From positions 372,001-436,000 of the forward strand of contig JAPZUD010000004.1 in the NCBI GenBank assembly GCA_027533425.1: DNA of 64,000 nt, written 5' to 3'. Within the stretch, counting starts at the first letter, position 1; each line of letters begins with the position of its first letter. This DNA comes from Beijerinckiaceae bacterium (GTDB lineage Bacteria > Pseudomonadota > Alphaproteobacteria > Rhizobiales > Beijerinckiaceae). The translations under genes and the position numbers were made by a program. The notes under the pieces are model-generated. The model was not told where the DNA came from. It saw nothing but the letters and a program-made list of their open reading frames with translations, and did no database searches. Below are positions 1 through 64,000 of this stretch, piece after piece.

Positions 1-668
1 TCGGCGCTTGGCATCAGGGCTGCCGTGAGGACGGCCAGCGCCGCGATCAGGTAGGCCGGCGACAGGGCGGCCAGGGCGATTTCGACCAGCGCTGCGGGGA
101 TGGCTCCGGCGAGGGCCAGGATCGCCACCAGGACGAACAGTCCCGCGCCGATCGCAAACAGGATAGGGCCGGAGCGGAGCGTTCGAGCGGAGAGTTCATC
201 CGGAAGACCGGTCGCAGCCTGCCGTGCAATGGCAGGGCCATGCCGGCGCAGCAGGGAATCGAGCAGATCCTGCTCGCCTGTCAGGACCAGCGGCGGGAGA
301 TCGCCATCGATGGCGCGACGGACCAGCATTTCCGCCAGGATGCCGGTCGGCGCGACGAGTCTCGCGACGCTCCCGTGATATCGGCATGGATAGCCGCGCC
401 GGAGGAATGCCTCTTCGGGCAGGATGGGTGCGGCGGGCGGGGGAGGCTGCTTCAGGATAGGGCTGCCGGTCAGCCGGGCCAGCGTGGAAAGAAGATCAGC
501 CTCGGTGATATGGCCCCGAGCAAGCGCAAGATCGAGCGGATGACGCCGGGCTTCCCCGGCCTGATGGCAAAGCTGCCGCCAAAGGGGCGGGGGCAGGCCG
601 AGCCCCCGGGCAAGGATGAGGCAGGGTTCGCCGGCGCCATCGTGCGGACGGGCAAGGGCAGGGGACAT
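1..668 (-). CDS. N-terminal part of a membrane-anchored protein, probably a family 2 glycosyltransferase (runs off the left edge)
   Basis: An uninterrupted leftward reading frame starts at an ATG (666-668) and stays open for 222 codons to the window edge, so the C-terminus is missing. Residues 1-110 form a soluble domain rich in Leu, Ala, Pro and Arg, with the pattern LALARGHITEADLLSTLARL seen in the small N-terminal domains of type II secretion ATPases and of some membrane glycosyltransferases. Residues of roughly 165-220 form two closely spaced hydrophobic segments, the layout of alphaproteobacterial GT2 proteins that carry the catalytic domain after such a hairpin. No catalytic DxD or QxxRW motif can be seen because that part lies outside. 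It is divergent from nadA. The reading frame is well supported; the glycosyltransferase assignment is inference from architecture. Confidence 0.6.
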   Translation of the reverse strand, partial: MSPALARPHDGAGEPCLILARGLGLPPPLWRQLCHQAGEARRHPLDLALARGHITEADLLSTLARLTGSPILKQPPPPAAPILPEEAFLRRGYPCRYHGSVARLVAPTGILAEMLVRRAIDGDLPPLVLTGEQDLLDSLLRRHGPAIARQAATGLPDELSARTLRSGPILFAIGAGLFVLVAILALAGAIPAALVEIALAALSPAYLIAALAVLTAALMPSA

Positions 669-794
669 ACTGAAAAGCGCAAAAAGGAATGAACAGGACA
701 ATGCTTCAGGAATAGGACAGAATTCCTTTTCCGACAAGCCTGCCCGGATCACCGGATTCGCTCTAGCTTTTCCGCCGGAAACCGTGTAAATGAA

Positions 795-811
795 ATACTC
801 AAAATGAGCAT
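795..811. promoter_or_regulatory. Candidate operator palindrome upstream of nadA
   Basis: The sequence ATACTCA-AAA-TGAGCAT is an imperfect palindrome (core CTCA-N3-TGAG is perfect) centred at 803, 46 nt before the nadA start. It lies in the shared divergent region between nadA and the leftward gene. Alphaproteobacterial nadABC operons are often controlled by NadQ or NrtR repressors, so a NAD-responsive operator is plausible. No regulator gene is present here and the motif was not checked against a known matrix. Confidence 0.4.
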
Positions 812-849
812 ATATCCGTAGCCAGCTTCTGGCTCTGGAGGAAACCGAG

Positions 850-1923
850 ATGACCTTGACAATTCCGGCCACGAAAACGGCAAGGATGGCTGGCCCGGAT
901 TTCGGCGAGAACCGGGTCCTGCCGATGCCTGACCTTACCTACACGCCTGAGGTTGCCGCCGAGACGGCGCATCTCTACGACCGCGTGAAGCATGTGGTTC
1001 CCCCGGTCGAATGGCCGTTCCACGCCCCGTATGTCGCCGCGATCAACCGGCTCAAGAAAGAGCGCGATGCGGTCATCCTGGCGCATAACTACCAGACGCC
1101 GGAAATCTACAATTGCGTCGCCGATGTCGTCGGCGACAGCCTCCAGCTGGCCAAGTTGGCGGCCCGCAGCACGGCCCGCATCATCGTGCAGGGCGGCGTG
1201 CATTTCATGGCCGAGACCTCGAAACTGCTGAATCCGGACAAGATGGTCCTGATTCCGGACCTGAAGGCCGGTTGCTCGCTGGCCTCCTCGATCACCGGGG
1301 CGGATATCCGCCGTCTGCGCGAGGCCTATCCCGGCGTTCCGGTCGTGGCCTATGTCAATACCTCGGCCGAGGTGAAGGCCGAGGTTGATATCTGCTGTAC
1401 CTCGGCCAATGCCGTGCAGGTGGTCGAGAGCCTGGGCGTGGATCGGGTACTCTTCGTTCCCGACCAGTATCTTGCGAAGTACGTCGCCTCGAAGACCAAG
1501 GTGCAGATCATTTCCTGGCATGGCGCCTGCGAGGTTCATGAGCGCTTCACCGGCGAGGAACTGCGCCGCTATCGTGAGGCGGACCCTTCGATCCGCATCA
1601 TCGCGCATCCCGAATGCCCGCCCGATGTCATCGCCGAGGCCGATTTCACCGGGTCGACCGCCGGGATGATCGACTACGCGACGGCGCAGAAGGGCGGCAA
1701 GGTCCTGCTCGTCACCGAATGCTCGATGGCGGACAATGTCGCCGCCTCCGCAAGGGATGTCGAGTTCGTCCGGCCCTGCAATCTCTGCCCGCACATGAAG
1801 CGGATCACGCTGCCGAAGATCCTCGACAGCCTGCTTACGCTGCAGCACCGGGTCGAGATCCCCGAGGAGCTTGCCGTGCGGGCCCGCCGGTCGGTCGAGC
1901 GGATGATCAACCTGCAGAACTGA
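850..1923 (+). CDS. nadA: Quinolinate synthase NadA
   Basis: NadA condenses iminoaspartate with dihydroxyacetone phosphate to quinolinate, the second step of aspartate-derived NAD synthesis, using an oxygen-sensitive [4Fe-4S] cluster. The 357-residue protein has the three cluster cysteines in the usual contexts: Cys142 in AGCSLA, Cys227 in [10 protein letters not shown] and Cys313 in CNLCPHMKR. The AHNYQTPEI and GDSLQLAK blocks near residues 78-102 are also typical. The ATG is preceded by GGAGGA at 8 nt spacing. The first 25 or so residues are an extension relative to shorter NadA proteins, but the ribosome site supports this start. nadB follows after 23 nt and nadC overlaps nadB, so the three form one operon. 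Confidence 0.97.
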
Positions 1924-1946
1924 ACCGCAGGAACCGGGAATTCTCC

Positions 1947-3503
1947 ATGGCTTCGGTCCTTGTCATCGGCGGCGGGCTCGCCGGGCTCTTCACGGCGCTG
2001 AAGCTGAGCCCGCTCCCCTGCACCATCATCAGCCCCCTGCCTCTCGGACAGGGAGCTTCCTCGGCCTGGGCGCAGGGCGGCATAGCTGCCGCAATCGGCG
2101 AGGGCGATTCGGTCGACAAGCATGTTGCCGATACGCTTGCCGCCGGGGCCGGCCTCTGCGACGAGCGCATGGTCCGGTTGATGGCCGGTGAGGCGAATGA
2201 CCGGATCCATGATCTGCTGGGATTCGGTGTTCCTTTCGACCGGGACCTCGAGGGCCGCCTCGTCCAGTCGCGCGAGGCTGCCCATTCGGCCAACCGTATC
2301 GTACGCGTCCGCGGCGATATGGCCGGGGCGGCGATCATGGAGGCGCTGGTTGCCGCTGTGCGTCGGACGCCCTCCATTCGCGTGCTCGAAGGTGTCGAGG
2401 CGCTGGAACTCGAGAAGTGGCCGGAGGATACGGTCATCGGTGCCAGCGTTGAGTTCATCCATGAAAATTTCGATCGCGCGGGCGGCTTCATGCGGGCCGA
2501 CCGGATCGTTCTGGCAACCGGCGGGGTCGGCCAGCTTTTCGCCCGGTCGACCAACCCGCCCGAAGCGCGCGGCCTCGGCCTCGCCATGGCTTCGCTGGCC
2601 GGCGCCCGGATCGCCAATGCCGAATTCGTCCAGTTTCACCCTACAGCGCTCGATATCGGGATCGATCCTGCACCGCTCGCCACGGAAGCCCTGCGCGGAG
2701 AAGGCGCGATCCTGATCAATTCGATGGGCGAACGCTTCGCCCTTGCGCATCATCCGGATGGTGAACTGGCTCCGCGAGACATCGTGGCCCGCGCCGTCTT
2801 CGAGGAATGGGTGGCCGGTCGTCGACCGATGCTCGATGCGCGCGCGGCGATCGGCGACCGCTTTCCCGAGGCCTTTCCGGCCGTCTATGCCCGCTGCCGC
2901 GCCGCGGGGATCGATCCGGTGAGGGAGCCGATTCCCGTTGCCCCGGCAGAACATTACCATATGGGCGGTGTCGCCACGGACGAGAACGGCCTCACCTCGC
3001 TCAAGGGCCTTTATGCGGTCGGAGAGGTTGCCTGTACCGGGGTGCATGGCGCCAACAGGCTGGCCTCGAATTCGCTGCTCGAAGCGGTAGTCTTTGCGGC
3101 GCGGGCGGCCGAGCATATCCGCGTTGATCTCGGCCAATCGGGCGCGCCCGTACGGACCCTTGACCGGTCGATCGCGAATCCGCAGCCGGAACCGATGGAC
3201 GAGATCGCAAAGGTCCGGAAGCTGATGTCCGAACGGTTCGGCGTCGTGCGGAACGGGCCCGACATGCAGGCGGCGCTCGACGAATTGATGGCTTTGCGCC
3301 TCTCCACCCGTTCCCGCACGGTGTTCCGGATGACGACCGCAGCCTTGCTCATCGCCTCGTCGGCGCTGGAGCGGCGGGAATCCCGCGGGGCGCATTTCCG
3401 GACGGATTACCCGGTGGCGGATCCTGTCGCCACACCAAGCGAGGCGCCTTTTCCGGGCCATCTCGTCGAGCGCTATCTCGCGGCCAAAGGAGCACTGGCA
3501 TGA
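1947..3503 (+). CDS. nadB: L-aspartate oxidase NadB
   Basis: NadB is an FAD enzyme that oxidises L-aspartate to iminoaspartate, the substrate of NadA. The 518-residue product begins with the Rossmann motif GGGLAGL (residues 8-14) and has the glycine-rich [13 protein letters not shown] block, HPTAL, RGEGA, HYHMGGV and [16 protein letters not shown], the signature of the succinate dehydrogenase/aspartate oxidase flavoprotein family. The C-terminal helical domain is present. The start is the ATG at 1947: the frame is open further upstream, but only by running antiparallel to conserved nadA sequence. It sits 23 nt after nadA, and its stop overlaps the nadC start. Confidence 0.96.
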
Positions 3504-4372
3504 TCGGACCCCGGGCTGCCCTTCTCCCGGCCAATCTCGTGCAGGATGCCGTTCGTCTGGCGCTCGCCGAAGACCTCGGCCTTGCCGGCGATATCACGTC
3601 GCGGGTCTGCATTCCGCAGGGCCAGCAGGCGCGGCTGGCCATGGTAGCCCGCAAGCCGGGTGTCGTCGCCGGCATGGCGCTGGCCGCCGAGGCGTTCCGG
3701 CAGCTTGATGAAGATCTGGCCGTAGCTTTCGCCGTCGATGACGGCGCCGTTCTTGCGCCCGGCCAGCCGGTCCTCTCGGTCACGGGCGATGCGCGCGCCA
3801 TTCTCGCGGCGGAACGCACGGCGCTCAATTTCGTCGGGCGCCTGTCCGGCGTGGCCACGCTGACGGCGGACTATGTCCGCCGGATTGCCGGCACCGGCGC
3901 CTCGATCGTCTGCACGCGCAAGACGACACCGGGCCTGAGGGCCTTCGAGAAGCACGCCGTGGCATGTGGCGGCGGGCGCAACCATCGCTTCGGACTGTTC
4001 GATGCCATCCTGATCAAGGACAACCACGTTGCCGTGGCTGGTGGGATCATCCCGGCCCTGCAGGCGGCGAAACGCGGTGGTGGCCATCTCGTGAAGATCG
4101 AGATCGAGGTCGATACGCTGGAGCAGCTCGATGATGTCCTGGTCGAGGGCGCGGACGTTGTGCTGCTCGACAATATGGGGGCGGAGCGGCTGCGCGAGGC
4201 GGTCGCCCGGATCCGGGCGCGGCGGCCCGCCATGCTGGCCGAAGCCTCGGGCGGCGTTTCGCTCGAGACGGTGGCAGGGATCGCCGCCACCGGGGTCGAT
4301 CTGATTTCGGTTGGAGCACTGACGCATTCCGCCCCGGTTCTCGACCTGGGGCTCGATATCGCGATGACCTGA
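3500..4372 (+). CDS. nadC: Nicotinate-nucleotide pyrophosphorylase (carboxylating) NadC
   Basis: NadC (quinolinate phosphoribosyltransferase) converts quinolinate and PRPP to nicotinate mononucleotide. At 290 residues it has normal family length. Recognisable blocks are [13 protein letters not shown] near the N-terminus, AERTALNF at about residue 98, [10 protein letters not shown] (substrate and PRPP contacts) at about residue 138, KDNH in the barrel, and [11 protein letters not shown] with ISVGALTHS near the C-terminus. The ATG overlaps the nadB stop by 4 nt, which implies translational coupling. It ends the nad operon and faces a leftward gene 12 nt away, with no obvious intrinsic terminator between them. 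Confidence 0.96.
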
Positions 4373-4384
4373 CGGCTCGGCCGG

Positions 4385-4951
4385 TCAGTGCAGGCGCTTC
4401 CAGCCTGAATAGCCGGGCGAGACCTGTACATGGCGGTGACGAGTCGCGTATTCACCGGGGATGGTCTCGTGCGAGACATAGCCCGGGCGGACGAGCACAG
4501 TGCGTTCCCGCGTGCCGTGGACAGCCGGTATGGTGTCATAGACAACCCGTTCCGGGCTGACCATGACCTGCCGGTGCTGCGTGGCATACTGTGCCGGGAC
4601 GGTGACCCAGCAGCCGATTTCGCGGCCCCAGCCATCGCGCGTGACCTGCCAGACCTTGCGGGCCGGTGCCACCATCACGGTCTCGGCAACCGTGTGGTAC
4701 TGGGCGGGAATGACGCGCTGCACGTGTTGTGCCGGCCGGATCACCACGGTTTCGTGGGTCGAGCCATAGACCGGCGGGACATGCCTCGCGACCGTCCGGG
4801 CCGGCCGGATCTCGACCGTTTCCGCCACGGTTCCATAGACCGGCGGGTGATGGACGCGCTTGTAGCAGGCTCCGCCGCAATCGCCGCCGGCTGCTGCCGG
4901 ATTGGCCATGGACAGCACGGCAACCATCGAAGATGCAAGAAGAAGACGCAT
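4385..4951 (-). CDS. Secreted protein built of six 23-residue beta-rich repeats
   Basis: The 188-residue product has a classic signal peptide (MRLLLASSMVAVLSM...NPAAA, cleavage near residue 21) and a short mature N-terminus with a Cys-x4-Cys pair (DCGGAC). Six degenerate repeats of the form PxxYxTxxExVxVxP follow. An upstream in-frame start at 4975 exists, but GGGGG lies 5 nt before the ATG at 4951, which fixes the start. The function is unknown; similar exported repeat proteins occur in Hyphomicrobiales, and the site of action is periplasmic or extracellular. The neighbour on the same strand upstream is a cell wall hydrolase, separated by 142 nt that probably carries this gene's promoter. 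Confidence 0.8.
   Translation of the reverse strand: MRLLLASSMVAVLSMANPAAAGGDCGGACYKRVHHPPVYGTVAETVEIRPARTVARHVPPVYGSTHETVVIRPAQHVQRVIPAQYHTVAETVMVAPARKVWQVTRDGWGREIGCWVTVPAQYATQHRQVMVSPERVVYDTIPAVHGTRERTVLVRPGYVSHETIPGEYATRHRHVQVSPGYSGWKRLH
4388..4846 (-). repeat. Six tandem degenerate 69-nt coding repeats
   Basis: In the secreted protein, residues 36-58, 59-81, 82-104, 119-141, 142-164 and 165-188 align as 23-residue units (the last is 24) starting with PPVYG, PPVYG, PAQYH, PAQYA, PAVHG and PGEYA. A single 14-residue insertion with one Cys separates units 3 and 4. Units alternate polar and hydrophobic residues (for example ETVEIRPA, ETVVIRPA, ETVMVAPA), as expected for short beta strands. 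Confidence 0.85.
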
Positions 4952-5093
4952 GGGACCCCCTATATTCTGTTCCAATCATGAAGCAGAAAGGGTTTGCGCT
5001 CAATCATCTGGCCGGCAAATCGGTGATATTCAAGAATTAACGGTAAATTCCCGCTCCGTTTACGATGAATATTTACGAAGCGGCAAGCGAAGT

Positions 5094-6281
5094 TCAGGTT
5101 TGGCCCGGCCTGAGGCGGTAGAAGATATGGCGCCCGATACGGTCGGTCCGCTTCAGTCGGCGCGACCAGTACGGTGCAACATAATCCGCGTGATAATGCG
5201 TCGAATGGCCGACATTGACGTTATACTGCGTGCCTTCCATCACCGCCCGCGCAATGGTCTGCGCCCTATCCCACGCCTCCGGCTCCTGGATCGCCAGCGA
5301 CTTCCCCTCGCAGGCAAAGGTAAACTGGCAGGCCTTGTAGCGATGGCGGTTCTGGTAGACGACGCCGCAGACCGAACTGGGATAGAGACCGCTCTTTACC
5401 CGGTTCAGCACGACCTGCGCGACGGCAGCTTGCCCCTCCTCCGGCTCCGAGCGGCTTTCGAAATAGATCGCCTCGGCCAGGCAGCGATGCTCCCGCTTGC
5501 GGCTTTCCGGATCGATCAGCCCGAGATAGTTCGGTCCTACCGTGAGCCGCGCCGAGACGGCAGCACGGCCACTGGGATCTGTATGGACATGCGCGAAGGC
5601 GGGAATGCGCATCGCAGCGGCAGCGATCACTTCCGGCTCGACCGGCGCCGGCGTGACCGAAGCCAGCGCGACAGCGCGGCTGACAGCCGGTGTTGAGCCA
5701 TCCGGCCGGCTGAGGGACAGCTTCTGCGGCGAGAGCCCGCCTTGTGTGGCTGTGATGGAACCGCCGGCGCCGAGGCTGCCCGGCGTGCTGCTGCGGATGT
5801 CGAACCGGCCCAGCCGGGCCATCAGCGCCTGGCTGGCACGCTCCATCGATACCGGTTCCTCCAGCCGGGCTTTCGGCAGGACCGCAGGATCGACGAGGAA
5901 GAGCAGCGGCACGCCGATTTCGGGCTGGCGTTCGAATTCGCGCGAGAGGTCTACCTTGCGGATATGAGCGGCCAGCGATGAAGGCAGCGGTGCCTCGATA
6001 TCGATCGCCGGCTCGGCCCGCTCGCGGTGAAGCGTCAGCACAGACAGCCGGGGCGGCAGCAAGGTCACGCGGTGGGGTTCGATCATTGTCGAACGCTTGA
6101 AGATCTTGTCGAGATGGAGCGTCCCCTGGCCGGCCGAGGCCGTGAACGAAACCAGCAGCGCAGCGGCGAGGCTCCAGGGCGCGAGCAGGGCTGCGCTCCG
6201 TGCGGCGGCAATCCGTCCGGCCGCGGGAATTACCCGCTTCCGTCCCTTGCGATGCGGCCTTGCTGCGTCGTGATGCGTCAC
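5094..6281 (-). CDS. SleB-type cell wall hydrolase
   Basis: The C-terminal 140 residues match the hydrolase_2/SleB family (cortex-lytic-like peptidoglycan hydrolases). They contain [15 protein letters not shown] with the catalytic Glu, then [12 protein letters not shown], a [10 protein letters not shown] block and the ending [14 protein letters not shown]. The N-terminus has one membrane segment ([14 protein letters not shown]), so the enzyme is probably anchored or exported to the periplasm. The middle 200 residues are low-complexity and not conserved. The start is uncertain: a GTG at 6281 has a GGGAACGGGG stretch before it, and a TTG at 6329 would add 16 residues. It lies downstream of ppdK on the same strand behind a hairpin. 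Its likely role is cell wall remodelling. Confidence 0.88.
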
Positions 6282-6385
6282 GGCTACCCCGTTCCCGCCG
6301 GATCCCTGTGGCTCAGGGATGCCAGGCAAGCGAAAATCCTGTCCCGTGGGCCATGATCGTCGCTTGGGGTTCAGGAGGGCTTAAG

Positions 6386-6406
6386 CGGAAAGGTTAATCC
6401 TTTCCG
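6386..6406 (-). terminator. Hairpin after ppdK (possible terminator without a T-run)
   Basis: CGGAAAGG-TTAAT-CCTTTCCG is a perfect 8-bp stem with a 5-nt loop, starting 8 nt past the ppdK stop codon. There is no T-run on the leftward strand, so it may reduce read-through into the hydrolase gene or protect the mRNA end rather than act as a strong terminator. Confidence 0.5.
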
Positions 6407-6413
6407 ACCCGCT

Positions 6414-9092
6414 TCAGCCCTCGGCTTTCGTCACCTTGCCGAGCGCCGCCTGCGCGGCGGCAAGCCGGGCGATCGGCACACGGAACGGCGAACAGGAGAC
6501 GTAATCGAGCCCCACACTCTCGCAGAAGGCGATCGATGCGGGATCGCCGCCATGTTCGCCGCAAAGCCCGAGCTTGATATCGGCCCGTGTGCGGCGGCCA
6601 CGCTCGGCGGCGAGCTGGACGAGTTCGCCGACTCCCTCCTGGTCGAGGGTCACGAACGGGTCATCGGCGAGGATGTTGCGGGCCTTGTAGGACCCGAGGA
6701 ACGAGCCGGCATCATCCCGGCTGATGCCGAGCGTTGTCTGGGTGAGGTCATTGGTGCCGAAGGAGAAGAACTCGGCGGACTTCGCGATGTCTCCGGCCTT
6801 GAGCGCCGCGCGCGGCAGCTCGATCATGGTACCGACCGAGTAATTGAGTTCAACGCCCTGCTCCTCGCCGACCATCTTCGCCATCGCGTCGATCCGCGCC
6901 TTGACGAGGTCGAGTTCGGCTTTGGTCATGACCAGCGGCACCATGATTTCCGGTGTCACCGGCGCGCCTGACCTGCGGCCGGCCTCGATCGCGGCCTCGA
7001 ACACGGCACGGGCCTGCATCTCGGCGATTTCCGGATAGGCAACCGCCAGCCGGCAACCCCGGAAGCCAAGCATCGGGTTTGATTCCTTGAGTTCCAGCGC
7101 GCGGAGACGGAGCTTTTCGGCATTGGTGCCCATGGCTTCCGCAACTTCCTGGATTTCCCTGGCCTCGTGCGGCAGGAATTCGTGGAGCGGGGGGTCGAGC
7201 AGGCGGATCGTCACGGGGAGACCGCGCATGATCTCGAACAGCTCGACAAAATCCGAGCGCTGCATGGGCAGGAGCTTGTCCAGCGCAGTGCGGCGGCCCT
7301 TTTCGTCATCCGCAAGGATCATCTCACGCATGGCGATGATGCGATCGCCCTCGAAGAACATGTGTTCGGTGCGGCAGAGGCCGATTCCCTCCGCGCCGAA
7401 CTTGACGGCCGTCCGTGCATCGAGCGGTGTCTCCGCATTGGTGCGGATCCTCAGGCGCCGGAACGCATCGGCCCAGCCCATCAGCGTACCGAACTCGCCG
7501 GACAGTTCCGGCTGCAGCATCGCGATCTCGCCGAGCAGGACCTGGCCGTTCGAGCCGTCGATGGTGATGAAGTCGCCGCGCTTGAGCACACGGCCGCCAG
7601 CCGTCATCGTGCCGGAGACCATGTCGATCCGGATCGCGCCGGCGCCCGAGACGCAGGGCTTGCCCATGCCGCGCGCCACGACGGCGGCGTGGCTGGTCAT
7701 GCCGCCTCGCGTCGTCAGGATGCCCTCGGCCGCATGCATGCCGTGAATATCCTCGGGGCTGGTTTCCACGCGGACGAGGATGACCTTGCGCTTGTCCTTG
7801 ACCGCCTGTTCCGCCTCTTCCGACGTGAAGACAATGGCCCCGGTCGCGGCACCCGGAGAGGCCGGCAGGCCGGTCGACAGGACGACGCGCGTCGCGTTCG
7901 GATCGATCGTCGGATGCAGCAGCTGGTCAAGCGCTGCCGGGTCGATGCGCTGGATCGCTTCCTCGCGGGTGATCAGGCCCTCATTGGCCAGGTCCACGGC
8001 GATGCGCAGGGCCGCCTTGGCGGTGCGCTTGCCATTGCGGGTCTGGAGCATCCAGAGCTTGCCCTGCTGGACCGTGAATTCGAGGTCCTGCATGTCGCGA
8101 TAATGCTTCTCCAGAAGCCCGTAGATGCGGACGAGCTCCGCATAGGCTTCCGGCAGCGAGACTTCGAGCGACGGCTTGGTCGAGCCGGCTGCGATCCGCG
8201 CCGCTTCGGTAATGTCCTGCGGCGTCCGGATTCCGGCCACCACGTCCTCGCCCTGCGCATTGAGCAGGAACTCGCCGTAAAGCTCCTTCGTGCCCGTTGA
8301 GGGATTCCGCGTGAAGGCGACGCCCGTGGCGGACGTTTCGCCCATATTGCCGAACACCATCGCCTGTACGTTGACTGCCGTACCCCAGCTTTCCGGGATG
8401 CTGTGCAACTCGCGATACTTGATCGCGCGGGCATTCATCCAGCTGCCGAACACGGCGCCGATCGCGCCCCAGAGCTGCTCATGCGGATCCTGCGGGAAGG
8501 GCCGGCCCAGTTTCTCGTTCACGCAGGCCTTGTAGGCATCGACAATCTGCTTCCAGTCATCGGCCGAGAGTTCGGTATCGAGGGTGAACCCCTTGGAGTC
8601 CTTGAATTCCTCAAGAATGTCCTCGAAATTGTGGTGATCGAGATCAAGCACGACATTCGAATACATCGTGATGAAACGGCGGTAGCTGTCCCAGGCGAAG
8701 CGCGGATTGTTCGCGAGGCTCGCCATCGCCTCGACCGTGACATCGTTGAGGCCGAGATTGAGCACCGTATCCATCATGCCCGGCATCGAGGCGCGGGCGC
8801 CGGAGCGGACGGAGACGAGAAGCGGGTTGCTCGCATCGCCAAAAATCCGGCCGGTCAGGGTGCCGACATGCCGCAGCGCGGCATCGACCTGGGCGGCGAG
8901 ATCCAGCGGATAGCGCCGGTCATTCTCGTAGAAGGCGGTGCAGACCTCGGTGGAGATCGTGAAGCCCGGCGGAACCGGCAAGCCGAGATTGCACATCTCC
9001 GCCAGATTGGCGCCTTTTCCGCCGAGGAGGTTCTTGAGGCCCGAATTGCCTTCGGCCTGCCCATCCCCGAACGTGTAGACCCACTTCGTCAT
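6414..9092 (-). CDS. ppdK: Pyruvate, phosphate dikinase
   Basis: PPDK interconverts pyruvate, ATP and phosphate with phosphoenolpyruvate, AMP and pyrophosphate, acting in glycolysis or gluconeogenesis. The 892-residue protein has the full three-domain layout: an ATP-grasp domain starting with GGKGANLAEM and SVRSGA, a phosphohistidine domain with TRGGMTSHAAVVARGMG (catalytic His at about residue 468), and the PEP/pyruvate barrel with RLLDPPLHEFLP, FGTNDLTQ and LCGEHGGDP. The ATG has GGGGAACG 4 nt upstream. The gene is divergent from a binding-protein gene, with 155 nt between the two starts. Confidence 0.98.
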   Translation of the reverse strand: MTKWVYTFGDGQAEGNSGLKNLLGGKGANLAEMCNLGLPVPPGFTISTEVCTAFYENDRRYPLDLAAQVDAALRHVGTLTGRIFGDASNPLLVSVRSGARASMPGMMDTVLNLGLNDVTVEAMASLANNPRFAWDSYRRFITMYSNVVLDLDHHNFEDILEEFKDSKGFTLDTELSADDWKQIVDAYKACVNEKLGRPFPQDPHEQLWGAIGAVFGSWMNARAIKYRELHSIPESWGTAVNVQAMVFGNMGETSATGVAFTRNPSTGTKELYGEFLLNAQGEDVVAGIRTPQDITEAARIAAGSTKPSLEVSLPEAYAELVRIYGLLEKHYRDMQDLEFTVQQGKLWMLQTRNGKRTAKAALRIAVDLANEGLITREEAIQRIDPAALDQLLHPTIDPNATRVVLSTGLPASPGAATGAIVFTSEEAEQAVKDKRKVILVRVETSPEDIHGMHAAEGILTTRGGMTSHAAVVARGMGKPCVSGAGAIRIDMVSGTMTAGGRVLKRGDFITIDGSNGQVLLGEIAMLQPELSGEFGTLMGWADAFRRLRIRTNAETPLDARTAVKFGAEGIGLCRTEHMFFEGDRIIAMREMILADDEKGRRTALDKLLPMQRSDFVELFEIMRGLPVTIRLLDPPLHEFLPHEAREIQEVAEAMGTNAEKLRLRALELKESNPMLGFRGCRLAVAYPEIAEMQARAVFEAAIEAGRRSGAPVTPEIMVPLVMTKAELDLVKARIDAMAKMVGEEQGVELNYSVGTMIELPRAALKAGDIAKSAEFFSFGTNDLTQTTLGISRDDAGSFLGSYKARNILADDPFVTLDQEGVGELVQLAAERGRRTRADIKLGLCGEHGGDPASIAFCESVGLDYVSCSPFRVPIARLAAAQAALGKVTKAEG

Positions 9093-9247
9093 GATCGTTC
9101 CCCGGCTTGTTTCGCACTTGCGAGATGACGCAAGCTTCCTGTCGCAAAAGTGTCAGCATGGCAACCTCCGAAATCGGAGAAAGGCCGTTGCATCCCGAGG
9201 AAAGCTCGGCCACCTTGCGGCGCCGACCTAAAGCGAGCCCAGCCTGA

Positions 9248-10156
9248 ATGAATGCCGAACGCGCAACCGCTGCGTCGAATTCTCCGCACGGAAGACGGGA
9301 TGGGGCGGGCAAGGCCCTGTTCCTCGCGGCAAGCCTTGTGCTTGGCGGGCCCCATCCGGTTGCGGCGCAGGGCGCTCCTGCCGCCGCGACGCCGGTCATC
9401 GTGCCGCTGGTCATTGACCCGGATCGCCGCATCGAGCGGCGCGACCTGCCGCGCGGCGCTACGATCCGCTTCGTAACCGAGGAGGATTACCCCCCCTTCA
9501 ACTATCTCGGGCGCGATGGCGCGCTGGTCGGCTTCCATATCGATCTCGCCCGGGCGATCTGCGCCGAACTGGCTGTGCCCTGCACGATCCAGACGCGCCG
9601 ATGGGATCTTCTCCTGCCGGCCCTGGAGGCGGGCGAGGCAGATGCCGTTATCGCCGCGCATCGCATCACGCCCGAGTTGCGCCAGCGCTTCGAGATGTCG
9701 CTGCCGACGCATCGGGTACCGGCGCGGTTCGTCATCCGGTCCGGTGCGTTGCCGGCTGACGGGGATTTCCGGCAACTCGCCGGGCGGTCGGTCGCCGTTA
9801 TCGGCGGCAGCGCGCACGAGGCCTTTCTCAATGCCTTCTTCCCGGGCATCCGGTTGCAGCGCCACGACCGGCTCGAACCCGCGCTCGAGGGCCTTCGGCG
9901 CGGCGAGGTCGATCTCGTGTTCGGAGACGGGATCGCGCTGTCCTTCTGGCTGAATGGCACGGGGTCGATGGCCTGCTGCCGGTTCTATGGGGGGCCCGTC
10001 CTGGAGAGCCGCTTCTTCGGCGAGGGGGCGGGCCTCGTCTTCCGTCAGGGCAATACCACCCTGCGCGGCGCCGTGGACTATGCGCTCTGGCGCCTTATCC
10101 GCGACGGACGCTATGCCAAGCTGCTCCTGAAGCACTTTCCCATGCCCTTCTATTGA
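9248..10156 (+). CDS. Periplasmic substrate-binding protein, amino-acid type (SBP family 3)
   Basis: The 302-residue protein has a signal-like hydrophobic stretch (residues 24-40, ending in AAQGAP). A type 3 extracellular solute-binding domain follows, with IRFVTEEDYPPFNYL, GFHIDLARAICAEL, the WDLLLPALEAGEADAVIA hinge region and a second lobe starting at AGRSVAVIGGSAHEAFL. These are the hallmarks of polar amino acid binding proteins. No permease or ATPase gene adjoins it, so it is an orphan: it may serve a transporter encoded elsewhere or act as a sensor. It carries a Cys pair (ACC) late in the protein. The ligand cannot be deduced. Confidence 0.85.
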   Translation: MNAERATAASNSPHGRRDGAGKALFLAASLVLGGPHPVAAQGAPAAATPVIVPLVIDPDRRIERRDLPRGATIRFVTEEDYPPFNYLGRDGALVGFHIDLARAICAELAVPCTIQTRRWDLLLPALEAGEADAVIAAHRITPELRQRFEMSLPTHRVPARFVIRSGALPADGDFRQLAGRSVAVIGGSAHEAFLNAFFPGIRLQRHDRLEPALEGLRRGEVDLVFGDGIALSFWLNGTGSMACCRFYGGPVLESRFFGEGAGLVFRQGNTTLRGAVDYALWRLIRDGRYAKLLLKHFPMPFY

Positions 10157-10213
10157 TTGACGCACCGGTCGCGGGCCACTAACCAGATCCGCTCGTCAAG
10201 ACCCTGAATTCCG

Positions 10214-11941
10214 ATGGAAACCCCGATGTCCCACCTCCTCGCCTATCGCGATGCCGCGCAGAATTCGGCCGCCTGGCCTTTCGAGGAAGCGCGCAAGCTG
10301 GTTGCCCGGCTCGAGCGTCGTGGTGGCTTCGCGAAATCGGGCAAGCAGGCCGTGCTGTTCGAGACCGGCTATGGCCCGTCCGGTTTGCCGCATATCGGAA
10401 CGTTCGGCGAGGTGGCGCGGACAACGATGGTCCGCCGCGCCTTCGAGACCCTGACCGGCGGCGAGATCCCGACCCGCCTGATTGCCTTTTCCGACGACAT
10501 GGACGGCCTGCGCAAGGTGCCGGACAATGTTCCGAACAAGGAGATGCTGGCCCAGGCCCTCAACATGCCGCTGACGAAGGTCCCCGATCCTTTCGGCACG
10601 CATGAGAGCTTCGGCCATCATAACAACGCGCGGCTCTGCGCCTTCCTTGACCAGTTCGGCTTCGAATACGAGTTCCGTTCCTCGACCGAATGGTATCGTT
10701 CCGGTGCCTTCGACAGGACGTTGCTGCTCATGCTCGAGCGCTACGAGGCGATCATGGCGATCATGCTTCCGTCGCTGCGCGAGGAGCGTGCCGCGACCTA
10801 TTCGCCGTTCTTGCCGATCCATCCGGAAACGGGGCATGTGATGCAGGTGCCGATCGAGGAGCGGAAGCTGGATGCCGGCACGATCGTCTGGCGCGATCCT
10901 GCAACTGGCAGGGCCTTCGAGACGCCCGTGACCGGCGGGCATGCCAAGCTCCAATGGAAGCCGGACTGGGCAATGCGCTGGGTGGCGCTGGATGTCGACT
11001 ACGAGATGGCCGGCAAGGACCTGATCGACAGCGTCAAGCTTTCCGGCGAGATCGTCCGCGCGCTGGACGGCGAGCCGCCGGAAGGCTTCAATTACGAGCT
11101 ATTTCTCGACGAGAAGGGCCAGAAGATTTCCAAGTCGAAGGGCAATGGCCTGACGATCGATGAATGGCTGACTTATGCCTCGCCCGAGAGCCTCGCGCTT
11201 TACATGTTCCAGCGCCCGCGCGAGGCCAAAAAGCTCTATTTCGACGTTATCCCGCGTGCTGTGGACGAATACCTGAGCTTCCTCGACGCGTTCGGCCGGC
11301 AGGACGAAAAGAACCGTCTCGGCAATCCGGTCTGGCATATCCATGGCGGTAATCCGCCGGCGCCGGAGCGGATCGGTCATGGCGGTGACCAGCCGGGCAC
11401 GCAGGTCAGCTTCGGGCTGCTCCTGAACCTCGTGGCTGTGGCCAATGCCGAGGACAAGGCTGTGCTCTGGGGGTTCCTTCAGCGTTATGCGCCTGGCGCC
11501 TCGCCGGAAACGCATCCACGCCTCGACAATCTCGTTGGCTATGCCATCCGCTATTTCCGGGATTTCGTGAAGCCCAAAAAGGCCTACAAGCCTGCCGACG
11601 TGGTCGAGGCTGCGGCCCTCGGGGCGCTTCTTGGCAAGCTTCGCGCCCTTCCGGCCGATGCCGGCCCCGAAGCGATCCAGGAAGCGGCCTATGACGTCGC
11701 CCGGGCCGAGCCGCGCTACCAGGATTTCAAGGCCAAGGGCGCGACGCCCGACCGCCCGGGCGTCTCCAATGCTTGGTTCAGCGCGATCTACCAGATCCTT
11801 CTGGGTGAGGAGCGCGGGCCTCGCTTCGGTTCGTTTGCAGCGATCTATGGTCTGTCGAACACGGCGATCCTCATCGAAAAAGCCGTGCGCGGCGATCTCA
11901 TCGCCGAGCACCAGCGTTTTCTGGATTCGCGGGGCGCCTGA
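10214..11941 (+). CDS. lysK: Lysine--tRNA ligase, class I
   Basis: This 575-residue enzyme charges tRNA-Lys. It belongs to the class I (archaeal-type) lysyl-tRNA synthetases used by many alphaproteobacteria instead of the class II enzyme. The HIGH-like motif is in [11 protein letters not shown] (about residues 55-65), the KMSKS-like motif is KISKSKGNG (about residue 302), and the C-terminal anticodon-binding helical part is present. A second ATG at 10226 (MSHLL) has GGAAA before it and may be the real start. It ends 3 nt from the stop of a convergent repressor gene. No class II LysRS is visible in the window. Confidence 0.95.
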
Positions 11942-11944
11942 TCG

Positions 11945-12565
11945 TTACTGGCTCGCCCAGACGATTCGCGAGACATGGCGGATCTCGTGGCTCGGCCGGG
12001 CCACCGGCGTTTCATCCCGGAACGGCGTGTAATGGACATGCGTTGCGCTGGCATGGCCCAGAACGCCGAGATCAGTCGATCCATTCTGGTCGATGATCAG
12101 CACGCGGTCATGCCGGCGTGTCTCGGCTTCGGGCGCAACGATGATCACGTCACCCTTGCGATAGACCGGCGCGAAGGCACCGCTATGGATTTCCAGAGCA
12201 TAGAGCACGCCATCGACCGGCGAGGGAAAGGCGATCTCGTCCCAGCCCGCATGCAACGGGCGGCCGGTCGGATCCAGAGAGCGGGCCAGCGTCTCGTCCA
12301 GCAGGCGATAGGCAACGCGACGCGAGGGCCATTCGGTCTGGGTCAGCAGGCCCAGAAAGTCGTCGATGCTGGTGCTGGTGGCCCCGAGGACCTTGGCAAT
12401 GGATTCCGTCGACGGCCAGCGGAGCTGGCCATCGGCATTCTGGCGCTTGGAGCGGTTGAACGTCGTGGGGTCGAGCCCAGCCTTCTTGGCCAGGCTGGAC
12501 GCGGACAATCCCTGGCGTTTGGCCAGGGCATCGATCGCGGCCCAGATTTGAGCGTGGGTGAGCAT
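11945..12565 (-). CDS. Helix-turn-helix repressor with S24 (LexA/phage-repressor type) C-terminal domain
   Basis: The N-terminal 70 residues form an XRE-like DNA-binding domain (LTHAQIWAAIDALAKRQGLSASSLAKKAGLDPTTFN), and the C-terminal half resembles peptidase S24: SPVDGVLYALEIHSGAFAPVYRKGDVIIV. The usual Ser in the S24 nucleophile position is not clearly recognisable, so self-cleavage is uncertain. The family is chromosomal and common in Hyphomicrobiales, and there are no phage genes nearby. The ATG at 12565 is chosen because family members begin MLTHAQIW; in-frame ATG and TTG codons at 12619 and 12625 would add up to 20 residues. The targets are unknown. Confidence 0.8.
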   Translation of the reverse strand: MLTHAQIWAAIDALAKRQGLSASSLAKKAGLDPTTFNRSKRQNADGQLRWPSTESIAKVLGATSTSIDDFLGLLTQTEWPSRRVAYRLLDETLARSLDPTGRPLHAGWDEIAFPSPVDGVLYALEIHSGAFAPVYRKGDVIIVAPEAETRRHDRVLIIDQNGSTDLGVLGHASATHVHYTPFRDETPVARPSHEIRHVSRIVWASQ

Positions 12566-12586
12566 GGTAGGGAATAATCCGTATGA

Positions 12587-12607
12587 GTTGCCGAAGGGGG
12601 TAGCAAC
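12587..12607. promoter_or_regulatory. Inverted repeat upstream of the S24 repressor
   Basis: GTTGC-N11-GCAAC lies 22-42 nt upstream of the chosen repressor start, in the divergent region with the DUF952 gene. Its size and position suit an autoregulatory operator. This is inference from symmetry only. Confidence 0.25.
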
Positions 12608-12675
12608 TTTGGCGGCCATCTGCAATTAAATGTTATGGGCCAATGGTTTAAACACGGTGATAATCAAACGTCGCA

Positions 12676-13059
12676 ATGTCGGGAAAGCTGAAAAAAGTGA
12701 TGCAGACTACCATTTTCAAGATCATGACTGAAGAACAATGGCGCCAGTTCGAGACCGATGGATCATTTGCGGGTGCTCCGGTTGATCTGGCTGATGGCTA
12801 CATTCATTTTTCCTATGGCGAGCAACTGGCAGAAACGGCGATGCGGCACTTTGGTGGCATGCCCGGGCTCCGGATCGTTGCGGTTGACACGATTATGCTT
12901 GGCACCGCATTGAAGGCCGAGCCGTCGCGCGGCGGGGCCTTGTTCCCGCATCTCTATGCATCCTTGCCGCGCGAGGCGGTTCGGTGGGTCTCTCCGCTGG
13001 TCTGGCGCGAGGATGGCACGCCTGAATGGCAGGCGCCGGCGGGCGCGAAGGATGGATGA
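12676..13059 (+). CDS. DUF952 family protein
   Basis: The 127-residue protein matches the short DUF952 family: it opens with IFKIMTEEQW and has DGYIHFSYGEQLAETA, followed by a LFPHLYASLPREAV segment and WREDG at the end. The fold is related to ADP-ribosyl-transferring or RNA 2'-phosphotransferase-like proteins in some classifications, but the biochemical role is unknown. The start could also be the ATG at 12700. Its stop overlaps the pyrD start by 4 nt, so the two are co-translated; the DUF952-pyrD pairing recurs in alphaproteobacteria. Confidence 0.85.
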   Translation: MSGKLKKVMQTTIFKIMTEEQWRQFETDGSFAGAPVDLADGYIHFSYGEQLAETAMRHFGGMPGLRIVAVDTIMLGTALKAEPSRGGALFPHLYASLPREAVRWVSPLVWREDGTPEWQAPAGAKDG

Positions 13060-14132
13060 CGATGTTTCCCGGGCTTTTCCCCCTGATCCAGCCCCTGATC
13101 CGGGCGCTTGACCCCGAAACGGCCCATGACTGGACGGTGGCTGCGCTGGAACGGATGCCGCTGCCCGTGCCGCGGGCAGACGATCCGCGCCTGCAATGTA
13201 CCTTGGCCGGGCTGGACCTGGCGAACCCGGTCGGCATTGCCCCGGGGCTCGACAAGCATGCCCGCGTTCCGGACGCGCTGATGCGCCTCGGCTTCGGCTT
13301 TGTCGAGGTGGGCGGCGTGACGCTGCTGCCCCAGCCCGGCAATCCGAAGCCGCGCGTGTTCCGGCTTCCGGCCGACGGCGCGGTGATCAACCGCTACGGG
13401 TTGAACAGCGACGGAATGAAGGTCATTGCCGGCCGGCTTGCCGCGCGTCGACGCCAGGGCGTGCTTGGCGTCAATCTCGGAGCCAACAAGGAAAGCGCCG
13501 ACCGCGTGGCCGATTATCTTGCCCTGGTGGAGGGCATCGGTCCGCTGGCGGAATTCGTCACGCTCAATGTGTCCTCGCCGAACACGCCCGGCCTGCGTGA
13601 CCTGCAAGGGCGTGCCTTTCTCGACGAGCTTCTGGCGCGCGTGCTCGACCTGCGCGCCCGCCTCGGGCTGACGACCCGGATTTTCCTCAAGATCGCACCG
13701 GATCTCGACGAGGCCCAGCTTGACGACATCATTGCGGTGGCCCGGGCCCGGGGAATCGATGCCATGATCGTCTCCAACACCACCGTCGCGCGTCCCGACA
13801 CGCTTGTGGAGAAGACGCTGGCGAAAGAGACCGGCGGCCTGTCCGGCAAGCCGTTATTCCGGCTCTCGACGATCGTGCTGGCCAGGACCTTCCTGCGCGT
13901 GGAACGGCAGTTTCCGCTGATCGGCGTGGGCGGCATTGCCAGCGGCGAGGATGCGGTGGCGAAGATCGCGGCGGGAGCCGATGCGATCCAGCTTTATTCG
14001 GCGCTGATCTATCAGGGGCCAGGGCTGATCGGCGAGATCAAGTCAGCCCTGCTCCGGGCTGTCGAGCGCGAAAGGGTCGCCGGGATCAGGCAGCTCGTCG
14101 GCCGCAATGCGGCAACCTGGGCAGAGGCCTGA
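13056..14132 (+). CDS. pyrD: Dihydroorotate dehydrogenase (quinone), class 2
   Basis: PyrD oxidises dihydroorotate to orotate in pyrimidine synthesis and passes electrons to the quinone pool at the inner membrane. The 358-residue protein has the N-terminal helical membrane-contact region (LFPLIQPLIRALDPETAHDW) and the FMN barrel with GIAPGLDKHA, NRYGLNSDG and GVNLGANK. NVSSPNTPGLRDLQ contains the catalytic Ser of class 2 enzymes, and LIGVGGIASGEDAVAKI binds phosphate. The ATG overlaps the DUF952 stop. An in-frame start 30 nt upstream is unlikely because it would overlap the previous gene more deeply. The next gene converges 8 nt away. Confidence 0.97.
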   Translation: MTMFPGLFPLIQPLIRALDPETAHDWTVAALERMPLPVPRADDPRLQCTLAGLDLANPVGIAPGLDKHARVPDALMRLGFGFVEVGGVTLLPQPGNPKPRVFRLPADGAVINRYGLNSDGMKVIAGRLAARRRQGVLGVNLGANKESADRVADYLALVEGIGPLAEFVTLNVSSPNTPGLRDLQGRAFLDELLARVLDLRARLGLTTRIFLKIAPDLDEAQLDDIIAVARARGIDAMIVSNTTVARPDTLVEKTLAKETGGLSGKPLFRLSTIVLARTFLRVERQFPLIGVGGIASGEDAVAKIAAGADAIQLYSALIYQGPGLIGEIKSALLRAVERERVAGIRQLVGRNAATWAEA

Positions 14133-14140
14133 CGCCGCGC

Positions 14141-14803
14141 TCAGCCGGGAATATCGAGCTTGGAGGCTGCGATCACTGCCTGCGTCCGGCTCTCCACGCC
14201 CAGCTTCATCAGGATGGCCGAGACATGGGCCTTCACCGTCGCCTCCGAGACGGAAAGCTCATAGGCGATCTGCTTGTTCAGCAGCCCTTCCGAGAGCATC
14301 GTCAGAACCCGCATCTGCTGGGGTGTCAGGCTGGCCAGGCGCCGGATCAGGTCTCCGGTTTCCTTGTCCGCCAGCTCGCCGAGCGGGATATCCGGAGGTG
14401 TCCAGGTGCCGCCGTTCAGGACGATTCGGATCGCCTTGTTCATCACCTCGATCGGCGTGGTCTTGGGGATGTATCCCGCCGCACCGAATTCCATGCAGGT
14501 GCGGATCGTCGCGGAATCATCGACGCCGGACACCACGATGATCGGCACTGCCGGATGTTGCGAGCGCAGGAAGGTCAGGCCGGAAAACCCGCTGACACCG
14601 GGCATTTTCAGGTCGAGCAGGACGAGGTCGATATCCCCTTGCCCAGACAGCGCCTGTACCGTTTCCTCCAGCGTGCCGGCCTCGATCACGGAAAGCTCGG
14701 TGAAGATCCCGGACAATGCCTGTTTCAGTGCGCCGCGAAACAAGGGATGATCGTCGGCAACGATGATCGTGCCCCGGCCTTGGTCCTGAACTGCCTGTGT
14801 CAT
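14141..14803 (-). CDS. LuxR/NarL-family response regulator, ErdR/CrbR-like
   Basis: The 220-residue regulator has a receiver domain (DD of ADDHPLF at residues 17-18, phospho-acceptor Asp64 in VLLDLKMPG, a Ser and a Lys at the switch positions in VVSG and PKTTP). It also has a C-terminal LuxR helix-turn-helix (LTPQQMRVLTMLSEGLLNKQIAYELSVSE then ATVKAHVSAILMKLGV). The linker and the NKQIAYxLxxxExTVKAHVSAIL signature resemble Pseudomonas ErdR and Vibrio CrbR, which work with SSF-domain hybrid kinases to control acetate use. Such a kinase is encoded at 26257-29823. The ATG at 14803 has GGGACGGAACC upstream; the frame stays open further upstream but lacks coding character. Confidence 0.88.
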   Translation of the reverse strand: MTQAVQDQGRGTIIVADDHPLFRGALKQALSGIFTELSVIEAGTLEETVQALSGQGDIDLVLLDLKMPGVSGFSGLTFLRSQHPAVPIIVVSGVDDSATIRTCMEFGAAGYIPKTTPIEVMNKAIRIVLNGGTWTPPDIPLGELADKETGDLIRRLASLTPQQMRVLTMLSEGLLNKQIAYELSVSEATVKAHVSAILMKLGVESRTQAVIAASKLDIPG

Positions 14804-14945
14804 GGTTCCGTCCCGCTCATTGCACGGCTTGGCGCATATCGGCGTACCGCATCCTGTCTTCTGGGGTGATGATGGCCGACAACGTTCTCTATTTGCAAGC
14901 GACATGGCTCGTCCATTACAACGAAAGCAGTGTCCATTCCCGTTT

Positions 14946-14958
14946 CTCCCGTCGGGAG
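14946..14958. promoter_or_regulatory. Short palindrome just upstream of the membrane protein start
   Basis: CTCCCG-T-CGGGAG is a perfect 6-1-6 inverted repeat 17 nt before the ATG at 14976, in the divergent region shared with the response regulator. It could be an operator half or a 5' leader hairpin. Confidence 0.25.
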
Positions 14959-14975
14959 CCAGGTGATCGCCCTCC

Positions 14976-16493
14976 ATGTCGACGGCCCTGATCTTCGTGC
15001 TGACCCTTGCGGGCCTGAGCATCCTGATGCTCACGGAGCGGATGGGAATGTCGGCCTCGCTTGCGGTAAACGGCAGCTATGCGCTGATGGGGCTGGCGGC
15101 CGTGGCGCTGGCACTGCTCAACATGACGAGCCGGCTGGGCCGTTTCGTGATCGGCCATGAGCGCGGAGCCCGATTGACGGCGACCTGCCTAGCCGCAACC
15201 CTCCTCCTGACCGGCTTCTTGCTTTTCCGCCGCTCGCCTGAGCCCGCCGCCCTTCTTCTGCTGGTCCTGCTGGGCTGGACCACCGGGTTGCTTCTGGCCG
15301 GGACACGGCCCTGGCGTAATTTCAGGCATCCGCCCGAGGATCCCGCCGACCGTGATCCACTCGCCGGCGGAAGCGGGGCGCGCAAACTCGCCGGCCTCGC
15401 CTTGCTGGTGCTCGTCCTCGCCGGCGCGCTGTTGATCTGGGAACGCTCGCGCCTGCTCTGGAGCCCGGTCCTGCTCGGTTCGGATCCGACCCGGATGACC
15501 AGCCTCGCGCTTGTCACCGGTGCGCTGCTTGTTCTGGGCGGCATGGCTGGCCTCGGAAGGCTGGCCCTTGTCACCGTTGCCCTGGCGCTGTTCACCGGTC
15601 TGCTGCCGGCAACCCTGGAAATGCTGCGCCTCGTGCCGCATCTCCCGGACACTGGCCTGATCATCGAGGGAACCAGGGGGCGGCTCGCTCTCATCCCGTC
15701 CCTCCTTGAGGATCTGACCGCCCCTTCCTGGTCCCGCGCTCAGGCGGCATTGACCGGGCTCGTCTTCGGTGCCGCTTCGGCACAGGCACTCGCGCTGCTG
15801 CCTGGACGGCGCGACAGGGTGGCAAGCGGCATGACGGCGATCTTCCTCGCCGCGATCCTCTGCGGCGCGATGCTGCTCGCCGACTGGCAGATCCGCGCCG
15901 GGATCATCGAAACCCTCCGCTCCGCGCCACCGGGGCAATGGCCCGCCTTCGTGTTCGACCCGGGCCTCAAGGGCTGGCTGACTGCCTGTGGAAGCCAGCC
16001 GGATGATGCGCTCGCCGTCGCCCTCGCGTGCGGCACCGGAACGCCGCGCACGCTGTTGCCGGTCAATGCCTTGCGGTTTGATGACAGCCTCGCCATGCCG
16101 GCTCTGGCCGTCTCGCTCGGCTGGCCTGTCCTGATCGGCCATGTCTGGACCGTGTTGCCGGCCTGGCTCACCCTGATCGGGTTCCTTGTGCTGATACAGG
16201 TGGTCGCGACGGGGATTTCCGAGCGGATCCTATTTCGGCTGTTGCGCCCGCGCGCCCTGCGATCGGCGCGGCTGGCCTATGGGCGCCTCGCGGTGGTCGG
16301 CCTTGCGACCGGCATGGCGCTGTTCGGCGGTCAGATCGGCACCCTGCCCGAGGATTTCCTGCTCTGGCTGCAACTGGGGGCGGCCATGCTCCTCGCGGTG
16401 GTCACCATGGTCCGGATCACGGAGGCTTTGGTCAGGCGTCGGGGACAGCCGGCTGTGCAGGAGCCCGCGCCAGTGCCGCTTGAAGCGTCGTGA
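14976..16493 (+). CDS. Unrecognised polytopic membrane protein, about 12 helices
   Basis: The 505-residue protein has about 12 hydrophobic segments: near residues 3-20, 35-51, 68-84, 91-109, 139-155, 172-210 (two), 252-300 (two), 370-412 (two) and 433-477 (two). A polar periplasmic or cytoplasmic loop of about 70 residues lies between segments 9 and 10. I recognise no family motif. Its size suits a transporter or a distant relative of the SSF and amino-acid carrier folds, but I do not assign one. It is divergent from the ErdR/CrbR-like regulator and shares its 172-nt promoter region, so it may be a regulated target. Its 3' end overlaps the convergent DNA ligase gene by 62 nt. Confidence 0.75.
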   Translation: MSTALIFVLTLAGLSILMLTERMGMSASLAVNGSYALMGLAAVALALLNMTSRLGRFVIGHERGARLTATCLAATLLLTGFLLFRRSPEPAALLLLVLLGWTTGLLLAGTRPWRNFRHPPEDPADRDPLAGGSGARKLAGLALLVLVLAGALLIWERSRLLWSPVLLGSDPTRMTSLALVTGALLVLGGMAGLGRLALVTVALALFTGLLPATLEMLRLVPHLPDTGLIIEGTRGRLALIPSLLEDLTAPSWSRAQAALTGLVFGAASAQALALLPGRRDRVASGMTAIFLAAILCGAMLLADWQIRAGIIETLRSAPPGQWPAFVFDPGLKGWLTACGSQPDDALAVALACGTGTPRTLLPVNALRFDDSLAMPALAVSLGWPVLIGHVWTVLPAWLTLIGFLVLIQVVATGISERILFRLLRPRALRSARLAYGRLAVVGLATGMALFGGQIGTLPEDFLLWLQLGAAMLLAVVTMVRITEALVRRRGQPAVQEPAPVPLEAS

Positions 16494-18057
16494 GGCGGTC
16501 AGCCTCGGCGGGCGGCTTGTCCCACCGGATGCGGTGGATTCTCGGGAAGCGCATCGCGATGCCGGATTTGTGGCGCGTCGAGGCTTGCAGCCCCTCGAAG
16601 GCGATCTCCAGCACCAGGCCGGACCGGTCCTCATGCACCACCTCGCGCACAGGGCCGAACCGGTTGGTCGTGTTCTGCCGGACAAAGCGGTCCAGTTCGA
16701 CCAGTTCGGCATCGGAAAAGCCGAAATACGCCTTGCCGACAGGAACCAGCCGGTCGCCGTCCCAGACACCGAAGGTGAAGTCGGAATAATAGGACGAGCG
16801 CTTGCCGTGGCCGCGCTGGGCATACATCAGCACGCAATCGACGAGGCCGGGATCGCGCTTCCACTTGTACCAATGGCCTTTGGGGCGCCCGGCGAGATAG
16901 GGTGAAGCCAGCCGCTTCAGCATCACCCCCTCGATGGCCGGATGTTCCGCAGATTGTGCGCGCTGCCGGGCGAGGTCCTCCCAGCTGTCGAAGACCAGCG
17001 GCGGCGAGGCGCGTAACCGCCCGCCATGACCGGCAACCAGCGCATCAAGCCGTGGACGACGTTCCTCAAGGCTGAGCCCGCGGAGATCGTCGTCGCCGGC
17101 AAAAAGGTAATCATAGGCAATCAGATGGGCCGGATACTCGGCCATCAGACGCGACGATACGCTCTTCCGGTTCAGCCGCTGCTGGACGCTGGCGAAGGGT
17201 GCGACCGACTCGCCCTCCATAACCACGAGTTCGCCGTCGATAACCCCCTCGAAATGCAGCGCGCCGGCCAGATCCGGAAAAGCGGCGGTGATGTCGTCAC
17301 CGCTCCGCGAGAACAGGCGGATTTCCGCATTGTTCCCCTGCAGCCGTCCGGCGGCCTGCACGCGGATACCATCCCATTTCCATTCCGCCGAGAATGCGCC
17401 GGGATCGAGCCGGTCGAAATCCTCATCCTCGATCGGATGGGCCAGCATCGGCGAGCGGAAGGTCAGCGCCTGGCCCGGATCCGGGCGCGGCCCGCGCCCT
17501 TCGAGCCACGCAAAAAGCCCGGCATAGGGCGGCTCGAGCCCGTGCCAGATCTCCTCGATGGCCGCCGCCTCGACCTGGCCGAACCGTGCCAGCGCCAGCT
17601 TGGCCAGAGAAGCGGAGACGCCGATGCGGAATCCGCCGGTCATGAGTTTCAGCAGCGCCCAGCGGCCACGTTCGTCAAGCATGTCGAGCCAGCCTGCAAC
17701 GAGCCCCGCAACCTCGCGACGGGAGGCCTTCTGAAGGGTCTCGACAACAGCCCCGATCGCGCTGTCGCGGATGGGCCCGCCAGCTGGCGCCGGCCAGAGC
17801 AGCGCGATGGTCTCGGAGAGATCGCCGACATAGTCGTAGGACAGCGCAAACAGGACAGGATCGGTCCGTTCGCTGATCAGCTGCCGCAGGAGGGCCGGCT
17901 TGGCGCTTGGCAGGTCAAGCGCCCCGCAGAGCGCGGCCAGGCAATAGCCGCGATCCGGGTCGGGAACAGTGCGGAAATACTCCTCCATCAGCGTCAGCTT
18001 GGCGAGGCGGCGTGGCTCGAAGGCGAGGGCCTCGATCAGGGCGGCGAAGCGGTTCAT
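16432..18057 (-). CDS. ATP-dependent DNA ligase of the Lhr-ligase-exonuclease-phosphoesterase cluster
   Basis: This 541-residue ligase belongs to the family annotated as cisplatin-damage-response ATP-dependent ligase. The N-terminal helical domain spans about residues 1-195. The adenylation domain follows, with the nucleophile Lys227 in EWKWDG, then DGELVV, YDYL, EGVMLKR and WYKWKRD. The OB domain follows with GLVLEIAFEG near the end. It seals nicks in DNA. Its ATG overlaps the exonuclease stop by 4 nt, so both are made from one leftward mRNA. An upstream in-frame start at 18126 lies inside the exonuclease gene and is rejected. Its last 62 nt overlap the convergent membrane protein gene. Confidence 0.95.
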   Translation of the reverse strand: MNRFAALIEALAFEPRRLAKLTLMEEYFRTVPDPDRGYCLAALCGALDLPSAKPALLRQLISERTDPVLFALSYDYVGDLSETIALLWPAPAGGPIRDSAIGAVVETLQKASRREVAGLVAGWLDMLDERGRWALLKLMTGGFRIGVSASLAKLALARFGQVEAAAIEEIWHGLEPPYAGLFAWLEGRGPRPDPGQALTFRSPMLAHPIEDEDFDRLDPGAFSAEWKWDGIRVQAAGRLQGNNAEIRLFSRSGDDITAAFPDLAGALHFEGVIDGELVVMEGESVAPFASVQQRLNRKSVSSRLMAEYPAHLIAYDYLFAGDDDLRGLSLEERRPRLDALVAGHGGRLRASPPLVFDSWEDLARQRAQSAEHPAIEGVMLKRLASPYLAGRPKGHWYKWKRDPGLVDCVLMYAQRGHGKRSSYYSDFTFGVWDGDRLVPVGKAYFGFSDAELVELDRFVRQNTTNRFGPVREVVHEDRSGLVLEIAFEGLQASTRHKSGIAMRFPRIHRIRWDKPPAEADRLTTLQAALARAPAQPAVPDA

Positions 18058-19148
18058 GCCGCCTCCTCGTCGCCATAGCCGACCAGGCGCAGCGGGCGCG
18101 CCGCCAGCCCGCGCTGCTGGCACCAATGGACCAGAGCGTCCTCCTGCCCATGCGTGACCCAGATCTCGCCGGCACCGGTCTCGAGGATCGTCTCCTTGAG
18201 CTCGGTCCAGTCGGCATGATCCGAGATGACCATCGGGATTTCGGCGCCGCGCTGCCGGGCCCGCGCCCGGATCCGCATCCAGCCGCTGGCGACCGCCGTG
18301 ACCGGGTCGGCGAACCGCCTCGACCAGCGATCCGCCAGGGCCGAAGGCGGGCAGAGAACGATCCGCCCGGCAAGATCGGGGGCCTTTCTCCCGGCCACGG
18401 GTTCGAGCGCGCCAAGCGCGATGCCGCGCGCCTCGTAATACTGGGTTACCTTTTCGAGGGCGCCATGCAGCAGGATCGGCGCGTCATGGCCGCAATCGCG
18501 CAGCAGGCGGATCATCCGCTGCGCCTTGCCGAGCGAATAGGCGCCGATCAGATGCGGCCGTTCGGGAAAGCGGGCGAGCGAGGCGAGCAGCCGCCCGGCC
18601 TCGTCGCGAGCATCCGGGTGGCGGAAAACCGGCAGGCCGAAGGTCGCTTCCGTGACGAAGACATCGCAAGGCTGGAGCGCGAAGGCTTCCGCCGTCGGGT
18701 CTGCCCGTCGCTTGTAATCGCCGGATACCACGATCCGGCAGCCTTGCCATTCGAGAGCGATCTGCGCTGATCCGAGCACATGGCCGGCCGGATGGAAGCT
18801 GATCCGCACGCCGCCCTGTGTCAGGCTCTCGCCGAAGGGTGTGGCCTGTTCGCTCCCGCAGAAGCCCTCGCCGAGCCGGATCCGCATGATGTCCAGCGTC
18901 TCGCGCGTGGCCAGCACATGGTCATGGCCGGGACGGGCATGGTCGGAATGCGCATGCGTGACGAGCGCCCGCGCCACGGGCCGCAGCGGGTCGATATAGA
19001 AGTCCCCGGGCGGGCAATAGAGGCCTTCCGGGCGCGGATGCAGCAGGGTTTCCGGGCGTATCGCCAAGGCGGTTTCCAGAGAGGCGGAGTCCAAAAGCGG
19101 GTGCGTCCCCTTCACATAGCGCGGGCCACGCCCTATGGCACGGGGCAT
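18054..19148 (-). CDS. Ligase-associated MBL-fold DNA exonuclease
   Basis: The protein has a metallo-beta-lactamase/beta-CASP architecture of the CPSF/SNM1 type: RPEGLYCPPGDFYIDP, the metal motif THAHSDHARPGH, HPAGHVLGSAQI, SGDYKR, and the late SDHADW and VTHGQEDALV motifs. Members of this family are 5' exonucleases that act with the adjacent ligase and the Lhr helicase in DNA damage repair. The start is uncertain. The ATG at 19148 overlaps the start of the divergent methyltransferase gene, and a GTG at 19115 or later TTG codons would give a more usual N-terminus close to the PEGLYCPP motif. The next gene, the ligase, overlaps by ATGA. Confidence 0.93.
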   Translation of the reverse strand: MPRAIGRGPRYVKGTHPLLDSASLETALAIRPETLLHPRPEGLYCPPGDFYIDPLRPVARALVTHAHSDHARPGHDHVLATRETLDIMRIRLGEGFCGSEQATPFGESLTQGGVRISFHPAGHVLGSAQIALEWQGCRIVVSGDYKRRADPTAEAFALQPCDVFVTEATFGLPVFRHPDARDEAGRLLASLARFPERPHLIGAYSLGKAQRMIRLLRDCGHDAPILLHGALEKVTQYYEARGIALGALEPVAGRKAPDLAGRIVLCPPSALADRWSRRFADPVTAVASGWMRIRARARQRGAEIPMVISDHADWTELKETILETGAGEIWVTHGQEDALVHWCQQRGLAARPLRLVGYGDEEAA

Positions 19149-20073
19149 GACTGCCGCGCCGCCTTTCTCGACCCGCTCCTCGGGCGACATGATCGCCGAC
19201 CGGCGCTATGCCTATGGGGATGCCGCCCTTGCCGACCGGGACTGGCAGGCGGCGCTGGACCTGTTCGAACAGACCCTCGAACGCGTCCCCCATTGGCCCC
19301 CCGCGTATCTCGCCCTTGCCAAAGCGGCCCTCGCCCTCGGCGAGAAGGACAAGGCCCGCGCAGCCCTCGAGCGCGTGCTTGCCCTCGATCCGGCCGACCA
19401 TCTCGGCGCGGCCCTGCTGCTGGCGCGGATCGGGGGCAGGCCGGTCGCCGAGGCCATGCCCGCCGCCTATGTCGCGGCCCTGTTCGACGATTACGCGCCG
19501 CGTTTTGACAGCCATCTCGTCGGCCAGCTGGCCTATCGCGCGCCGGACTTGCTGGTCGCGGCGCTGGACCGACATCTGCCGGGGCGGTCCTTCGCGCAGG
19601 TGCTGGATCTCGGCTGTGGCACCGGCCTGATGGCGCGGGCGCTTGGCAGCCGGGCAGGGCGTGTTTTCGGGGTTGATCTCTCGCCCCGGATGATCGCCGT
19701 TGCCGCGGAAACCGGGCTCTATGCCGGTCTGGAGGCAGGCGACCTTGCCGCCTTTCTCGCCCGGCAGCCGCCGGCGGAGGCGGATCTGGTGATCGCCGCC
19801 GATGTCTTCTGTTATCTCCCCGATATCGCGCCGGCTTTCGCAGCGGCGCGCCGAACCCTGGCCTCCGGCGGGCTTCTCGCCTTCACGGTGCAGACCCATC
19901 AGGGCGAGGGCGTCGTGGTCGGCGAGGATTGCCGGATGCATCATGCGCCGGCGTTCGTCCGGGCGCTGGCCGGCGCGGCCGGCTTCACGCTGCTGGCCGA
20001 GGATGATGCGGTTTCGCGGCTGGATGCCGGCCGGCCGGTGCCGGGTGCGCTCTTCCTCCTTGCCGCCCCCTGA
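19147..20073 (+). CDS. TPR-containing class I SAM methyltransferase
   Basis: The product of about 308 residues starts with SSGDMIADRRYAYGDAAL and two TPR-like helices (about residues 15-90). A Rossmann methyltransferase domain follows, with motif I VLDLGCGTGLMARAL at about residue 155, FGVDLSPRMIAVA as motif II and a DLVIAADVFCYL acidic-loop block. Family members are annotated as TPR/methyltransferase proteins of unknown substrate. It lies between the exonuclease and the Lhr helicase, 21 nt before lhr, on the same strand as lhr-pdeM. That suggests co-transcription with the repair genes. The start could be the ATG at 19135, 19147 or 19189; 19147 keeps the conserved SSGD segment. Confidence 0.85.
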   Translation: MTAAPPFSTRSSGDMIADRRYAYGDAALADRDWQAALDLFEQTLERVPHWPPAYLALAKAALALGEKDKARAALERVLALDPADHLGAALLLARIGGRPVAEAMPAAYVAALFDDYAPRFDSHLVGQLAYRAPDLLVAALDRHLPGRSFAQVLDLGCGTGLMARALGSRAGRVFGVDLSPRMIAVAAETGLYAGLEAGDLAAFLARQPPAEADLVIAADVFCYLPDIAPAFAAARRTLASGGLLAFTVQTHQGEGVVVGEDCRMHHAPAFVRALAGAAGFTLLAEDDAVSRLDAGRPVPGALFLLAAP

Positions 20074-20094
20074 CGGCCACGCCACCTTGGGCGG

Positions 20095-22590
20095 ATGGGC
20101 TCTCCTGCTGATTCCCTGCTTCCGCCACGCTTCGCCGACTGGTTCGCCAGCCGCGGCTGGAGCCTGCGCTGGCATCAGGCGCAATTGCTCGCCCGCGCCG
20201 GAGCCCGCCGCTCCGCGCTGCTGATCGCCCCGACAGGGGCCGGCAAGACGCTGGCTGGCTTTTTGCCAACGCTGGTCGATCTGTCCGGCCCGGATCGCAT
20301 CGAGGGGTTGCATACGCTCTACATTTCGCCGCTCAAGGCCCTCGCGGTGGATATCGCCCGCAATCTCGAGGAGCCGGTGGCGGAAATGCAACTTCCGGTC
20401 CGCATCGAGGCCCGGACCGGCGATACTCCGGCCGCGCGACGCCAGCGCCAGATGCGCCAGCCGCCGCAGATCCTGCTCACCACGCCCGAACAGGTGGCGC
20501 TGATGATCGCCAATCCCGAGGCCCGGAAAGTGTTTTCCGGGCTCAGGCAGATCATCGTCGATGAACTGCATGCCCTGGCGCCCGGCAAACGCGGCGATCT
20601 GCTTGCGCTCGGCCTCGCCCGGCTGCGGCGTCTCGCGCCCCGGGCCATCACCTTCGGTCTCTCCGCCACCGTGGCCGAGCCGGACGATCTCCGCCGCTGG
20701 CTGGTCGACCAGGCCGAGGGCGCTGCCTTGGCCGATCTGGTGGAGGTTCCGCGCAGCCTCGCCGCACCGGCCGATCTGCGCCTGCTCGACACCGAGGAAC
20801 GCCTGCCCTGGGCGGGCCATTCCGCCCGCCATGCCATGGCGGAGATTTATCGCGAGATCGGCCGGCACCGGCTGACTTTGGTCTTCGTCAACACGCGCAT
20901 GCAGGCCGAGTTCGTCTTTCAGGCGCTCTGGGGCCTCAACGAGGAAAACCGCCGCATCGCGCTCCATCACGGATCGCTCGATGTGGGTCAGCGCCGCAAG
21001 GTCGAGGCAGCCATGGCAGCCGGCGGCCTCGATGCGGTGGTCTGCACCTCGACGCTCGATCTCGGGATCGATTGGGGCGATGTCGACCTTGTCATCAATG
21101 TCGGGGCCCCGAAAGGCGCGAGCCGATTGCTGCAGCGGATCGGCCGCGCCAATCACCGGCTCGACCAGCCCTCCAAGGCCTATCTCGTGCCCTCGAACCG
21201 GTTCGAGGTGCTCGAATGTCATGCGGCGATCGAGGCAGCCCGGGCCGGCGAACAGGATGCCGTCACGAGCCGTGAAGGGGCGCTGGACGTCCTCGCCCAG
21301 CATTGCCTCGGCATGACGGTGGCGGAACCGGTGGATCCGGAAGCACTCTATCGGGAGGTAACGGGCGCCGCACCCTATGTCGCGCTCGGGCGGGAGACCT
21401 TCGACCGCGTGATCCGCTTCGCGACGGATGGCGGCTATGCCCTGCGCGCCTATGATCGCTTCGCCAAGATCCGGCGGGATGGCGAGGGGAGGTTGCGCGT
21501 TGCCAATGCCCGGATCGCGCAGGCCTACCGGATGAATGTCGGCACCATCGTCGAGTCCACGATGCTCAAGGTCCATCTCGGCTCGGCAAAGGGCGGCGCC
21601 CTCCGCTATGGCCGGCTGCTCGGCGAGATCGAGGAGTTCTTCGCCGAAGGGCTGACCGCCGGCGATACTTTTGTTTTTGCCGGCGAAGTGTTGCGCTTCG
21701 AGGGGATCGTCGAGGATCGGGTTGTTACTTCCCGCACGCAGGGTAAGGATCCGATGATCCCCTCCTACAATGGCGGCAAGTTCCCGCTCTCGACCCATCT
21801 CGCGGCGCGGGTCCGCTCGATGCTGGCGGATCCCGCCGCCTGGGCCGCCCTGCCGGATCAGGTCGCCGCCTGGCTGGCGCTGCAGCAGGGAAAATCGGCA
21901 TTGCCCGGCCCTGACGACCTGCTGGTCGAGACCTTCCCCCGCGGCGGCCGATACTATCTCGCAGCCTTTCCCTTCGAGGGGCGGCTCGCCCACCAGACCC
22001 TCGGCATGCTCCTGACCCGTCGCCTTGAACGGGCTGGGCTCCAGCCGCTCGGCTTCGTCGCGAATGACTATGCCATCGCGATCTGGATGCTGCGTGACCC
22101 CTCCATCCGCATCGCCGCCGAACCGGATTTCCTCGGACGGCTCTGGGACCCCGACATGCTGGGCGACGATCTCGAGGACTGGCTGAACGAGAGTGCGCTG
22201 ATGAAGCGCTCCTTCCGCGCCTGCGCGGTGATTGCCGGGCTGATCGAGCGCCGTTTTCCGGGGATGGAGAAAAAGGCCCGCGCCGTGACGATGTCCACCG
22301 ACCTGATCTTCGACGTGCTGCGCAAGCACGAGCCGGATCATGTCCTTCTGCAGGCGGCCCGCGCCGATGCGGCCACAGGCCTCATGGACCTCCGCCGCCT
22401 CTCCGATCTTCTGATGCGGATCCGCGGGCGAATCGTGCACCATGATCTGGTGCAGGTCTCGCCGCTTTCGGTGCCGATCCTGCTGGAGATCGGGAAGGAG
22501 CCCGTCTATGGCGAGGCCCGGGACCAGGCGATCGCCGACGAGGCGGCCCGCCTGCTGGACGAGATGGGGGAGGCATTCGGAACCGCATGA
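20095..22590 (+). CDS. lhr: Ligase-associated DEXH-box helicase (Lhr family)
   Basis: The 831-residue superfamily 2 helicase has Walker A in APTGAGKT (about residue 45), the motif Ia region YISPLKAL, TTPEQ, Walker B as DELH (about residue 160), motif III SATV, motif V STLDLGIDWGDVD and motif VI QRIGRANHR. The Lhr-specific winged-helix and beta-barrel C-terminus follows. Lhr-core proteins are 3'-5' translocases, and this variant is found with the ligase, exonuclease and phosphoesterase genes. The ATG at 20095 follows the methyltransferase stop by 21 nt, and the stop overlaps the pdeM start by ATGA. Confidence 0.96.
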   Translation: MGSPADSLLPPRFADWFASRGWSLRWHQAQLLARAGARRSALLIAPTGAGKTLAGFLPTLVDLSGPDRIEGLHTLYISPLKALAVDIARNLEEPVAEMQLPVRIEARTGDTPAARRQRQMRQPPQILLTTPEQVALMIANPEARKVFSGLRQIIVDELHALAPGKRGDLLALGLARLRRLAPRAITFGLSATVAEPDDLRRWLVDQAEGAALADLVEVPRSLAAPADLRLLDTEERLPWAGHSARHAMAEIYREIGRHRLTLVFVNTRMQAEFVFQALWGLNEENRRIALHHGSLDVGQRRKVEAAMAAGGLDAVVCTSTLDLGIDWGDVDLVINVGAPKGASRLLQRIGRANHRLDQPSKAYLVPSNRFEVLECHAAIEAARAGEQDAVTSREGALDVLAQHCLGMTVAEPVDPEALYREVTGAAPYVALGRETFDRVIRFATDGGYALRAYDRFAKIRRDGEGRLRVANARIAQAYRMNVGTIVESTMLKVHLGSAKGGALRYGRLLGEIEEFFAEGLTAGDTFVFAGEVLRFEGIVEDRVVTSRTQGKDPMIPSYNGGKFPLSTHLAARVRSMLADPAAWAALPDQVAAWLALQQGKSALPGPDDLLVETFPRGGRYYLAAFPFEGRLAHQTLGMLLTRRLERAGLQPLGFVANDYAIAIWMLRDPSIRIAAEPDFLGRLWDPDMLGDDLEDWLNESALMKRSFRACAVIAGLIERRFPGMEKKARAVTMSTDLIFDVLRKHEPDHVLLQAARADAATGLMDLRRLSDLLMRIRGRIVHHDLVQVSPLSVPILLEIGKEPVYGEARDQAIADEAARLLDEMGEAFGTA

Positions 22591-23297
22591 GACAGGCCGC
22601 CTCGCGCAACGATGACCGACGGGCCGTGCCGGCGCGTATCCAGCTGGCTGGCCACGACGTGCTGCTCCTGCCGGCCGGCGCGGCCTTTCTGCCGGAAGAA
22701 CGGCTTCTGGTCGTCGCCGATCTGCATCTCGGCAAGGGGCTCGCCTATGCGAGCGGTGGCCAGATGCTGCCGCCCTATGACAGCCTCGACACGATGCGCC
22801 GGCTGCTCGCCCTCATTTACCACTGGCAGCCGGAGCGGCTTGTTTTGCTCGGTGACAGCTTCCATCGACAGACGTTGATGCAAGCGAGCCTTGCGCCGGT
22901 TGCGGCTGAACTGGAAGAGCTCGCCCGTCTGGCCTCGCTTGTCTGGATCACCGGCAATCACGATCCCGTCTTGTCCGGCTTGCCCGGGGAGGTGGCCGGC
23001 GAGATCGAACTACCCGGCGCGCTGCGCCTTCGGCACGAGCCTGCAGCTGATGGTCAGGCGGAGATTGTCGGCCATCTCCACCCTGCAGCACGCCTGCCCA
23101 CGAAGGCCGGGCGGCAGCGTCGGCGCTGCTTCGTTGCCGGTGAGGCGCGCCTGCTCCTGCCAGCCTTCGGCGCGCTCACTGGCGGGCTCTGCGTGAGCGA
23201 CCCTGCGATTGCCGGGCTCTTCCCCAAGCGCGGCAGCCGCGTCTTCCTGATGCTGGGCGACGGGCTCGCCGAATTGCCGATCTCCGCCGTGGCCTAA
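22587..23297 (+). CDS. pdeM: Ligase-associated DNA damage response metallophosphoesterase PdeM
   Basis: The 236-residue protein has the calcineurin-type metal motifs in order: ADLHLGK (about residues 43-49), LGDSFH (about 88-93), TGNHDP (about 120-125) and GHLHP (about 157-161). It completes the four-part repair module with Lhr, ligase and MBL exonuclease. The overlap of its ATG with the lhr stop implies translational coupling. The known biochemical activity of the family is phosphodiesterase; its substrate in vivo is not settled. The convergent AbrB gene ends 40 nt away. Confidence 0.94.
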   Translation: MRQAASRNDDRRAVPARIQLAGHDVLLLPAGAAFLPEERLLVVADLHLGKGLAYASGGQMLPPYDSLDTMRRLLALIYHWQPERLVLLGDSFHRQTLMQASLAPVAAELEELARLASLVWITGNHDPVLSGLPGEVAGEIELPGALRLRHEPAADGQAEIVGHLHPAARLPTKAGRQRRRCFVAGEARLLLPAFGALTGGLCVSDPAIAGLFPKRGSRVFLMLGDGLAELPISAVA

Positions 23298-23337
23298 GCG
23301 CTGCGGCCACCACAGGTTTCTTGCCCGCCGGCCCGGC

Positions 23338-24384
23338 TTACGGCGATCCGTTCCTGCCGGTGGCCCTGCGCGCAAGGAAGGGGAGGGCCGCCGCGATCAT
23401 CACGAAACGCGCAACATGATGCGAGGAAACGTAGAGCGGATCCAGGCCCATCGCGAGGCCAAGCACCACCATGGCCTCGAGGCCACCGGGTGCGAAAGCG
23501 ACCAGCGCCTCGGGAAGGGGCACATTGGCAAAGCGGGCGGTGAGCAGGGCTCCCAACGCGGCGACCGCGACTGTGACGACCAGCAGCAGGATGCCGGGCA
23601 GGAAGAGCGATCGCACGGTCTGGAAATCGAGCCCCGAGAACCGGGAGCCGGCATAGACGCCGACAATCACCATCGCCATCGACACGACGGCGACAGGGGG
23701 CGAGCCGGTAATGAGGCCGGTGACGTGGAGCAGCCCGGCCGCCGCCATCCCGCCCAGCAGGAAGGGCGCCATGATTCGAGAGGCCTGGAACAGCCAGGCC
23801 ACAAGGACCGCAGCCACCATCATGAGAGCGAAGGGCAGCGGACCGATAATGTCCGGCGGTGCGGTACTGACCTCGCGCACGGCGAGAAGCGTTGCACTTG
23901 GCAGCACCGCCACCAGCACGAACATCCGGAAGGATTGCACAGCGACAATCGGCAGCATGTTCGATCGGGTTTCGGAAACGGCCGCGATCACGGCCGAGAG
24001 CGCGCCCGGAACCGATGCAAACATCGCGCTGTTCCTGTCCCAACCGAAAAGCCGGACAAGCGCCAGCCGGCCGGCAATGACGATGGCCAATGTTGTCAGC
24101 GCGAGGATCAGCAGCGAAAGCGGGTAGCGCTCCAGGGCGCGCAGCATTTCCGGCGTGATGGCGCTGCCGGTCAACGCTCCGGCAAAGAGCATCCCGAGAT
24201 CCCGCACGGGATCCGGTACCACCGGCTTGACGCCGGTCAGGATGAGCAGGACAGCGCCAACGAGAGCACCGGAAAGCCACGGTGCCGGCAGCCGGAGCAG
24301 GAAGAAGACATAGCCGCCGACCAGCCCGGCGCCGATCGTCAGGATCAGCCGGCACCAGACAGGCAGGGCACCGAACCCGGTCAC
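23338..24384 (-). CDS. AbrB family (DUF/PF05145-type) membrane permease
   Basis: The 348-residue integral membrane protein consists of two halves of similar hydrophobic repeats (VGGYVFFLLRLPAPWLSGALVGAV and again LLGGMAAAGLLHVTG) with the small-residue AFAPGGLEAMVVLG motif. This is the layout of the AbrB/ammonia-monooxygenase-regulator permease family. Transport substrates in this family are poorly defined. The GTG start at 24384 overlaps the aminotransferase stop by GTGA, which fixes the start and shows a two-gene operon with the aminotransferase. An upstream ATG in the same frame at 24453 lies within the previous gene. Confidence 0.85.
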   Translation of the reverse strand: MTGFGALPVWCRLILTIGAGLVGGYVFFLLRLPAPWLSGALVGAVLLILTGVKPVVPDPVRDLGMLFAGALTGSAITPEMLRALERYPLSLLILALTTLAIVIAGRLALVRLFGWDRNSAMFASVPGALSAVIAAVSETRSNMLPIVAVQSFRMFVLVAVLPSATLLAVREVSTAPPDIIGPLPFALMMVAAVLVAWLFQASRIMAPFLLGGMAAAGLLHVTGLITGSPPVAVVSMAMVIVGVYAGSRFSGLDFQTVRSLFLPGILLLVVTVAVAALGALLTARFANVPLPEALVAFAPGGLEAMVVLGLAMGLDPLYVSSHHVARFVMIAAALPFLARRATGRNGSP

Positions 24385-25562
24385 AGCCGCGCCACCGCCT
24401 CCACCAGCCGGTCTGCCGCCATGGCAATATCCTCCGACTTCCGGAGGTAGCACAGGCGAAGGAAGCCCTCGCCGCCGGCGCCGAACGCTGTTCCGGGAGC
24501 AAGACCGACATTCGCCTCGTCGATCAGCCGGAAGGCAAGCTGCCGTGTATCTCCGACGCCCTCGATCCCGAAGAAGAGGTAGAACGCCCCGTCAGGCGGT
24601 GCCATGCGGAACCGGTTCTGCCGGGAAAAGGCCTCCAGCAGGATCTGCCGGTTTTTCCGCGCCTGCTCCACTTGCCCGGCGATCAGGGCCTCGCCCTCGC
24701 GGATGGCGGTCTCGGCGGCGCGCTGGATAAAGACCGGGGCGCCCGAACTCGAATACTGGATCAGGTTCACGATGGTGGGGCCGAGCGCGGCCGGAGCCTC
24801 GATCCAGCCGAGGCGCCAGCCGGTCATTGCCCAGTTCTTCGACATGGTCTGAACGAAGAGCAGGCGGTCATCCTCGCGCATCACGTCGCGGAAGGATGGC
24901 GCGCGGGGCCCGTTGAAATAGAAACGACCATAGATCTCGTCGGCGAGGATCCAGAGCCCGTGACGGCGGGCAAGATCCATCAGGAAACGGATTTCCTCTG
25001 CGCTTGCGGTCCAGCCGGTCGGATTGGCCGGGGAATTGATCACGATCGCCCGTGTCTTCGGGCCGACAGCCGCCGCTACGGCCTCAAGATCGAGCTGCCA
25101 GCCGGTGGCTCCGAAGCGCATCGGAACTTCGCGCGGCGTCGCGCCGGAAACGGTCAGGGCACCGACGAAGTTGGGCCAGGCCGGTGTGGGCACGATGACC
25201 TCGTCGCCCGCCCCGGCAACCATGGTCACCGCGATCTGGAGGGCATGCATGCCGCCGGATGTGACATAGATCCGGTCAACGGGGACCGGCGTGCCGTACA
25301 TCCCGGTGAGATAGGCGGCAATCGTCTCTCTCAGGCTCGGGAGACCGGCCTGGTAGGTGTAGAACGTCTCGCCCGCTGCGAGCGAGGCACTCGCGGCCGC
25401 GGCGATCGAGGCCGGTGTGGGCATGTCGCCCTCTCCGACCCAGAGAGGGATGAGGCCGGGCCGGCCCCTTCCGTAATCGAAGACCTCGACAATGCCGCTG
25501 GAAGGCGCCTGCGCCGCGTTCGCCCGGATGGGGAACGTCGAAGAAAGAGAAGGACTCATCAT
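24381..25562 (-). CDS. PLP-dependent class I/II aminotransferase
   Basis: The 393-residue protein has the fold-type I aminotransferase pattern: a substrate arm near IPLWVGEGDMPTP, YTYQAGLPSLRE, the TSGGMHALQ cofactor loop, NSPANPTG, the DEIYGRF strand and the Schiff-base Lys in MSKNWAMTGWRLGW. The C-terminal GFLRLCYL Arg binds the substrate carboxylate. It resembles aspartate/aromatic-type aminotransferases, but the amino donor cannot be named. Two consecutive ATGs (25562 and 25559) could start it. Its stop overlaps the AbrB-type permease start, so an amino or keto acid related to that permease is a reasonable guess. Confidence 0.9.
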   Translation of the reverse strand: MMSPSLSSTFPIRANAAQAPSSGIVEVFDYGRGRPGLIPLWVGEGDMPTPASIAAAASASLAAGETFYTYQAGLPSLRETIAAYLTGMYGTPVPVDRIYVTSGGMHALQIAVTMVAGAGDEVIVPTPAWPNFVGALTVSGATPREVPMRFGATGWQLDLEAVAAAVGPKTRAIVINSPANPTGWTASAEEIRFLMDLARRHGLWILADEIYGRFYFNGPRAPSFRDVMREDDRLLFVQTMSKNWAMTGWRLGWIEAPAALGPTIVNLIQYSSSGAPVFIQRAAETAIREGEALIAGQVEQARKNRQILLEAFSRQNRFRMAPPDGAFYLFFGIEGVGDTRQLAFRLIDEANVGLAPGTAFGAGGEGFLRLCYLRKSEDIAMAADRLVEAVARL

Positions 25563-25621
25563 CCGGGACTTATGCTTCGAAAGCAGCAGGCATTCAACCA
25601 ACCATGGCGGGCTGTCGACCG

Positions 25622-26038
25622 TTATTTCTTGAGCAGGTCGCGGATCTCCATGAGCAGCTTTTCCTGGGCCGGCGGCTCGGCCGGCGCGGCAGGAGCCTCG
25701 GCGGCCTGCTGCTGCTTGAGCCGGTTCATGCCCTTGACCACCATGAAGAGTACCCACGCGATGATCACGAAATTGATCGAGACCGTCAGGAACTTGCCAT
25801 AGGCGAGAACAGCACCCTGCTTGGCCGCGTCGGCCACGTTGGTGGCTGTCACGGATTTGCTGAGCGCCAGAAAGTAATTGTCGAAGTTCAGGCCGCCGAC
25901 GATCGCGCCGATCAGCGGCATGAAAATGTCACCCACCATGGAATCGACAATCTTGCCGAAAGCGGCACCGATGATCACGCCGATGGCGAGATCGACAACA
26001 TTGCCCTTGAGGGCAAATTCCTTGAATTCCTTCAACAT
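25622..26038 (-). CDS. mscL: Large-conductance mechanosensitive channel MscL
   Basis: The 138-residue protein is a normal-length MscL. It has the N-terminal helix [15 protein letters not shown]1 with [18 protein letters not shown] (the pore constriction), a short periplasmic loop, TM2 with [20 protein letters not shown], and a C-terminal helix ([12 protein letters not shown]) after an Ala/Pro-rich linker. It forms a homopentameric safety valve that opens under hypo-osmotic shock. The ATG has AGGGGAATGCC upstream. The gene is divergent from the hybrid kinase gene across 218 nt. Confidence 0.97.
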
Positions 26039-26113
26039 GGCATTCCCCTTCACGCTGTTGAATCCGCGCTCGCCGGGCTCTTTTCCGGCCCAGCCGCGCA
26101 AGTCTTGGGAACA

Positions 26114-26138
26114 AAACCTTGACCATGCAAGGATTTTG
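26114..26138. promoter_or_regulatory. Imperfect inverted repeat between mscL and the hybrid kinase gene
   Basis: AAAACCTTG-ACCATG-CAAGG-A-TTTT pairs CCTTG with CAAGG and the flanking A-run with a T-run. It sits 75 nt upstream of mscL and 119 nt upstream of the kinase. It may be an operator, or a terminator limiting opposing transcription. No regulator match is claimed. Confidence 0.3.
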
Positions 26139-26256
26139 GCGGGATGCCCGGCTTTCTCCCCCGCAAAGATCAGGGCTTCCTTGTCCGAGAGTCGACTTGC
26201 GGGTTCGACCAGAGCATGAAATCCTGTCGTTCCGGCCAACAGAACAAGGAAAAACC

Positions 26257-29200
26257 ATGCTTGCCGGCTGGGTCGCGCTTATTGCCGCGCTGCTTTACCT
26301 GTTCGCCCTGTTCGCGATTGCGCATTACGGCGATACGCGGGGCCGCTGGCTCATGCGGGGAAGCCTGCGGCCGACCATCTATGCGCTGACACTCGCCGTC
26401 TATTGCACGTCCTGGACCTTCCTCGGCTCGGTCGGGCTGGCCTCTCGAAGTGGCTTTGATTTCCTGCCGATCTATCTTGGTCCGCTGATCGGAATCCTGA
26501 TCGGGCTCCCACTGATCGCGCGGATCACCAATATCGCGAAATCCCAGCGGATCACCTCGGTGGCGGACTTTATCGGCGCCCGCTACGGCAAGAGCAGCAA
26601 GGTGGCGGGGATGGTGGCAATCATCGCCGTTGTTGGCACCATCCCCTATATCGCCCTGCAACTGAAGGCGATTTCAGCCTCGCTCGAGATTATCGTCTTC
26701 CGCGAACAGGGCGTTCCGATGACGCAGGGCTTCAGCCTGATCGGCGATGTCTCGCTGCTCGTCACGGTGGTGCTCGCCGCTTTCGCGATTGCCTTCGGCA
26801 CGCGCCATATCGATGCGACGGAACATCAGGACGGGCTGATGCTGGCCGTGGCTGCCGAATCCCTGATCAAGCTGCTGGCCTTTCTGGCTGTCGGAATCTT
26901 CGTGGTCTACTGGATGTTCAACGGGTTCGATGACCTGTTCCGGCAGGCCCGGGAATTCCCGCCGGCGGCACGCGTGCTGTCGACAGGGCCGGACCCATGG
27001 GTCTGGACAACGACCACAGCCCTCGCTGCCTGCGCCATCTTCCTGCTGCCGCGCCAGTTCCATGTCATGGTGGTCGAAAACCGGAACACGGAAGACCTGC
27101 GGCACGTCGCCTGGCACTTCCCCGCCTATCTCGTGGCCATAAACATCTTTGTGATCCCCATTGCGCTGGCTGGCTGGCTGATCTTCCCCGAGACCGGGAT
27201 CGACCGTGATTTCATGGTGCTGTCCCTGCCCCAGTTTTCGCATGCCGGCTGGATCGCACTGATCGCCTTTATCGGCGCGCTGTCGGCAGCCACTGCGATG
27301 GTCATCGTTGAATCCGTCGCCTGCGGGATCATGATCTCGAACGATCTCGCCATGCCATTCCTGCTGCGCCGGATGAACCTCCGGCCGAAGGATGCTCTCG
27401 AGGATGGCGAGCAGCAGGTCCGCGCCAGCGCCGACATGGTCGAGATGGTGCTGACGATCCGGCGCGTCGCGGTCGTCGTCATCCTGTTTCTGGGTTTCGC
27501 CTATTACCGATCCAGCGAGAAGGCCGCTCTGGCCTCGATCGGGCTTCTGTCCTTCGCCGCGATCGCCCAGCTCGTTCCGGCCTTTTTCGGGGGGCTTTTC
27601 TGGCAGCGCGCCAATGCACAGGGGGCGCTGGCAGGTTTGGCCATCGGGTTTCTCAGTTGGCTCTACCTCTTGTTCCTGCCCACCCTTGCCGGGACGGAAG
27701 GCTTCATCCACCACGTTGTCCGGGACGGGCCGTTCGGGCTCAGCTTCCTGGCACCTTCGAACATTTTCAGTGCCGAATTGCCTACACTCGTCCAGGGGGT
27801 GGGCATCTCGCTCGGGTTGAACCTGCTCGCTTTCGTCACGATTTCCCTGATGCGCGAGCCAACGCCGATTGAACGCCTGCAGGCAAGCCTGTTCACAGGG
27901 CCGGAAGCGGCAACCTCGGGGCCGGGCTTCAAGCTGTGGCGCAGCGCGGTCAATGTCGATGACCTCAAGACCACGGTCGGCCGCTATCTTGGCGAGGAGC
28001 GGACCAGCCGTGCTTTCCGGTCGTTCGAGGACCAGCGCGGCATTGCCTTCAGCCCGGGCCAGGAAGCCGATGCACATACGATCCGCTTTGCCGAGCAGCT
28101 TCTGGCCTCGGCAATCGGTGCGGCCTCCTCGCGCCTCGTCCTCTCGCTGATGCTCCGGCGGCGGAACGTCTCGACCGAAGCCGCACTCAAGCTGCTCGAC
28201 GATGCCTCGGCCGCGATCCAGTACTCGCGAACCTTGCTGCAGCACGGGCTCGACCATGCCCGCCAGGGTGTGACCGTGTTTGACCAGGATCTCCGGCTGA
28301 TGTGCTGGAACCGCGCCTTCCAGGATCTGTTCGACCTGCCGGCCGATCTGGTGCGGTTCGGTGTCGGGCTGGACGAGATCGTGAGCTACAATGCCAAGCG
28401 GGGCCTTTACGGAAAATCACCCCGCGCCGACGTGATCGCGCGCCGTATTGCCTCGCTGGTGCAGGAATCGGAGCCACAGCGGCTCCGGCTGACCCCGTCG
28501 AACCGGGTGATCGAGATCCGATCGAACCATCTGCCGGATGGCGGTCTCGTCACCACCTATACCGACATCACCGAGGCCGTGCAGGCAGAGAAGGCACTCG
28601 AGGATGCCAATGCCACGCTGGAACGGCGCGTCCGGCAGCGGACGGACGAACTGACCCAGGCGAACCGGGCGCTCGGGCGTGCCAAGCTGGATGCCGACGA
28701 AGCCAACGCCTCCAAGACGCGCTTCCTTGCCGCGGCCAGCCACGACATCATTCAGCCACTCAACGCGGCGCGGCTCTATTCGGCGGCGCTCTCGGAAGCG
28801 CTCAAGGGCCAGGATAATGCTGAACTGGCCGAGAATGTCGGCGCTTCGCTGAATGCGGTCGAGGAGATCCTTTCGGCCCTGCTCGAGATTTCTCGGCTGG
28901 ATGGTGGCAAGATGCAGCCCGAAATCACCAGCTTCAAGATCGGCGAGCTGCTGGCGCAGATGCAGATCGAATTCGATCCCATTGCCCGTGCCAAGGGCAT
29001 TCGGCTGAGGATCCTGCCCAGCAGCCTCGTCGTGCGCAGCGACCGACGTCTGCTGCGCAGGCTCCTCCAGAACCTGGTCTCCAATGCGATCAAGTACACG
29101 GTCAAGGGCGATGTGCTGGTTGGACTCCGTCGTCGTGGCGACCACGTGACGCTGGTTGTCGCGGATACGGGGATCGGCATTCCGAGCAGCAAGCACAAGG

Positions 29201-29823
29201 CGATCTTCAAGGAGTTCCAGCGGCTTGACCAAGGTGCGCGGATCGAGCGGGGCCTCGGGCTCGGGCTCTCTATCGTCGAGCGCATCGTCAAGGTGCTCGG
29301 TCTTGATCTGTCCCTCGAGTCGCGGCCGGGGCGCGGCACGATGTTCCGCGTGTCGATCCCGCGGGCTCCGCAATCGGTGGCCCTGCCGGAACCGGACCAG
29401 CGGGATCTGCCGCATGCGACAACGTATTCCCCGCTGGTGGGGCTGAATGTCGTGGTGATCGACAACGAACCGGCAATCCTTGACGGCATGCAGCGCCTGT
29501 TGACCGGCTGGGGTTGCCACGTTCTCACGGCCGGCCATGCTGCCGAGGCGATGGAGAAGGCCGGGCAGGCCAAGGTGATCCCGGCGATCGCGCTGGTCGA
29601 TTACCAGCTGGATGATGGTCACGGCCTCGACGCGATCCGCCGGTTGCGATGGCGTTACGGGACTGACCTGCCGGCCGTGCTGATCACGGCGGACAGGTCT
29701 CCCGAGGTCCGTGAGGAGGCCGCATCGGAGAATGTCCAGATTCTCAACAAGCCGATCCGCCCGCCCAGCCTGCGGGCGCTGCTCGCACAATTGACGTTGC
29801 AATCCCATCGAGCGGCGGAATAG
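26257..29823 (+). CDS. SSF-domain hybrid sensor histidine kinase (CrbS/MxtR type)
   Basis: The 1188-residue protein starts with about 560 residues of sodium:solute-symporter fold (12 or more helices; [19 protein letters not shown] and [11 protein letters not shown] are typical). A short linker and a PAS domain follow ([20 protein letters not shown] at about residues 665-690), then a coiled coil. The HisKA domain has His829 in [14 protein letters not shown], and the HATPase has [17 protein letters not shown] and GLGLGLSIV. The C-terminal receiver has Asp1115 in [11 protein letters not shown]. This is the CrbS/MxtR architecture, which senses short-chain carboxylates (acetate) with an ErdR/CrbR partner. 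The ATG has AAGGAAAAACC upstream. The regulator at 14141-14803 is the likely partner (inference). Confidence 0.93.
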
Positions 29824-29874
29824 GCCCAAGGGGTCTGCCTTGCCGTGCAGCAGCCGGGAGATTAAGAGAAGGGG

Positions 29875-30243
29875 ATGATCCGTCCTGCCCTCGCTCCGCT
29901 GCGCCATGCGCTGGCCGTCCTGGCCTGCATGCTCCTTTTGCTGGGCGGCGTGGCCCAGCAGCGGGCCTTCGCGACGAAGCTGGGCATGGGCGGTCATCCA
30001 GGCGCAATGGCGATGTGCCTGCCGGGCGCCGTCGTGCCGGATGGCGCAGAGCTGCCGCCGGCCCCACTTCATGATTGCTTCGAATGCTGCCTCGGCACGT
30101 TGACGGGCCTTGCTGCACCGCCGGCCCGCCCTCTCGAGCAATTCCTGCCGGTCGGCTCGACCCTTCTGCCCACGGATTGGGCCGATCCCCTTCCGGGCCT
30201 GATGGCCCGCCCCTGTTCGCGAGGACCGCCGGGATACGCCTGA
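29875..30243 (+). CDS. Small DUF2946-like protein with CxxCC motif
   Basis: The 122-residue protein has an N-terminal membrane/signal segment (HALAVLACMLLLLGGVA, cleavage possible near AFA). Its mature part carries His and Met residues (GMGGHPGAMAMCLPG) and the pattern HDCFECCLG. This matches small DUF2946-type proteins found beside copper handling genes. The thiol and Met/His content suggests metal or redox function in the periplasm, which is inference. It lies 38 nt before the YcnI-PCuAC gene, and AGAAGGGG directly precedes its ATG. It begins a copper-related gene set that follows the kinase gene by 51 nt. Confidence 0.75.
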   Translation: MIRPALAPLRHALAVLACMLLLLGGVAQQRAFATKLGMGGHPGAMAMCLPGAVVPDGAELPPAPLHDCFECCLGTLTGLAAPPARPLEQFLPVGSTLLPTDWADPLPGLMARPCSRGPPGYA

Positions 30244-30280
30244 GCGCAGTATCCCTCCCTCCTTCGAACAGGACAGATCC

Positions 30281-31297
30281 ATGTTGACGATTTTCCCGCG
30301 CCGACCGGCGCTGCGGGCCCTTGCCGGCCTTTCTCTCGTTTCCTCGGCCCAGACCGGGTTCGCCCATGCCACGTTCGAGAACGGGCAGGCGGCACAGAAC
30401 AGCACCTACAAGGCGGTGATCCGCATCCCGCATGGCTGCGAAGGCCAGGCGACCCATACGGTCCGGGTCACGATCCCCGACGGCGTGATCGCCGTGAAGC
30501 CGATGCCCAAGGCTGGCTGGACGGTTCAGACGACCAAGACCACCTATGCGAAGCCCTACACCCTCTATGGCCGTGAGGTGAAGGAGGGGGTTTCCGAGAT
30601 CGTCTGGTCGGGCGGACAGCTCGGCGATGATCAGTATGACGAGTTCGTCTTCCAGGCCCGGATGACGGACCGCCTGCCGGCCCAGCAGGATGTTCATATC
30701 CCGGTAGTGCAGGAATGCGCGACAGCGAAGGTCAGCTGGACGCAGATCCCGGCGGGCGGGCAGGATCCGCATGCCCTGAAATTCCCGGCGCCTGGTATCC
30801 GGATCGTTGCCGCGAACCAGCAGGTGGCGCAGCACCAGCATCACCACGGCGCGCAAGCGGCCCCTGCCGCTTCGGCAGGGCAGGTCATCCGCATCGGTGA
30901 TCTCGAGATCACCGCGCCGTGGAGCCGTGCCACGCCGGGCGGTGCCAAGGTGGCGGGGGGCTTCATGCGTATCACCAACAAGGGCCAGATGCCGGACCGG
31001 CTCATCGGCGGTTCGGCCGAGATTTCCGGCGTGTTCGAGGTTCACGAGATGCGCATGGAAGGCAATATCATGCGGATGCGCGCGCTCGAGAAGGGCCTCG
31101 AGATCAAGCCGGGCGAGACGGTCGAGCTCAAGCCGGGCGGCTACCATGTCATGTTCATCGACCTGAAAAAGCCGCTGAAGGCCGGTGACATTGTGAAGGG
31201 TACGCTGGTCTTCGAGAAGGCCGGCAAGGTCGAGGTAACCTATACGGTCCAGGCGATGAGCGGTGGCGGCCACGATCACGGCCAGCACAGGCATTGA
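30281..31297 (+). CDS. YcnI (DUF1775) - PCu(A)C copper chaperone fusion
   Basis: The 338-residue exported protein joins two copper-binding domains. After a signal peptide ending ...TGFA, the YcnI domain (about residues 29-180) starts with His29, which would be the mature N-terminus and so a Cu(II) histidine-brace ligand. It contains IRIPHGCEGQATHTVRV. A His-rich linker (QHQHHHGAQ, about residue 187) leads to a PCu(A)C domain (about 203-325) with HEMRMEGNIMRM and a later HVM, the His/Met Cu(I) site. The C-terminus is His-rich (GHDHGQHRH). PCu(A)C delivers copper to cytochrome oxidase together with SCO1, the next gene 65 nt downstream. The fusion itself is noteworthy. Confidence 0.93.
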   Translation: MLTIFPRRPALRALAGLSLVSSAQTGFAHATFENGQAAQNSTYKAVIRIPHGCEGQATHTVRVTIPDGVIAVKPMPKAGWTVQTTKTTYAKPYTLYGREVKEGVSEIVWSGGQLGDDQYDEFVFQARMTDRLPAQQDVHIPVVQECATAKVSWTQIPAGGQDPHALKFPAPGIRIVAANQQVAQHQHHHGAQAAPAASAGQVIRIGDLEITAPWSRATPGGAKVAGGFMRITNKGQMPDRLIGGSAEISGVFEVHEMRMEGNIMRMRALEKGLEIKPGETVELKPGGYHVMFIDLKKPLKAGDIVKGTLVFEKAGKVEVTYTVQAMSGGGHDHGQHRH

Positions 31298-31362
31298 CGC
31301 CACCGGCGATCCGGCTCCGGCCGGGTCGCCTCCGCGCGAACCCTTTTCGGAGAAACCCTGCC

Positions 31363-31959
31363 ATGAATGCCCTACGCTGGATCCGATATACCGTCTGGGC
31401 CGCGATCGCCATCCTGACGGGCGCGATGCTCTACCTGCTGCTGAGCCCGGAAAAAGAGACCGGAACCGGCATTGCAGCGATCGGCGGGCCGTTCGATCTG
31501 GCCGCGCATGACGGGAGCCGCGTCAGTGCCGCCAACCTGGCCGGCAAGCCCTATGCGCTGTTCTTCGGCTTCACGCATTGCCCGGACGTCTGCCCGACCT
31601 CGATGATGGAGATCACCAATGATCTCGTTGCACTCGGCCCGGCGGCGAAGGATTTCCGGGTCTATTTCGTCACGGTCGATCCCGCGCGGGATACCGCGGC
31701 GCTGCTCAAGGAGTATACGGGCTCATTCGACCCGCGCATTATCGGGCTGGTGCCGAAGGACGAGGCGGAACTCGCCGCCATGGCGAGGATGTTCCGCGCC
31801 ATCTATCGCCGTGTCGAGACGCCGAGCGGATACACGATGGACCACACGGCCTCGATATATCTCATGGATGCCAAGGGCCAGTTTTTCGGCACGCTCGATT
31901 CCAAGGAAACGCCAGCGGTGCGGCAAGCCAAGCTGAAGCGGCTGCTCGCCCGTGGCTGA
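31363..31959 (+). CDS. SCO1/SenC family copper chaperone
   Basis: The 198-residue protein is anchored by one N-terminal helix (IRYTVWAAIAILTGAMLYLLL) and has the thioredoxin-like SCO fold with the copper-binding CPDVCP motif. The distant His lies in YTMDHTASIYLMD, and VTVDPARDTAALLKEY is typical. It matures the CuA centre of cytochrome oxidase with PCu(A)C. The ATG at 31363 has GGAGA 10 nt upstream; the frame extends further upstream but the membrane helix fits this start. Its TGA abuts the TCA of the convergent isomerase gene with no spacer. Confidence 0.93.
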   Translation: MNALRWIRYTVWAAIAILTGAMLYLLLSPEKETGTGIAAIGGPFDLAAHDGSRVSAANLAGKPYALFFGFTHCPDVCPTSMMEITNDLVALGPAAKDFRVYFVTVDPARDTAALLKEYTGSFDPRIIGLVPKDEAELAAMARMFRAIYRRVETPSGYTMDHTASIYLMDAKGQFFGTLDSKETPAVRQAKLKRLLARG

Positions 31960-32586
31960 TCAGGCATCCCCTTCCGGGGAATAGGGCGGGCGCCCGCTCA
32001 CCAGGGCCGCCTCGAGCAGGTCGAGCCGGTCCTGCCCCCAGAAGATCTCGCCGTCGAGCACATAGCTCGGTGCCCCGAAGACATTGGTGGCAAGTGCCCA
32101 GTCCCGGTTGGCCTCGTATTCGGCCCGGATGGCGGAGGAGCGCGCGAGATCGAGCAGATCGGCCGGCAGACGGGTTTCAGCGAGCAGCCGGATAATCGTA
32201 TTCTCGTCGGCGAGGTTTTCCTGCCCGACCCAGATGGCGCGATGCGCGGCCCGGAGATAGGCTTCCGGCGAGAGACCCCGTGCCAAAGCCGCGAGAGCGA
32301 TGCAATCTGCTGTCGTGGCGTCGAACGGTACGCCCGCCGGTTTCAACACAAGGGGCAGGCCACGGATCGCCCGCCAGCGTTGCAACTCGACCAGCCGGTA
32401 GGCCTGCCGCGCGGGATGCCGTTTTGCGAGGGGCAGGCCACCGGTTTCGCTGAAAACATTCAGCAGCAGCACGGGACGATAGCGGATCGTGACGCTGTGA
32501 CGGGCCGCGATCTCATGGAGGCGATCGAAGCCGAGATAGGCCCAGGGGCTCATCAGCGTGAAGAGATAGTCGATCGTGCGGGGCAT
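31960..32586 (-). CDS. DsbA-like 2-hydroxychromene-2-carboxylate isomerase family protein
   Basis: The 208-residue protein has the thioredoxin-fold HCCA isomerase pattern. It starts IDYLFTLMSPWAYLG, with Ser in place of the redox CxxC, and has KRHPARQAYRLVELQRW, RAHRAIWVGQENLAD and the cis-Pro region FGAPSYVLDGEIFWGQDRL. Relatives are glutathione-dependent isomerases of naphthalene degradation, but many family members have unknown substrates. It follows the thioesterase gene by 46 nt on the same strand, downstream of the beta-oxidation genes. The ATG has GGAGAATGGC upstream. Confidence 0.88.
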   Translation of the reverse strand: MPRTIDYLFTLMSPWAYLGFDRLHEIAARHSVTIRYRPVLLLNVFSETGGLPLAKRHPARQAYRLVELQRWRAIRGLPLVLKPAGVPFDATTADCIALAALARGLSPEAYLRAAHRAIWVGQENLADENTIIRLLAETRLPADLLDLARSSAIRAEYEANRDWALATNVFGAPSYVLDGEIFWGQDRLDLLEAALVSGRPPYSPEGDA

Positions 32587-32632
32587 GCCATTCTCCGGGA
32601 GGCTGGCATAGAAGGCCGGATCGCCGGCGCCG

Positions 32633-33178
32633 TCAACGCCGCTTGAGCCCGTCCTCGACGGCAAGGAAAGCCTCGACTTCCGGATCGAAGGCCGGCGAGT
32701 CGCCCTCGTAGCCGACAAGCCGGACCAGCCGTTCGGCCGGAACGAATTGCCGCTCGCGGCGCGCATAGAGGCCGCCGCGGACGAGGGCAAGAGCTGCCGT
32801 GACCGGTTCGCCGCCGGGGCCCGCAGTGACGAAGCGGTGTTCCATCACGAAGGTTGTCGCGCGCCAGCAGACGATGCGCGATTCGAGCGTGAAAAGCTGG
32901 AAGGGCTTGAGCTCACGGCGATAGCGGATGGCGCTGCCGGACAGCATGGGCAGCAGCCCCTCCTTCAGCACGGCCCGCCAGAGGCCGGTCTGGAGCAGCA
33001 GGTCGGTTCGCCCGAGATCCGCGATGGTCAGATAGCGGCCGTTATTCATGTGGAGATTGGTGTCGATATCGCTCGGCCAGACGCGGAAGGTCAGCCGGGA
33101 GACGCCGAAAGGCGGCTCGATCCGGGCCCGGAAGGGCGCTGTCAGGAAGAGCCAGAGCACCCGGAACCAGAGATTCAT
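32633..33178 (-). CDS. Acyl-CoA thioesterase-like hotdog protein
   Basis: The 181-residue protein has a hydrophobic N-terminal helix (WFRVLWLFLTAPF) and a single hotdog domain with SRLTFRVWPSDIDTNLHMNNGRYLTIADLGR. The Asp and Asn/His of this helix are the 4-hydroxybenzoyl-CoA/acyl-CoA thioesterase (4HBT_2) active-site region. It probably hydrolyses acyl-CoA or a related thioester near the membrane. It lies between a terminator that follows the multifunctional beta-oxidation gene and the DsbA-like isomerase, so it may be read from its own promoter in the 90-nt gap. The substrate is unknown. Confidence 0.85.
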   Translation of the reverse strand: MNLWFRVLWLFLTAPFRARIEPPFGVSRLTFRVWPSDIDTNLHMNNGRYLTIADLGRTDLLLQTGLWRAVLKEGLLPMLSGSAIRYRRELKPFQLFTLESRIVCWRATTFVMEHRFVTAGPGGEPVTAALALVRGGLYARRERQFVPAERLVRLVGYEGDSPAFDPEVEAFLAVEDGLKRR

Positions 33179-33230
33179 GCCGTCAGTTCCCTGCGGGTCG
33201 GCCGACAGGGTTCGGCAGCCCGGTTGGCCG

Positions 33231-33263
33231 GAAAGAAGAAGGGCCCGGCATGGACCGGGCCCT
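33231..33263 (-). terminator. Intrinsic terminator of the beta-oxidation operon
   Basis: On the leftward strand a perfect 9-bp stem (AGGGCCCGG and CCGGGCCCT, 6-nt loop) starts 6 nt after the stop codon of the multifunctional gene. It is followed by the T-rich tail TTCTTCTTTC. This is one of only two convincing Rho-independent terminators in the window. Confidence 0.8.
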
Positions 33264-33268
33264 GGCGA

Positions 33269-35473
33269 TCAGGCGGCTGCCTTGTGCGGGTTGAACCGTC
33301 CGTAGAAGGTCTCGCCCTTGCGGGCCATGGCGCGGAGCAGCTTGTTCGGCTTGAACCGTTCGCCATGCTTCGCGGCCAGCTTCTCGCAGAGCGCGACGAA
33401 GGCCTTGGTGCCCATGCGGTCGATATAGGAGAGCGGTCCGCCGGTATAGGGCGCGAAACCGAAGCCGAGGATCGCGCCGACATCCGCCTCGCGGACATCG
33501 GTGATGACCTTCTCCTCGACCGTCCGGGCCGCCTCGAGGGCCTGCACCACGAGCAGGCGATCGACGATTTCCTGACGATCGATGCCATCGGCAACGAGCT
33601 TCGTCTTCTGCAGGTCGGCGAGGCCCGGCCAGAGCTTCTTGCCCGTCGGGGCATAATCGTAGAAGCCCTTGCCGTTCTTGCGGCCGAAGCGCTCCAGATC
33701 GACGACCATGGTCTTGAGCAAGGCCTCCTGCTTCGCGTCCACGGCGGCAGCGCCGAGATCCTTCTTCGTCGCCTGCAGGATCTTCCAGCCAAGATCGAGC
33801 GCCACCTCGTCATTGAGCGAGAGCGGGCCGACCGGCATGCCGGCCTTCTTGGCCATGTTCTCGATCATGGCCGGGGGCACGCCCTCGGCCAGCATCAGAT
33901 GGCCCTCGCGGATGTAGTTCAGTACGCAGCGATTGGCGAAGAAGCCGCGGCAATCATTGACGACGATCGGCGTCTTCTTGATGGCGCGGACGAAGTCGAG
34001 CGCTGTGGCAAGGGCCCGGTCACCCGTGCGCTTGCCGAGGATGATCTCGACCAGCAACATCTTCTCGACCGGCGAGAAGAAATGGATGCCGACAAACTGG
34101 CTCGGCCGCTCGAAATTCTCGGCCAGCGAGGAAATCGGCAGGGTCGAGGTATTCGAGGCGAAGATCGTGCGGCGGCCGATGACCGCCTGCACCTTCTTGA
34201 TGACCTCGGCCTTCACGGCGCGATCCTCGAAGACCGCCTCGACCACGAGGTCGCAGCCTTTCAGGGCGTTGTAATCCGAGGTGGCGTTGATGCGGGCCAG
34301 CAGGGCATCGCGGTCGGCGCTCTTGGCGCGGCCCTTCATGACCTGGTCCGACATCAGCTTGTGCGAATAGGCCTTGCCCTTGTCGGCGGCTTCCTGATCC
34401 CGGTCGACCAGCACCACATTGAGCCCGGCCAAAGCCGAGACATAGGCGATGCCGGCGCCCATGAACCCGGCGCCGACAATGCCGACGCGCTTGATCTTGA
34501 GCGGCGGCACCTTGGCGGGGCGGCGCGCGCCCTTTTCCAGCTCGCCCTTGGAGATGAAGAGCGAGCGGATCATCGCCGCGGCTTCCGGCGTCTGGAGGAT
34601 ATGGGCGAAGTAACGGCTCTCGATCCGCAGGCCGAGATCCATCGGCACCTGCAGCCCTTCATAGACCGCCTGAAGGATCGCCTTGGCGGCGGGGTAATTG
34701 TCCTGCGTCTCGCGGCGGTAGATCGCATTGGCCGGCGGCCAGATCATCATGCCGGCCGGCGAATGGACCTTGTTCGACGGGTTCTTGAAACCCTCGACAT
34801 CCCAGGGGGCCTTGGCCGACCCGCCCGCCTTGATCCATTCCTTCGCAGTCTCGACGAGCTTGTCGCGCGGGACCACGGCATGGACGAGATTCATCGCCTT
34901 GGCCTGGGCCGGCTTGATCTGGTCGCCCTTGAACAGCATCTGCAGGGCATCGCCGGTCTGCATCAGGCGGGCGACGCGCTGTGTGCCCCCGGCGCCGGGG
35001 AAGAGCCCGACCTTGATCTCGGGGAGGCCGACCCGCGTCTTGTCGCTGTCGGACAGCACCCGGAAATGGCAGGACAGCGCCAGTTCGAACGCGCCGCCGA
35101 GGCAGGTGCCGTTGACGGCCGCGGCGAAGGGCTTGCCGCAGGTTTCGAGCTTGCGGTAGAGGCGCGAGAGGCGGGACGAGGCCTCGAAGAAGAAGGCCAT
35201 CGCCTCTTCCTCGCCCTTTGTCTTCGCCAGCTTGCGGAACTCGCCGCCAAGGCCCTGCAGCATGGTCAGGTCCGCGCCGCCGGAAAAGGCCTCCTTGCCG
35301 GAGACGATGACGCAGCCCTTGATGGCTTCCGCGCCGGCGACATGGTCGACCACCTGGCCCAGCTCCGCCATCACCGCCTCGGTGATCACATTCATGGAGC
35401 GGCCCGGCATGTCCCAGGTCAGGAGGGCGATGCCATCGGAATCGGTTTCGAAACGAAAGTTCTCGAGTTTCAT
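33269..35473 (-). CDS. Multifunctional enoyl-CoA hydratase / 3-hydroxyacyl-CoA dehydrogenase (FadB/FadJ type)
   Basis: The 734-residue enzyme carries out two steps of fatty acid beta-oxidation. The N-terminal crotonase domain (about 1-190) has VSGKEAFSGGADL and CLGGAFELALSCHFRV. The NAD-binding dehydrogenase domain (about 325-500) has KRVGIVGAGFMGAGIAYVSA and FVGIHFFSPVEKM with the catalytic His. Two 3HCDH C-terminal repeats follow (DCRGFFANR and FGFAPYTGGPLSYID). It forms the alpha part of a trifunctional complex with the thiolase encoded 22 nt upstream. The terminator just downstream shows that the fad operon ends here. Confidence 0.95.
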   Translation of the reverse strand: MKLENFRFETDSDGIALLTWDMPGRSMNVITEAVMAELGQVVDHVAGAEAIKGCVIVSGKEAFSGGADLTMLQGLGGEFRKLAKTKGEEEAMAFFFEASSRLSRLYRKLETCGKPFAAAVNGTCLGGAFELALSCHFRVLSDSDKTRVGLPEIKVGLFPGAGGTQRVARLMQTGDALQMLFKGDQIKPAQAKAMNLVHAVVPRDKLVETAKEWIKAGGSAKAPWDVEGFKNPSNKVHSPAGMMIWPPANAIYRRETQDNYPAAKAILQAVYEGLQVPMDLGLRIESRYFAHILQTPEAAAMIRSLFISKGELEKGARRPAKVPPLKIKRVGIVGAGFMGAGIAYVSALAGLNVVLVDRDQEAADKGKAYSHKLMSDQVMKGRAKSADRDALLARINATSDYNALKGCDLVVEAVFEDRAVKAEVIKKVQAVIGRRTIFASNTSTLPISSLAENFERPSQFVGIHFFSPVEKMLLVEIILGKRTGDRALATALDFVRAIKKTPIVVNDCRGFFANRCVLNYIREGHLMLAEGVPPAMIENMAKKAGMPVGPLSLNDEVALDLGWKILQATKKDLGAAAVDAKQEALLKTMVVDLERFGRKNGKGFYDYAPTGKKLWPGLADLQKTKLVADGIDRQEIVDRLLVVQALEAARTVEEKVITDVREADVGAILGFGFAPYTGGPLSYIDRMGTKAFVALCEKLAAKHGERFKPNKLLRAMARKGETFYGRFNPHKAAA

Positions 35474-35495
35474 GGGTGGAATCCTTCCGTATCGA

Positions 35496-36704
35496 TCAGA
35501 CGCGTTCGACGATCATCGCCGTGCCCATGCCATGGGCGACGCAGAGGGTGACGAGGCCGGTCGAGAGGTCGCGGCGCTCGAGTTCGTCGATCACCGTGCC
35601 CAGGATCATCGCCCCGGTCGCGCCGAGCGGATGGCCCATGGCGATGGCGCCGCCATTGACGTTGACCTTCGCCGGGTCGAGGTCGAAAGCCTGGAGATAG
35701 CGCAGCACGACAGCCGAGAAGGCCTCGTTGATCTCGATCAGATCGATGTCCTTGATCGACATGCCGGTCCGGGCGAGGAGCTTCTCGGTCACGTCGACCG
35801 GGCCCGTCAGCACGAGGGCGAGGTCTGAGCCGAGGCTGGCAAAGCCGCGGATGCGGGCGCGCGGCTTCAGGCCCGCCTTGCGACCGGCGGCCTTGTTGCC
35901 GACGAGCACGGCGGCCGCGCCATCGACGATGCCGGACGAATTGCCGGCATGGTGGACGTGATTGATGGTCTCGACTTCCGGATGGCCCTGGATGGCCACC
36001 GCATTGAAGCCGCCCTGCTCGCCCATCATGGCGAAGGACGCCTTCAGGCCGCCAAGCGTCTGCATGTCGGTATTCGGGCGGATCGTCTCGTCCTTGCCGA
36101 GGATGGTCAGGCCGTTGACATCGCGGACCGGAACCACCGATTTCGCGAAGCGACCCTCTTCCCAGGCCTTGGCGGCGCGCTTGTGGCTCTCGACGGCGAA
36201 GGCATCGACATCATCCCGCGTGAAACCGTATTTCGTGGCGATGAGGTCCGCCGCGACGCCTTGCGGCGAGAAATAGGACGGGATGGCTACGCTGGGATCG
36301 ACCGCCGGCAGCATGCCGGAGGCGCCCATGCCGACGCGGCTCATGGATTCGACGCCGCCGCCGATCACGATATCCTTCTGGCCGGCCATGACCTGGGCCG
36401 CCCCGAAGGCAACCGCATCAAGGCCGGAGGCGCAGAAGCGGTTGATCTGGATGCCGGGCACGCTCTCGCCGAAGCCGGCCGCGATGGCCGCCGAACGGGC
36501 GATGTCACCCGAGGCCTCGCCGACCGGATCGACGCAGCCAAGGACGACGTCGTCCACCAGCTTTGGATCAAGCCCGTTGCGCTTCTGGACCGCGCGCAGG
36601 GTCGTTTCGGCGAGGCGCACGGCCGTGACCTCGTGGAGCGAGCCATCGGCCTTGCCCTTGCCGCGCGGGGTCCGCACATGATCGTAGATGAAAGCTTCGG
36701 CCAT
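35496..36704 (-). CDS. fadA: Acetyl-CoA C-acyltransferase (thiolase)
   Basis: The 402-residue thiolase cleaves 3-ketoacyl-CoA to acetyl-CoA and a shortened acyl-CoA. The nucleophile Cys lies in INRFCASGLDAV (about residue 91). NEAFSAVVLR and GGAIAMGHPLGATGA hold the His residues, and the second active-site Cys is in the C-terminal TLCVAHGMGTAM, where the commoner CxGGGxG pattern is replaced by CVAHGMG. The ATG has GGGAGG 7 nt upstream. The frame is open far upstream, but that stretch is antisense to the dehydrogenase gene and is not coding. It lies between the acyl-CoA dehydrogenase and the multifunctional enzyme. Confidence 0.95.
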   Translation of the reverse strand: MAEAFIYDHVRTPRGKGKADGSLHEVTAVRLAETTLRAVQKRNGLDPKLVDDVVLGCVDPVGEASGDIARSAAIAAGFGESVPGIQINRFCASGLDAVAFGAAQVMAGQKDIVIGGGVESMSRVGMGASGMLPAVDPSVAIPSYFSPQGVAADLIATKYGFTRDDVDAFAVESHKRAAKAWEEGRFAKSVVPVRDVNGLTILGKDETIRPNTDMQTLGGLKASFAMMGEQGGFNAVAIQGHPEVETINHVHHAGNSSGIVDGAAAVLVGNKAAGRKAGLKPRARIRGFASLGSDLALVLTGPVDVTEKLLARTGMSIKDIDLIEINEAFSAVVLRYLQAFDLDPAKVNVNGGAIAMGHPLGATGAMILGTVIDELERRDLSTGLVTLCVAHGMGTAMIVERV

Positions 36705-36740
36705 CCTGGGCCTCCCTTGGGGTGAGTTCGGTTTTGGGCG

Positions 36741-36764
36741 GCGGTCCTTTGGAGGAAGGACCGC
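36741..36764. other. Intercistronic hairpin between acyl-CoA dehydrogenase and thiolase genes
   Basis: GCGGTCCTT-TGGAGG-AAGGACCGC is a perfect 9-bp stem with a 6-nt loop in the 77-nt gap. No T-run follows on the leftward strand, so it is more likely an mRNA-stability or partial attenuation element within the operon than a full terminator. Confidence 0.6.
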
Positions 36765-36781
36765 GCCGGATGTCGGTCCGA

Positions 36782-38578
36782 TCAGAAGCGATCGGCCGGG
36801 AGAGACATGATCGCATCTGCGCCCGAGGTGATGCGGGCGAGCTGGGCGCCGGTTTCCGGCAGCATGCGCTCGGCGAAGAAGCGGGCAAGGACCAGCTTGG
36901 TCTCGAGCCGCTCGGTCGAGCCATTCGCGCCTTCGGCCAGCTTTGCCTGCGCGGCCTTGACCTGCAGCGCCCACATATATCCGAGGGCGACGAGGCCGAA
37001 GAGATGCATGTAGTCGGTCGAGCCGGCGCCGGCATTGTCGGGCTTGGCCATGGCATTCTGCATGAACCACATCGTGGCCTGCTGGAGATGGCCGAGGCTC
37101 ATGCCGAGCGCGCCGAGCAGCGGCTTCATGCCTTCGTCGGCCTCGTTCGCCTTGATGAAGCCCTGCACCTCGTTGAAGAAGGCCATGACGGCGCGGCCGC
37201 CATCACGCGGGAGCTTGCGACCGACAAGGTCGAGCGCCTGGATGCCATTGGCGCCCTCATAGATCATGGCGATGCGGGCATCGCGCACGAACTGGCTCAT
37301 GCCCCATTCCTCGACATAGCCATGGCCGCCGAACATCTGCTGCGCCTTTACCGCGTTGTCGAAGCCGACATCGGTCAGCACACCCTTGAGCACCGGCGTC
37401 ATCAGGCCGAGATGGTCATCGGCTTCCTGCCGGGCCTTCGTATCCTCCGAGCGATGGGCGACATCGCTCTTCAGCGCCGTCCAGAGCACGAAGGCGCGGG
37501 CGGCCTCGTTGAAGGCGCGGATCGAAAGCAGGGTGCGGCGTACATCCGGATGGACGATGATCGGGTCAGCAGCCTTGGCCGGCTCCTTGGTGCCGGTGAG
37601 GGCGCGGCCCTGCAGGCGGTCCTTCGCATAGGCGACGGCGTTCTGATAGGCGACTTCCGACTGGGCAAGGCCCTGGATGGCGACGCCGAGGCGGGCTTCA
37701 TTCATCATCACGAACATCGCATTGAGGCCGCGATGCTCGGTGCCGACGAGCCAGCCGACCGCGCCGTCATAGTTCATGACGCAGGTGGCGTTGCCGTGGA
37801 TGCCCATCTTGTGCTCGATCGAGCCGCAGGAGACCGGGTTGCGGGCACCGAGGCTGCCATCCGGCTGCGGCATGAATTTCGGCACGACGAAAAGCGAGAT
37901 GCCCTTCACGCCTTCCGGTGCGCCTTCGATCCGGGCGAGGACGAGATGGATAATGTTCTCCGCCAGGTCATGCTCACCGGCAGAAATGAAGATCTTCGTG
38001 CCGGAAATCTTGTAGGTGCCATCGCCTTGCGGGACGGCCTTGGTCTTGATCAGGCCGAGATCGGTGCCGCAATGGGGCTCCGTGAGGTTCATCGTGCCGG
38101 ACCAGCTGCCGTCGATCATCTTCGGCAGGTAAGTCCGCTTGATCTCCGGCGAGGCATGCTCGTTGAGAGCCGCGATCGCGCCCATGGTCAGGCCGGGATA
38201 CATCGAGAACGCCATGTTCGCGGAGGAGGCGAATTCGTTCATGATGGCGCCGACCGTGTAGGGCAGCCCCTGCCCGCCATAGTCCGGATCCGCCGAGAGG
38301 CCGACCCAGCCGCCGCCGGTATAGGCGTCATAGGCTTCCTTGAAACCCTTCGGCGTGGTCACGCGGCCATCCTCGTGCCGCTTGCAGCCTTCGAGATCGC
38401 CGGAGCGGTTCACCGGGGCCAGCACTTCCTCGCAGAGCTTGGCGCCTTCCGAGAGGATCGCTTCCAGCATATCCGGCGAAAGGTCCGAGAAGCCGGGGAG
38501 ATTGCCGTATTTCTCGATGCCGAACACATCCTGGAGCAGGAACGTCACATCTTCGGTAGGGGCGCGATAGCTGGGCAT
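36782..38578 (-). CDS. Acyl-CoA dehydrogenase with C-terminal extension (DmdC/FadE-like)
   Basis: The 598-residue flavoprotein oxidises acyl-CoA to enoyl-CoA. It has the N-terminal helical domain, MNLTEPHCGTDLGLIKTKA, the FAD-contact GTKIFISAGEHD, and the C-terminal FGGHGYVEEWGMSQFVRDARIAMIYEGANGIQALDLVGRKL with the catalytic Glu. An extra C-terminal helical domain of about 110 residues follows, as in the AidB and DmdC relatives. Substrate chain length cannot be read from the sequence. It is the first gene of the operon with thiolase and the multifunctional enzyme, and GGAGGAAACCC lies directly before its ATG. An AT-rich promoter region precedes it. Confidence 0.94.
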   Translation of the reverse strand: MPSYRAPTEDVTFLLQDVFGIEKYGNLPGFSDLSPDMLEAILSEGAKLCEEVLAPVNRSGDLEGCKRHEDGRVTTPKGFKEAYDAYTGGGWVGLSADPDYGGQGLPYTVGAIMNEFASSANMAFSMYPGLTMGAIAALNEHASPEIKRTYLPKMIDGSWSGTMNLTEPHCGTDLGLIKTKAVPQGDGTYKISGTKIFISAGEHDLAENIIHLVLARIEGAPEGVKGISLFVVPKFMPQPDGSLGARNPVSCGSIEHKMGIHGNATCVMNYDGAVGWLVGTEHRGLNAMFVMMNEARLGVAIQGLAQSEVAYQNAVAYAKDRLQGRALTGTKEPAKAADPIIVHPDVRRTLLSIRAFNEAARAFVLWTALKSDVAHRSEDTKARQEADDHLGLMTPVLKGVLTDVGFDNAVKAQQMFGGHGYVEEWGMSQFVRDARIAMIYEGANGIQALDLVGRKLPRDGGRAVMAFFNEVQGFIKANEADEGMKPLLGALGMSLGHLQQATMWFMQNAMAKPDNAGAGSTDYMHLFGLVALGYMWALQVKAAQAKLAEGANGSTERLETKLVLARFFAERMLPETGAQLARITSGADAIMSLPADRF

Positions 38579-38618
38579 GGGTTTCCTCCGGCACGATCTA
38601 GGGTCGGTGCATATTGTT

Positions 38619-38647
38619 CACATATAAACTATCTCGCAGGTTGGCAA
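38619..38647 (-). promoter_or_regulatory. Candidate sigma-70 promoter of the beta-oxidation operon
   Basis: On the leftward strand TTGCCA (38642-38647) and TATGTG (38619-38624) are separated by 17 nt, within an AT-rich patch upstream of the acyl-CoA dehydrogenase gene. The -35 hexamer is good and the -10 hexamer is weak. ATAT direct and inverted elements around the -10 could hold an operator. Confidence 0.4.
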
Positions 38648-38711
38648 GAGGCTTTTTCAGTCAGCGTTGCGGAAATCTGGTCAAAACCAAGGAGAAACTG
38701 CAAAGGCGGGT

Positions 38712-38742
38712 AAAAAACAGGGGCAATGCCTGGCATTGCCCC
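38712..38742 (-). terminator. Strong intrinsic terminator after the flagellin-like gene
   Basis: GGGGCAATG-CCTGG-CATTGCCCC is a perfect 9-bp stem (11-1-11 symmetric), 27 nt past the stop of the flagellin-like gene. On the leftward strand it is followed by TGTTTTTTA. It insulates this gene from the downstream region. Confidence 0.88.
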
Positions 38743-38769
38743 CGCTTCTTCGCCCCGTTTTGCCGACTT

Positions 38770-39654
38770 TCAGAACAGGCGCAACACGCTCCCTTCGGCC
38801 TGTTTCGCCAGGCCCAGCGTCGTGGAGGCCAGTTGCTGACGGGCCGCGAGCGCGACCAGCCGAACTGCCTCTTCGTCGTGGTTTGACGGGAGCGGTAAAT
38901 CCGGGCCCGTATCGATCGGCTTTACCCTGTCCCGGGCAAAATCTGTCTGGGCCCTGACCGCCAGCAGCGCTGACCGGAATGTCGAGGACTGGTTGCGCAG
39001 GCGAGCCAGCGCCTCGGGCAGGCAAGAAAGTGAAGCATGGATGTCCGCATCGGATTGCCAGGAATGGGCGGCGGGTTTCACCCCGAGCCCTTCGGCGTGG
39101 AACCGGACGCCCGCCACAAGGATCGAGCCTCCCCTGCTGTCATTGAACCGCACCGTGAGGGTGCCGTCATCGAGCAGGTTGATGCCATCACGGCCCGAAC
39201 CTGCCGCTACCTGGTCGATCTGCCCGCGCAGCAGGTCGAACCGCGCCGCCATGTCGTACCGGCTTGCAATCATGCCGACGACAGCCTCGATCTCCGCCCC
39301 GCCTGTCGGGACCTTTGCATGATCGCCCGTGATCCCGGGTGGTGCAGAGGGGGCCTCCAGTGCCTGCCGGGCCAGCGCCTCGGCGGCTTCGATCAGCCTT
39401 GTCAGGGCTTTGATGCCCCTCTCCGCCGACCCGATGACCTTGCTGGCCTGCCCGAAGGAATCCAGAATCAGGAACAGGTCGCGCGCGCTGCTCGAAAGCC
39501 CTGACGACTGGAAAACGTCTATGGAGGGGTCAGGTGCGGCGCTGACCTGGTTGCCGACTGCCGGCTTGTGTTGCTGTGCCGGGCGGGTGGAGTGGGGTGG
39601 TCTGCTCGTGGCACCGCGCTGCGGAAAGCCCGGCGAGAGTGCAATGTCGGCCAT
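38770..39654 (-). CDS. Atypical short flagellin-like protein
   Basis: The 294-residue protein matches flagellins in its C-terminal half. LRNQSSTFRSALLAVRAQTDFARD is followed by an acidic spacer and DEEAVRLVALAARQQLASTTLGLAKQAEGSVLRLF, the usual D0 helix ending in LRLF. A central block, GRDGINLLDDGTLTVRFND, is also flagellin-like. The first 55 residues are Pro/Gln/Arg-rich and lack the canonical N-terminal D0 helix, so normal filament assembly is doubtful. It may be a minor flagellin or a hook-associated variant. AAGGTG precedes the ATG. No other flagellar gene is present in the window. Confidence 0.78.
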   Translation of the reverse strand: MADIALSPGFPQRGATSRPPHSTRPAQQHKPAVGNQVSAAPDPSIDVFQSSGLSSSARDLFLILDSFGQASKVIGSAERGIKALTRLIEAAEALARQALEAPSAPPGITGDHAKVPTGGAEIEAVVGMIASRYDMAARFDLLRGQIDQVAAGSGRDGINLLDDGTLTVRFNDSRGGSILVAGVRFHAEGLGVKPAAHSWQSDADIHASLSCLPEALARLRNQSSTFRSALLAVRAQTDFARDRVKPIDTGPDLPLPSNHDEEAVRLVALAARQQLASTTLGLAKQAEGSVLRLF

Positions 39655-39700
39655 AATGGCACCTTTCTGGCAATGGAATGGTCAGGCAATGGTGTCAACG

Positions 39701-39719
39701 CGAGCCGGATACCGGCTCG
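39701..39719. other. Perfect hairpin in the 5' region of the flagellin-like gene
   Basis: CGAGCCGG-ATA-CCGGCTCG is a perfect 8-bp stem with a 3-nt loop, 46 nt upstream of the start codon. If transcribed it forms a leader hairpin. In Caulobacter the FlbT protein acts on flagellin mRNA leaders, so a post-transcriptional role is conceivable, but this is inference. Confidence 0.5.
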
Positions 39720-39748
39720 AGGTACTCTGACAGTGCTACTCTAGGTTG

Positions 39749-39763
39749 TAAATTCCTAATTAA
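39749..39763 (-). promoter_or_regulatory. CtrA-like site upstream of the flagellin-like gene
   Basis: On the leftward strand TTAA-TTAGGAA-TTTA fits the CtrA consensus TTAA-N7-TTAA with one mismatch, 95-109 nt before the start codon, in a distinctly AT-rich stretch. CtrA controls flagellar and cell-cycle genes in alphaproteobacteria. Confidence 0.45.
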
Positions 39764-39906
39764 TCGTTGAAATTGCGCTTGCGCGTTTATGCACTCTGAG
39801 ATTGTATGGCTTCGGGATGGATTCGTGCATCGCTTCCGAGCATTCAGATCCCGATATGGCCTGTATTTTTGATAAATTGCCGAATAATCTAATTTATTGG
39901 TGCATC

Positions 39907-40104
39907 ATGATTAATGAACGTGAGATCATCAAGAATATCATTGACTTTGGATTTCTTATAAAATCGCAACTGCATTCCGAAGATACGGAGATGCTGCGCT
40001 CCATTCTCTCGATCATGATCATGGAATGCGAGGATCTGGTCGAGATCATCGAGGAGCAGCGAGACAACCTCGGCCCGGCGAGAGGCCGGAGAAGCGAGAA
40101 TTGA
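39907..40104 (+). CDS. Small acidic helical protein of unknown function
   Basis: The ATG at 39907 gives a 65-residue product beginning MINEREIIKNII. It is predicted largely helical, with acidic ends (SEDTEMLRSILSIMIMECED, then EIIEEQRDN). The first half uses AT-rich codons, but the second half has strongly GC-ending codons typical of this genome, which argues for real coding. No good ribosome site precedes this ATG; in-frame starts at 39817 or a TTG at 39802 would lengthen it. I recognise no family. It lies between the flagellin-like and PodJ-like genes in the AT-rich island. Confidence 0.5.
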   Translation: MINEREIIKNIIDFGFLIKSQLHSEDTEMLRSILSIMIMECEDLVEIIEEQRDNLGPARGRRSEN

Positions 40105-40156
40105 GTGCCCTTGGCCCGGGAGCTCTTCGGCGGCGCGGCAAAAAAAGGACCAGCGG

Positions 40157-40173
40157 TTAAGACGATGTTTACC
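40157..40173 (+). promoter_or_regulatory. CtrA-like site upstream of the PodJ-like gene
   Basis: TTAA-GACGATG-TTTACC matches TTAA-N7-TTAACC with one mismatch, 120-136 nt before the podJ-like start. It is followed by ATAACCC and A-rich sequence that could hold the core promoter. PodJ expression is cell-cycle controlled in Caulobacter, which fits. Confidence 0.5.
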
Positions 40174-40292
40174 ATAACCCGGAAAAGCTTCTGCAAGTGG
40201 AAATAGCTTGATTCCTCGATCCGGAATCGGGCTTCGCCACCAAGAACTGAGGGCAGGGCTGCCGCAGGCGGCATCGGGAAGCGAGTCCGGAA

Positions 40293-43200
40293 ATGGCGAA
40301 TGCATTGCCGTGGAGTGTGCGAGGGATTGACCCGGATATCCGGGAGCAGGCCGTCGAGGCGGCTCATCGCTCAGGCATGTCGGTCGGGCAATGGCTCAAT
40401 CAGGTGCTCGCCGGCAATCTCGACGAGGATGACGAGGAAGACGATACTTATTTCGCCCGCAACCGCCAGGCTTCGCGGCGTCGGCCACGCCGCGCCGACC
40501 AATTGGGGGAAAGGCTCGAGCGGCTGGCACAGGGTACGCGCGCTGCCGGCCCGGTACGCGGCCAGGACGCCCTGCCGGACACACCCCGTATCCTCGACCT
40601 GATCGAGAACGCCGTCCAGGCGATCGAGCGGCTCGAGCGTCGCCAGAGCAGCGGTGGCCATCCTGGTCCTTCCGGTCGGACGACCGATGATACGCTGGTC
40701 GAGGCCCTGCGCAGTTTCGAACGCCGCCTTGAGCAGATGGCGCCGTCCCGTCCCAGCCCGATGGCCTCCGTATCGGCGCCTGTGATGGCGCGGGCCAGCC
40801 ATGCCGCGGACCCCGATCCCGCGTTCACACAGACTCTTGCCGAGATCGAGGCGCGTCGCCGTAGCCTTGATGGGGACGTCCCCTCGGCCCGGCCGCAGAC
40901 GGCCGCCCCGGTCAGCGGGAACGCCATCGAGGCGATGAGCCAGCAACTCAACGCGCTGGTCGGCCGCATCGACGAAATGCGGACGGAGCGCCGGCCAGAA
41001 GACAATGCCCTGCGGGCGCGCCTGGATGATCTCGCCAGCCGTATCTCGGAATGGCGTGATACGCCGTCGGATTCGATCGCCGCCCTGCGCGCGGAGATCG
41101 GGACTCTGTCGGACACGCTTGCCGCCCTCTCGCCGGGCCGTCTGGCAACGACTTTGGAGGATGCGTTCGCGCGGACAACCGAACGCGCGATCCGGGCGCA
41201 GGCCGGCGACGGCGACCGCGTTCTCGAATCCCTCGGCCGCCTCAACGAGGACGTTCGCGCCGTCATGCGCGAACTGACCGACAATCGGGTCTCGGAACGG
41301 CTGGGCCACGAACTTGGCAATCTCTCCAAGCGCCTCGACATTGTCGCGAATTCAGTCGGCGGGCAGCGGCTGGACGACCTTGCGAGCGATCTGCAGGCGG
41401 TGCGTAGCATGGTCGAGCAGGCCGCGCGGTCGAACCCTGCCGACCAGATGGCCCGCAAGCTCGACGAACTCAGCCGGAAGCTGGACCGTCAGGATGACAA
41501 GGGTGTCCTTTCCGCGATCGATGCGCTGAACGATCAGGTCCGGGCGCTCGCAGGGGGCGGCATCAAGGGGCTGGAAAGCCGCCTCGCCGAGATGACACGC
41601 GAGATGAAGAAGCTGGCGGCGGACAAGCAGCCGCTGCCGCAGATGAATGCCATCGCCGATCGCCTCGAGCGGATCGACCGGATCCTCGACCATCGGCCGG
41701 ATTCGACTCTTGGCGGCCTGGAAGCGATCGCGCAGTCACTGGAAACGATCAGCGGCAAGCTGGATCGTGAAACCACCGCGCCCGATCCGGACGTTGCGGC
41801 AATGCTGTCTGACCTGTCGGCCCGCTTCGACCAGTTGCAGGCCCAGTCGCCCGATACGCGCTCGCTTGACCGCCTGCAGGATGAAGTCGCCCGGGTTTTC
41901 CAGAAGCTCGACCAGATGGGCGGCGCCCCGGCCGGGCTCGACACACTCGAGCGCAGCGTTTCCGACCTGTTCGCACGGATTGACCAGACCCGGCAGGACA
42001 TGAGGGATATGGCCGAACGGGCGGCCCTCCAGGCAGCCGAGCAGGCCGTCAGGAATGCCCCGCGCGACGAAGCGAACGACACGCTGGCTGCTGAAGGGCT
42101 GCTGCTGATCAAGCGGGATCTGAACGAGTTCAAGACCGCCCAGACCGAAGCCGAACGCCGGACCCGCAGCACGCTGGAAGCGCTGCACGGAACGCTGGAA
42201 GGCATCGTTTCCAAACTCGGGCAGATCGAGACGGCAAAGGCCGACATTCGTCCCGCTCCCGCTTCGGCGCCGCATGTCGAACCGCCCGCACGCCCCGAGC
42301 CGGCGGCGGCGCGCGAGGCGTCGGCTGCCGTGCGCCGCGAACCCGCCATGGACGTTGCGAAGCGGCCGGACCCGGCGGGCCGGTCGGCCGAGACACCGCC
42401 GCGGGCCGACCTGGAATCCGACCTGCCGCTGGAACCGGGCATCTCCCCCGGCAGCCCCGCTGCGGCCGCTTCGCTGGATCCCCGGAACCAGTTCCTGGCC
42501 ATGGCACGCCGGGCAGCACAGGCTGCCCATGCCAGCAGCGAGGCCATCCTCGCCGAGGACGCCAAGCCCACGAAGGGCGTCAGGGCAAAGCAGCTTGCTG
42601 CCGGAGGTTCCTCCTTTATCACGCGGGCGAGGAAGCCGATCCTTCTCGGACTTGCCGCGCTGATCTTCTCGATCGGCGCGCTCAAGGTCCTGACAGGCCG
42701 GATGGGCCAGAGCGAGGATATCGTGGCGCCGATGCCGCCGAAACCGGCTGTTTCGACACCTGCACCTGCACCTGCACCTGCACCGGTTCCGGTGCCTGCC
42801 CGCCCGGCGGATGTCGAGTCTCGCGAGACGAAGGATGATCCGCAGAATACCGGCTCGACAACCCGGCGCGCGCCGCCGGTCGAGCAGCAATCCCTGCCGA
42901 CGATCCAGCCCAACGGAATGATGACCCTGCCGGGCAACAAGCGCGGCCAGCGGCTTTCGGATACCAGTGCGGTCACCCAGACCGATCCTGTCACCGTCGG
43001 CAGCATTGCCGCTGACGGGACGTCGAAGCCGATCGAAACAGGCCGCGCTGTCATCAACGAGCTGATCGGCCTTTCTGCGCTCAAGGGCCAGGACAAGCTT
43101 CGTGACGCCGCCCTTCAGGGGAGCCATGCTGCCTGGTTCGAGATCGGCGTCCGCTATGCCGACGGGAAGGGCGTCCCGCGGGATGGCAAGCTGGCGGCGC

Positions 43201-43715
43201 GCTGGTTCGAGCAGGCCGCGCTTGCGGGCCATGGCCCGTCGCAATACCGCCTTGGCAGCCTCTACCGTGAAGGCAAGGTCCTGCCGAAAGAGCCGACACT
43301 CGCCTTCCAGTGGTTTGACCGGGCTGCGGCACAGGGCCATGTGCTTGCCATGCACAATGCCGCCGTGCTCCTTGCCGAGGGCGTGCACGGTGCGCCGGAT
43401 TATGCGGGTGCGGCGCTCTGGTTCAAGCGTGCCGCGGAGCACGGAATCAAGGACAGCCAGTTCAACGTTGCGATCCTGTTCGCCCGCGGCCTCGGCGTGA
43501 ATCAGGATCTCGCGGAATCCTATCGTTGGTTCGCCATCGCGGCCCTCCAGGGGGATCCCGATGCCGGCAAGAAGCGCGACGACATTGCTGCCCGGCTGAC
43601 CAAGGAACAGATCAGCCGGGAAAACGAGCGGGTCAAGGCCTTTAAGCCGATCCCGGCCAATGCCGCAGCGAACGATCCGGGCCAGTGGGACAAGCCGGCC
43701 CGCCAGGGCACCTGA
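40293..43715 (+). CDS. PodJ-like polar localisation protein with Sel1 repeats
   Basis: The 1140-residue protein starts with the typical LPWSVRGIDPDIREQAVEAAHRSGMSVGQWLNQ region. About 650 residues of Ala/Asp/Arg/Leu-rich coiled coil follow (to about residue 660), then a Pro/Ala-rich disordered linker and one membrane helix (ILLGLAALIFSIGALKVL, about 782-800). The periplasmic part has a low-complexity TPAPAPAPAPVPVPA stretch and three or four Sel1-like repeats (GSHAAWFEIGVRYADGKGV, LAARWFEQAALAGHGPSQYRLG and later copies, about 930-1100). This is the PodJ architecture: cytoplasmic scaffold, single membrane pass and periplasmic Sel1 domain. It probably marks a cell pole for pili, holdfast or polar growth factors. 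Confidence 0.93.
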   Translation: MANALPWSVRGIDPDIREQAVEAAHRSGMSVGQWLNQVLAGNLDEDDEEDDTYFARNRQASRRRPRRADQLGERLERLAQGTRAAGPVRGQDALPDTPRILDLIENAVQAIERLERRQSSGGHPGPSGRTTDDTLVEALRSFERRLEQMAPSRPSPMASVSAPVMARASHAADPDPAFTQTLAEIEARRRSLDGDVPSARPQTAAPVSGNAIEAMSQQLNALVGRIDEMRTERRPEDNALRARLDDLASRISEWRDTPSDSIAALRAEIGTLSDTLAALSPGRLATTLEDAFARTTERAIRAQAGDGDRVLESLGRLNEDVRAVMRELTDNRVSERLGHELGNLSKRLDIVANSVGGQRLDDLASDLQAVRSMVEQAARSNPADQMARKLDELSRKLDRQDDKGVLSAIDALNDQVRALAGGGIKGLESRLAEMTREMKKLAADKQPLPQMNAIADRLERIDRILDHRPDSTLGGLEAIAQSLETISGKLDRETTAPDPDVAAMLSDLSARFDQLQAQSPDTRSLDRLQDEVARVFQKLDQMGGAPAGLDTLERSVSDLFARIDQTRQDMRDMAERAALQAAEQAVRNAPRDEANDTLAAEGLLLIKRDLNEFKTAQTEAERRTRSTLEALHGTLEGIVSKLGQIETAKADIRPAPASAPHVEPPARPEPAAAREASAAVRREPAMDVAKRPDPAGRSAETPPRADLESDLPLEPGISPGSPAAAASLDPRNQFLAMARRAAQAAHASSEAILAEDAKPTKGVRAKQLAAGGSSFITRARKPILLGLAALIFSIGALKVLTGRMGQSEDIVAPMPPKPAVSTPAPAPAPAPVPVPARPADVESRETKDDPQNTGSTTRRAPPVEQQSLPTIQPNGMMTLPGNKRGQRLSDTSAVTQTDPVTVGSIAADGTSKPIETGRAVINELIGLSALKGQDKLRDAALQGSHAAWFEIGVRYADGKGVPRDGKLAARWFEQAALAGHGPSQYRLGSLYREGKVLPKEPTLAFQWFDRAAAQGHVLAMHNAAVLLAEGVHGAPDYAGAALWFKRAAEHGIKDSQFNVAILFARGLGVNQDLAESYRWFAIAALQGDPDAGKKRDDIAARLTKEQISRENERVKAFKPIPANAAANDPGQWDKPARQGT
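42757..42784 (+). repeat. In-frame hexanucleotide tandem repeat in the PodJ-like gene
   Basis: The unit CACCTG occurs four times perfectly (42757-42780) plus a partial fifth, coding for alternating Ala-Pro just after the membrane helix. Slippage would add or remove two residues without a frameshift. Confidence 0.8.
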
Positions 43716-43818
43716 TCGATCGGGCGGGACCCAACATCTCCGGTTGACGTTCGCGCCAGCCGGACCCAGAAGGGGCCGGGATGCCTGTACGCGACATGCG
43801 TCCCGGACGCGGTGCCGC

Positions 43819-44745
43819 ATGCAACTCTACCTGCCGATCGCCGAATTGCCGCTCAATCTCTTCCTGCTTCTGGGCATGGGAGGAGCGATCGGGTTCATTT
43901 CGGGTCTGTTTGGTGTCGGCGGCGGTTTTCTTCTCACCCCCCTGCTGATCTTTGTCGGCGTTCCCGCGCCGGTTGCCGTGGCCACCAGCGCCGCCCATAT
44001 CGCCGCTTCCTCGGTCACCGGTGCGCTGACCTACTGGCGCCGGAATGCGCTTGATCTGAAGCTCGGTACGGTGCTGACGATCGGTGGCCTGCTCGGCACC
44101 CTCGCGGGCGTATTCTTCTTCAATCAGATGCGGCGGCTCGGCCATCTCGATCTGGTGATCACCCTTGCCTATGTCACGCTGTTGATGTCAGTCGGCTGCC
44201 TGATGTTTGTCGAGAGCATCGGCGCCATGCTCCGGCAGAAAGCCGGCAAGGCAGCACCCATCCGCAAGGCGGGTGATCATGTCTGGTACGAGAAGCTGCC
44301 GCTGACCATGCGCTTCCCCAGATCGAAGATGTCGACGAGTGTGATCCCGTTGGCCGGTCTTGGCTTGGTGATCGGCTTCATCGGGACTGTTCTGGGGATT
44401 GGTGGCGGGTTTCTTGTCGTCCCGGCTCTGATCTATTTTTTCCGCGTGCCGACCTCCATCGTTGTCGGCACCAGCCTGTTCCAGATTCTCGTCACGATGA
44501 TCGTGGCCACATTCCTCCACGCCATTTTTTCGCAGGCGGTCGATGTGCTTCTCGCGCTGACGCTGGTCGTCGGCGGGGTGATCGGGGCCCAGTTCGGCAC
44601 GCGGACCGGGCAGGCCCTCAAGGGTGAACAGTTCCGCCTGCTCCTCGCCATGCTCATCCTCATCGTCGGAATCCGCTTCGCACTCGATCTCGTCGCTGCA
44701 CCGGCCGACCGCTTCTCGATCAACGCGACGGAACTCGAGCGATGA
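43819..44745 (+). CDS. TauE/SafE family sulfite/organosulfur exporter-like permease
   Basis: The 308-residue membrane protein has the two-half TauE/SafE layout, each half with a Gly-rich motif: GGAIGFISGLFGVGGGFLLTPLLIF near the N-terminus and GFIGTVLGIGGGFLVVPALIYF after a central cytoplasmic loop. About eight or nine helices are present. Family members export sulfite, sulfoacetate or sulfolactate, or act as unknown anion permeases. The ATG at 43819 fits the hydrophobic start; the open frame upstream is non-coding. The stop overlaps the TIGR02186 start by 4 nt, a pairing that recurs in Hyphomicrobiales. Confidence 0.9.
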   Translation: MQLYLPIAELPLNLFLLLGMGGAIGFISGLFGVGGGFLLTPLLIFVGVPAPVAVATSAAHIAASSVTGALTYWRRNALDLKLGTVLTIGGLLGTLAGVFFFNQMRRLGHLDLVITLAYVTLLMSVGCLMFVESIGAMLRQKAGKAAPIRKAGDHVWYEKLPLTMRFPRSKMSTSVIPLAGLGLVIGFIGTVLGIGGGFLVVPALIYFFRVPTSIVVGTSLFQILVTMIVATFLHAIFSQAVDVLLALTLVVGGVIGAQFGTRTGQALKGEQFRLLLAMLILIVGIRFALDLVAAPADRFSINATELER

Positions 44746-45503
44746 GTCGCTGGCTGGCCTCCGCGCTGCTCGCGCTTTCCCTTGCCGGTCAGGCCCGGGG
44801 CGAGGAACTGGTCCTTGCCCTATCGACCCGCGAGGTCGCCATCACCTCCACCTATACCGGTGCGGAAGTGACGGTTTTTGGCCATATCGAACGCGATGCC
44901 CGGACAATTGCCCGCACGGGCGACTATGACATTGTGGCGCAGGTACAGGGCCCGACCGGCGAGGTGGTACTGCATCGCAAGGGGCGTTTCGGCTTCATCT
45001 GGCTGACCGAAAGCCGTCGGCGCTACAGCAAGGTGCCGCTGTATTTCTCCATTCTCAGCGCCAAGCCTCTGGCCTCGATCATCGATGAGGATAGCCGCCA
45101 GAGACTTAAACTCGGGCTGGAGCATTTCCTGCCGGCACCGACGCCGGAGCTTGAGGAACGCGATGAATTCGGGTTTCGCAATGCCCTGTTGCGCCTGCGC
45201 CGCGAGGAAGGCGCGCTGACCGAGAACGAAAGGGGCGTGACGATGATCCGCCCCAACCTCTTCACCGCACGCATTGTGTTGCCGGCCAAGGCACCGACCG
45301 GGCTCTATCTCGTGAACATCTCAATTCTCTCCGAGGGCGTACCGCTGCGGACGGCACAGGCCGGGTTCGTGGTGCGCAAGGTCGGCTTCGACGCTTTCGT
45401 CGCGAACGCGGCCCGGAACGAGGCCGTCACCTACGGCCTCTTCACCGTTCTGATGGCTGTCCTGCTCGGCTGGATGGCGAATGTCGTGTTCCGCAAGGAC
45501 TAG
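44742..45503 (+). CDS. TIGR02186 family exported protein with C-terminal anchor
   Basis: The 253-residue protein has a signal peptide (ALLALSLAGQARG/EELV) and a beta-rich periplasmic region starting ELVLALSTREVAITSTYTGAEVTVFGHIE. A C-terminal membrane helix follows (GLFTVLMAVLLGWMANVVF). It matches the TIGR02186 family, which is found next to TauE-type permeases. Its role is unknown; it may be a periplasmic partner of the permease. Translational coupling by the ATGA overlap supports joint function. The next gene converges 74 nt away, and only a weak GGTTC/GAACC hairpin lies between them. Confidence 0.85.
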   Translation: MSRWLASALLALSLAGQARGEELVLALSTREVAITSTYTGAEVTVFGHIERDARTIARTGDYDIVAQVQGPTGEVVLHRKGRFGFIWLTESRRRYSKVPLYFSILSAKPLASIIDEDSRQRLKLGLEHFLPAPTPELEERDEFGFRNALLRLRREEGALTENERGVTMIRPNLFTARIVLPAKAPTGLYLVNISILSEGVPLRTAQAGFVVRKVGFDAFVANAARNEAVTYGLFTVLMAVLLGWMANVVFRKD

Positions 45504-45577
45504 AACGCAGGTTCGTGAACCGGAGTGATCTTGATCATCCCGGGGAGGACAGGCCATCAGGCGCGTCGGCACTCTCG

Positions 45578-47005
45578 TCAGGCCGGCTTCCGGCTTGCCG
45601 GGGTCAGGGCGTCGAACGCCTCGAACCGGGTGGAACGGCAATAGGTGTGGATTCCGGAGACAACCTGATGTCCCTCAGGGAAGAGACTCGACATCCGTTC
45701 CTGCCGAAAGCCATCCCTGTCCAGCTGGACAATCCGCATGAAATGGACACCGCGCCCGTATCCTCCGAGGCAATCCTGCACCGGGCGGATCAGGTCGTCG
45801 CCCTGTCGGAGCACCGGCCCCGCACTTCGCGCGAAACGGGCATCGATCATCAGCGGGTTCTGCCCATGCGGAAAGAAGGGGCCAAGCGGTGAATCCGCGT
45901 GATAGGCGCATAGGCAATCCCAGCTGGACCCGCCGCGGCTCTCATTGCCGAGCAGCCAGAACTTTCCGCCATGGGAAAACAGCGTGGCATCCTGCAGGGG
46001 AACATCGAGCAGGGGCGCGCATTCCTCCCAGCGATCGGGAAAAGCCGCAGCACGGTAGAGCGGGAGATGTCCTTCGGCCGCATTCTCGGGGATCATGTAG
46101 ATCTGCCCGTCATGCCGGAACAGGAACGGATAGGACAGGTGCCCCTTCCGGGTCAGGACAGGGCGCAGCGGGCCGAGCGGCCGGGCCTCGCCATCGAGTT
46201 CGGTCACCGCGAGAAATCCCGTCATGGTGCTGAACGGGAAAACTTCGACAAACAGGAAAGCCCGCCCGTTCTCCTCCCAGAGAATCGGGTCTGCCAGATA
46301 GCTGGACCCGTCATCGGCAATCCACGCGCAGCCGTCGGATGTGCTGGGGAGGCTGGTATCCTCATGCTTCCGGCGGCGGACACCGACATGCCAGTGGTCA
46401 GGGCGGAAATGTCGCCGTGCCGCTAGCCCCAGAGCCTTGGCCACGAAGTGACGACCCGCCACGCGGGCCGGCGATTGCGGGCGATGGACCTCGGCAACCG
46501 GGATCTCGACGGGCGCATGGCCGCTGACGGCCTTGTGGATCAGCCATCCCAGGCGCTGGATGTAGGAAGTCAGCGTGAAAGCGACGCTGAATGGCCGCTC
46601 CGTGGCCGGCAAACCTGTCCAGCGGAGGCCGTTCGGATCGCGGACGATCAGACGTGGCGTCAGCCCTTGTGCGAGGCGCAACGGGAGCAGCGCGAGCGCT
46701 TCGTTTTCGATCGTCACCTGGAATCCGTCACCCGATGTGGGCGTCGGGGACAGCGCGATCCGCACACGACCGGAAACGTCGTCCGGGGGGGGCGCGCCCT
46801 GGCAGGACGGGGAGAGCCACGCGCCGGATTCCACGCCGTAGAGGTGCGGCTCAAGCCGAAGGAGCCAGTCCGGTCTTGGCTGCGGTGCCGCTGCCGCCAC
46901 AACGATTTCCGTCGCGACGTCATGCCCGAGTTCGTTCAAGTGTGAAACGAGACTGTCCAGCCACGCGCCGGAATCGGAAAGTTTGATGCCGAGAAGTAGG
47001 TTCAC
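45578..47005 (-). CDS. GINT1-like (glucosamine inositolphosphorylceramide transferase N-terminal-type) protein
   Basis: The product of about 475 residues has a formyltransferase-like N-terminal part (NLLLGIKLSDSGAWLDSLVSHLNELGHDV). The C-terminal 250 residues form a five-bladed-propeller-like domain with repeated blades such as YLADPILWEENGRAFLFVEVFP, LSYPFLFRHDGQIYMIPEN and DATLFSHGGKFWLLGNES. This matches the bacterial relatives of the N-terminal domain of plant GINT1, often encoded in glycan clusters. The activity is unproven. The GTG at 47005 follows a G-rich stretch; a TTG at 47020 is the alternative. It is divergent from a glycosyltransferase gene with 100 nt between them. Confidence 0.78.
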   Translation of the reverse strand: MNLLLGIKLSDSGAWLDSLVSHLNELGHDVATEIVVAAAAPQPRPDWLLRLEPHLYGVESGAWLSPSCQGAPPPDDVSGRVRIALSPTPTSGDGFQVTIENEALALLPLRLAQGLTPRLIVRDPNGLRWTGLPATERPFSVAFTLTSYIQRLGWLIHKAVSGHAPVEIPVAEVHRPQSPARVAGRHFVAKALGLAARRHFRPDHWHVGVRRRKHEDTSLPSTSDGCAWIADDGSSYLADPILWEENGRAFLFVEVFPFSTMTGFLAVTELDGEARPLGPLRPVLTRKGHLSYPFLFRHDGQIYMIPENAAEGHLPLYRAAAFPDRWEECAPLLDVPLQDATLFSHGGKFWLLGNESRGGSSWDCLCAYHADSPLGPFFPHGQNPLMIDARFARSAGPVLRQGDDLIRPVQDCLGGYGRGVHFMRIVQLDRDGFRQERMSSLFPEGHQVVSGIHTYCRSTRFEAFDALTPASRKPA

Positions 47006-47105
47006 ACCCGAACCCCGCAAGGGAATTTTATGAAAATTGTGCGATCAGGCAGGCAGGCGCCGGTATGACGGACCGTGCGTCGGGATTCCGTTCGGGGCCT
47101 GTTTA

Positions 47106-48191
47106 ATGCCATCCCGTAAATTTCTCTTTTACATGCCGGCCCTGCTGGGAGGTGGCGCGGAGCGCGTCTTCGCATTGCTGGCTTCCGAGACTCGCCGCCG
47201 GGGCCACGACGTGATCTTCGCCGTTGACTACGAAGCGACCGAGAATCTCGATTATCTCGACCCCGGAATCCGCAAGGTCACGCTTCCGTCAGGGCACTTG
47301 CGTTCCGTCATGGGGCTTGCCGCGCTGTTGCGCAGGGAAAGCCCGGATGTCTCCTTCTCCGGACTTGGCGTTGCCAATCTCAAGCACATGCTGGCGGCGC
47401 TCATGACGGCCCGGCATCGCCGGGCCGTCATTTCCTTCCATGGTTTCTTCGAATCCGAGAACCGCCTGCTTTCGCGGCTTGGCAATCACGGCGCGCCGCT
47501 CTTCACGCGCCTCTGCGGCCGCGCCATCGCCGTCTCCGACGGGCTGAGGGATGAGCTTGTCCGGCGCTACCATGCCTCGCCCTCGCGCACCGTCCGCATC
47601 TATAACCCTGTCTATTCACCGGTTGGCTGGCCCGCAGTCGAGGCTGCCGATCTGGCGTCACGCCCGCCGCGCATCCTCTTTGTTGGCCGCATGCATCCGG
47701 ACAAGGATCTCCCGACCCTGCTCCGCGCCTTCGCGAAGGTCAGCACCCCCGGGGCCATGCTGGAGCTGGTCGGTGACGGCCCGGTGCGGCCGGAACTGGA
47801 GCGCCTTTCCGCCGCGCTTGGCATTGCGGATCGCCTGTCCTTCGCTGGCTATCTGAAGGATCCGGCGGATGCCTATCGCCGTTCGCGGGTGCTCGCACTG
47901 ACGTCGCGGCTCGAAAGTTTCGGCAATGTTGTCGCCGAGGCGCTTGCCCATGGATTGCCGGTGGTCAGCACTGCGGCAGCGGGGCCGGCGGAAATTCTCG
48001 GCCATGGCGAATTCGGGGCGCTGGTGCCGATCGGGGATCATGAAGCGATGGCACGCGCGCTTGACGCTGCTTTGAGCGGGTCGGGAGAACCCGCTGCAAG
48101 GCAGGCCCGCGCCTCTCTCTTCTCGATCGAAGCGGCGACCGATGCCTACCTGGCAACGGCAGAGGACATCCTGCGGGACGTGTCAGCCTGA
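47106..48191 (+). CDS. Glycosyltransferase family 4-type protein
   Basis: The 361-residue GT-B enzyme has the N-terminal LLGGGAERVFALLASETRRRGHDV nucleotide-fold start. VGRMHPDKDLPTLLRAFA lies at the domain junction, followed by VGDGP, and the C-terminal donor-binding ESFGNVVAEALAHGLPVVST has the EX7E-like motif. It transfers a sugar from an NDP or UDP donor to a lipid-linked or oligosaccharide acceptor on the cytoplasmic side; the sugar is unknown. The ATG at 47106 is chosen because the conserved fold starts just after it. Its 3' end overlaps the convergent wecB-type gene by 9 nt. Confidence 0.92.
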   Translation: MPSRKFLFYMPALLGGGAERVFALLASETRRRGHDVIFAVDYEATENLDYLDPGIRKVTLPSGHLRSVMGLAALLRRESPDVSFSGLGVANLKHMLAALMTARHRRAVISFHGFFESENRLLSRLGNHGAPLFTRLCGRAIAVSDGLRDELVRRYHASPSRTVRIYNPVYSPVGWPAVEAADLASRPPRILFVGRMHPDKDLPTLLRAFAKVSTPGAMLELVGDGPVRPELERLSAALGIADRLSFAGYLKDPADAYRRSRVLALTSRLESFGNVVAEALAHGLPVVSTAAAGPAEILGHGEFGALVPIGDHEAMARALDAALSGSGEPAARQARASLFSIEAATDAYLATAEDILRDVSA

Positions 48192-48971
48192 TTTGCCCGA
48201 TCGTCCCCGCATGGATTGGGTGATCATCCGCCAGAGGAAGACCGGATTACCAAGGATGTAGCGACGCCAGAGCCGACCTGGCTCCTGCAGCAGGCGGAAG
48301 GCCCATTCCAGCCGCAACGTTCGGACCAGCGGCGGGGCCCGGACAACTTCGCCGGCAAGGAAATCGAACAGCGCGCCGACGCCGAAAGCCAGCCCGCAAT
48401 GGCGGGAGCCCAGATTCTGGTGGATCCACAATTCCTGCAGCGGATTGCCAAGCGCGACCAGCACGATGTCGGCCCGGTTCGCCTCCAGCTTCCCCCGGAC
48501 TTCCGCCGTTCGACGATCGCCGCCATAGCCATCCGAAAGCACCACGTATCGATGCTGCGGTGCGAGCCCGGAGAGGCTGGCCGCTGCGCGTTCGGCGATC
48601 CCGGGCTTGCCGCCAAACAGGGCCACCGAAAGCGGTGCCGGGGCAGCCTTCAGCAGAAGGGGCAGCAGGTCGGTCCCGTTCAGATTGGCCGGAAAGGAGC
48701 GCCCGCCCACCAGCCGTGCGCCAATATCGACACCAATTCCATCCGGCAGGACCACAAATTCGCCAAGCGCATTGGCGAAGGCGGGATTGTCATAGGCCAC
48801 GTTGACCATATGCGCATTCGCAAAGGCGATCTTGGCATGGTTGCCGCGGGTGATGATCCGGTGCAGGCCGGTGATCGCTTCGTCGCGGGTCAGGGCGGCG
48901 ACGGAGACCGGGCCGATCCGGATGGTCTTCTGGACAAGCGGTTCGATCGACGCGTTGACGCGCGCTGTCAT
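48183..48971 (-). CDS. WecB/TagA/CpsF family glycosyltransferase (GT26)
   Basis: The 262-residue enzyme has the family blocks IAFANAHMVNVAYDNPAFANAL, VLPDGIGVDIGARLVGG, NGTDLLPLLL, ALFGGKPGIAERAAASL and ALGNPLQELWIHQN with GVGALFDFLAGEV. Members transfer N-acetylmannosaminuronate, N-acetylmannosamine or similar sugars to undecaprenyl-linked acceptors. They are monotopic and work at the inner membrane. The ATG overlaps the epimerase stop (ATGA), so both are translated from one leftward mRNA. It supports a polyprenol-linked glycan made by this region. Confidence 0.93.
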   Translation of the reverse strand: MTARVNASIEPLVQKTIRIGPVSVAALTRDEAITGLHRIITRGNHAKIAFANAHMVNVAYDNPAFANALGEFVVLPDGIGVDIGARLVGGRSFPANLNGTDLLPLLLKAAPAPLSVALFGGKPGIAERAAASLSGLAPQHRYVVLSDGYGGDRRTAEVRGKLEANRADIVLVALGNPLQELWIHQNLGSRHCGLAFGVGALFDFLAGEVVRAPPLVRTLRLEWAFRLLQEPGRLWRRYILGNPVFLWRMITQSMRGRSGKSG

Positions 48972-49915
48972 CGCACGTTCCTCAGCCAGTCGATGGATTG
49001 CGCCATGATGGCCTCATAGCCGGTCCGCTCGAAGCCGAGATCGGCATCCGTCGCGACGGAGGAAAACCGGACATCCGAGCTGAACAATCGGGCGAGACTG
49101 GGCGTGATCGCTTCGGGCAGCCAGGGTTTGGGGCCGAACAGCTTTTCCATGAGCTTCAGCGGCAGCACGGCAAACCGGCTTTCAAGCCTGAGCTGATAGC
49201 CCGGCACGCGATGGACCGGCGTCGCGCCGAGGCCTTTCGCGAGATCCAGAAGATAGCGGTTCCAGCGCGGCGGATCGGGCATGGCGAGATTGTAGCTGAG
49301 GCCACTCTGCTCACAGAAAAGCGCGCGGGCAATCGCCGCCGCTACGTCCTCGACCGCGATCAGATTGGCAAAACCGTCGCCCTGTGCGCCGAGATCGCCC
49401 AGGCGATGCTGACGGAGCAAGCGGCCGATGCGCAAGGTCCATGGGTGGGATTCTGGCCCGCAGACGAGGCCCGGCCGGAGAATGATGGTCTCAAGGCCAC
49501 GGGCCTGGGCGGCGCGCAAAAGCGCCTCGCACTGGATCTTGGCCGCGCCATAGGCATTCACCCCTTCGCCCTGCGGGCTGTCCTCGTCGATCATCCCTTC
49601 GCGCGAGCCATAGACGGCGATGCTGGAGAGATGGACAAAGCGGCGGACGCGATGATGGAATGCGGCGTTGATCAGCGCCTCGGTGCTGCGGATCATCGTG
49701 TCGGGGGAGCCCAGCACGCAATTGACCACCGCCTGCATACCCTCGGCGGCGGCCTGCGCCGATGCGGAATCTGTTGCATCGACCAGCCGCATCGCAGCCG
49801 CTCCCGGGCGCGCCTTCCTGATACCCCGGAACGGTTCCGCGAGGCCGGAAGCCTTGAGGGTCTCAACGACGTGACGGCCGACAAAGCCGTTTGCGCCAAC
49901 CACCAGGACCTTCAT
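48968..49915 (-). CDS. NAD-dependent epimerase/dehydratase (SDR, sugar-nucleotide or lipid-linked)
   Basis: The 315-residue extended SDR protein has the Rossmann start MKVLVVGANGFVGRHVVETL, the strand VVNCVLG, the catalytic-region Ser in HLSSIAVYGS and the YGAAK tetrad (Tyr and Lys at about residue 140). LRPGLVCGPESHPW is also present. It probably modifies a sugar nucleotide or a sugar on a polyprenyl carrier. The start is the ATG at 49915, with AAGGGAC upstream; the extension to 50008 has no fold signal. It is followed by the wecB-type gene with a 4-nt overlap. Confidence 0.9.
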   Translation of the reverse strand: MKVLVVGANGFVGRHVVETLKASGLAEPFRGIRKARPGAAAMRLVDATDSASAQAAAEGMQAVVNCVLGSPDTMIRSTEALINAAFHHRVRRFVHLSSIAVYGSREGMIDEDSPQGEGVNAYGAAKIQCEALLRAAQARGLETIILRPGLVCGPESHPWTLRIGRLLRQHRLGDLGAQGDGFANLIAVEDVAAAIARALFCEQSGLSYNLAMPDPPRWNRYLLDLAKGLGATPVHRVPGYQLRLESRFAVLPLKLMEKLFGPKPWLPEAITPSLARLFSSDVRFSSVATDADLGFERTGYEAIMAQSIDWLRNVR

Positions 49916-50254
49916 GCCGGTGTCCCTTTCCGGCTTATCCTGCGGGCGGCTCCGGGCAGCACCAGCCTCCTGACGGAGCATGGCGCGCCGGGCGATGCGA
50001 TCGGGCATCGGGGTCGAACAAAGGCGAAGGAAACCTTCGGGAAAGGCAGTCGGAAGCAGGGTTTGAACATGGCTGCTGATTACCGGCTATCTCCTAAAAT
50101 TTTCATGATTCGATACCGGAATCCTTCAGGCATGGCAGGAAATCTTCGCCGCTCCCGGCTGAATTTCAGGGCGGAAAGCAAAGCCGGACCAATCCGGTAG
50201 GGAATTTCGGCTAGGCTGGGTTCTCTCGTTCGGAACCATCTCGGAGCCATTCAC
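49916..50254. other. 339-nt intergenic region; weak promoter-like pair for the GH10 gene
   Basis: No convincing gene is seen. On the rightward strand TTGAAC (50063-50068) and CTATCT (50087-50092) are 18 nt apart, a weak sigma-70-like pair about 165 nt upstream of the GH10 gene. A small hairpin CCGGA-CCAA-TCCGG lies at 50184-50197. The leftward epimerase gene must also have its promoter here. Confidence 0.35.
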
Positions 50255-51358
50255 GTGGATTTCAGCCGGTCGATCAATCGTCGCCAGATAATGCAGCTCG
50301 GAGCCGCAGCTGCGGTGGCAGCCCCCATCGCACCAGCCCTGGGCCAGCGCCTGCCGCTTTGGGCCGAGGCCCGGCGGGCAGGTATTCTTTTCGGCTCGGC
50401 GGCCGCCTGGGAGGTCATCAAGGATCCCGAATATGGCGCGCTGCAGGCGCAGCATTCGCGCCTTCTGGCAACGGAACTTGCGCTGAAATTCGACTATCTG
50501 CGTCCGCGCGAGGAGACGTTCGACTTCGGGCAACCCGACGCGCTCCTCGAATTCGCACGTGCCCATGGCATGTATTTCCGGGGTGCGGCCATGTTCTGGA
50601 ATGATTGGCCCGCCCCTTGGCTCAAGGGCAAGTCAGCACGGGAGATCGAACGGATCTTCGACGAGCATATTGATGTTGTCGGCGGTCGCTACGCGGGCGC
50701 CATGCAATCGTGGGATGCGGTCAACGAACCCTTCTGGCCCGATGCCGGCCGACCGGGCGGGTTCCGGCCTGGGCCCTGGTATGATGCGATGGGCGAAGCG
50801 TATATCGAGCGGGCCTTCCGGCGCCTCGCGCGTGTCGATCCGTTGGCGAAGCTTGTACTCAACGAGGCCTTCACCGAACAGGATGACCGGCTGGGCCGTC
50901 AGGTCCGTGCGGCCATGCTGCCCCTGATCGATCGGCTGCTCGACAAGGGCGTCAAGCTGGATGCCATTGGCCTGCAGGCGCATATCCGCCCGGGCCTCGC
51001 CTTCGACATGGAGCCCTTCCTCCGGTTCCTCGAGGAAATTGCCCGGCGGAAGCTCGATATCTATCTCACCGAATTCGATATCGAGGATCTGACCTTCCCG
51101 AAAGAGATCACGAAGCGCGACGAGCAGGTAGCAGAATGGACGATGCGCTTTCTCGAACCCGTCCTGAAAAACCGGGCCGTGAAGGTGCTCATTCCCTGGC
51201 ACCTCTCCGACCGCTACACATGGTATCGCGAGCCGGCTGTGGCGAGGGAACGGGGTTTCCGCTTCCCGGCGCGGGCACTGCCTTTCGATGATCGGCTCAA
51301 CGAGAAGCCGATGGCCATGGCCATCCGGCGGGCCTTGCAGGCAGCCCCGGCCCGCTGA
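50255..51358 (+). CDS. Tat-exported GH10 endo-1,4-beta-xylanase-like glycoside hydrolase
   Basis: The 367-residue protein has a twin-arginine signal (NRRQIMQLGAAAAVAAPIAPA, residues 8-29) and a GH10 barrel. The acid/base Glu158 lies in WDAVNEPF and the nucleophile Glu273 in IYLTEFDIED. LRPREETFDF, GAAMFWNDWPAPWL and GLQAHI are also typical, and IPWHLSDRYTWY closes the active site. GH10 enzymes cleave beta-1,4-xylan or related beta-glycans. The GTG start has GGAG 9 nt upstream. No xylan uptake or xylose genes surround it; the neighbours are glycosyltransferases, so processing of a self-made glycan is more likely than plant xylan digestion (inference). Confidence 0.9.
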   Translation: MDFSRSINRRQIMQLGAAAAVAAPIAPALGQRLPLWAEARRAGILFGSAAAWEVIKDPEYGALQAQHSRLLATELALKFDYLRPREETFDFGQPDALLEFARAHGMYFRGAAMFWNDWPAPWLKGKSAREIERIFDEHIDVVGGRYAGAMQSWDAVNEPFWPDAGRPGGFRPGPWYDAMGEAYIERAFRRLARVDPLAKLVLNEAFTEQDDRLGRQVRAAMLPLIDRLLDKGVKLDAIGLQAHIRPGLAFDMEPFLRFLEEIARRKLDIYLTEFDIEDLTFPKEITKRDEQVAEWTMRFLEPVLKNRAVKVLIPWHLSDRYTWYREPAVARERGFRFPARALPFDDRLNEKPMAMAIRRALQAAPAR

Positions 51359-51521
51359 TGCGCCTGGCGCTTGCCTTTCGGGAAAGCCGGCAAGTATTCC
51401 GCAACGATAATGCGGACAATTGCACCGGTTTCGCCCCGGATTGCACGAAAGATTTTACTTTCGGCCGCATGGCTGGGGCGAAGGCTGCGCATAAGGCGGC
51501 ATCAACCAGGACCGGAAAACC

Positions 51522-52643
51522 GTGAAGACCATTTACATCGTTGCACCCGGAGGCGGCGTCGGCGGCGGCATGGGCCGCGTCAAGGATTACATCCTTGAAT
51601 CGGACGCAGCCCGGAATGGGCCTGTCCGGTTCGAGGCTTTGGTCACCCGCGACGAGCGGGGTGTCGGCTTCTCGCTCCTGCTTCTCCTGCGCGCCATCCT
51701 GAAGATCTGGTGGGCCCGGCTGAGCGGCAGTCTGGCCTTTGTCCATGTCAATTTCGGCGATAAGGGCAGCGCCTTCCGGAAGGGCGTGATCATCCTCGCT
51801 TCCGCCTTGGTCGGCGCCCCGACTCTCCTTCATCTCCATGCGGCGGAACTGATGGAGTTCCACGCAGAAGGTTCGGCGATCCGCCGCTGGTTGCTGCGGC
51901 TCCCTTTCCGGCAGGCCAGCGCGATCATCGTGCTCGGCCGGCTCTGGAAGGAATGGCTCGTTCGGGATCTCGGAATCGATGCGGGAAAGATCGATATCCT
52001 TTGCAACGGGGTTCCGGTCGTGCCGATGCCCCGGACCTTCACGGCAGACCCCGGCCGGACCCGCACGATCCTCTTTCTGGGCCTCCTGACCGAGCGGAAG
52101 GGCATTTCCGATTTTCTCGCCGCGCTGGCTCGCCTTCCCGGTGAGGCCCCGCCCTGGCGCGCGATCATCGCCGGCCATGGTGACGTGGCCCGCTACTCGG
52201 CGCTGGCAGAGGAACTTGGCCTTGCAGGCCGGGCAGAATTCACCGGCTGGGTCGGGCAGGCGGATGTGCGCCGTTTGCTGTGCAGCGTCGACATGATGGT
52301 CCTGCCTTCCTATCACGAGGGGCTTCCCCTGGTGATTCTCGAAGCGTTGGGCTGCGGCGCGCCGGTCATCACGACGCCGGTCGGGGCGATCCCGGAGTTT
52401 CTGGAGCAGGGAAGGGAAGTCCTGCTTGTGCCGCCCGGCGACCGGCAGGCGCTGGCTGATCGGATGCTCGACGTAATGATGGATCCGGTGCTGCAGCAAT
52501 CGCTGTCCGACAAGGGCCTGGAACGGTTTCGCGCCCGGTTCACGCTGGAGGCTTTCCTGGCTGATATGCTGTCAATCTACGCGCGCCGGTTCGGTGTCCG
52601 GGCGGATCCGTCGGGCGAGATCGCTGCGGAGCGTGCGCGATGA
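51522..52643 (+). CDS. Glycosyltransferase family 4 protein
   Basis: The 373-residue GT-B enzyme starts IYIVAPGGGVGGGMGRVKDYIL. It has HLHAAELMEF in the acceptor domain, ILFLGLLTERKGISDFLAAL at the interdomain junction and PSYHEGLPLVILEALGCGAPVITTPVGAIPEFL, the GT4 donor-site EX7E motif. It uses an NDP-sugar on the cytoplasmic face. The start is a GTG at 51522 with GGAAAACC just before it. The stop overlaps the GMC oxidoreductase start (ATGA), an unusual partnership that suggests the oxidase acts on the same glycan or its precursor. Confidence 0.92.
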   Translation: MKTIYIVAPGGGVGGGMGRVKDYILESDAARNGPVRFEALVTRDERGVGFSLLLLLRAILKIWWARLSGSLAFVHVNFGDKGSAFRKGVIILASALVGAPTLLHLHAAELMEFHAEGSAIRRWLLRLPFRQASAIIVLGRLWKEWLVRDLGIDAGKIDILCNGVPVVPMPRTFTADPGRTRTILFLGLLTERKGISDFLAALARLPGEAPPWRAIIAGHGDVARYSALAEELGLAGRAEFTGWVGQADVRRLLCSVDMMVLPSYHEGLPLVILEALGCGAPVITTPVGAIPEFLEQGREVLLVPPGDRQALADRMLDVMMDPVLQQSLSDKGLERFRARFTLEAFLADMLSIYARRFGVRADPSGEIAAERAR

Positions 52644-54325
52644 TCGTCGACGCCGAGGCTCCCGGATCAAGCGGGGTCCTGACCACGCAGGTCTGTATCA
52701 TCGGTGCCGGTCCCGCCGGGATCTCGCTGGCCTTGCGTCTCGCCCAATCCGGCCTCGAGGTTGTCCTTGTCGCAGGTGGCGCACTGGAGGCGGAGGCCCG
52801 CCATCAGGCTCTCTATGCCGGCGAGGTAGCCGATCCGGCCCTGCACAGCCCGACCACGGAGTATCGCCATCGGCAGTTCGGCGGATCTTCCTCGACGTGG
52901 GGCGGCCGGGCAATGCCTTTTGATCCGATCGATTTCGAGACACGGGACTGGATCGAAGGCGCAACATGGCCGATCGGGTTTGACGACATCGCGCCGCATT
53001 ACGCGGCGGCTGCAGAACTGGCGGAGATCGGCGATCCTGAATTCTCCGCTGCCCGTGCCATTGACGGCGGCATGCGGCCGATGATCGACGGTCTGGCCGG
53101 CCCGCATTTCAGCCAGGATTCGATCGAGCGGTTTTCCTGTCCCACCCGCTTCGGACCACGTTACCGGCGGAGGATCGAGCGATGCCCGAACATCACCGCA
53201 CTCCTCAATGGCCACGCCACCGAGATCCTGACCTTGAATGGCAAGGCCAGCGGCGTGACCGTACGGACATTGACGGGGCAGGAAATCCGGGTTTCCGCCG
53301 AGGCGACAGTCATTGCGGCCGGTGGTCTTGAAACACCGCGTCTCCTGCTTTCGTCGCGGGGTGACGAGGCTTCCGGCATCGGCAACACTCATGATCAGGT
53401 CGGGCGCAACTACCTCTGCCACATTGCCGGAACGATGGGGTCGGTCCGGTTCGACCCGGCACGGACCCGGATCTGGCACGGCTACGAAAGGACCTGGGAC
53501 GGCGTCTATTGCCGCCGCCGGCTATCCCTCCGGCCTGATGTCCAGCGGGACCATCGCATCGGCAACATCGTGATCCGCCTGCATCATCCCCGCCTGCCTG
53601 ATCCGGCGCACGGGCGCGGCATCCTTTCCGCCATCTATCTGGCCAAACCCTTTATCAGCTACGAGTATTCCAAGCGTCTCCATGGCAGCGAAAGTCCCGG
53701 TTTCGCTGGCTATCTGCGCCATGCCGGCAATGTGCTGCGGGAACCCTTCGCGACGGCCGGTTTCCTGATGAACTGGGTCCGGCGCCGGACATTGGCCGAC
53801 CGGAAATTCCCGTCGCTTGTCGTCGAACCGCGCAACGGCATCTACAGCCTCGACATCCACGCTGAACAGGTACCCAATCCGGAAAGCCGGATCACCCTGT
53901 CAAGCGAGCGGGATGCACTCGGCATGCCGCGGCTGCGCGTTGACTGGCGCCATCGACCGCTTGATTTCCGGACCGTTTCCGTTGCGCTCGACCTGCTGCG
54001 GCGTGACCTTGCGGATCAACGGCTGGGCGAACTGACCTATCGGGAAGAAGAGATCCCGGACGCCATGCTGCGCGAGGGGGCCTATGGAGGGCACCATATC
54101 GGCACGGCGCGCATGTCCCGCTCGCCCCGGGAGGGCGTGGTTGACGGCGATGGCCGCGTCCATGGCATGGACAATCTCTACATCGCCGGTTCGGCTGTCT
54201 TCCCGACATCAAGCCAGGCCAATCCGACGCTGACCATCATCGCTTTTGCCCTGCGCCTTGCAGATCACCTCCGGAGCCGCTTGCAGCCGGCGCCGGCCTC
54301 GATCCGGACAGAGGGAGCCGCATGA
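52640..54325 (+). CDS. GMC family FAD oxidoreductase
   Basis: The 561-residue flavoenzyme has the FAD-binding CIIGAGPAGISLALRLA (residues 19-35), the RQFGGSSSTWGGRAMPFD block of the GMC family and ATVIAAGGLETPRLLL. The active-site GGHHIGTARM carries a His, and the C-terminal YIAGSAVFPTSSQANPTLTIIAFALRLADHL has the Asn-Pro-Thr motif. GMC enzymes oxidise primary or secondary alcohols, including sugars. There is no signal peptide, so it acts in the cytoplasm, perhaps on a sugar nucleotide or lipid-linked sugar. It overlaps the GT4 gene by 4 nt. Confidence 0.93.
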   Translation: MIVDAEAPGSSGVLTTQVCIIGAGPAGISLALRLAQSGLEVVLVAGGALEAEARHQALYAGEVADPALHSPTTEYRHRQFGGSSSTWGGRAMPFDPIDFETRDWIEGATWPIGFDDIAPHYAAAAELAEIGDPEFSAARAIDGGMRPMIDGLAGPHFSQDSIERFSCPTRFGPRYRRRIERCPNITALLNGHATEILTLNGKASGVTVRTLTGQEIRVSAEATVIAAGGLETPRLLLSSRGDEASGIGNTHDQVGRNYLCHIAGTMGSVRFDPARTRIWHGYERTWDGVYCRRRLSLRPDVQRDHRIGNIVIRLHHPRLPDPAHGRGILSAIYLAKPFISYEYSKRLHGSESPGFAGYLRHAGNVLREPFATAGFLMNWVRRRTLADRKFPSLVVEPRNGIYSLDIHAEQVPNPESRITLSSERDALGMPRLRVDWRHRPLDFRTVSVALDLLRRDLADQRLGELTYREEEIPDAMLREGAYGGHHIGTARMSRSPREGVVDGDGRVHGMDNLYIAGSAVFPTSSQANPTLTIIAFALRLADHLRSRLQPAPASIRTEGAA

Positions 54326-54438
54326 TTGTTCCTTTCCCCGAGGTCAACGGCATCGGGCGGGGCCGGAAACAGGCCTCGATCACGATTCCAGTGCCGCTTT
54401 TCGATTTTGTTGACCGTGTCGGGAAATTGCCTCGATGA
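54322..54438 (+). CDS. Possible 38-residue mini-protein overlapping the GMC stop
   Basis: An ATG at 54322 overlaps the GMC stop as ATGA and is followed by 38 codons (MIVPFPEVNGIG..., ending VDRVGKLPR) before TGA. The position fits translational coupling, but the peptide has no recognisable motif and could be chance. The remaining 97 nt before the acetyltransferase gene are AT-richer leader sequence. Confidence 0.25.
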   Translation: MIVPFPEVNGIGRGRKQASITIPVPLFDFVDRVGKLPR

Positions 54439-54535
54439 ACCACGAACCTCCTTCGGGATTTCTTCAAAATGAATGTTGCATAAGCAGTTTTGCACGCCTC
54501 GATGGTCAGGTTTCGATGTGCGGCAAGGGATTGAA

Positions 54536-55747
54536 ATGACGTTTTCGGTGTCGGCGCCCCAGAATGTAGCGGCCGAGGCAGCCGGTGAGGTTGCCGTGGC
54601 AGACGGCCTCGATATCGAGGCGATCGGCTTCCGCCATTTCCGTGAGGTGGAGTCCCTGTTCGAGGGGCTGGAAGGCTCGACCTTCCAGAGCCGGCTATGG
54701 CTCTCGAGCTGGTTTGATGTTTTTGGGTCACGGCCCGGGATCGAGAACTTTCTGGTGCTTGTCCGTGATGCGGGCGGAACCGTCCTCATGGCGCTGCCCC
54801 TGATCCGCCGGAATGTCCGGAATATCCGTGTGCTGGAATGCCCCGATCTCGGCGTCTCCGATTACGCCGCGCCGATGCTGCGGCGTTCGGCTGTGAACCG
54901 TCTGCCCCGGGGCAATGCCCTGTGGGAGTTGATCCGGCCTGCACTTCCCGAGGCAGATCTTTTGCATGTCTGCCGGATCGCACCGGTGGTCGGCGGCATG
55001 GCCAATCCGATCCACGGGCACCACGCGAGCCGCAGGAACCGGCTATCCGGCTGGGTTCTCAGCTTGCCAGCCTGCTGGGACACCTATTTCGCCTCGCTCT
55101 CTCCGAAGAAACGGGAGAAGCTCAAGAAGATGGGGCGCAAGTTCGACCGGGTCCCGGGGGCCGAACGCCGGGTGGTCGAAAATGTCACCGAAGGCCTTGG
55201 TGTCCTTGCGGATCTGGAACGTCTGCAGAGCGTGCGGATCGAGAAGAAGGGCCTCGACTACTGCCTCGACGAACCGGCCATCCGCAGCTTCTATCGTCGC
55301 CTGATCGAGCAGGGGTTGCCGGCCGGGAAGGTGCAGATGACCATCCTGACCGTTGATGGCCACACGGTGGCGGCCAATTTTGCGGTCAAGGCTGGCACCG
55401 AGCTGATATATCTGCGGGTGGCTAATGAATTTGGCCCCTGGTCGAATTATGCGCTGGGTCTTGTCGTCACGGAACGGGCAATTGCCGAGGCACAGAAGCG
55501 AGGCATCCGGACCTTCGACTTCACGATGGGCAATTACGAATACAAGCGCCGTTTCGGAGCCGTCGAGATGCCGCTCGACGATCTCGTCCTGCCTCTGTCA
55601 TGGCGGGGCTGGCCGGCGGCCTGTGCCTGGCATCTGCGGCACTGGGCAAGTCGGTCCGCATGGCTGCGCCGGGTATTCGGCCGGGACGATCTGGACAGGA
55701 CCGCCTGCCCGCGCCACGCCGATGACCCCGCCGGCGATGCCGCGTGA
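54536..55747 (+). CDS. CelD/BioF2-type GNAT acetyltransferase
   Basis: The 403-residue protein matches the acetyltransferase_6 (PF13480) family: FQSRLWLSSWFDVFGSRPG and LVLVRDAGGTVLMALPLIRR in the N-terminal GNAT half. SLSPKKREKLKKMGRKFD, VAANFAVKAGTELIYLRVAN and IRTFDFTMGNYEYKRRFG lie in the C-terminal half. Relatives are encoded in cellulose and exopolysaccharide clusters and are thought to acylate sugars. The ATG at 54536 is preceded by AAGGGATTGAA; an in-frame ATG/TTG at 54473 lacks a ribosome site. It is the last gene of the glycan region and converges on cynS. Confidence 0.88.
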   Translation: MTFSVSAPQNVAAEAAGEVAVADGLDIEAIGFRHFREVESLFEGLEGSTFQSRLWLSSWFDVFGSRPGIENFLVLVRDAGGTVLMALPLIRRNVRNIRVLECPDLGVSDYAAPMLRRSAVNRLPRGNALWELIRPALPEADLLHVCRIAPVVGGMANPIHGHHASRRNRLSGWVLSLPACWDTYFASLSPKKREKLKKMGRKFDRVPGAERRVVENVTEGLGVLADLERLQSVRIEKKGLDYCLDEPAIRSFYRRLIEQGLPAGKVQMTILTVDGHTVAANFAVKAGTELIYLRVANEFGPWSNYALGLVVTERAIAEAQKRGIRTFDFTMGNYEYKRRFGAVEMPLDDLVLPLSWRGWPAACAWHLRHWASRSAWLRRVFGRDDLDRTACPRHADDPAGDAA

Positions 55748-55790
55748 GGCGCGCGTGAACCGGCGGTCCCTGCACGCGGCATGATGGCGG

Positions 55791-56279
55791 TCAGTCCTCG
55801 CGGTAGCCGTATTCCGGAATGCCCTGCTCGTTGCCGTAATACTTGTAGGGCAGGAACTTGCCGCTCATCGTGATATTGACGCGGTCCCCACGCGGGTTAG
55901 GCTCGCGGACGATCTCGATGTTGAAATCGATCGCCGACATGATGCCATCGCCGAATTCCTCCTCGATCAGCGCCTTCCATGCCGGGCCATTGACCATCAC
56001 CATCTCGTAGAAGCGATAGATCAGCGGATCGGTCGGCGGCATGGGCGTGCCGGTGCCGCGATAGGGGATTTCGTTGAGCATCCGCTCCTCGACTTCGGAA
56101 AGGCCGAAGAGGGTCGCGGCGCGCTTGGCCAGCGGCTTCACGAGCTTCATCTGGCCGAGCAGCGCACCCACCACGAGCACCGGCGACATACCGCCGATCT
56201 CGTCGGTGATGTGTTTCCAGGTCCAGCCCTTCTCACGCTTGATGTCGAGGATTTTTTCCGTGAGGTCGGCACGCTTCAT
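55791..56279 (-). CDS. cynS: Cyanase (cyanate hydratase)
   Basis: CynS converts cyanate and bicarbonate to CO2 and carbamate, which decays to ammonia and CO2, so it detoxifies cyanate and yields nitrogen. The 162-residue protein has the N-terminal helical domain (ILDIKREKGWTWKHIT) and the catalytic C-terminal domain. Arg89 and Glu92 are in IYRFYEMV and Ser115 is in GIMSAIDF, with the same spacing as Arg96, Glu99 and Ser122 of E. coli. It ends a leftward operon with an ABC transporter, 32 nt after the ATPase gene. Confidence 0.97.
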   Translation of the reverse strand: MKRADLTEKILDIKREKGWTWKHITDEIGGMSPVLVVGALLGQMKLVKPLAKRAATLFGLSEVEERMLNEIPYRGTGTPMPPTDPLIYRFYEMVMVNGPAWKALIEEEFGDGIMSAIDFNIEIVREPNPRGDRVNITMSGKFLPYKYYGNEQGIPEYGYRED

Positions 56280-56311
56280 CGGGAGACTCCGGTTGTTGCT
56301 CGGGGGAAGGG

Positions 56312-57208
56312 TCAGGCGACTTTCCGCCCCGCCTCATGGCTGGGCGGCAGTGGTTGCGGCTGGTTCTGCGGCAGGATGACCGGCGGCTTGCGGCGGTCGT
56401 AGTCGGCCGGGATCTCGGATTTGAACGTCTTTGAGCGGCTGACCAGGAAATCGATCAGGTGGTTCCGGATCGCGTAGAAGGCGGGATGGCGATGGATCTG
56501 GTTGCGGTCCCGCTCCTTGGGCAGCGGGTTCTCGACGATCTCCGCGACCATCGCTTCCGGCCCGTTGGTCATCAGCACGATCTTGTCGGCGAGATAGATC
56601 GCCTCGTCGACATCATGCGTGATCATGAAAACGGTCTGCCCGGTTTCGAGGCAGATCCGGCGCACCTCGTCCTGCAGGGTGCCGCGCGTCAGCGCATCGA
56701 GGGCGGAGAAGGGTTCGTCCATCAGCAGGATCTTCGGCTCGATCGACAGCGCACGGGCAATGCCGACGCGCTGCTTCATGCCACCGGACAGCTGGGCCGG
56801 CTTTTTCCCCTCCGCGCCCTTGAGCCCGACCTTGTCGATGAAGCGCCGGGCCTGCTCCTCCACCTGGCTCCGGCTCCATTTCGGCCAGCGCGAGGAAATG
56901 GCATAGGCGACATTGCCGAGCACGGTCCGCCACGGCAGGAGCGCATGGCTCTGGAAGATCACGGCGCGGTCGAGCGAGGGGCCTTCGATCGCCTTGCCAT
57001 CGACAATCGCCGCGCCGTCATCCGGCAGGTCGAGGCCCGACAGGATGTTGAGCACGGTCGTCTTGCCGCAGCCGGAATGGCCGATCATGCAGACGAATTC
57101 CCCGCGGGCGATGGCGAACCAGATATCCTCGAACACGGTGGTCTGGCTGCCATCCGGCGCCTGGAACCGCCGCGTGATTCCCTCGATGGAAATGAACTTC
57201 GCGCTCAT
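56312..57208 (-). CDS. ABC transporter ATPase (nitrate/cyanate type)
   Basis: The 298-residue ATPase has Walker A GHSGCGKT (about residue 42), the Q-loop, the signature [15 protein letters not shown], Walker B ILLMDEP and the H-loop MITHDVDEA. This is the NrtD/SsuB/TauB subfamily. Its operon position between the permease and cynS identifies it as the energising subunit of a cyanate importer, equivalent to CynD. The C-terminal 60 residues extend beyond the core domain. The permease gene ends 3 nt before it. Confidence 0.94.
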
Positions 57209-57211
57209 GGT

Positions 57212-58054
57212 TCACTCCGGGAAGGACACGGCGCGGGCCACCCGCGCGAGGGCCTGGTCGAGGATCATGCCGACGAGGCCAATCACCAGAATCGAGGTGA
57301 TGACATTGGTGATCGAAAGGTTGTTCCATTCGTTCCAGACGAAATACCCGATGCCGGTGCCGCCCACGAGCATTTCGGCCGCAACGATGACCAGCCAGGC
57401 AATCCCGATCGAGATGCGCATGCCGGTGACGATCGTCGGTGCGGCTGCCGGGAGGATCACCGTGAACGCCCGGCGGAAAGGCCCGACCTCAAGGGTGCGG
57501 GCCACGTTCAGCCATTCCTTCCGGACACTGGACACGCCGAATGCCGTGTTGATCAGCATCGGCCAGAGCGAGCAGATAAAGATGACGAAGATCGAGGAAA
57601 TCGAGGAATCCTTGATCGTGTAGAGCGCCAGCGGCATCCAGGCCAGCGGCGAGACCGGCTTCATGATCTGGATGAAGGGATCGAGCGCGCGGGCCATCAG
57701 CGGCGACATGCCGATCAGGAAGCCAAGCGGCAGGGCCACCAGCATGGCCAGGCCATAGCCCAGCAGGACGCGGCCGATCGAATAGGCAAGCTGGATCCCG
57801 ATCCCCTTGTCGTTCGGGCCTCGGTCGTAGAACGGCTCCTTCAGATGGCTCCAGATCTTGACCAGCACGTCGAGCGGGCCGGGCATGGCGGATTTGCCCT
57901 GCACGGCGGTCTGCCCCATGAGCTTTGCATATTCCGGGTCCATCTGCTGCGTCGGGCCGCTGCCGGACACGGCGAGATGCCAGGCCAGCCCGAAGATCAG
58001 CAGGATGCCCAGCGAGACAATGCCCGCCCGCAGCCGGAGGCTGGTCTGCCGCAT
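57212..58054 (-). CDS. ABC transporter permease (nitrate/cyanate type)
   Basis: The 280-residue inner membrane protein has about six helices and the permease loop GVSSVRKEWLNVARTLEVGPFRRAFTVILPAAAPTIVTGM, the EAA-type coupling motif of the NrtB/TauC subfamily. ERWxxV-like features are not used to set the substrate. Gene order (binding protein, permease, ATPase, cynS, with 3-nt and 3-nt gaps) supports a cyanate importer, equivalent to CynB. Confidence 0.94.
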   Translation of the reverse strand: MRQTSLRLRAGIVSLGILLIFGLAWHLAVSGSGPTQQMDPEYAKLMGQTAVQGKSAMPGPLDVLVKIWSHLKEPFYDRGPNDKGIGIQLAYSIGRVLLGYGLAMLVALPLGFLIGMSPLMARALDPFIQIMKPVSPLAWMPLALYTIKDSSISSIFVIFICSLWPMLINTAFGVSSVRKEWLNVARTLEVGPFRRAFTVILPAAAPTIVTGMRISIGIAWLVIVAAEMLVGGTGIGYFVWNEWNNLSITNVITSILVIGLVGMILDQALARVARAVSFPE

Positions 58055-58057
58055 GGC

Positions 58058-59437
58058 TCAGATCCGCTTGATCGGGAAGGAGGCGATATATTCCTCCGGC
58101 TTGGCCGGATCGAACACCTTGCCCATGACCGAGAAGGTCTTGGTTGTGGTGGTCGGCGGTGTCAGCCCGGCTTCCTTCATCAGCCGCGTCGCGTCGGTCG
58201 CGAGGAAGACCTGCTTCGCCACGCCGGCATAATCGACATCCCCCTTGATCTGGCCCCAGCGCTTCATCTGGGTCAGGATCCAGACGGCGAAGCTCTCCCA
58301 GGGGAAGGGATCGAAATCGATCCGTTTCGCATCGCGCTTGATCTGGCCAAGGCCATCGGCATAGGTGCCGGTCAGGACCTGCTCGACCACCGTGACCGGC
58401 TGGTTGAGATAGTTCGGCGGCGCAATGGCTTCGGCGATCTGCTTGCGGTTTTCGGTCTTGGTGGCGAAGGCGGTTGCCTCGATGATCGCCTTGAGCAGGG
58501 CGGAATAGGTGTTCGGATAGGTCGTCACGAACTCCTTTGACGCCGCGAAGGCGCAGCAGGGATGGCCGTCCCAGATCTCCTTCGAGAGCATGTGGATGAA
58601 CCCGACGCCGTCGAACACGGCACGCTGGTTGACCGGGTCCGGCGCGAGGAAGCCGTCAATATTGTCGGCGCGAAGATTGGCCACCATCTCCGGCGGCGGA
58701 ACCGAGCGGATCTGCACATCCGTATCCGGGTCGAGCCCGGCTTCCGCGAGATAGTAGCGCAGCAGGTAATTGTGCATCGAGTAATCGAAGGGAACGGCGA
58801 ACTTGAAGCCCTTCCAGCTCTTCGGATCGCGCTTGTCCTTATGCTTCATCGCAAGCGTGATGGCCTGGCCATTGATGTTCTCGACCGCCGGCATCGTATA
58901 GGGGATGGCATTCGAGCCGACGCCCATCGAGATGGCGAGCGGCATCGGCGAGAGCATATGCGCCGCGTCGTATTCCTTGTTCAGCGTCTTGTCGCGGATG
59001 ACGGCCCAGCCGGCCGTCTTGATGACCTCCACATTGAGGCCCTGCTTGGAATAGAAGCCCATCGGCGCCGCCATGATGATCGGCGTGGCGCAGGTGATCG
59101 GAATGAAGCCGACCTTGAGATCCTTCTTCTCGAGCGGCGCGCCCTGCGCGAGCACGTCCGTCGCCGCCGCGATCGGGAAGAGGGTATTGATCGCCGCATA
59201 GGCCGTCGACGCCCCGACAACCTTGAGGAAGTTCCGGCGCTGCTCGTCCACCGGGAACAGCGCACGCATCACGGCATTCTCGACACTCCGCCGCAGGCGC
59301 AGCGTCTCGTCTGACGAGGCGGCGAGTCCGTCAGCCGCGGCCGCGGCATGTTCTGCCTCGCTGCCATGCTGGCCGCAGGAGCAGCCCTTGCTGGACAACC
59401 GGAAACGATGGTCGAACGGATTCCTGAAAATGGCCAT
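58058..59437 (-). CDS. Tat-exported substrate-binding protein of the cyanate/nitrate type
   Basis: The 459-residue protein belongs to the NrtA/CmpA/CynA binding protein family: VGFIPITCATPIIMAAPMGFY, AAHMLSPMPLAISMG and FDPFPWESFAVWILTQMKRWGQI. It has a twin-arginine signal (RRNFLKVVGAS, Arg67-Arg68) preceded by an unusually long 66-residue N-region with CSC (19-21) and His24 and several more His and Glu residues. The ATG has GGGGAGACTGTC upstream. It is the first gene of the cyanate operon and follows a sigma-54-like promoter. The ligand is inferred to be cyanate from the cynS linkage. Confidence 0.93.
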   Translation of the reverse strand: MAIFRNPFDHRFRLSSKGCSCGQHGSEAEHAAAAADGLAASSDETLRLRRSVENAVMRALFPVDEQRRNFLKVVGASTAYAAINTLFPIAAATDVLAQGAPLEKKDLKVGFIPITCATPIIMAAPMGFYSKQGLNVEVIKTAGWAVIRDKTLNKEYDAAHMLSPMPLAISMGVGSNAIPYTMPAVENINGQAITLAMKHKDKRDPKSWKGFKFAVPFDYSMHNYLLRYYLAEAGLDPDTDVQIRSVPPPEMVANLRADNIDGFLAPDPVNQRAVFDGVGFIHMLSKEIWDGHPCCAFAASKEFVTTYPNTYSALLKAIIEATAFATKTENRKQIAEAIAPPNYLNQPVTVVEQVLTGTYADGLGQIKRDAKRIDFDPFPWESFAVWILTQMKRWGQIKGDVDYAGVAKQVFLATDATRLMKEAGLTPPTTTTKTFSVMGKVFDPAKPEEYIASFPIKRI

Positions 59438-59479
59438 GACAGTCTCCCCGGCGTGGATGCCTTATGATCGGGGGAGAAA

Positions 59480-59495
59480 AGCAACCGATATGCCA
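59480..59495 (-). promoter_or_regulatory. Sigma-54 promoter of the cyanate operon
   Basis: On the leftward strand TGGCATATCGGTTGCT matches the sigma-54 consensus TGGCAC-N5-TTGCW, with the invariant GG and GC 10 nt apart. The start of transcription would be near 59470, giving a 33-nt leader before the ATG at 59437. It implies NtrC-type nitrogen control. Confidence 0.75.
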
Positions 59496-59603
59496 TCACG
59501 GATCGACACGGCATGGCCTCGGGGAATCCCGGGATCTGGCCGGGCTCAGTCGCTCCCGCGCCGGAATCCGGCCGGGCAGGATGATGCTTTCACGAGCAGA
59601 CAT

Positions 59604-59636
59604 CCTGTCGACAGGGTGATCAATGCATGGGCATGC
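59604..59636. promoter_or_regulatory. Two palindromes upstream of the sigma-54 promoter (possible activator sites)
   Basis: CCTGTC-GACAGG (59604-59615) and GCATG-GG-CATGC (59625-59636) are perfect inverted repeats about 110-140 nt upstream of the -24 element, the distance used by enhancer-binding proteins. Neither matches the NtrC consensus well, so the activator is open. Confidence 0.3.
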
Positions 59637-59664
59637 CGGGCAGAAATCCGGCACTCATCCATCA

Positions 59665-60906
59665 TCAGGGCGTATTGGCGAGCCGCAGGGCGGTTCGAAG
59701 CATCACATTCGCGCCGGCTTCGGCCCAGGCCGGCGTCATGTCTTCTGCCTCGTTATGGCTTACCCCGTCCTTGCACGGGGAAAAGATCAGCGCGCTGGGA
59801 AAGGTCCGGGCCATGTTGCAGGCATCGTGCCCGGCGCCCGAGACGATGTCGCGCCCCGTCAGACCCATGGCGGCGCTTTCTTCCCGCACGATCGCAAGGA
59901 TAGCCGGGTCGAACGGAACCGGCGCGCTATGGGCGATATCGGTCAGGCTGATCGCGAGCCCTGTTTCCGCCGCAACCCGCGCCACCAGCGCGCGTACGGC
60001 TTCGTCCATCTGCGCCAGGATGGCGGCCTCGGGATGCCGCACATCGACCGAGAACTGGACCTGCCCCGGAATGACATTGCGGGAATTCGGCAGCAGCCGC
60101 ATCTCGCCGACGGTTCCCCGTCCTGCGGGGGCATGGGACAGGGCGATCTCCCGGATTCCCTGGATGATCGGCAGGGCGGCGAGCAGCGCATCCTTGCGGC
60201 GGGGCATCGGCGTTGAGCCGGCATGGCTTTCGAAGCCGGTGACCGTCACATCATACCAGCGCAGACCCTGCCCGGTCACGACGAAGCCGATATCCGCACC
60301 TTCGGCCTCGAGGATCGGCCCCTGCTCGATATGGAGTTCGAGATAAGCCGCAACCGGCCTTCCGCCCACGGGGCGCGATGCATCGAGTCCGATCGCGGCC
60401 AGCGCATCGCCAAGGCGGATGCCCTCGGCATCCCGCGCCTCCAGCGTCGCGCCATGATCCGCGAGCCCGGCAAAGACCGCCGAGGCCAGCATCGCCGGCT
60501 GGAATCGGCAGCCTTCTTCGTTGGTCCAATTCACGAGTTCGATCGGCCGGCGCGTGCGGATGCCGGTTTCATGCAGCACGCGGAGTACTTCCAGTCCGGC
60601 CAGTACACCGAGCACGCCGTCGAACTTGCCCCCGGTCGGTTGCGTATCGAGATGCGAGCCGATCACCACCGGCGGCAGGTCTTCGAGACCCTCGCGACGG
60701 GCGAACATCGACCCGAGACCGTCGATGCTGACCGAGCAGCCGAGCTGCTCGCACCAGGCCCGGAACAGCGCGCGACCTTCGGCATCTACCGCCGTAAGGG
60801 CCTGCCGGTTGCAGCCGCCCTTCTCGGTGCCTCCGATCTTCGCCATCTCCATCAGGCTCTCCCAGAGCCGGGCGCCATCGACGCGCAGATTATGTCCTTC
60901 GATCAT
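59665..60906 (-). CDS. M20 family amidohydrolase (allantoate amidohydrolase / N-carbamoyl-amino-acid hydrolase type)
   Basis: The 413-residue zinc enzyme has GSHLDTQPTGGKFDGVLG (His and bridging Asp ligands, about residue 83), NEEGCRFQPAMLAS (Glu base and ligand), LELHIEQGPILEAEG (His ligand), GFESHAGSTPMPRRKDAL in the dimerisation domain, and the terminal GVSHNEAED His. This subfamily hydrolyses allantoate, N-carbamoyl-beta-alanine or N-carbamoyl amino acids and releases ammonia. Two adjacent ATGs (60909 and 60906) exist; GAGG spacing favours 60906. It lies beside nitrogen-scavenging genes and has its own sigma-54-like site upstream. Confidence 0.9.
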   Translation of the reverse strand: MIEGHNLRVDGARLWESLMEMAKIGGTEKGGCNRQALTAVDAEGRALFRAWCEQLGCSVSIDGLGSMFARREGLEDLPPVVIGSHLDTQPTGGKFDGVLGVLAGLEVLRVLHETGIRTRRPIELVNWTNEEGCRFQPAMLASAVFAGLADHGATLEARDAEGIRLGDALAAIGLDASRPVGGRPVAAYLELHIEQGPILEAEGADIGFVVTGQGLRWYDVTVTGFESHAGSTPMPRRKDALLAALPIIQGIREIALSHAPAGRGTVGEMRLLPNSRNVIPGQVQFSVDVRHPEAAILAQMDEAVRALVARVAAETGLAISLTDIAHSAPVPFDPAILAIVREESAAMGLTGRDIVSGAGHDACNMARTFPSALIFSPCKDGVSHNEAEDMTPAWAEAGANVMLRTALRLANTP

Positions 60907-60959
60907 CATCGCCTCATGTCTCGTGCGGGCAGCGGTCCCGCCTGTTCCCGCCAGCCTTA

Positions 60960-60992
60960 TTCGCCCGTTCGGGCGAAGCAAGCGTGATCCCA
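60960..60992 (-). promoter_or_regulatory. Sigma-54-like site and overlapping palindrome upstream of the amidohydrolase gene
   Basis: On the leftward strand TGGGATCACGCTTGCT (60977-60992) has GG-N10-GC and a good TTGCT -12 element, but a weaker -24 (TGGGA). A perfect 8-2-8 palindrome TTCGCCCG-TT-CGGGCGAA (60960-60977) starts at the -12 element, so it would cover the transcription start. The ATG is about 55 nt further on. Nitrogen control is suggested, at lower confidence than for the cyanate operon. Confidence 0.4.
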
Positions 60993-61084
60993 AGGATTTC
61001 CTGCTCCGGGTCGTTCTAGGTACTGGCTTCCTGGGCAGCCTCCTTGTTAGGTTCGGAGCAACAACACTTCCCAGGGGATGAACC

Positions 61085-62272
61085 ATGTCCAAGGAACTTC
61101 ATGCGGTCCTGCGCCAGAATTCCGCCTTGCCGCGCGATGCCGCCACAGCCAGCCTTGTCGGGCGGGTCTGGTTGCCGGATCAGGATGGGCCCGCGCTCGT
61201 CCGTGTCGCCGGCGACCGCCTGATCGACATCTCACGCCATGCCGCAACGTCCGCACAGCTTTGCGCGGATTCCGCGCTTGTTTCCCGGCTCGGACAACTC
61301 GACGGAGCCGATCTCGGCCCGCTCGAGCCGATCCTCCTCAACACGCCGGAATCGACCCGCGACCCGAAGCGGCCATGGCTGCTCCCGCCGGTCGACCTGC
61401 AGGCCGTGAAGGCGGCCGGCGTGACCTTCGCCATCTCGATGCTGGAACGCGTGATCGAGGAGCGCGCCCGCGGCGATGCCGGCGCTGCCGCCGCCATCCG
61501 GTCGGAGATTGTGCGCCTTGTCGGCGATGACCTCTCTAGGCTCAAGCCCGGCTCGCCCGAGGCGATGGCCCTCAAGGATGTGCTGATCCGGCAGGGCGTC
61601 TGGAGCCAGTATCTCGAGGTCGGAATCGGGCCTGATGCCGAGATCTTCACCAAGGCCCAGCCCATGGCCTCGGTCGGCACCGGCATGCTGGCCGGCCTGC
61701 ACCGCGTTTCCACCTGGAACAACCCGGAGCCGGAAGTCGTGCTCGTCGTGGCGCCGGATGGCCGCATTGTCGGCGCGACGCTCGGCAATGACGTGAATCT
61801 CCGCGATGTCGAGGGGCGCTCCGCGTTGCTGCTCGGCAAGGCCAAGGACAACAATGCCTCCTGTTCGCTCGGGCCCTTCATCCGGCTTTTCGATGCTGGC
61901 TTCACGCTCGATCATGTCCGGAAGATGGAGCTCAGCCTCGACGTGACCGGGCCGGATGGCTTTGTGATGAAGGGCGCCTCGAACATGGCAAAGATCAGCC
62001 GCGATCCGGCCGATCTGGCCAGCCAGATGCTCGGGCCGCACCACCAGTATCCGGACGGGGCGGTGCTGTTCCTCGGCACCCTGTTCGCGCCGGTCCAGGA
62101 TCGCGCCGCGCCGGGCAAGGGCTTCACCCATGCCTATGGAGATATCGTTGTCGTTGCGGCGCCGGAACTCGGCGCCCTCGTCAACCAGATGGCGCCGTCC
62201 GATGAATGCCCGCCCTGGCAGTTCGGCACGACGGCGCTGATGCGCAATCTCGCCCGGCGCGGCCTGATCTGA
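61085..62272 (+). CDS. Fumarylacetoacetate hydrolase (FAH)-family hydratase/dehydratase
   Basis: The 395-residue protein has the N-terminal LPRDAATASLVGRVWLPDQDGPALVRV region and the FAH domain with WNNPEPEVVLVV (metal Glu), GATLGNDVNLRDVEGRSALLLGKAKDNNASCSLGPFI, and GTLFAPVQDR with GKGFTHAYGDIVVV. This length and N-terminus resemble 2-keto-3-deoxy-pentonate dehydratases (xylonate/arabinonate routes) more than fumarylacetoacetase, but the substrate is not proven. The ATG has AGGGGA upstream. It is divergent from the M20 amidohydrolase, and its TGA abuts the hutD stop. Confidence 0.85.
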   Translation: MSKELHAVLRQNSALPRDAATASLVGRVWLPDQDGPALVRVAGDRLIDISRHAATSAQLCADSALVSRLGQLDGADLGPLEPILLNTPESTRDPKRPWLLPPVDLQAVKAAGVTFAISMLERVIEERARGDAGAAAAIRSEIVRLVGDDLSRLKPGSPEAMALKDVLIRQGVWSQYLEVGIGPDAEIFTKAQPMASVGTGMLAGLHRVSTWNNPEPEVVLVVAPDGRIVGATLGNDVNLRDVEGRSALLLGKAKDNNASCSLGPFIRLFDAGFTLDHVRKMELSLDVTGPDGFVMKGASNMAKISRDPADLASQMLGPHHQYPDGAVLFLGTLFAPVQDRAAPGKGFTHAYGDIVVVAAPELGALVNQMAPSDECPPWQFGTTALMRNLARRGLI

Positions 62273-62857
62273 TCAGCCGCCGCGTACCGGCCCGATCTCG
62301 ACGAGATAGGCAATCCCGCCATCGGCCGCCGCCGCCAGCCAGAACGGCGCCTCGCCCTTGATCAGGGCGGCATGACCCTCGGGGACGGGCTCCTGCGTGT
62401 TGCCCGTTTCGAGCAGGGCCGTGCCGCGCCAGGCCAGGGCGAGGGCAAGGGAGGCGTGGCACTCCGCCGCTGCGCCGTTCCGCAGCCGTTGCACCTGGTG
62501 CGTGCAAGAGCCCCGACGCGTCATCACATTGAGGTCAAGGATCGGGCCATCCGGCACCGCGCCGCTCACCGCTGCATCGCCGGCAAAGGGAAAGGGCGCG
62601 GCGAGCGGGTCGAGCACCGTCCGGCCTGTTCCGAAATCCAGCACGAGCCGTCCGCCCTCCAGCACGCTCAGCGTGCGGTCGATCCCGTCGAACCGGGAGA
62701 AGGGCCCGTCCGAGGCCACGCGCGCCATGCTGATCCGCCAGTCGAAGGAGGCGAGATCGGCCCCGTCCGGATATGCAAGGATCTCAATCGTCTCGCCGCC
62801 GCCATTCTTCCAGGGCATGCGGCGGAAGGTGGCGGGATCGAGCATCCGGACCGGCAT
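62273..62857 (-). CDS. hutD: HutD family protein
   Basis: The 194-residue cupin-like protein has the HutD start LDPATFRRMPWKNGGGETIEI, then DWRISMARVASDGPFSRFDGIDRTLSVLEG and a DLNVMTRRG block. HutD is a conserved member of histidine utilisation loci in proteobacteria, proposed to buffer or fine-tune hut expression by binding formylated intermediates; it is not an enzyme of the main pathway. The ATG at 62857 has GAGGGCGACGCC upstream and follows the hutU stop by 10 nt, so it is the distal gene of a hut operon. Confidence 0.92.
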   Translation of the reverse strand: MPVRMLDPATFRRMPWKNGGGETIEILAYPDGADLASFDWRISMARVASDGPFSRFDGIDRTLSVLEGGRLVLDFGTGRTVLDPLAAPFPFAGDAAVSGAVPDGPILDLNVMTRRGSCTHQVQRLRNGAAAECHASLALALAWRGTALLETGNTQEPVPEGHAALIKGEAPFWLAAAADGGIAYLVEIGPVRGG

Positions 62858-62867
62858 GGCGTCGCCC

Positions 62868-64000
62868 TCAGAGGCTCGGCAGGTCGAGGCCGTGCTGCCG
62901 CGCGCAATCCGCGGCGAGATCGTAGCCGGCATCGGCATGGCGCATCACGCCCGTGGCCGGGTCGTTCCAGAGCACCCGTTCCAGCCGGCGCGCCGCATCC
63001 TCGGTGCCATCGCAGACGATGACCATGCCCGAATGCTGCGAGAAGCCCATCCCGACACCCCCGCCATGATGCAGCGACACCCAGGTCGCGCCGCTGGCGC
63101 AATTGAGAAGGGCATTGAGGAGCGGCCAGTCCGACACGGCATCCGAGCCATCCTTCATCGCCTCGGTCTCGCGGTTCGGCGAGGCGACCGAGCCGGAATC
63201 GAGATGATCGCGCCCGATCACGATCGGCGCTTTCAGTTCGCCCCGCGCCACCATCTCGTTGAAGGCGAGGCCAAGCCGGTGGCGGTCACCAAGGCCAACC
63301 CAGCAGATCCGCGCCGGCAGGCCCTGGAACTTGATCCGCTTCTGCGCCATGTCGAGCCAGCGATGCAGATGCGCATTGTCGGGCAGCAGCTCCTTCACCT
63401 TCGCGTCGGTGCGGTAGATATCCTCGGGGTCGCCCGACAGCGCGCACCAGCGGAACGGCCCGATGCCGCGGCAGAAGAGCGGCCGGATATAGGCCGGCAC
63501 GAAACCCGGGAAATCAAAGGCATCGGCAACGCCATCCTCGAGCGCCATCTGGCGGATATTGTTGCCGTAATCAACGGTGGGCACGCCCATCCGGTGGAAG
63601 TCGAGCATCGCCCGCACATGCGCGGCCATCGAATGCTTGGCGGCGCTGACCACCGATTTCGGATCGCTCTCGCGCCTGGCTTCCCAATCCGCGAGGCTCC
63701 AGCCTTTCGGCAGATATCCGTTGAGCGGGTCATGGGCCGAGGTCTGGTCGGTCACGCAATCCGGGCGGATTCCGCGCCGGACGAGTTCGGGGAAGATGTC
63801 GGCCGCATTGCCGAGCAGCGCCACCGAGAGGGGCTTCTTCTCACGGCAGGATTGCTCGATGATGGCCAGCGCCTCGTCGAGATCCTTTGCCTGGACATCG
63901 ACATAGCCGGTCCGCAGCCGGAATTCGATCGAGGAGGGGCGGCATTCCACCGCAAGGCAGGAGGCCCCGGCCATCGTCGCGGCCAGCGGCTGCGCGCCGC
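62868..64000 (-). CDS. hutU: Urocanate hydratase HutU, 3' part (5' end outside the window)
   Basis: HutU hydrates urocanate to imidazolonepropionate in histidine degradation, using tightly bound NAD as an electrophile. The open frame reaches the right edge, with [18 protein letters not shown] before the first internal Met, so this is a partial gene of about 377 residues. The window contains the active-site Cys in [43 protein letters not shown] and the C-terminal HADAGYDLA. The NAD-binding GxGGMGGAQP region is only partly included. hutD follows 10 nt downstream. Confidence 0.96.

Follow-up and report, generated by a model that had tools for sequence, protein, structure and literature searches.

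A conserved glycan gene block with a GMC flavoprotein and a GH10 hydrolase is probably one half of a split Wzx/Wzy-dependent exopolysaccharide gene set in a Beijerinckiaceae bacterium

Positions 45578-55747 of the window, i.e. the stretch of 64,000 nucleotides analysed here from a Beijerinckiaceae bacterium (genome G000), form a conserved unit bounded by a GINT1-like gene and a CelD/BioF2-type acyltransferase gene (Table 1), and this locus is probably one half of a split Wzx/Wzy-dependent exopolysaccharide gene set. The block is probably the half concerned with assembly and modification of the sugars, with its GMC-family flavoprotein and a reductase coupled in some form. The eight genes and three overlapping gene ends described in the initial annotation were borne out by open reading frames, Pfam searches and coordinates, the overlaps being 48183-48191 (9 bases, convergent), 48968-48971 (4 bases) and 52640-52643 (4 bases). 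The GT26 gene product also scores 112.5 bits with TIGR00696 (NCBIfam cut-off 69), and the GC content of the block resembles that of the surrounding DNA.

Table 1. Genes of the block, with positions in the window
Product	Coordinates	Strand	Pfam match	Remark
GINT1_N-domain (GINT1-like) protein	45578..47020	-	PF24793, E 3.4e-36	480 aa
GT4 glycosyltransferase (GT4a)	47037..48191	+	PF13692, E 9.9e-34	block-conserved
WecG/TagA/CpsF GT26 glycosyltransferase	48183..48971	-	PF03808, E 6.3e-48	
Extended SDR/epimerase	48968..50008	-	PF01370, E 1.8e-24	
GH10 hydrolase	50255..51358	+	PF00331, E 5.4e-56	
GT4 glycosyltransferase (GT4b)	51522..52643	+	PF13692, E 6e-34	
GMC-family flavoprotein	52640..54325	+	PF05199, E 3.6e-29	
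CelD/BioF2-type GNAT acyltransferase	54473..55747	+	PF13480, E 6e-19	Acetyltransf_6

A GH10 search of 61 genomes gave matches in 26, and up to 20 kb around one GH10 place was fetched in each of the 25 genomes besides the window's own (for G023, one of two places), several of these regions ending at contig ends. Open reading frames of the relatives came from an in-house script based on codon-position GC, with some starts wrong and some genes missed, and gene detection was repeated on all frames of at least 150 aa; L053-L055 were excluded as repeats of L028-L030. Among relatives in the genus the gene set recurs between differing flanks, which argues that the block is more than a chance grouping. 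The order in other species is roughly, and with variation, GNAT-Wzc-Wzy-(Wzx)-(SDR-GMC-GT4b)-GH10-GT26-GT4a-GINT1-like, and the GNAT gene lies at or near the block edge; judged by this order, 45578-55747 bears the unit's own two ends. GT4b co-occurs with the GMC gene within the genus, and four block-bearing genomes (G009, G010, G014 and G016) have another GT4 gene in place and no GMC match. The closest GMC loci that carry a name, at 92-94% identity, belong to Rhabdaerophilum sp. SD176 and two Beijerinckiaceae metagenome-assembled genomes.

The block had been described as being without polymerase or flippase, which is correct for the locus but not for the system. Using Wzy, Wzx and Wzc profiles built from relatives with the triad inside the block, with the Wzy and Wzx searches covering 24 genomes, 17 of them of the genus, we found in the window's genome one Wzy, one Wzx and, adjacent to them, the best of four Wzc matches, at C7:257224-262024; the same contig carries the GH10 gene at C7:422255, a distance of approximately 160 kb. 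In other species the Wzc-Wzy-Wzx triad is inside the block. Wzy belongs to the VpsF family (NF038256, 271.7 bits, cut-off 150) and gave no match in Pfam or, by profile search, in the PDB. Wzx matches PF13440 (29.4 bits, Pfam cut-off 23) and is nearest to the HfsF model, though far under its cut-off (89.3 vs 700 bits), and Wzc (C7:259970-262024) matches PF02706 and PF13807 above cut-off. Of six genes scanned around the triad, five belong to other families and one matched no family. The same split locus occurs in G013 and G015, on one contig, and in G002, on two contigs. The window's genome also has two matches for an initiating PGT and three Poly_export matches for a Wza exporter, every one on contigs other than that of the block. 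A locus that looks incomplete from its neighbourhood may thus be part of a split polysaccharide locus.

GH10, Wzy and Wzx occur in the same 13 of the 17 genus genomes; in the other four (G006, G008, G012 and G011, the last only 78% complete) the profile searches found neither Wzy nor Wzx. This distribution bears on the proposal that the product of the block is a short glycolipid or glycan cap which stays unpolymerised, such that Wzy would be unneeded. Although the block is devoid of an assembly gene in the species of the window and in three of its relatives, as that proposal would have it, all four retain the same Wzc-Wzy-Wzx elsewhere, and within the genus Wzy and Wzx are absent exactly where the block is absent; we consider a cap improbable.

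The GH10 protein has catalytic residues Glu158 and Glu273, both kept in 57/57 aligned GH10 rows, and its best solved relatives bear the name xylanase. In an order-wide survey of 397 genomes, 99 matched at E<=1e-25, spanning 35 genera, and neighbourhoods within approximately 20 kb were counted for one genome per genus; genus g1 was represented by L031 (G003) because the window's block has no assembly gene, its triad being 160 kb off. At least two classes of assembly gene were present in 23 of the 35 genera, one in 2 and none in 10, whereas at least two classes were present in 1 of the 25 GMC loci listed for comparison, 24 of which come from the other GMC clade (see below). In the same 35 genera GT26 was found in 21, GNAT of this kind in 7, GINT1-like genes in 5 and GMC in 3. 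These counts imply that GH10 and GT26 form a common core, and that the full combination in the initial annotation is rare.

GH10 is, therefore, a usual companion of polysaccharide-assembly loci. The proposal that GH10 serves use of plant xylan and the GMC protein use of alcohol, with the glycan genes as chance neighbours, has in its favour the xylanase relatives, the presence of both catalytic glutamates and the ten genera in which no assembly gene was detected near GH10. It is, however, at odds with conservation of the block in the genus, with the 23 genera in which GH10 accompanies assembly genes and with a search for GH43, which found no match in 17/17 genus genomes while being positive in 5/14 control genomes, and we regard it as very improbable. 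The polysaccharide role proposed for the locus, GH10 included, is well supported by the conserved neighbourhood and by this GH43 result. In this order a GH10 gene will often be part of a polysaccharide locus rather than a sign of xylan use. A twin-arginine stretch read at the GH10 N terminus agrees with the predicted Tat export. In the promonan study, deletion of the GH10 gene prmN left colony form unaffected (PMC11340318), which counts against trimming by GH10; for this reason we describe trimming of the polysaccharide product as plausible only.

The label 'transferase' proposed for the GINT1-like protein is unsupported, since GINT1_N was its sole Pfam match at E<=0.001, with no glycosyltransferase family among the matches, and NCBIfam gave none. 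The plant glucosaminyltransferase GINT1 carries a C-terminal GT64 catalytic domain; the bacterial protein has the domain family PF24793 in common with it, but differs in having no GT64 or other transferase domain match in Pfam or NCBIfam. The best PDB match by profile search was weak, being to GH43 (E 0.0038, 47 profile positions), such that the C-terminal part is perhaps GH43-like; a structure prediction from 4 close sequences was unusable (mean pLDDT 32). Full-length GINT1-like genes are present in 13 of the 17 genus genomes, the same 13 as GH10, and short matches in G008 and G011 (41 and 27 profile positions) are perhaps remnants.

The GMC protein has no evident leader peptide and is thus placed, on a reading of its sequence, in the cytosol. 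Its His485 is invariant in 10/10 aligned rows, and the solved proteins that match it best are, by name, dehydrogenases of glucose and fructose. The SDR has a YxxxK motif with Tyr153. Of the 17 genus genomes, 9 have a close GMC match (E below 1e-230, the next being 9e-19), and it is these 9 that have a close SDR match too (E below 1e-75, the next being 3e-10); at E<=0.001, GMC matches 13 and SDR all 17. Outside the genus the neighbour of the GMC gene is often an aldo/keto reductase (AKR). The GMC survey of the order gave matches in 48/397 genomes at E<=1e-80; 46 further GMC places were fetched as 45 regions, and a midpoint-rooted tree was made of 57 rows, omitting G002 (L029), L195 and L198, in which the first round of gene calling had missed the GMC gene, and rows under 480 bits, e.g. 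L059-L061. An AKR gene adjoins the GMC gene in L195 and L198.

The tree has a fully supported split between the window's clade (31 rows) and another of 26. A reductase gene lies within 3 kb in 26 of the 31 rows of the former (17 AKR and 9 SDR), and in 2 of the 26 of the latter, both from one locus. The rows are related, and these counts are therefore inflated and not independent; Fisher values, which ignore kinship, are 4.4e-9 by rows and 1.2e-4 by genus (hand tally 11/14 vs 1/15). The nine SDR rows, which include the window and two relatives with the SDR on the opposite strand, form a single clade, and the SDR is within 3 kb of GMC in each of L035, L028 and L030. The GMC gene overlaps the SDR gene by 4 bases in L031, L034, L115 and L185, and the AKR gene by 4 bases in L189, L191, L197, L199, L200 and L203. 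The AKR tetrad Asp100/Tyr105/Lys130/His203 is present in 21/21 detected AKRs, 19 of which are beside a GMC gene. A point against a couple is that the window and its close kin have the SDR on the opposite strand, approximately 2.6-2.7 kb from GMC. Another is that five rows of the window's clade have no reductase nearby, namely L186, L222, L223, L224 and L202 (a 4.9-kb contig); L222 and L223 are in polysaccharide loci despite this, and the same is true of two rows of the other clade, L226 and L048, which likewise have no nearby reductase.

Exchange of one reductase for an unrelated one suggests, from gene content, that GMC and reductase are an oxidise-then-reduce couple, which would epimerise a sugar before flipping. 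The product had earlier been proposed to be an oxidised glycan, a view we revise, since the usual presence of a reductase gene near the GMC gene favours oxidation followed by reduction. A more specific reading, offered tentatively as one that may well prove wrong, is that the GMC protein, together with an NAD(P)H reductase that can be either an AKR or an SDR, makes up a redox epimerase of two enzymes, so far undescribed, which acts on precursors of exopolysaccharides, is spread over several Hyphomicrobiales families and sets an unusual sugar in the polymer. The alternative of an ordinary Wzx/Wzy locus, with a keto, aldehyde or acid sugar as the final product of oxidation by GMC, the SDR acting on its own as a nucleotide-sugar epimerase and no redox couple, accords with the sugar oxidases and dehydrogenases among the solved GMC relatives, and with the matches of the SDR to epimerase models in Pfam, in NCBIfam (under cut-off) and, weakly, to solved epimerases. 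Replacement of the SDR by an unrelated AKR in 17/31 rows of the same GMC clade argues against an independent epimerase; to our knowledge, aldo/keto reductases are not stand-alone epimerases. We consider the ordinary locus rather unlikely. The candidate GMC-reductase couple may make an unusual sugar.

The pathway that follows is a proposal in all its reactions, their sequence and their substrates. A PGT encoded elsewhere would load the first sugar onto undecaprenyl phosphate, and GT26 and the two GT4 enzymes would lengthen the lipid-linked sugar. The cytosolic GMC flavoprotein may then oxidise one sugar hydroxyl, and the SDR may reduce the resulting ketone, most likely to the epimer, a redox step read from the pairing of genes alone. 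The GNAT protein would acylate the sugar unit, after which Wzx, the VpsF-type Wzy and Wzc, encoded approximately 160 kb away, would flip, polymerise and set the length of the product, and the exported GH10 may trim it.

The initial annotation knew of no described pathway with this combination, a claim that stands in part. The promonan (prm) cluster of Sphingomonas sp. LM7 joins WecG, GH10 and an acyltransferase to Wzx, Wzy and Wzz within a single pathway (PMC11340318), and resembles the block, at the level of gene families, in its WecG-type transferase, GH10, acyltransferase and Wzx/Wzy pathway. Table 4 of that report includes no GMC, SDR, AKR or GINT1-like gene, and 'gmc' is absent from its main text; features of promonan's own are GT2 and WecG transferases, an OafA-like acyltransferase, GH16 and a single contiguous locus (PMC11340318). 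In the block WecG, GH10 and a GNAT-type acyltransferase lie inside, whereas Wzx/Wzy lie outside here and inside in relatives. A literature search of titles and abstract openings gave no description of a GMC/reductase/polysaccharide combination. Unipolar polysaccharide was considered as a candidate product, for which the literature yielded no usable list of genes. The Caulobacter holdfast (hfs) system has a WecG-family protein, HfsJ, according to the promonan report (PMC11340318). It is like the window's system in this and in HfsF being the model nearest to the window's Wzx, but differs in that this Wzx fails the HfsF cut-off (scores above) and that Wzy is of the VpsF type. The holdfast pathway also includes the CelD/BioF2-type HfsK, and we know of no GMC gene in it. 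With respect to the redox step, DprE1/DprE2 are a flavin oxidase and an NAD-dependent reductase that epimerise a sugar via a keto form. DprE1 is of another flavoprotein family than GMC and has an FAD_binding_4 domain, which is absent among the 10 Pfam families listed for the GMC protein (best, GMC_oxred_C). By analogy, and considering genes alone, the GMC protein may take the part of the flavin oxidase, and the SDR or AKR that of the reductase.

The block flank on the GINT1-like side is rearranged in the window. Two genes here, one coding for a membrane protein and the other aminotransferase-like, were equated by eye with neighbourhood clusters c11 and c12; they lie about 20 kb from the GINT1-like gene, which the c11 and c12 genes adjoin in several relatives. 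The TauE/SafE transporter and Alph_Pro_TM genes that adjoin the block here were found, by neighbourhood comparison, to be its neighbours in the closest relatives only. On the CelD/BioF2 side, the adjoining genes, labelled by sequence reading, are a putative cyanase and a putative nitrate/cyanate-type ABC transporter.

Locations of flanking genes and of matches in other genomes
Feature	Location	Strand
c11/c12-like genes	window 23338-25757	
TauE/SafE, Alph_Pro_TM	window 43660-45503	
Putative cyanase, ABC transporter	window 55791-59437	-
Wzx	G004:C18:467-1966	
Wzx	G005:C2:193083-194528	
Short GINT1-like match	G008:C14:383685-383807	
Short GINT1-like match	G011:C127:3653-3733	

Profile searches placed Wzx away from the block in two species other than the window's (G004 and G005), in each as the sole assembly gene so located; because Wzx alone is off-block there, the assembly genes may have relocated more than once. 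The short GINT1-like matches in two genomes of the genus without the block (G008 and G011) are perhaps scars of its loss. In the tree of the GMC flavoprotein, a subclade of 16 rows (L206-L215, L217-L221 and L229; ten from one family, f35) comprises genes located away from detected assembly genes, some of them adjoining OafA-like acyltransferases.
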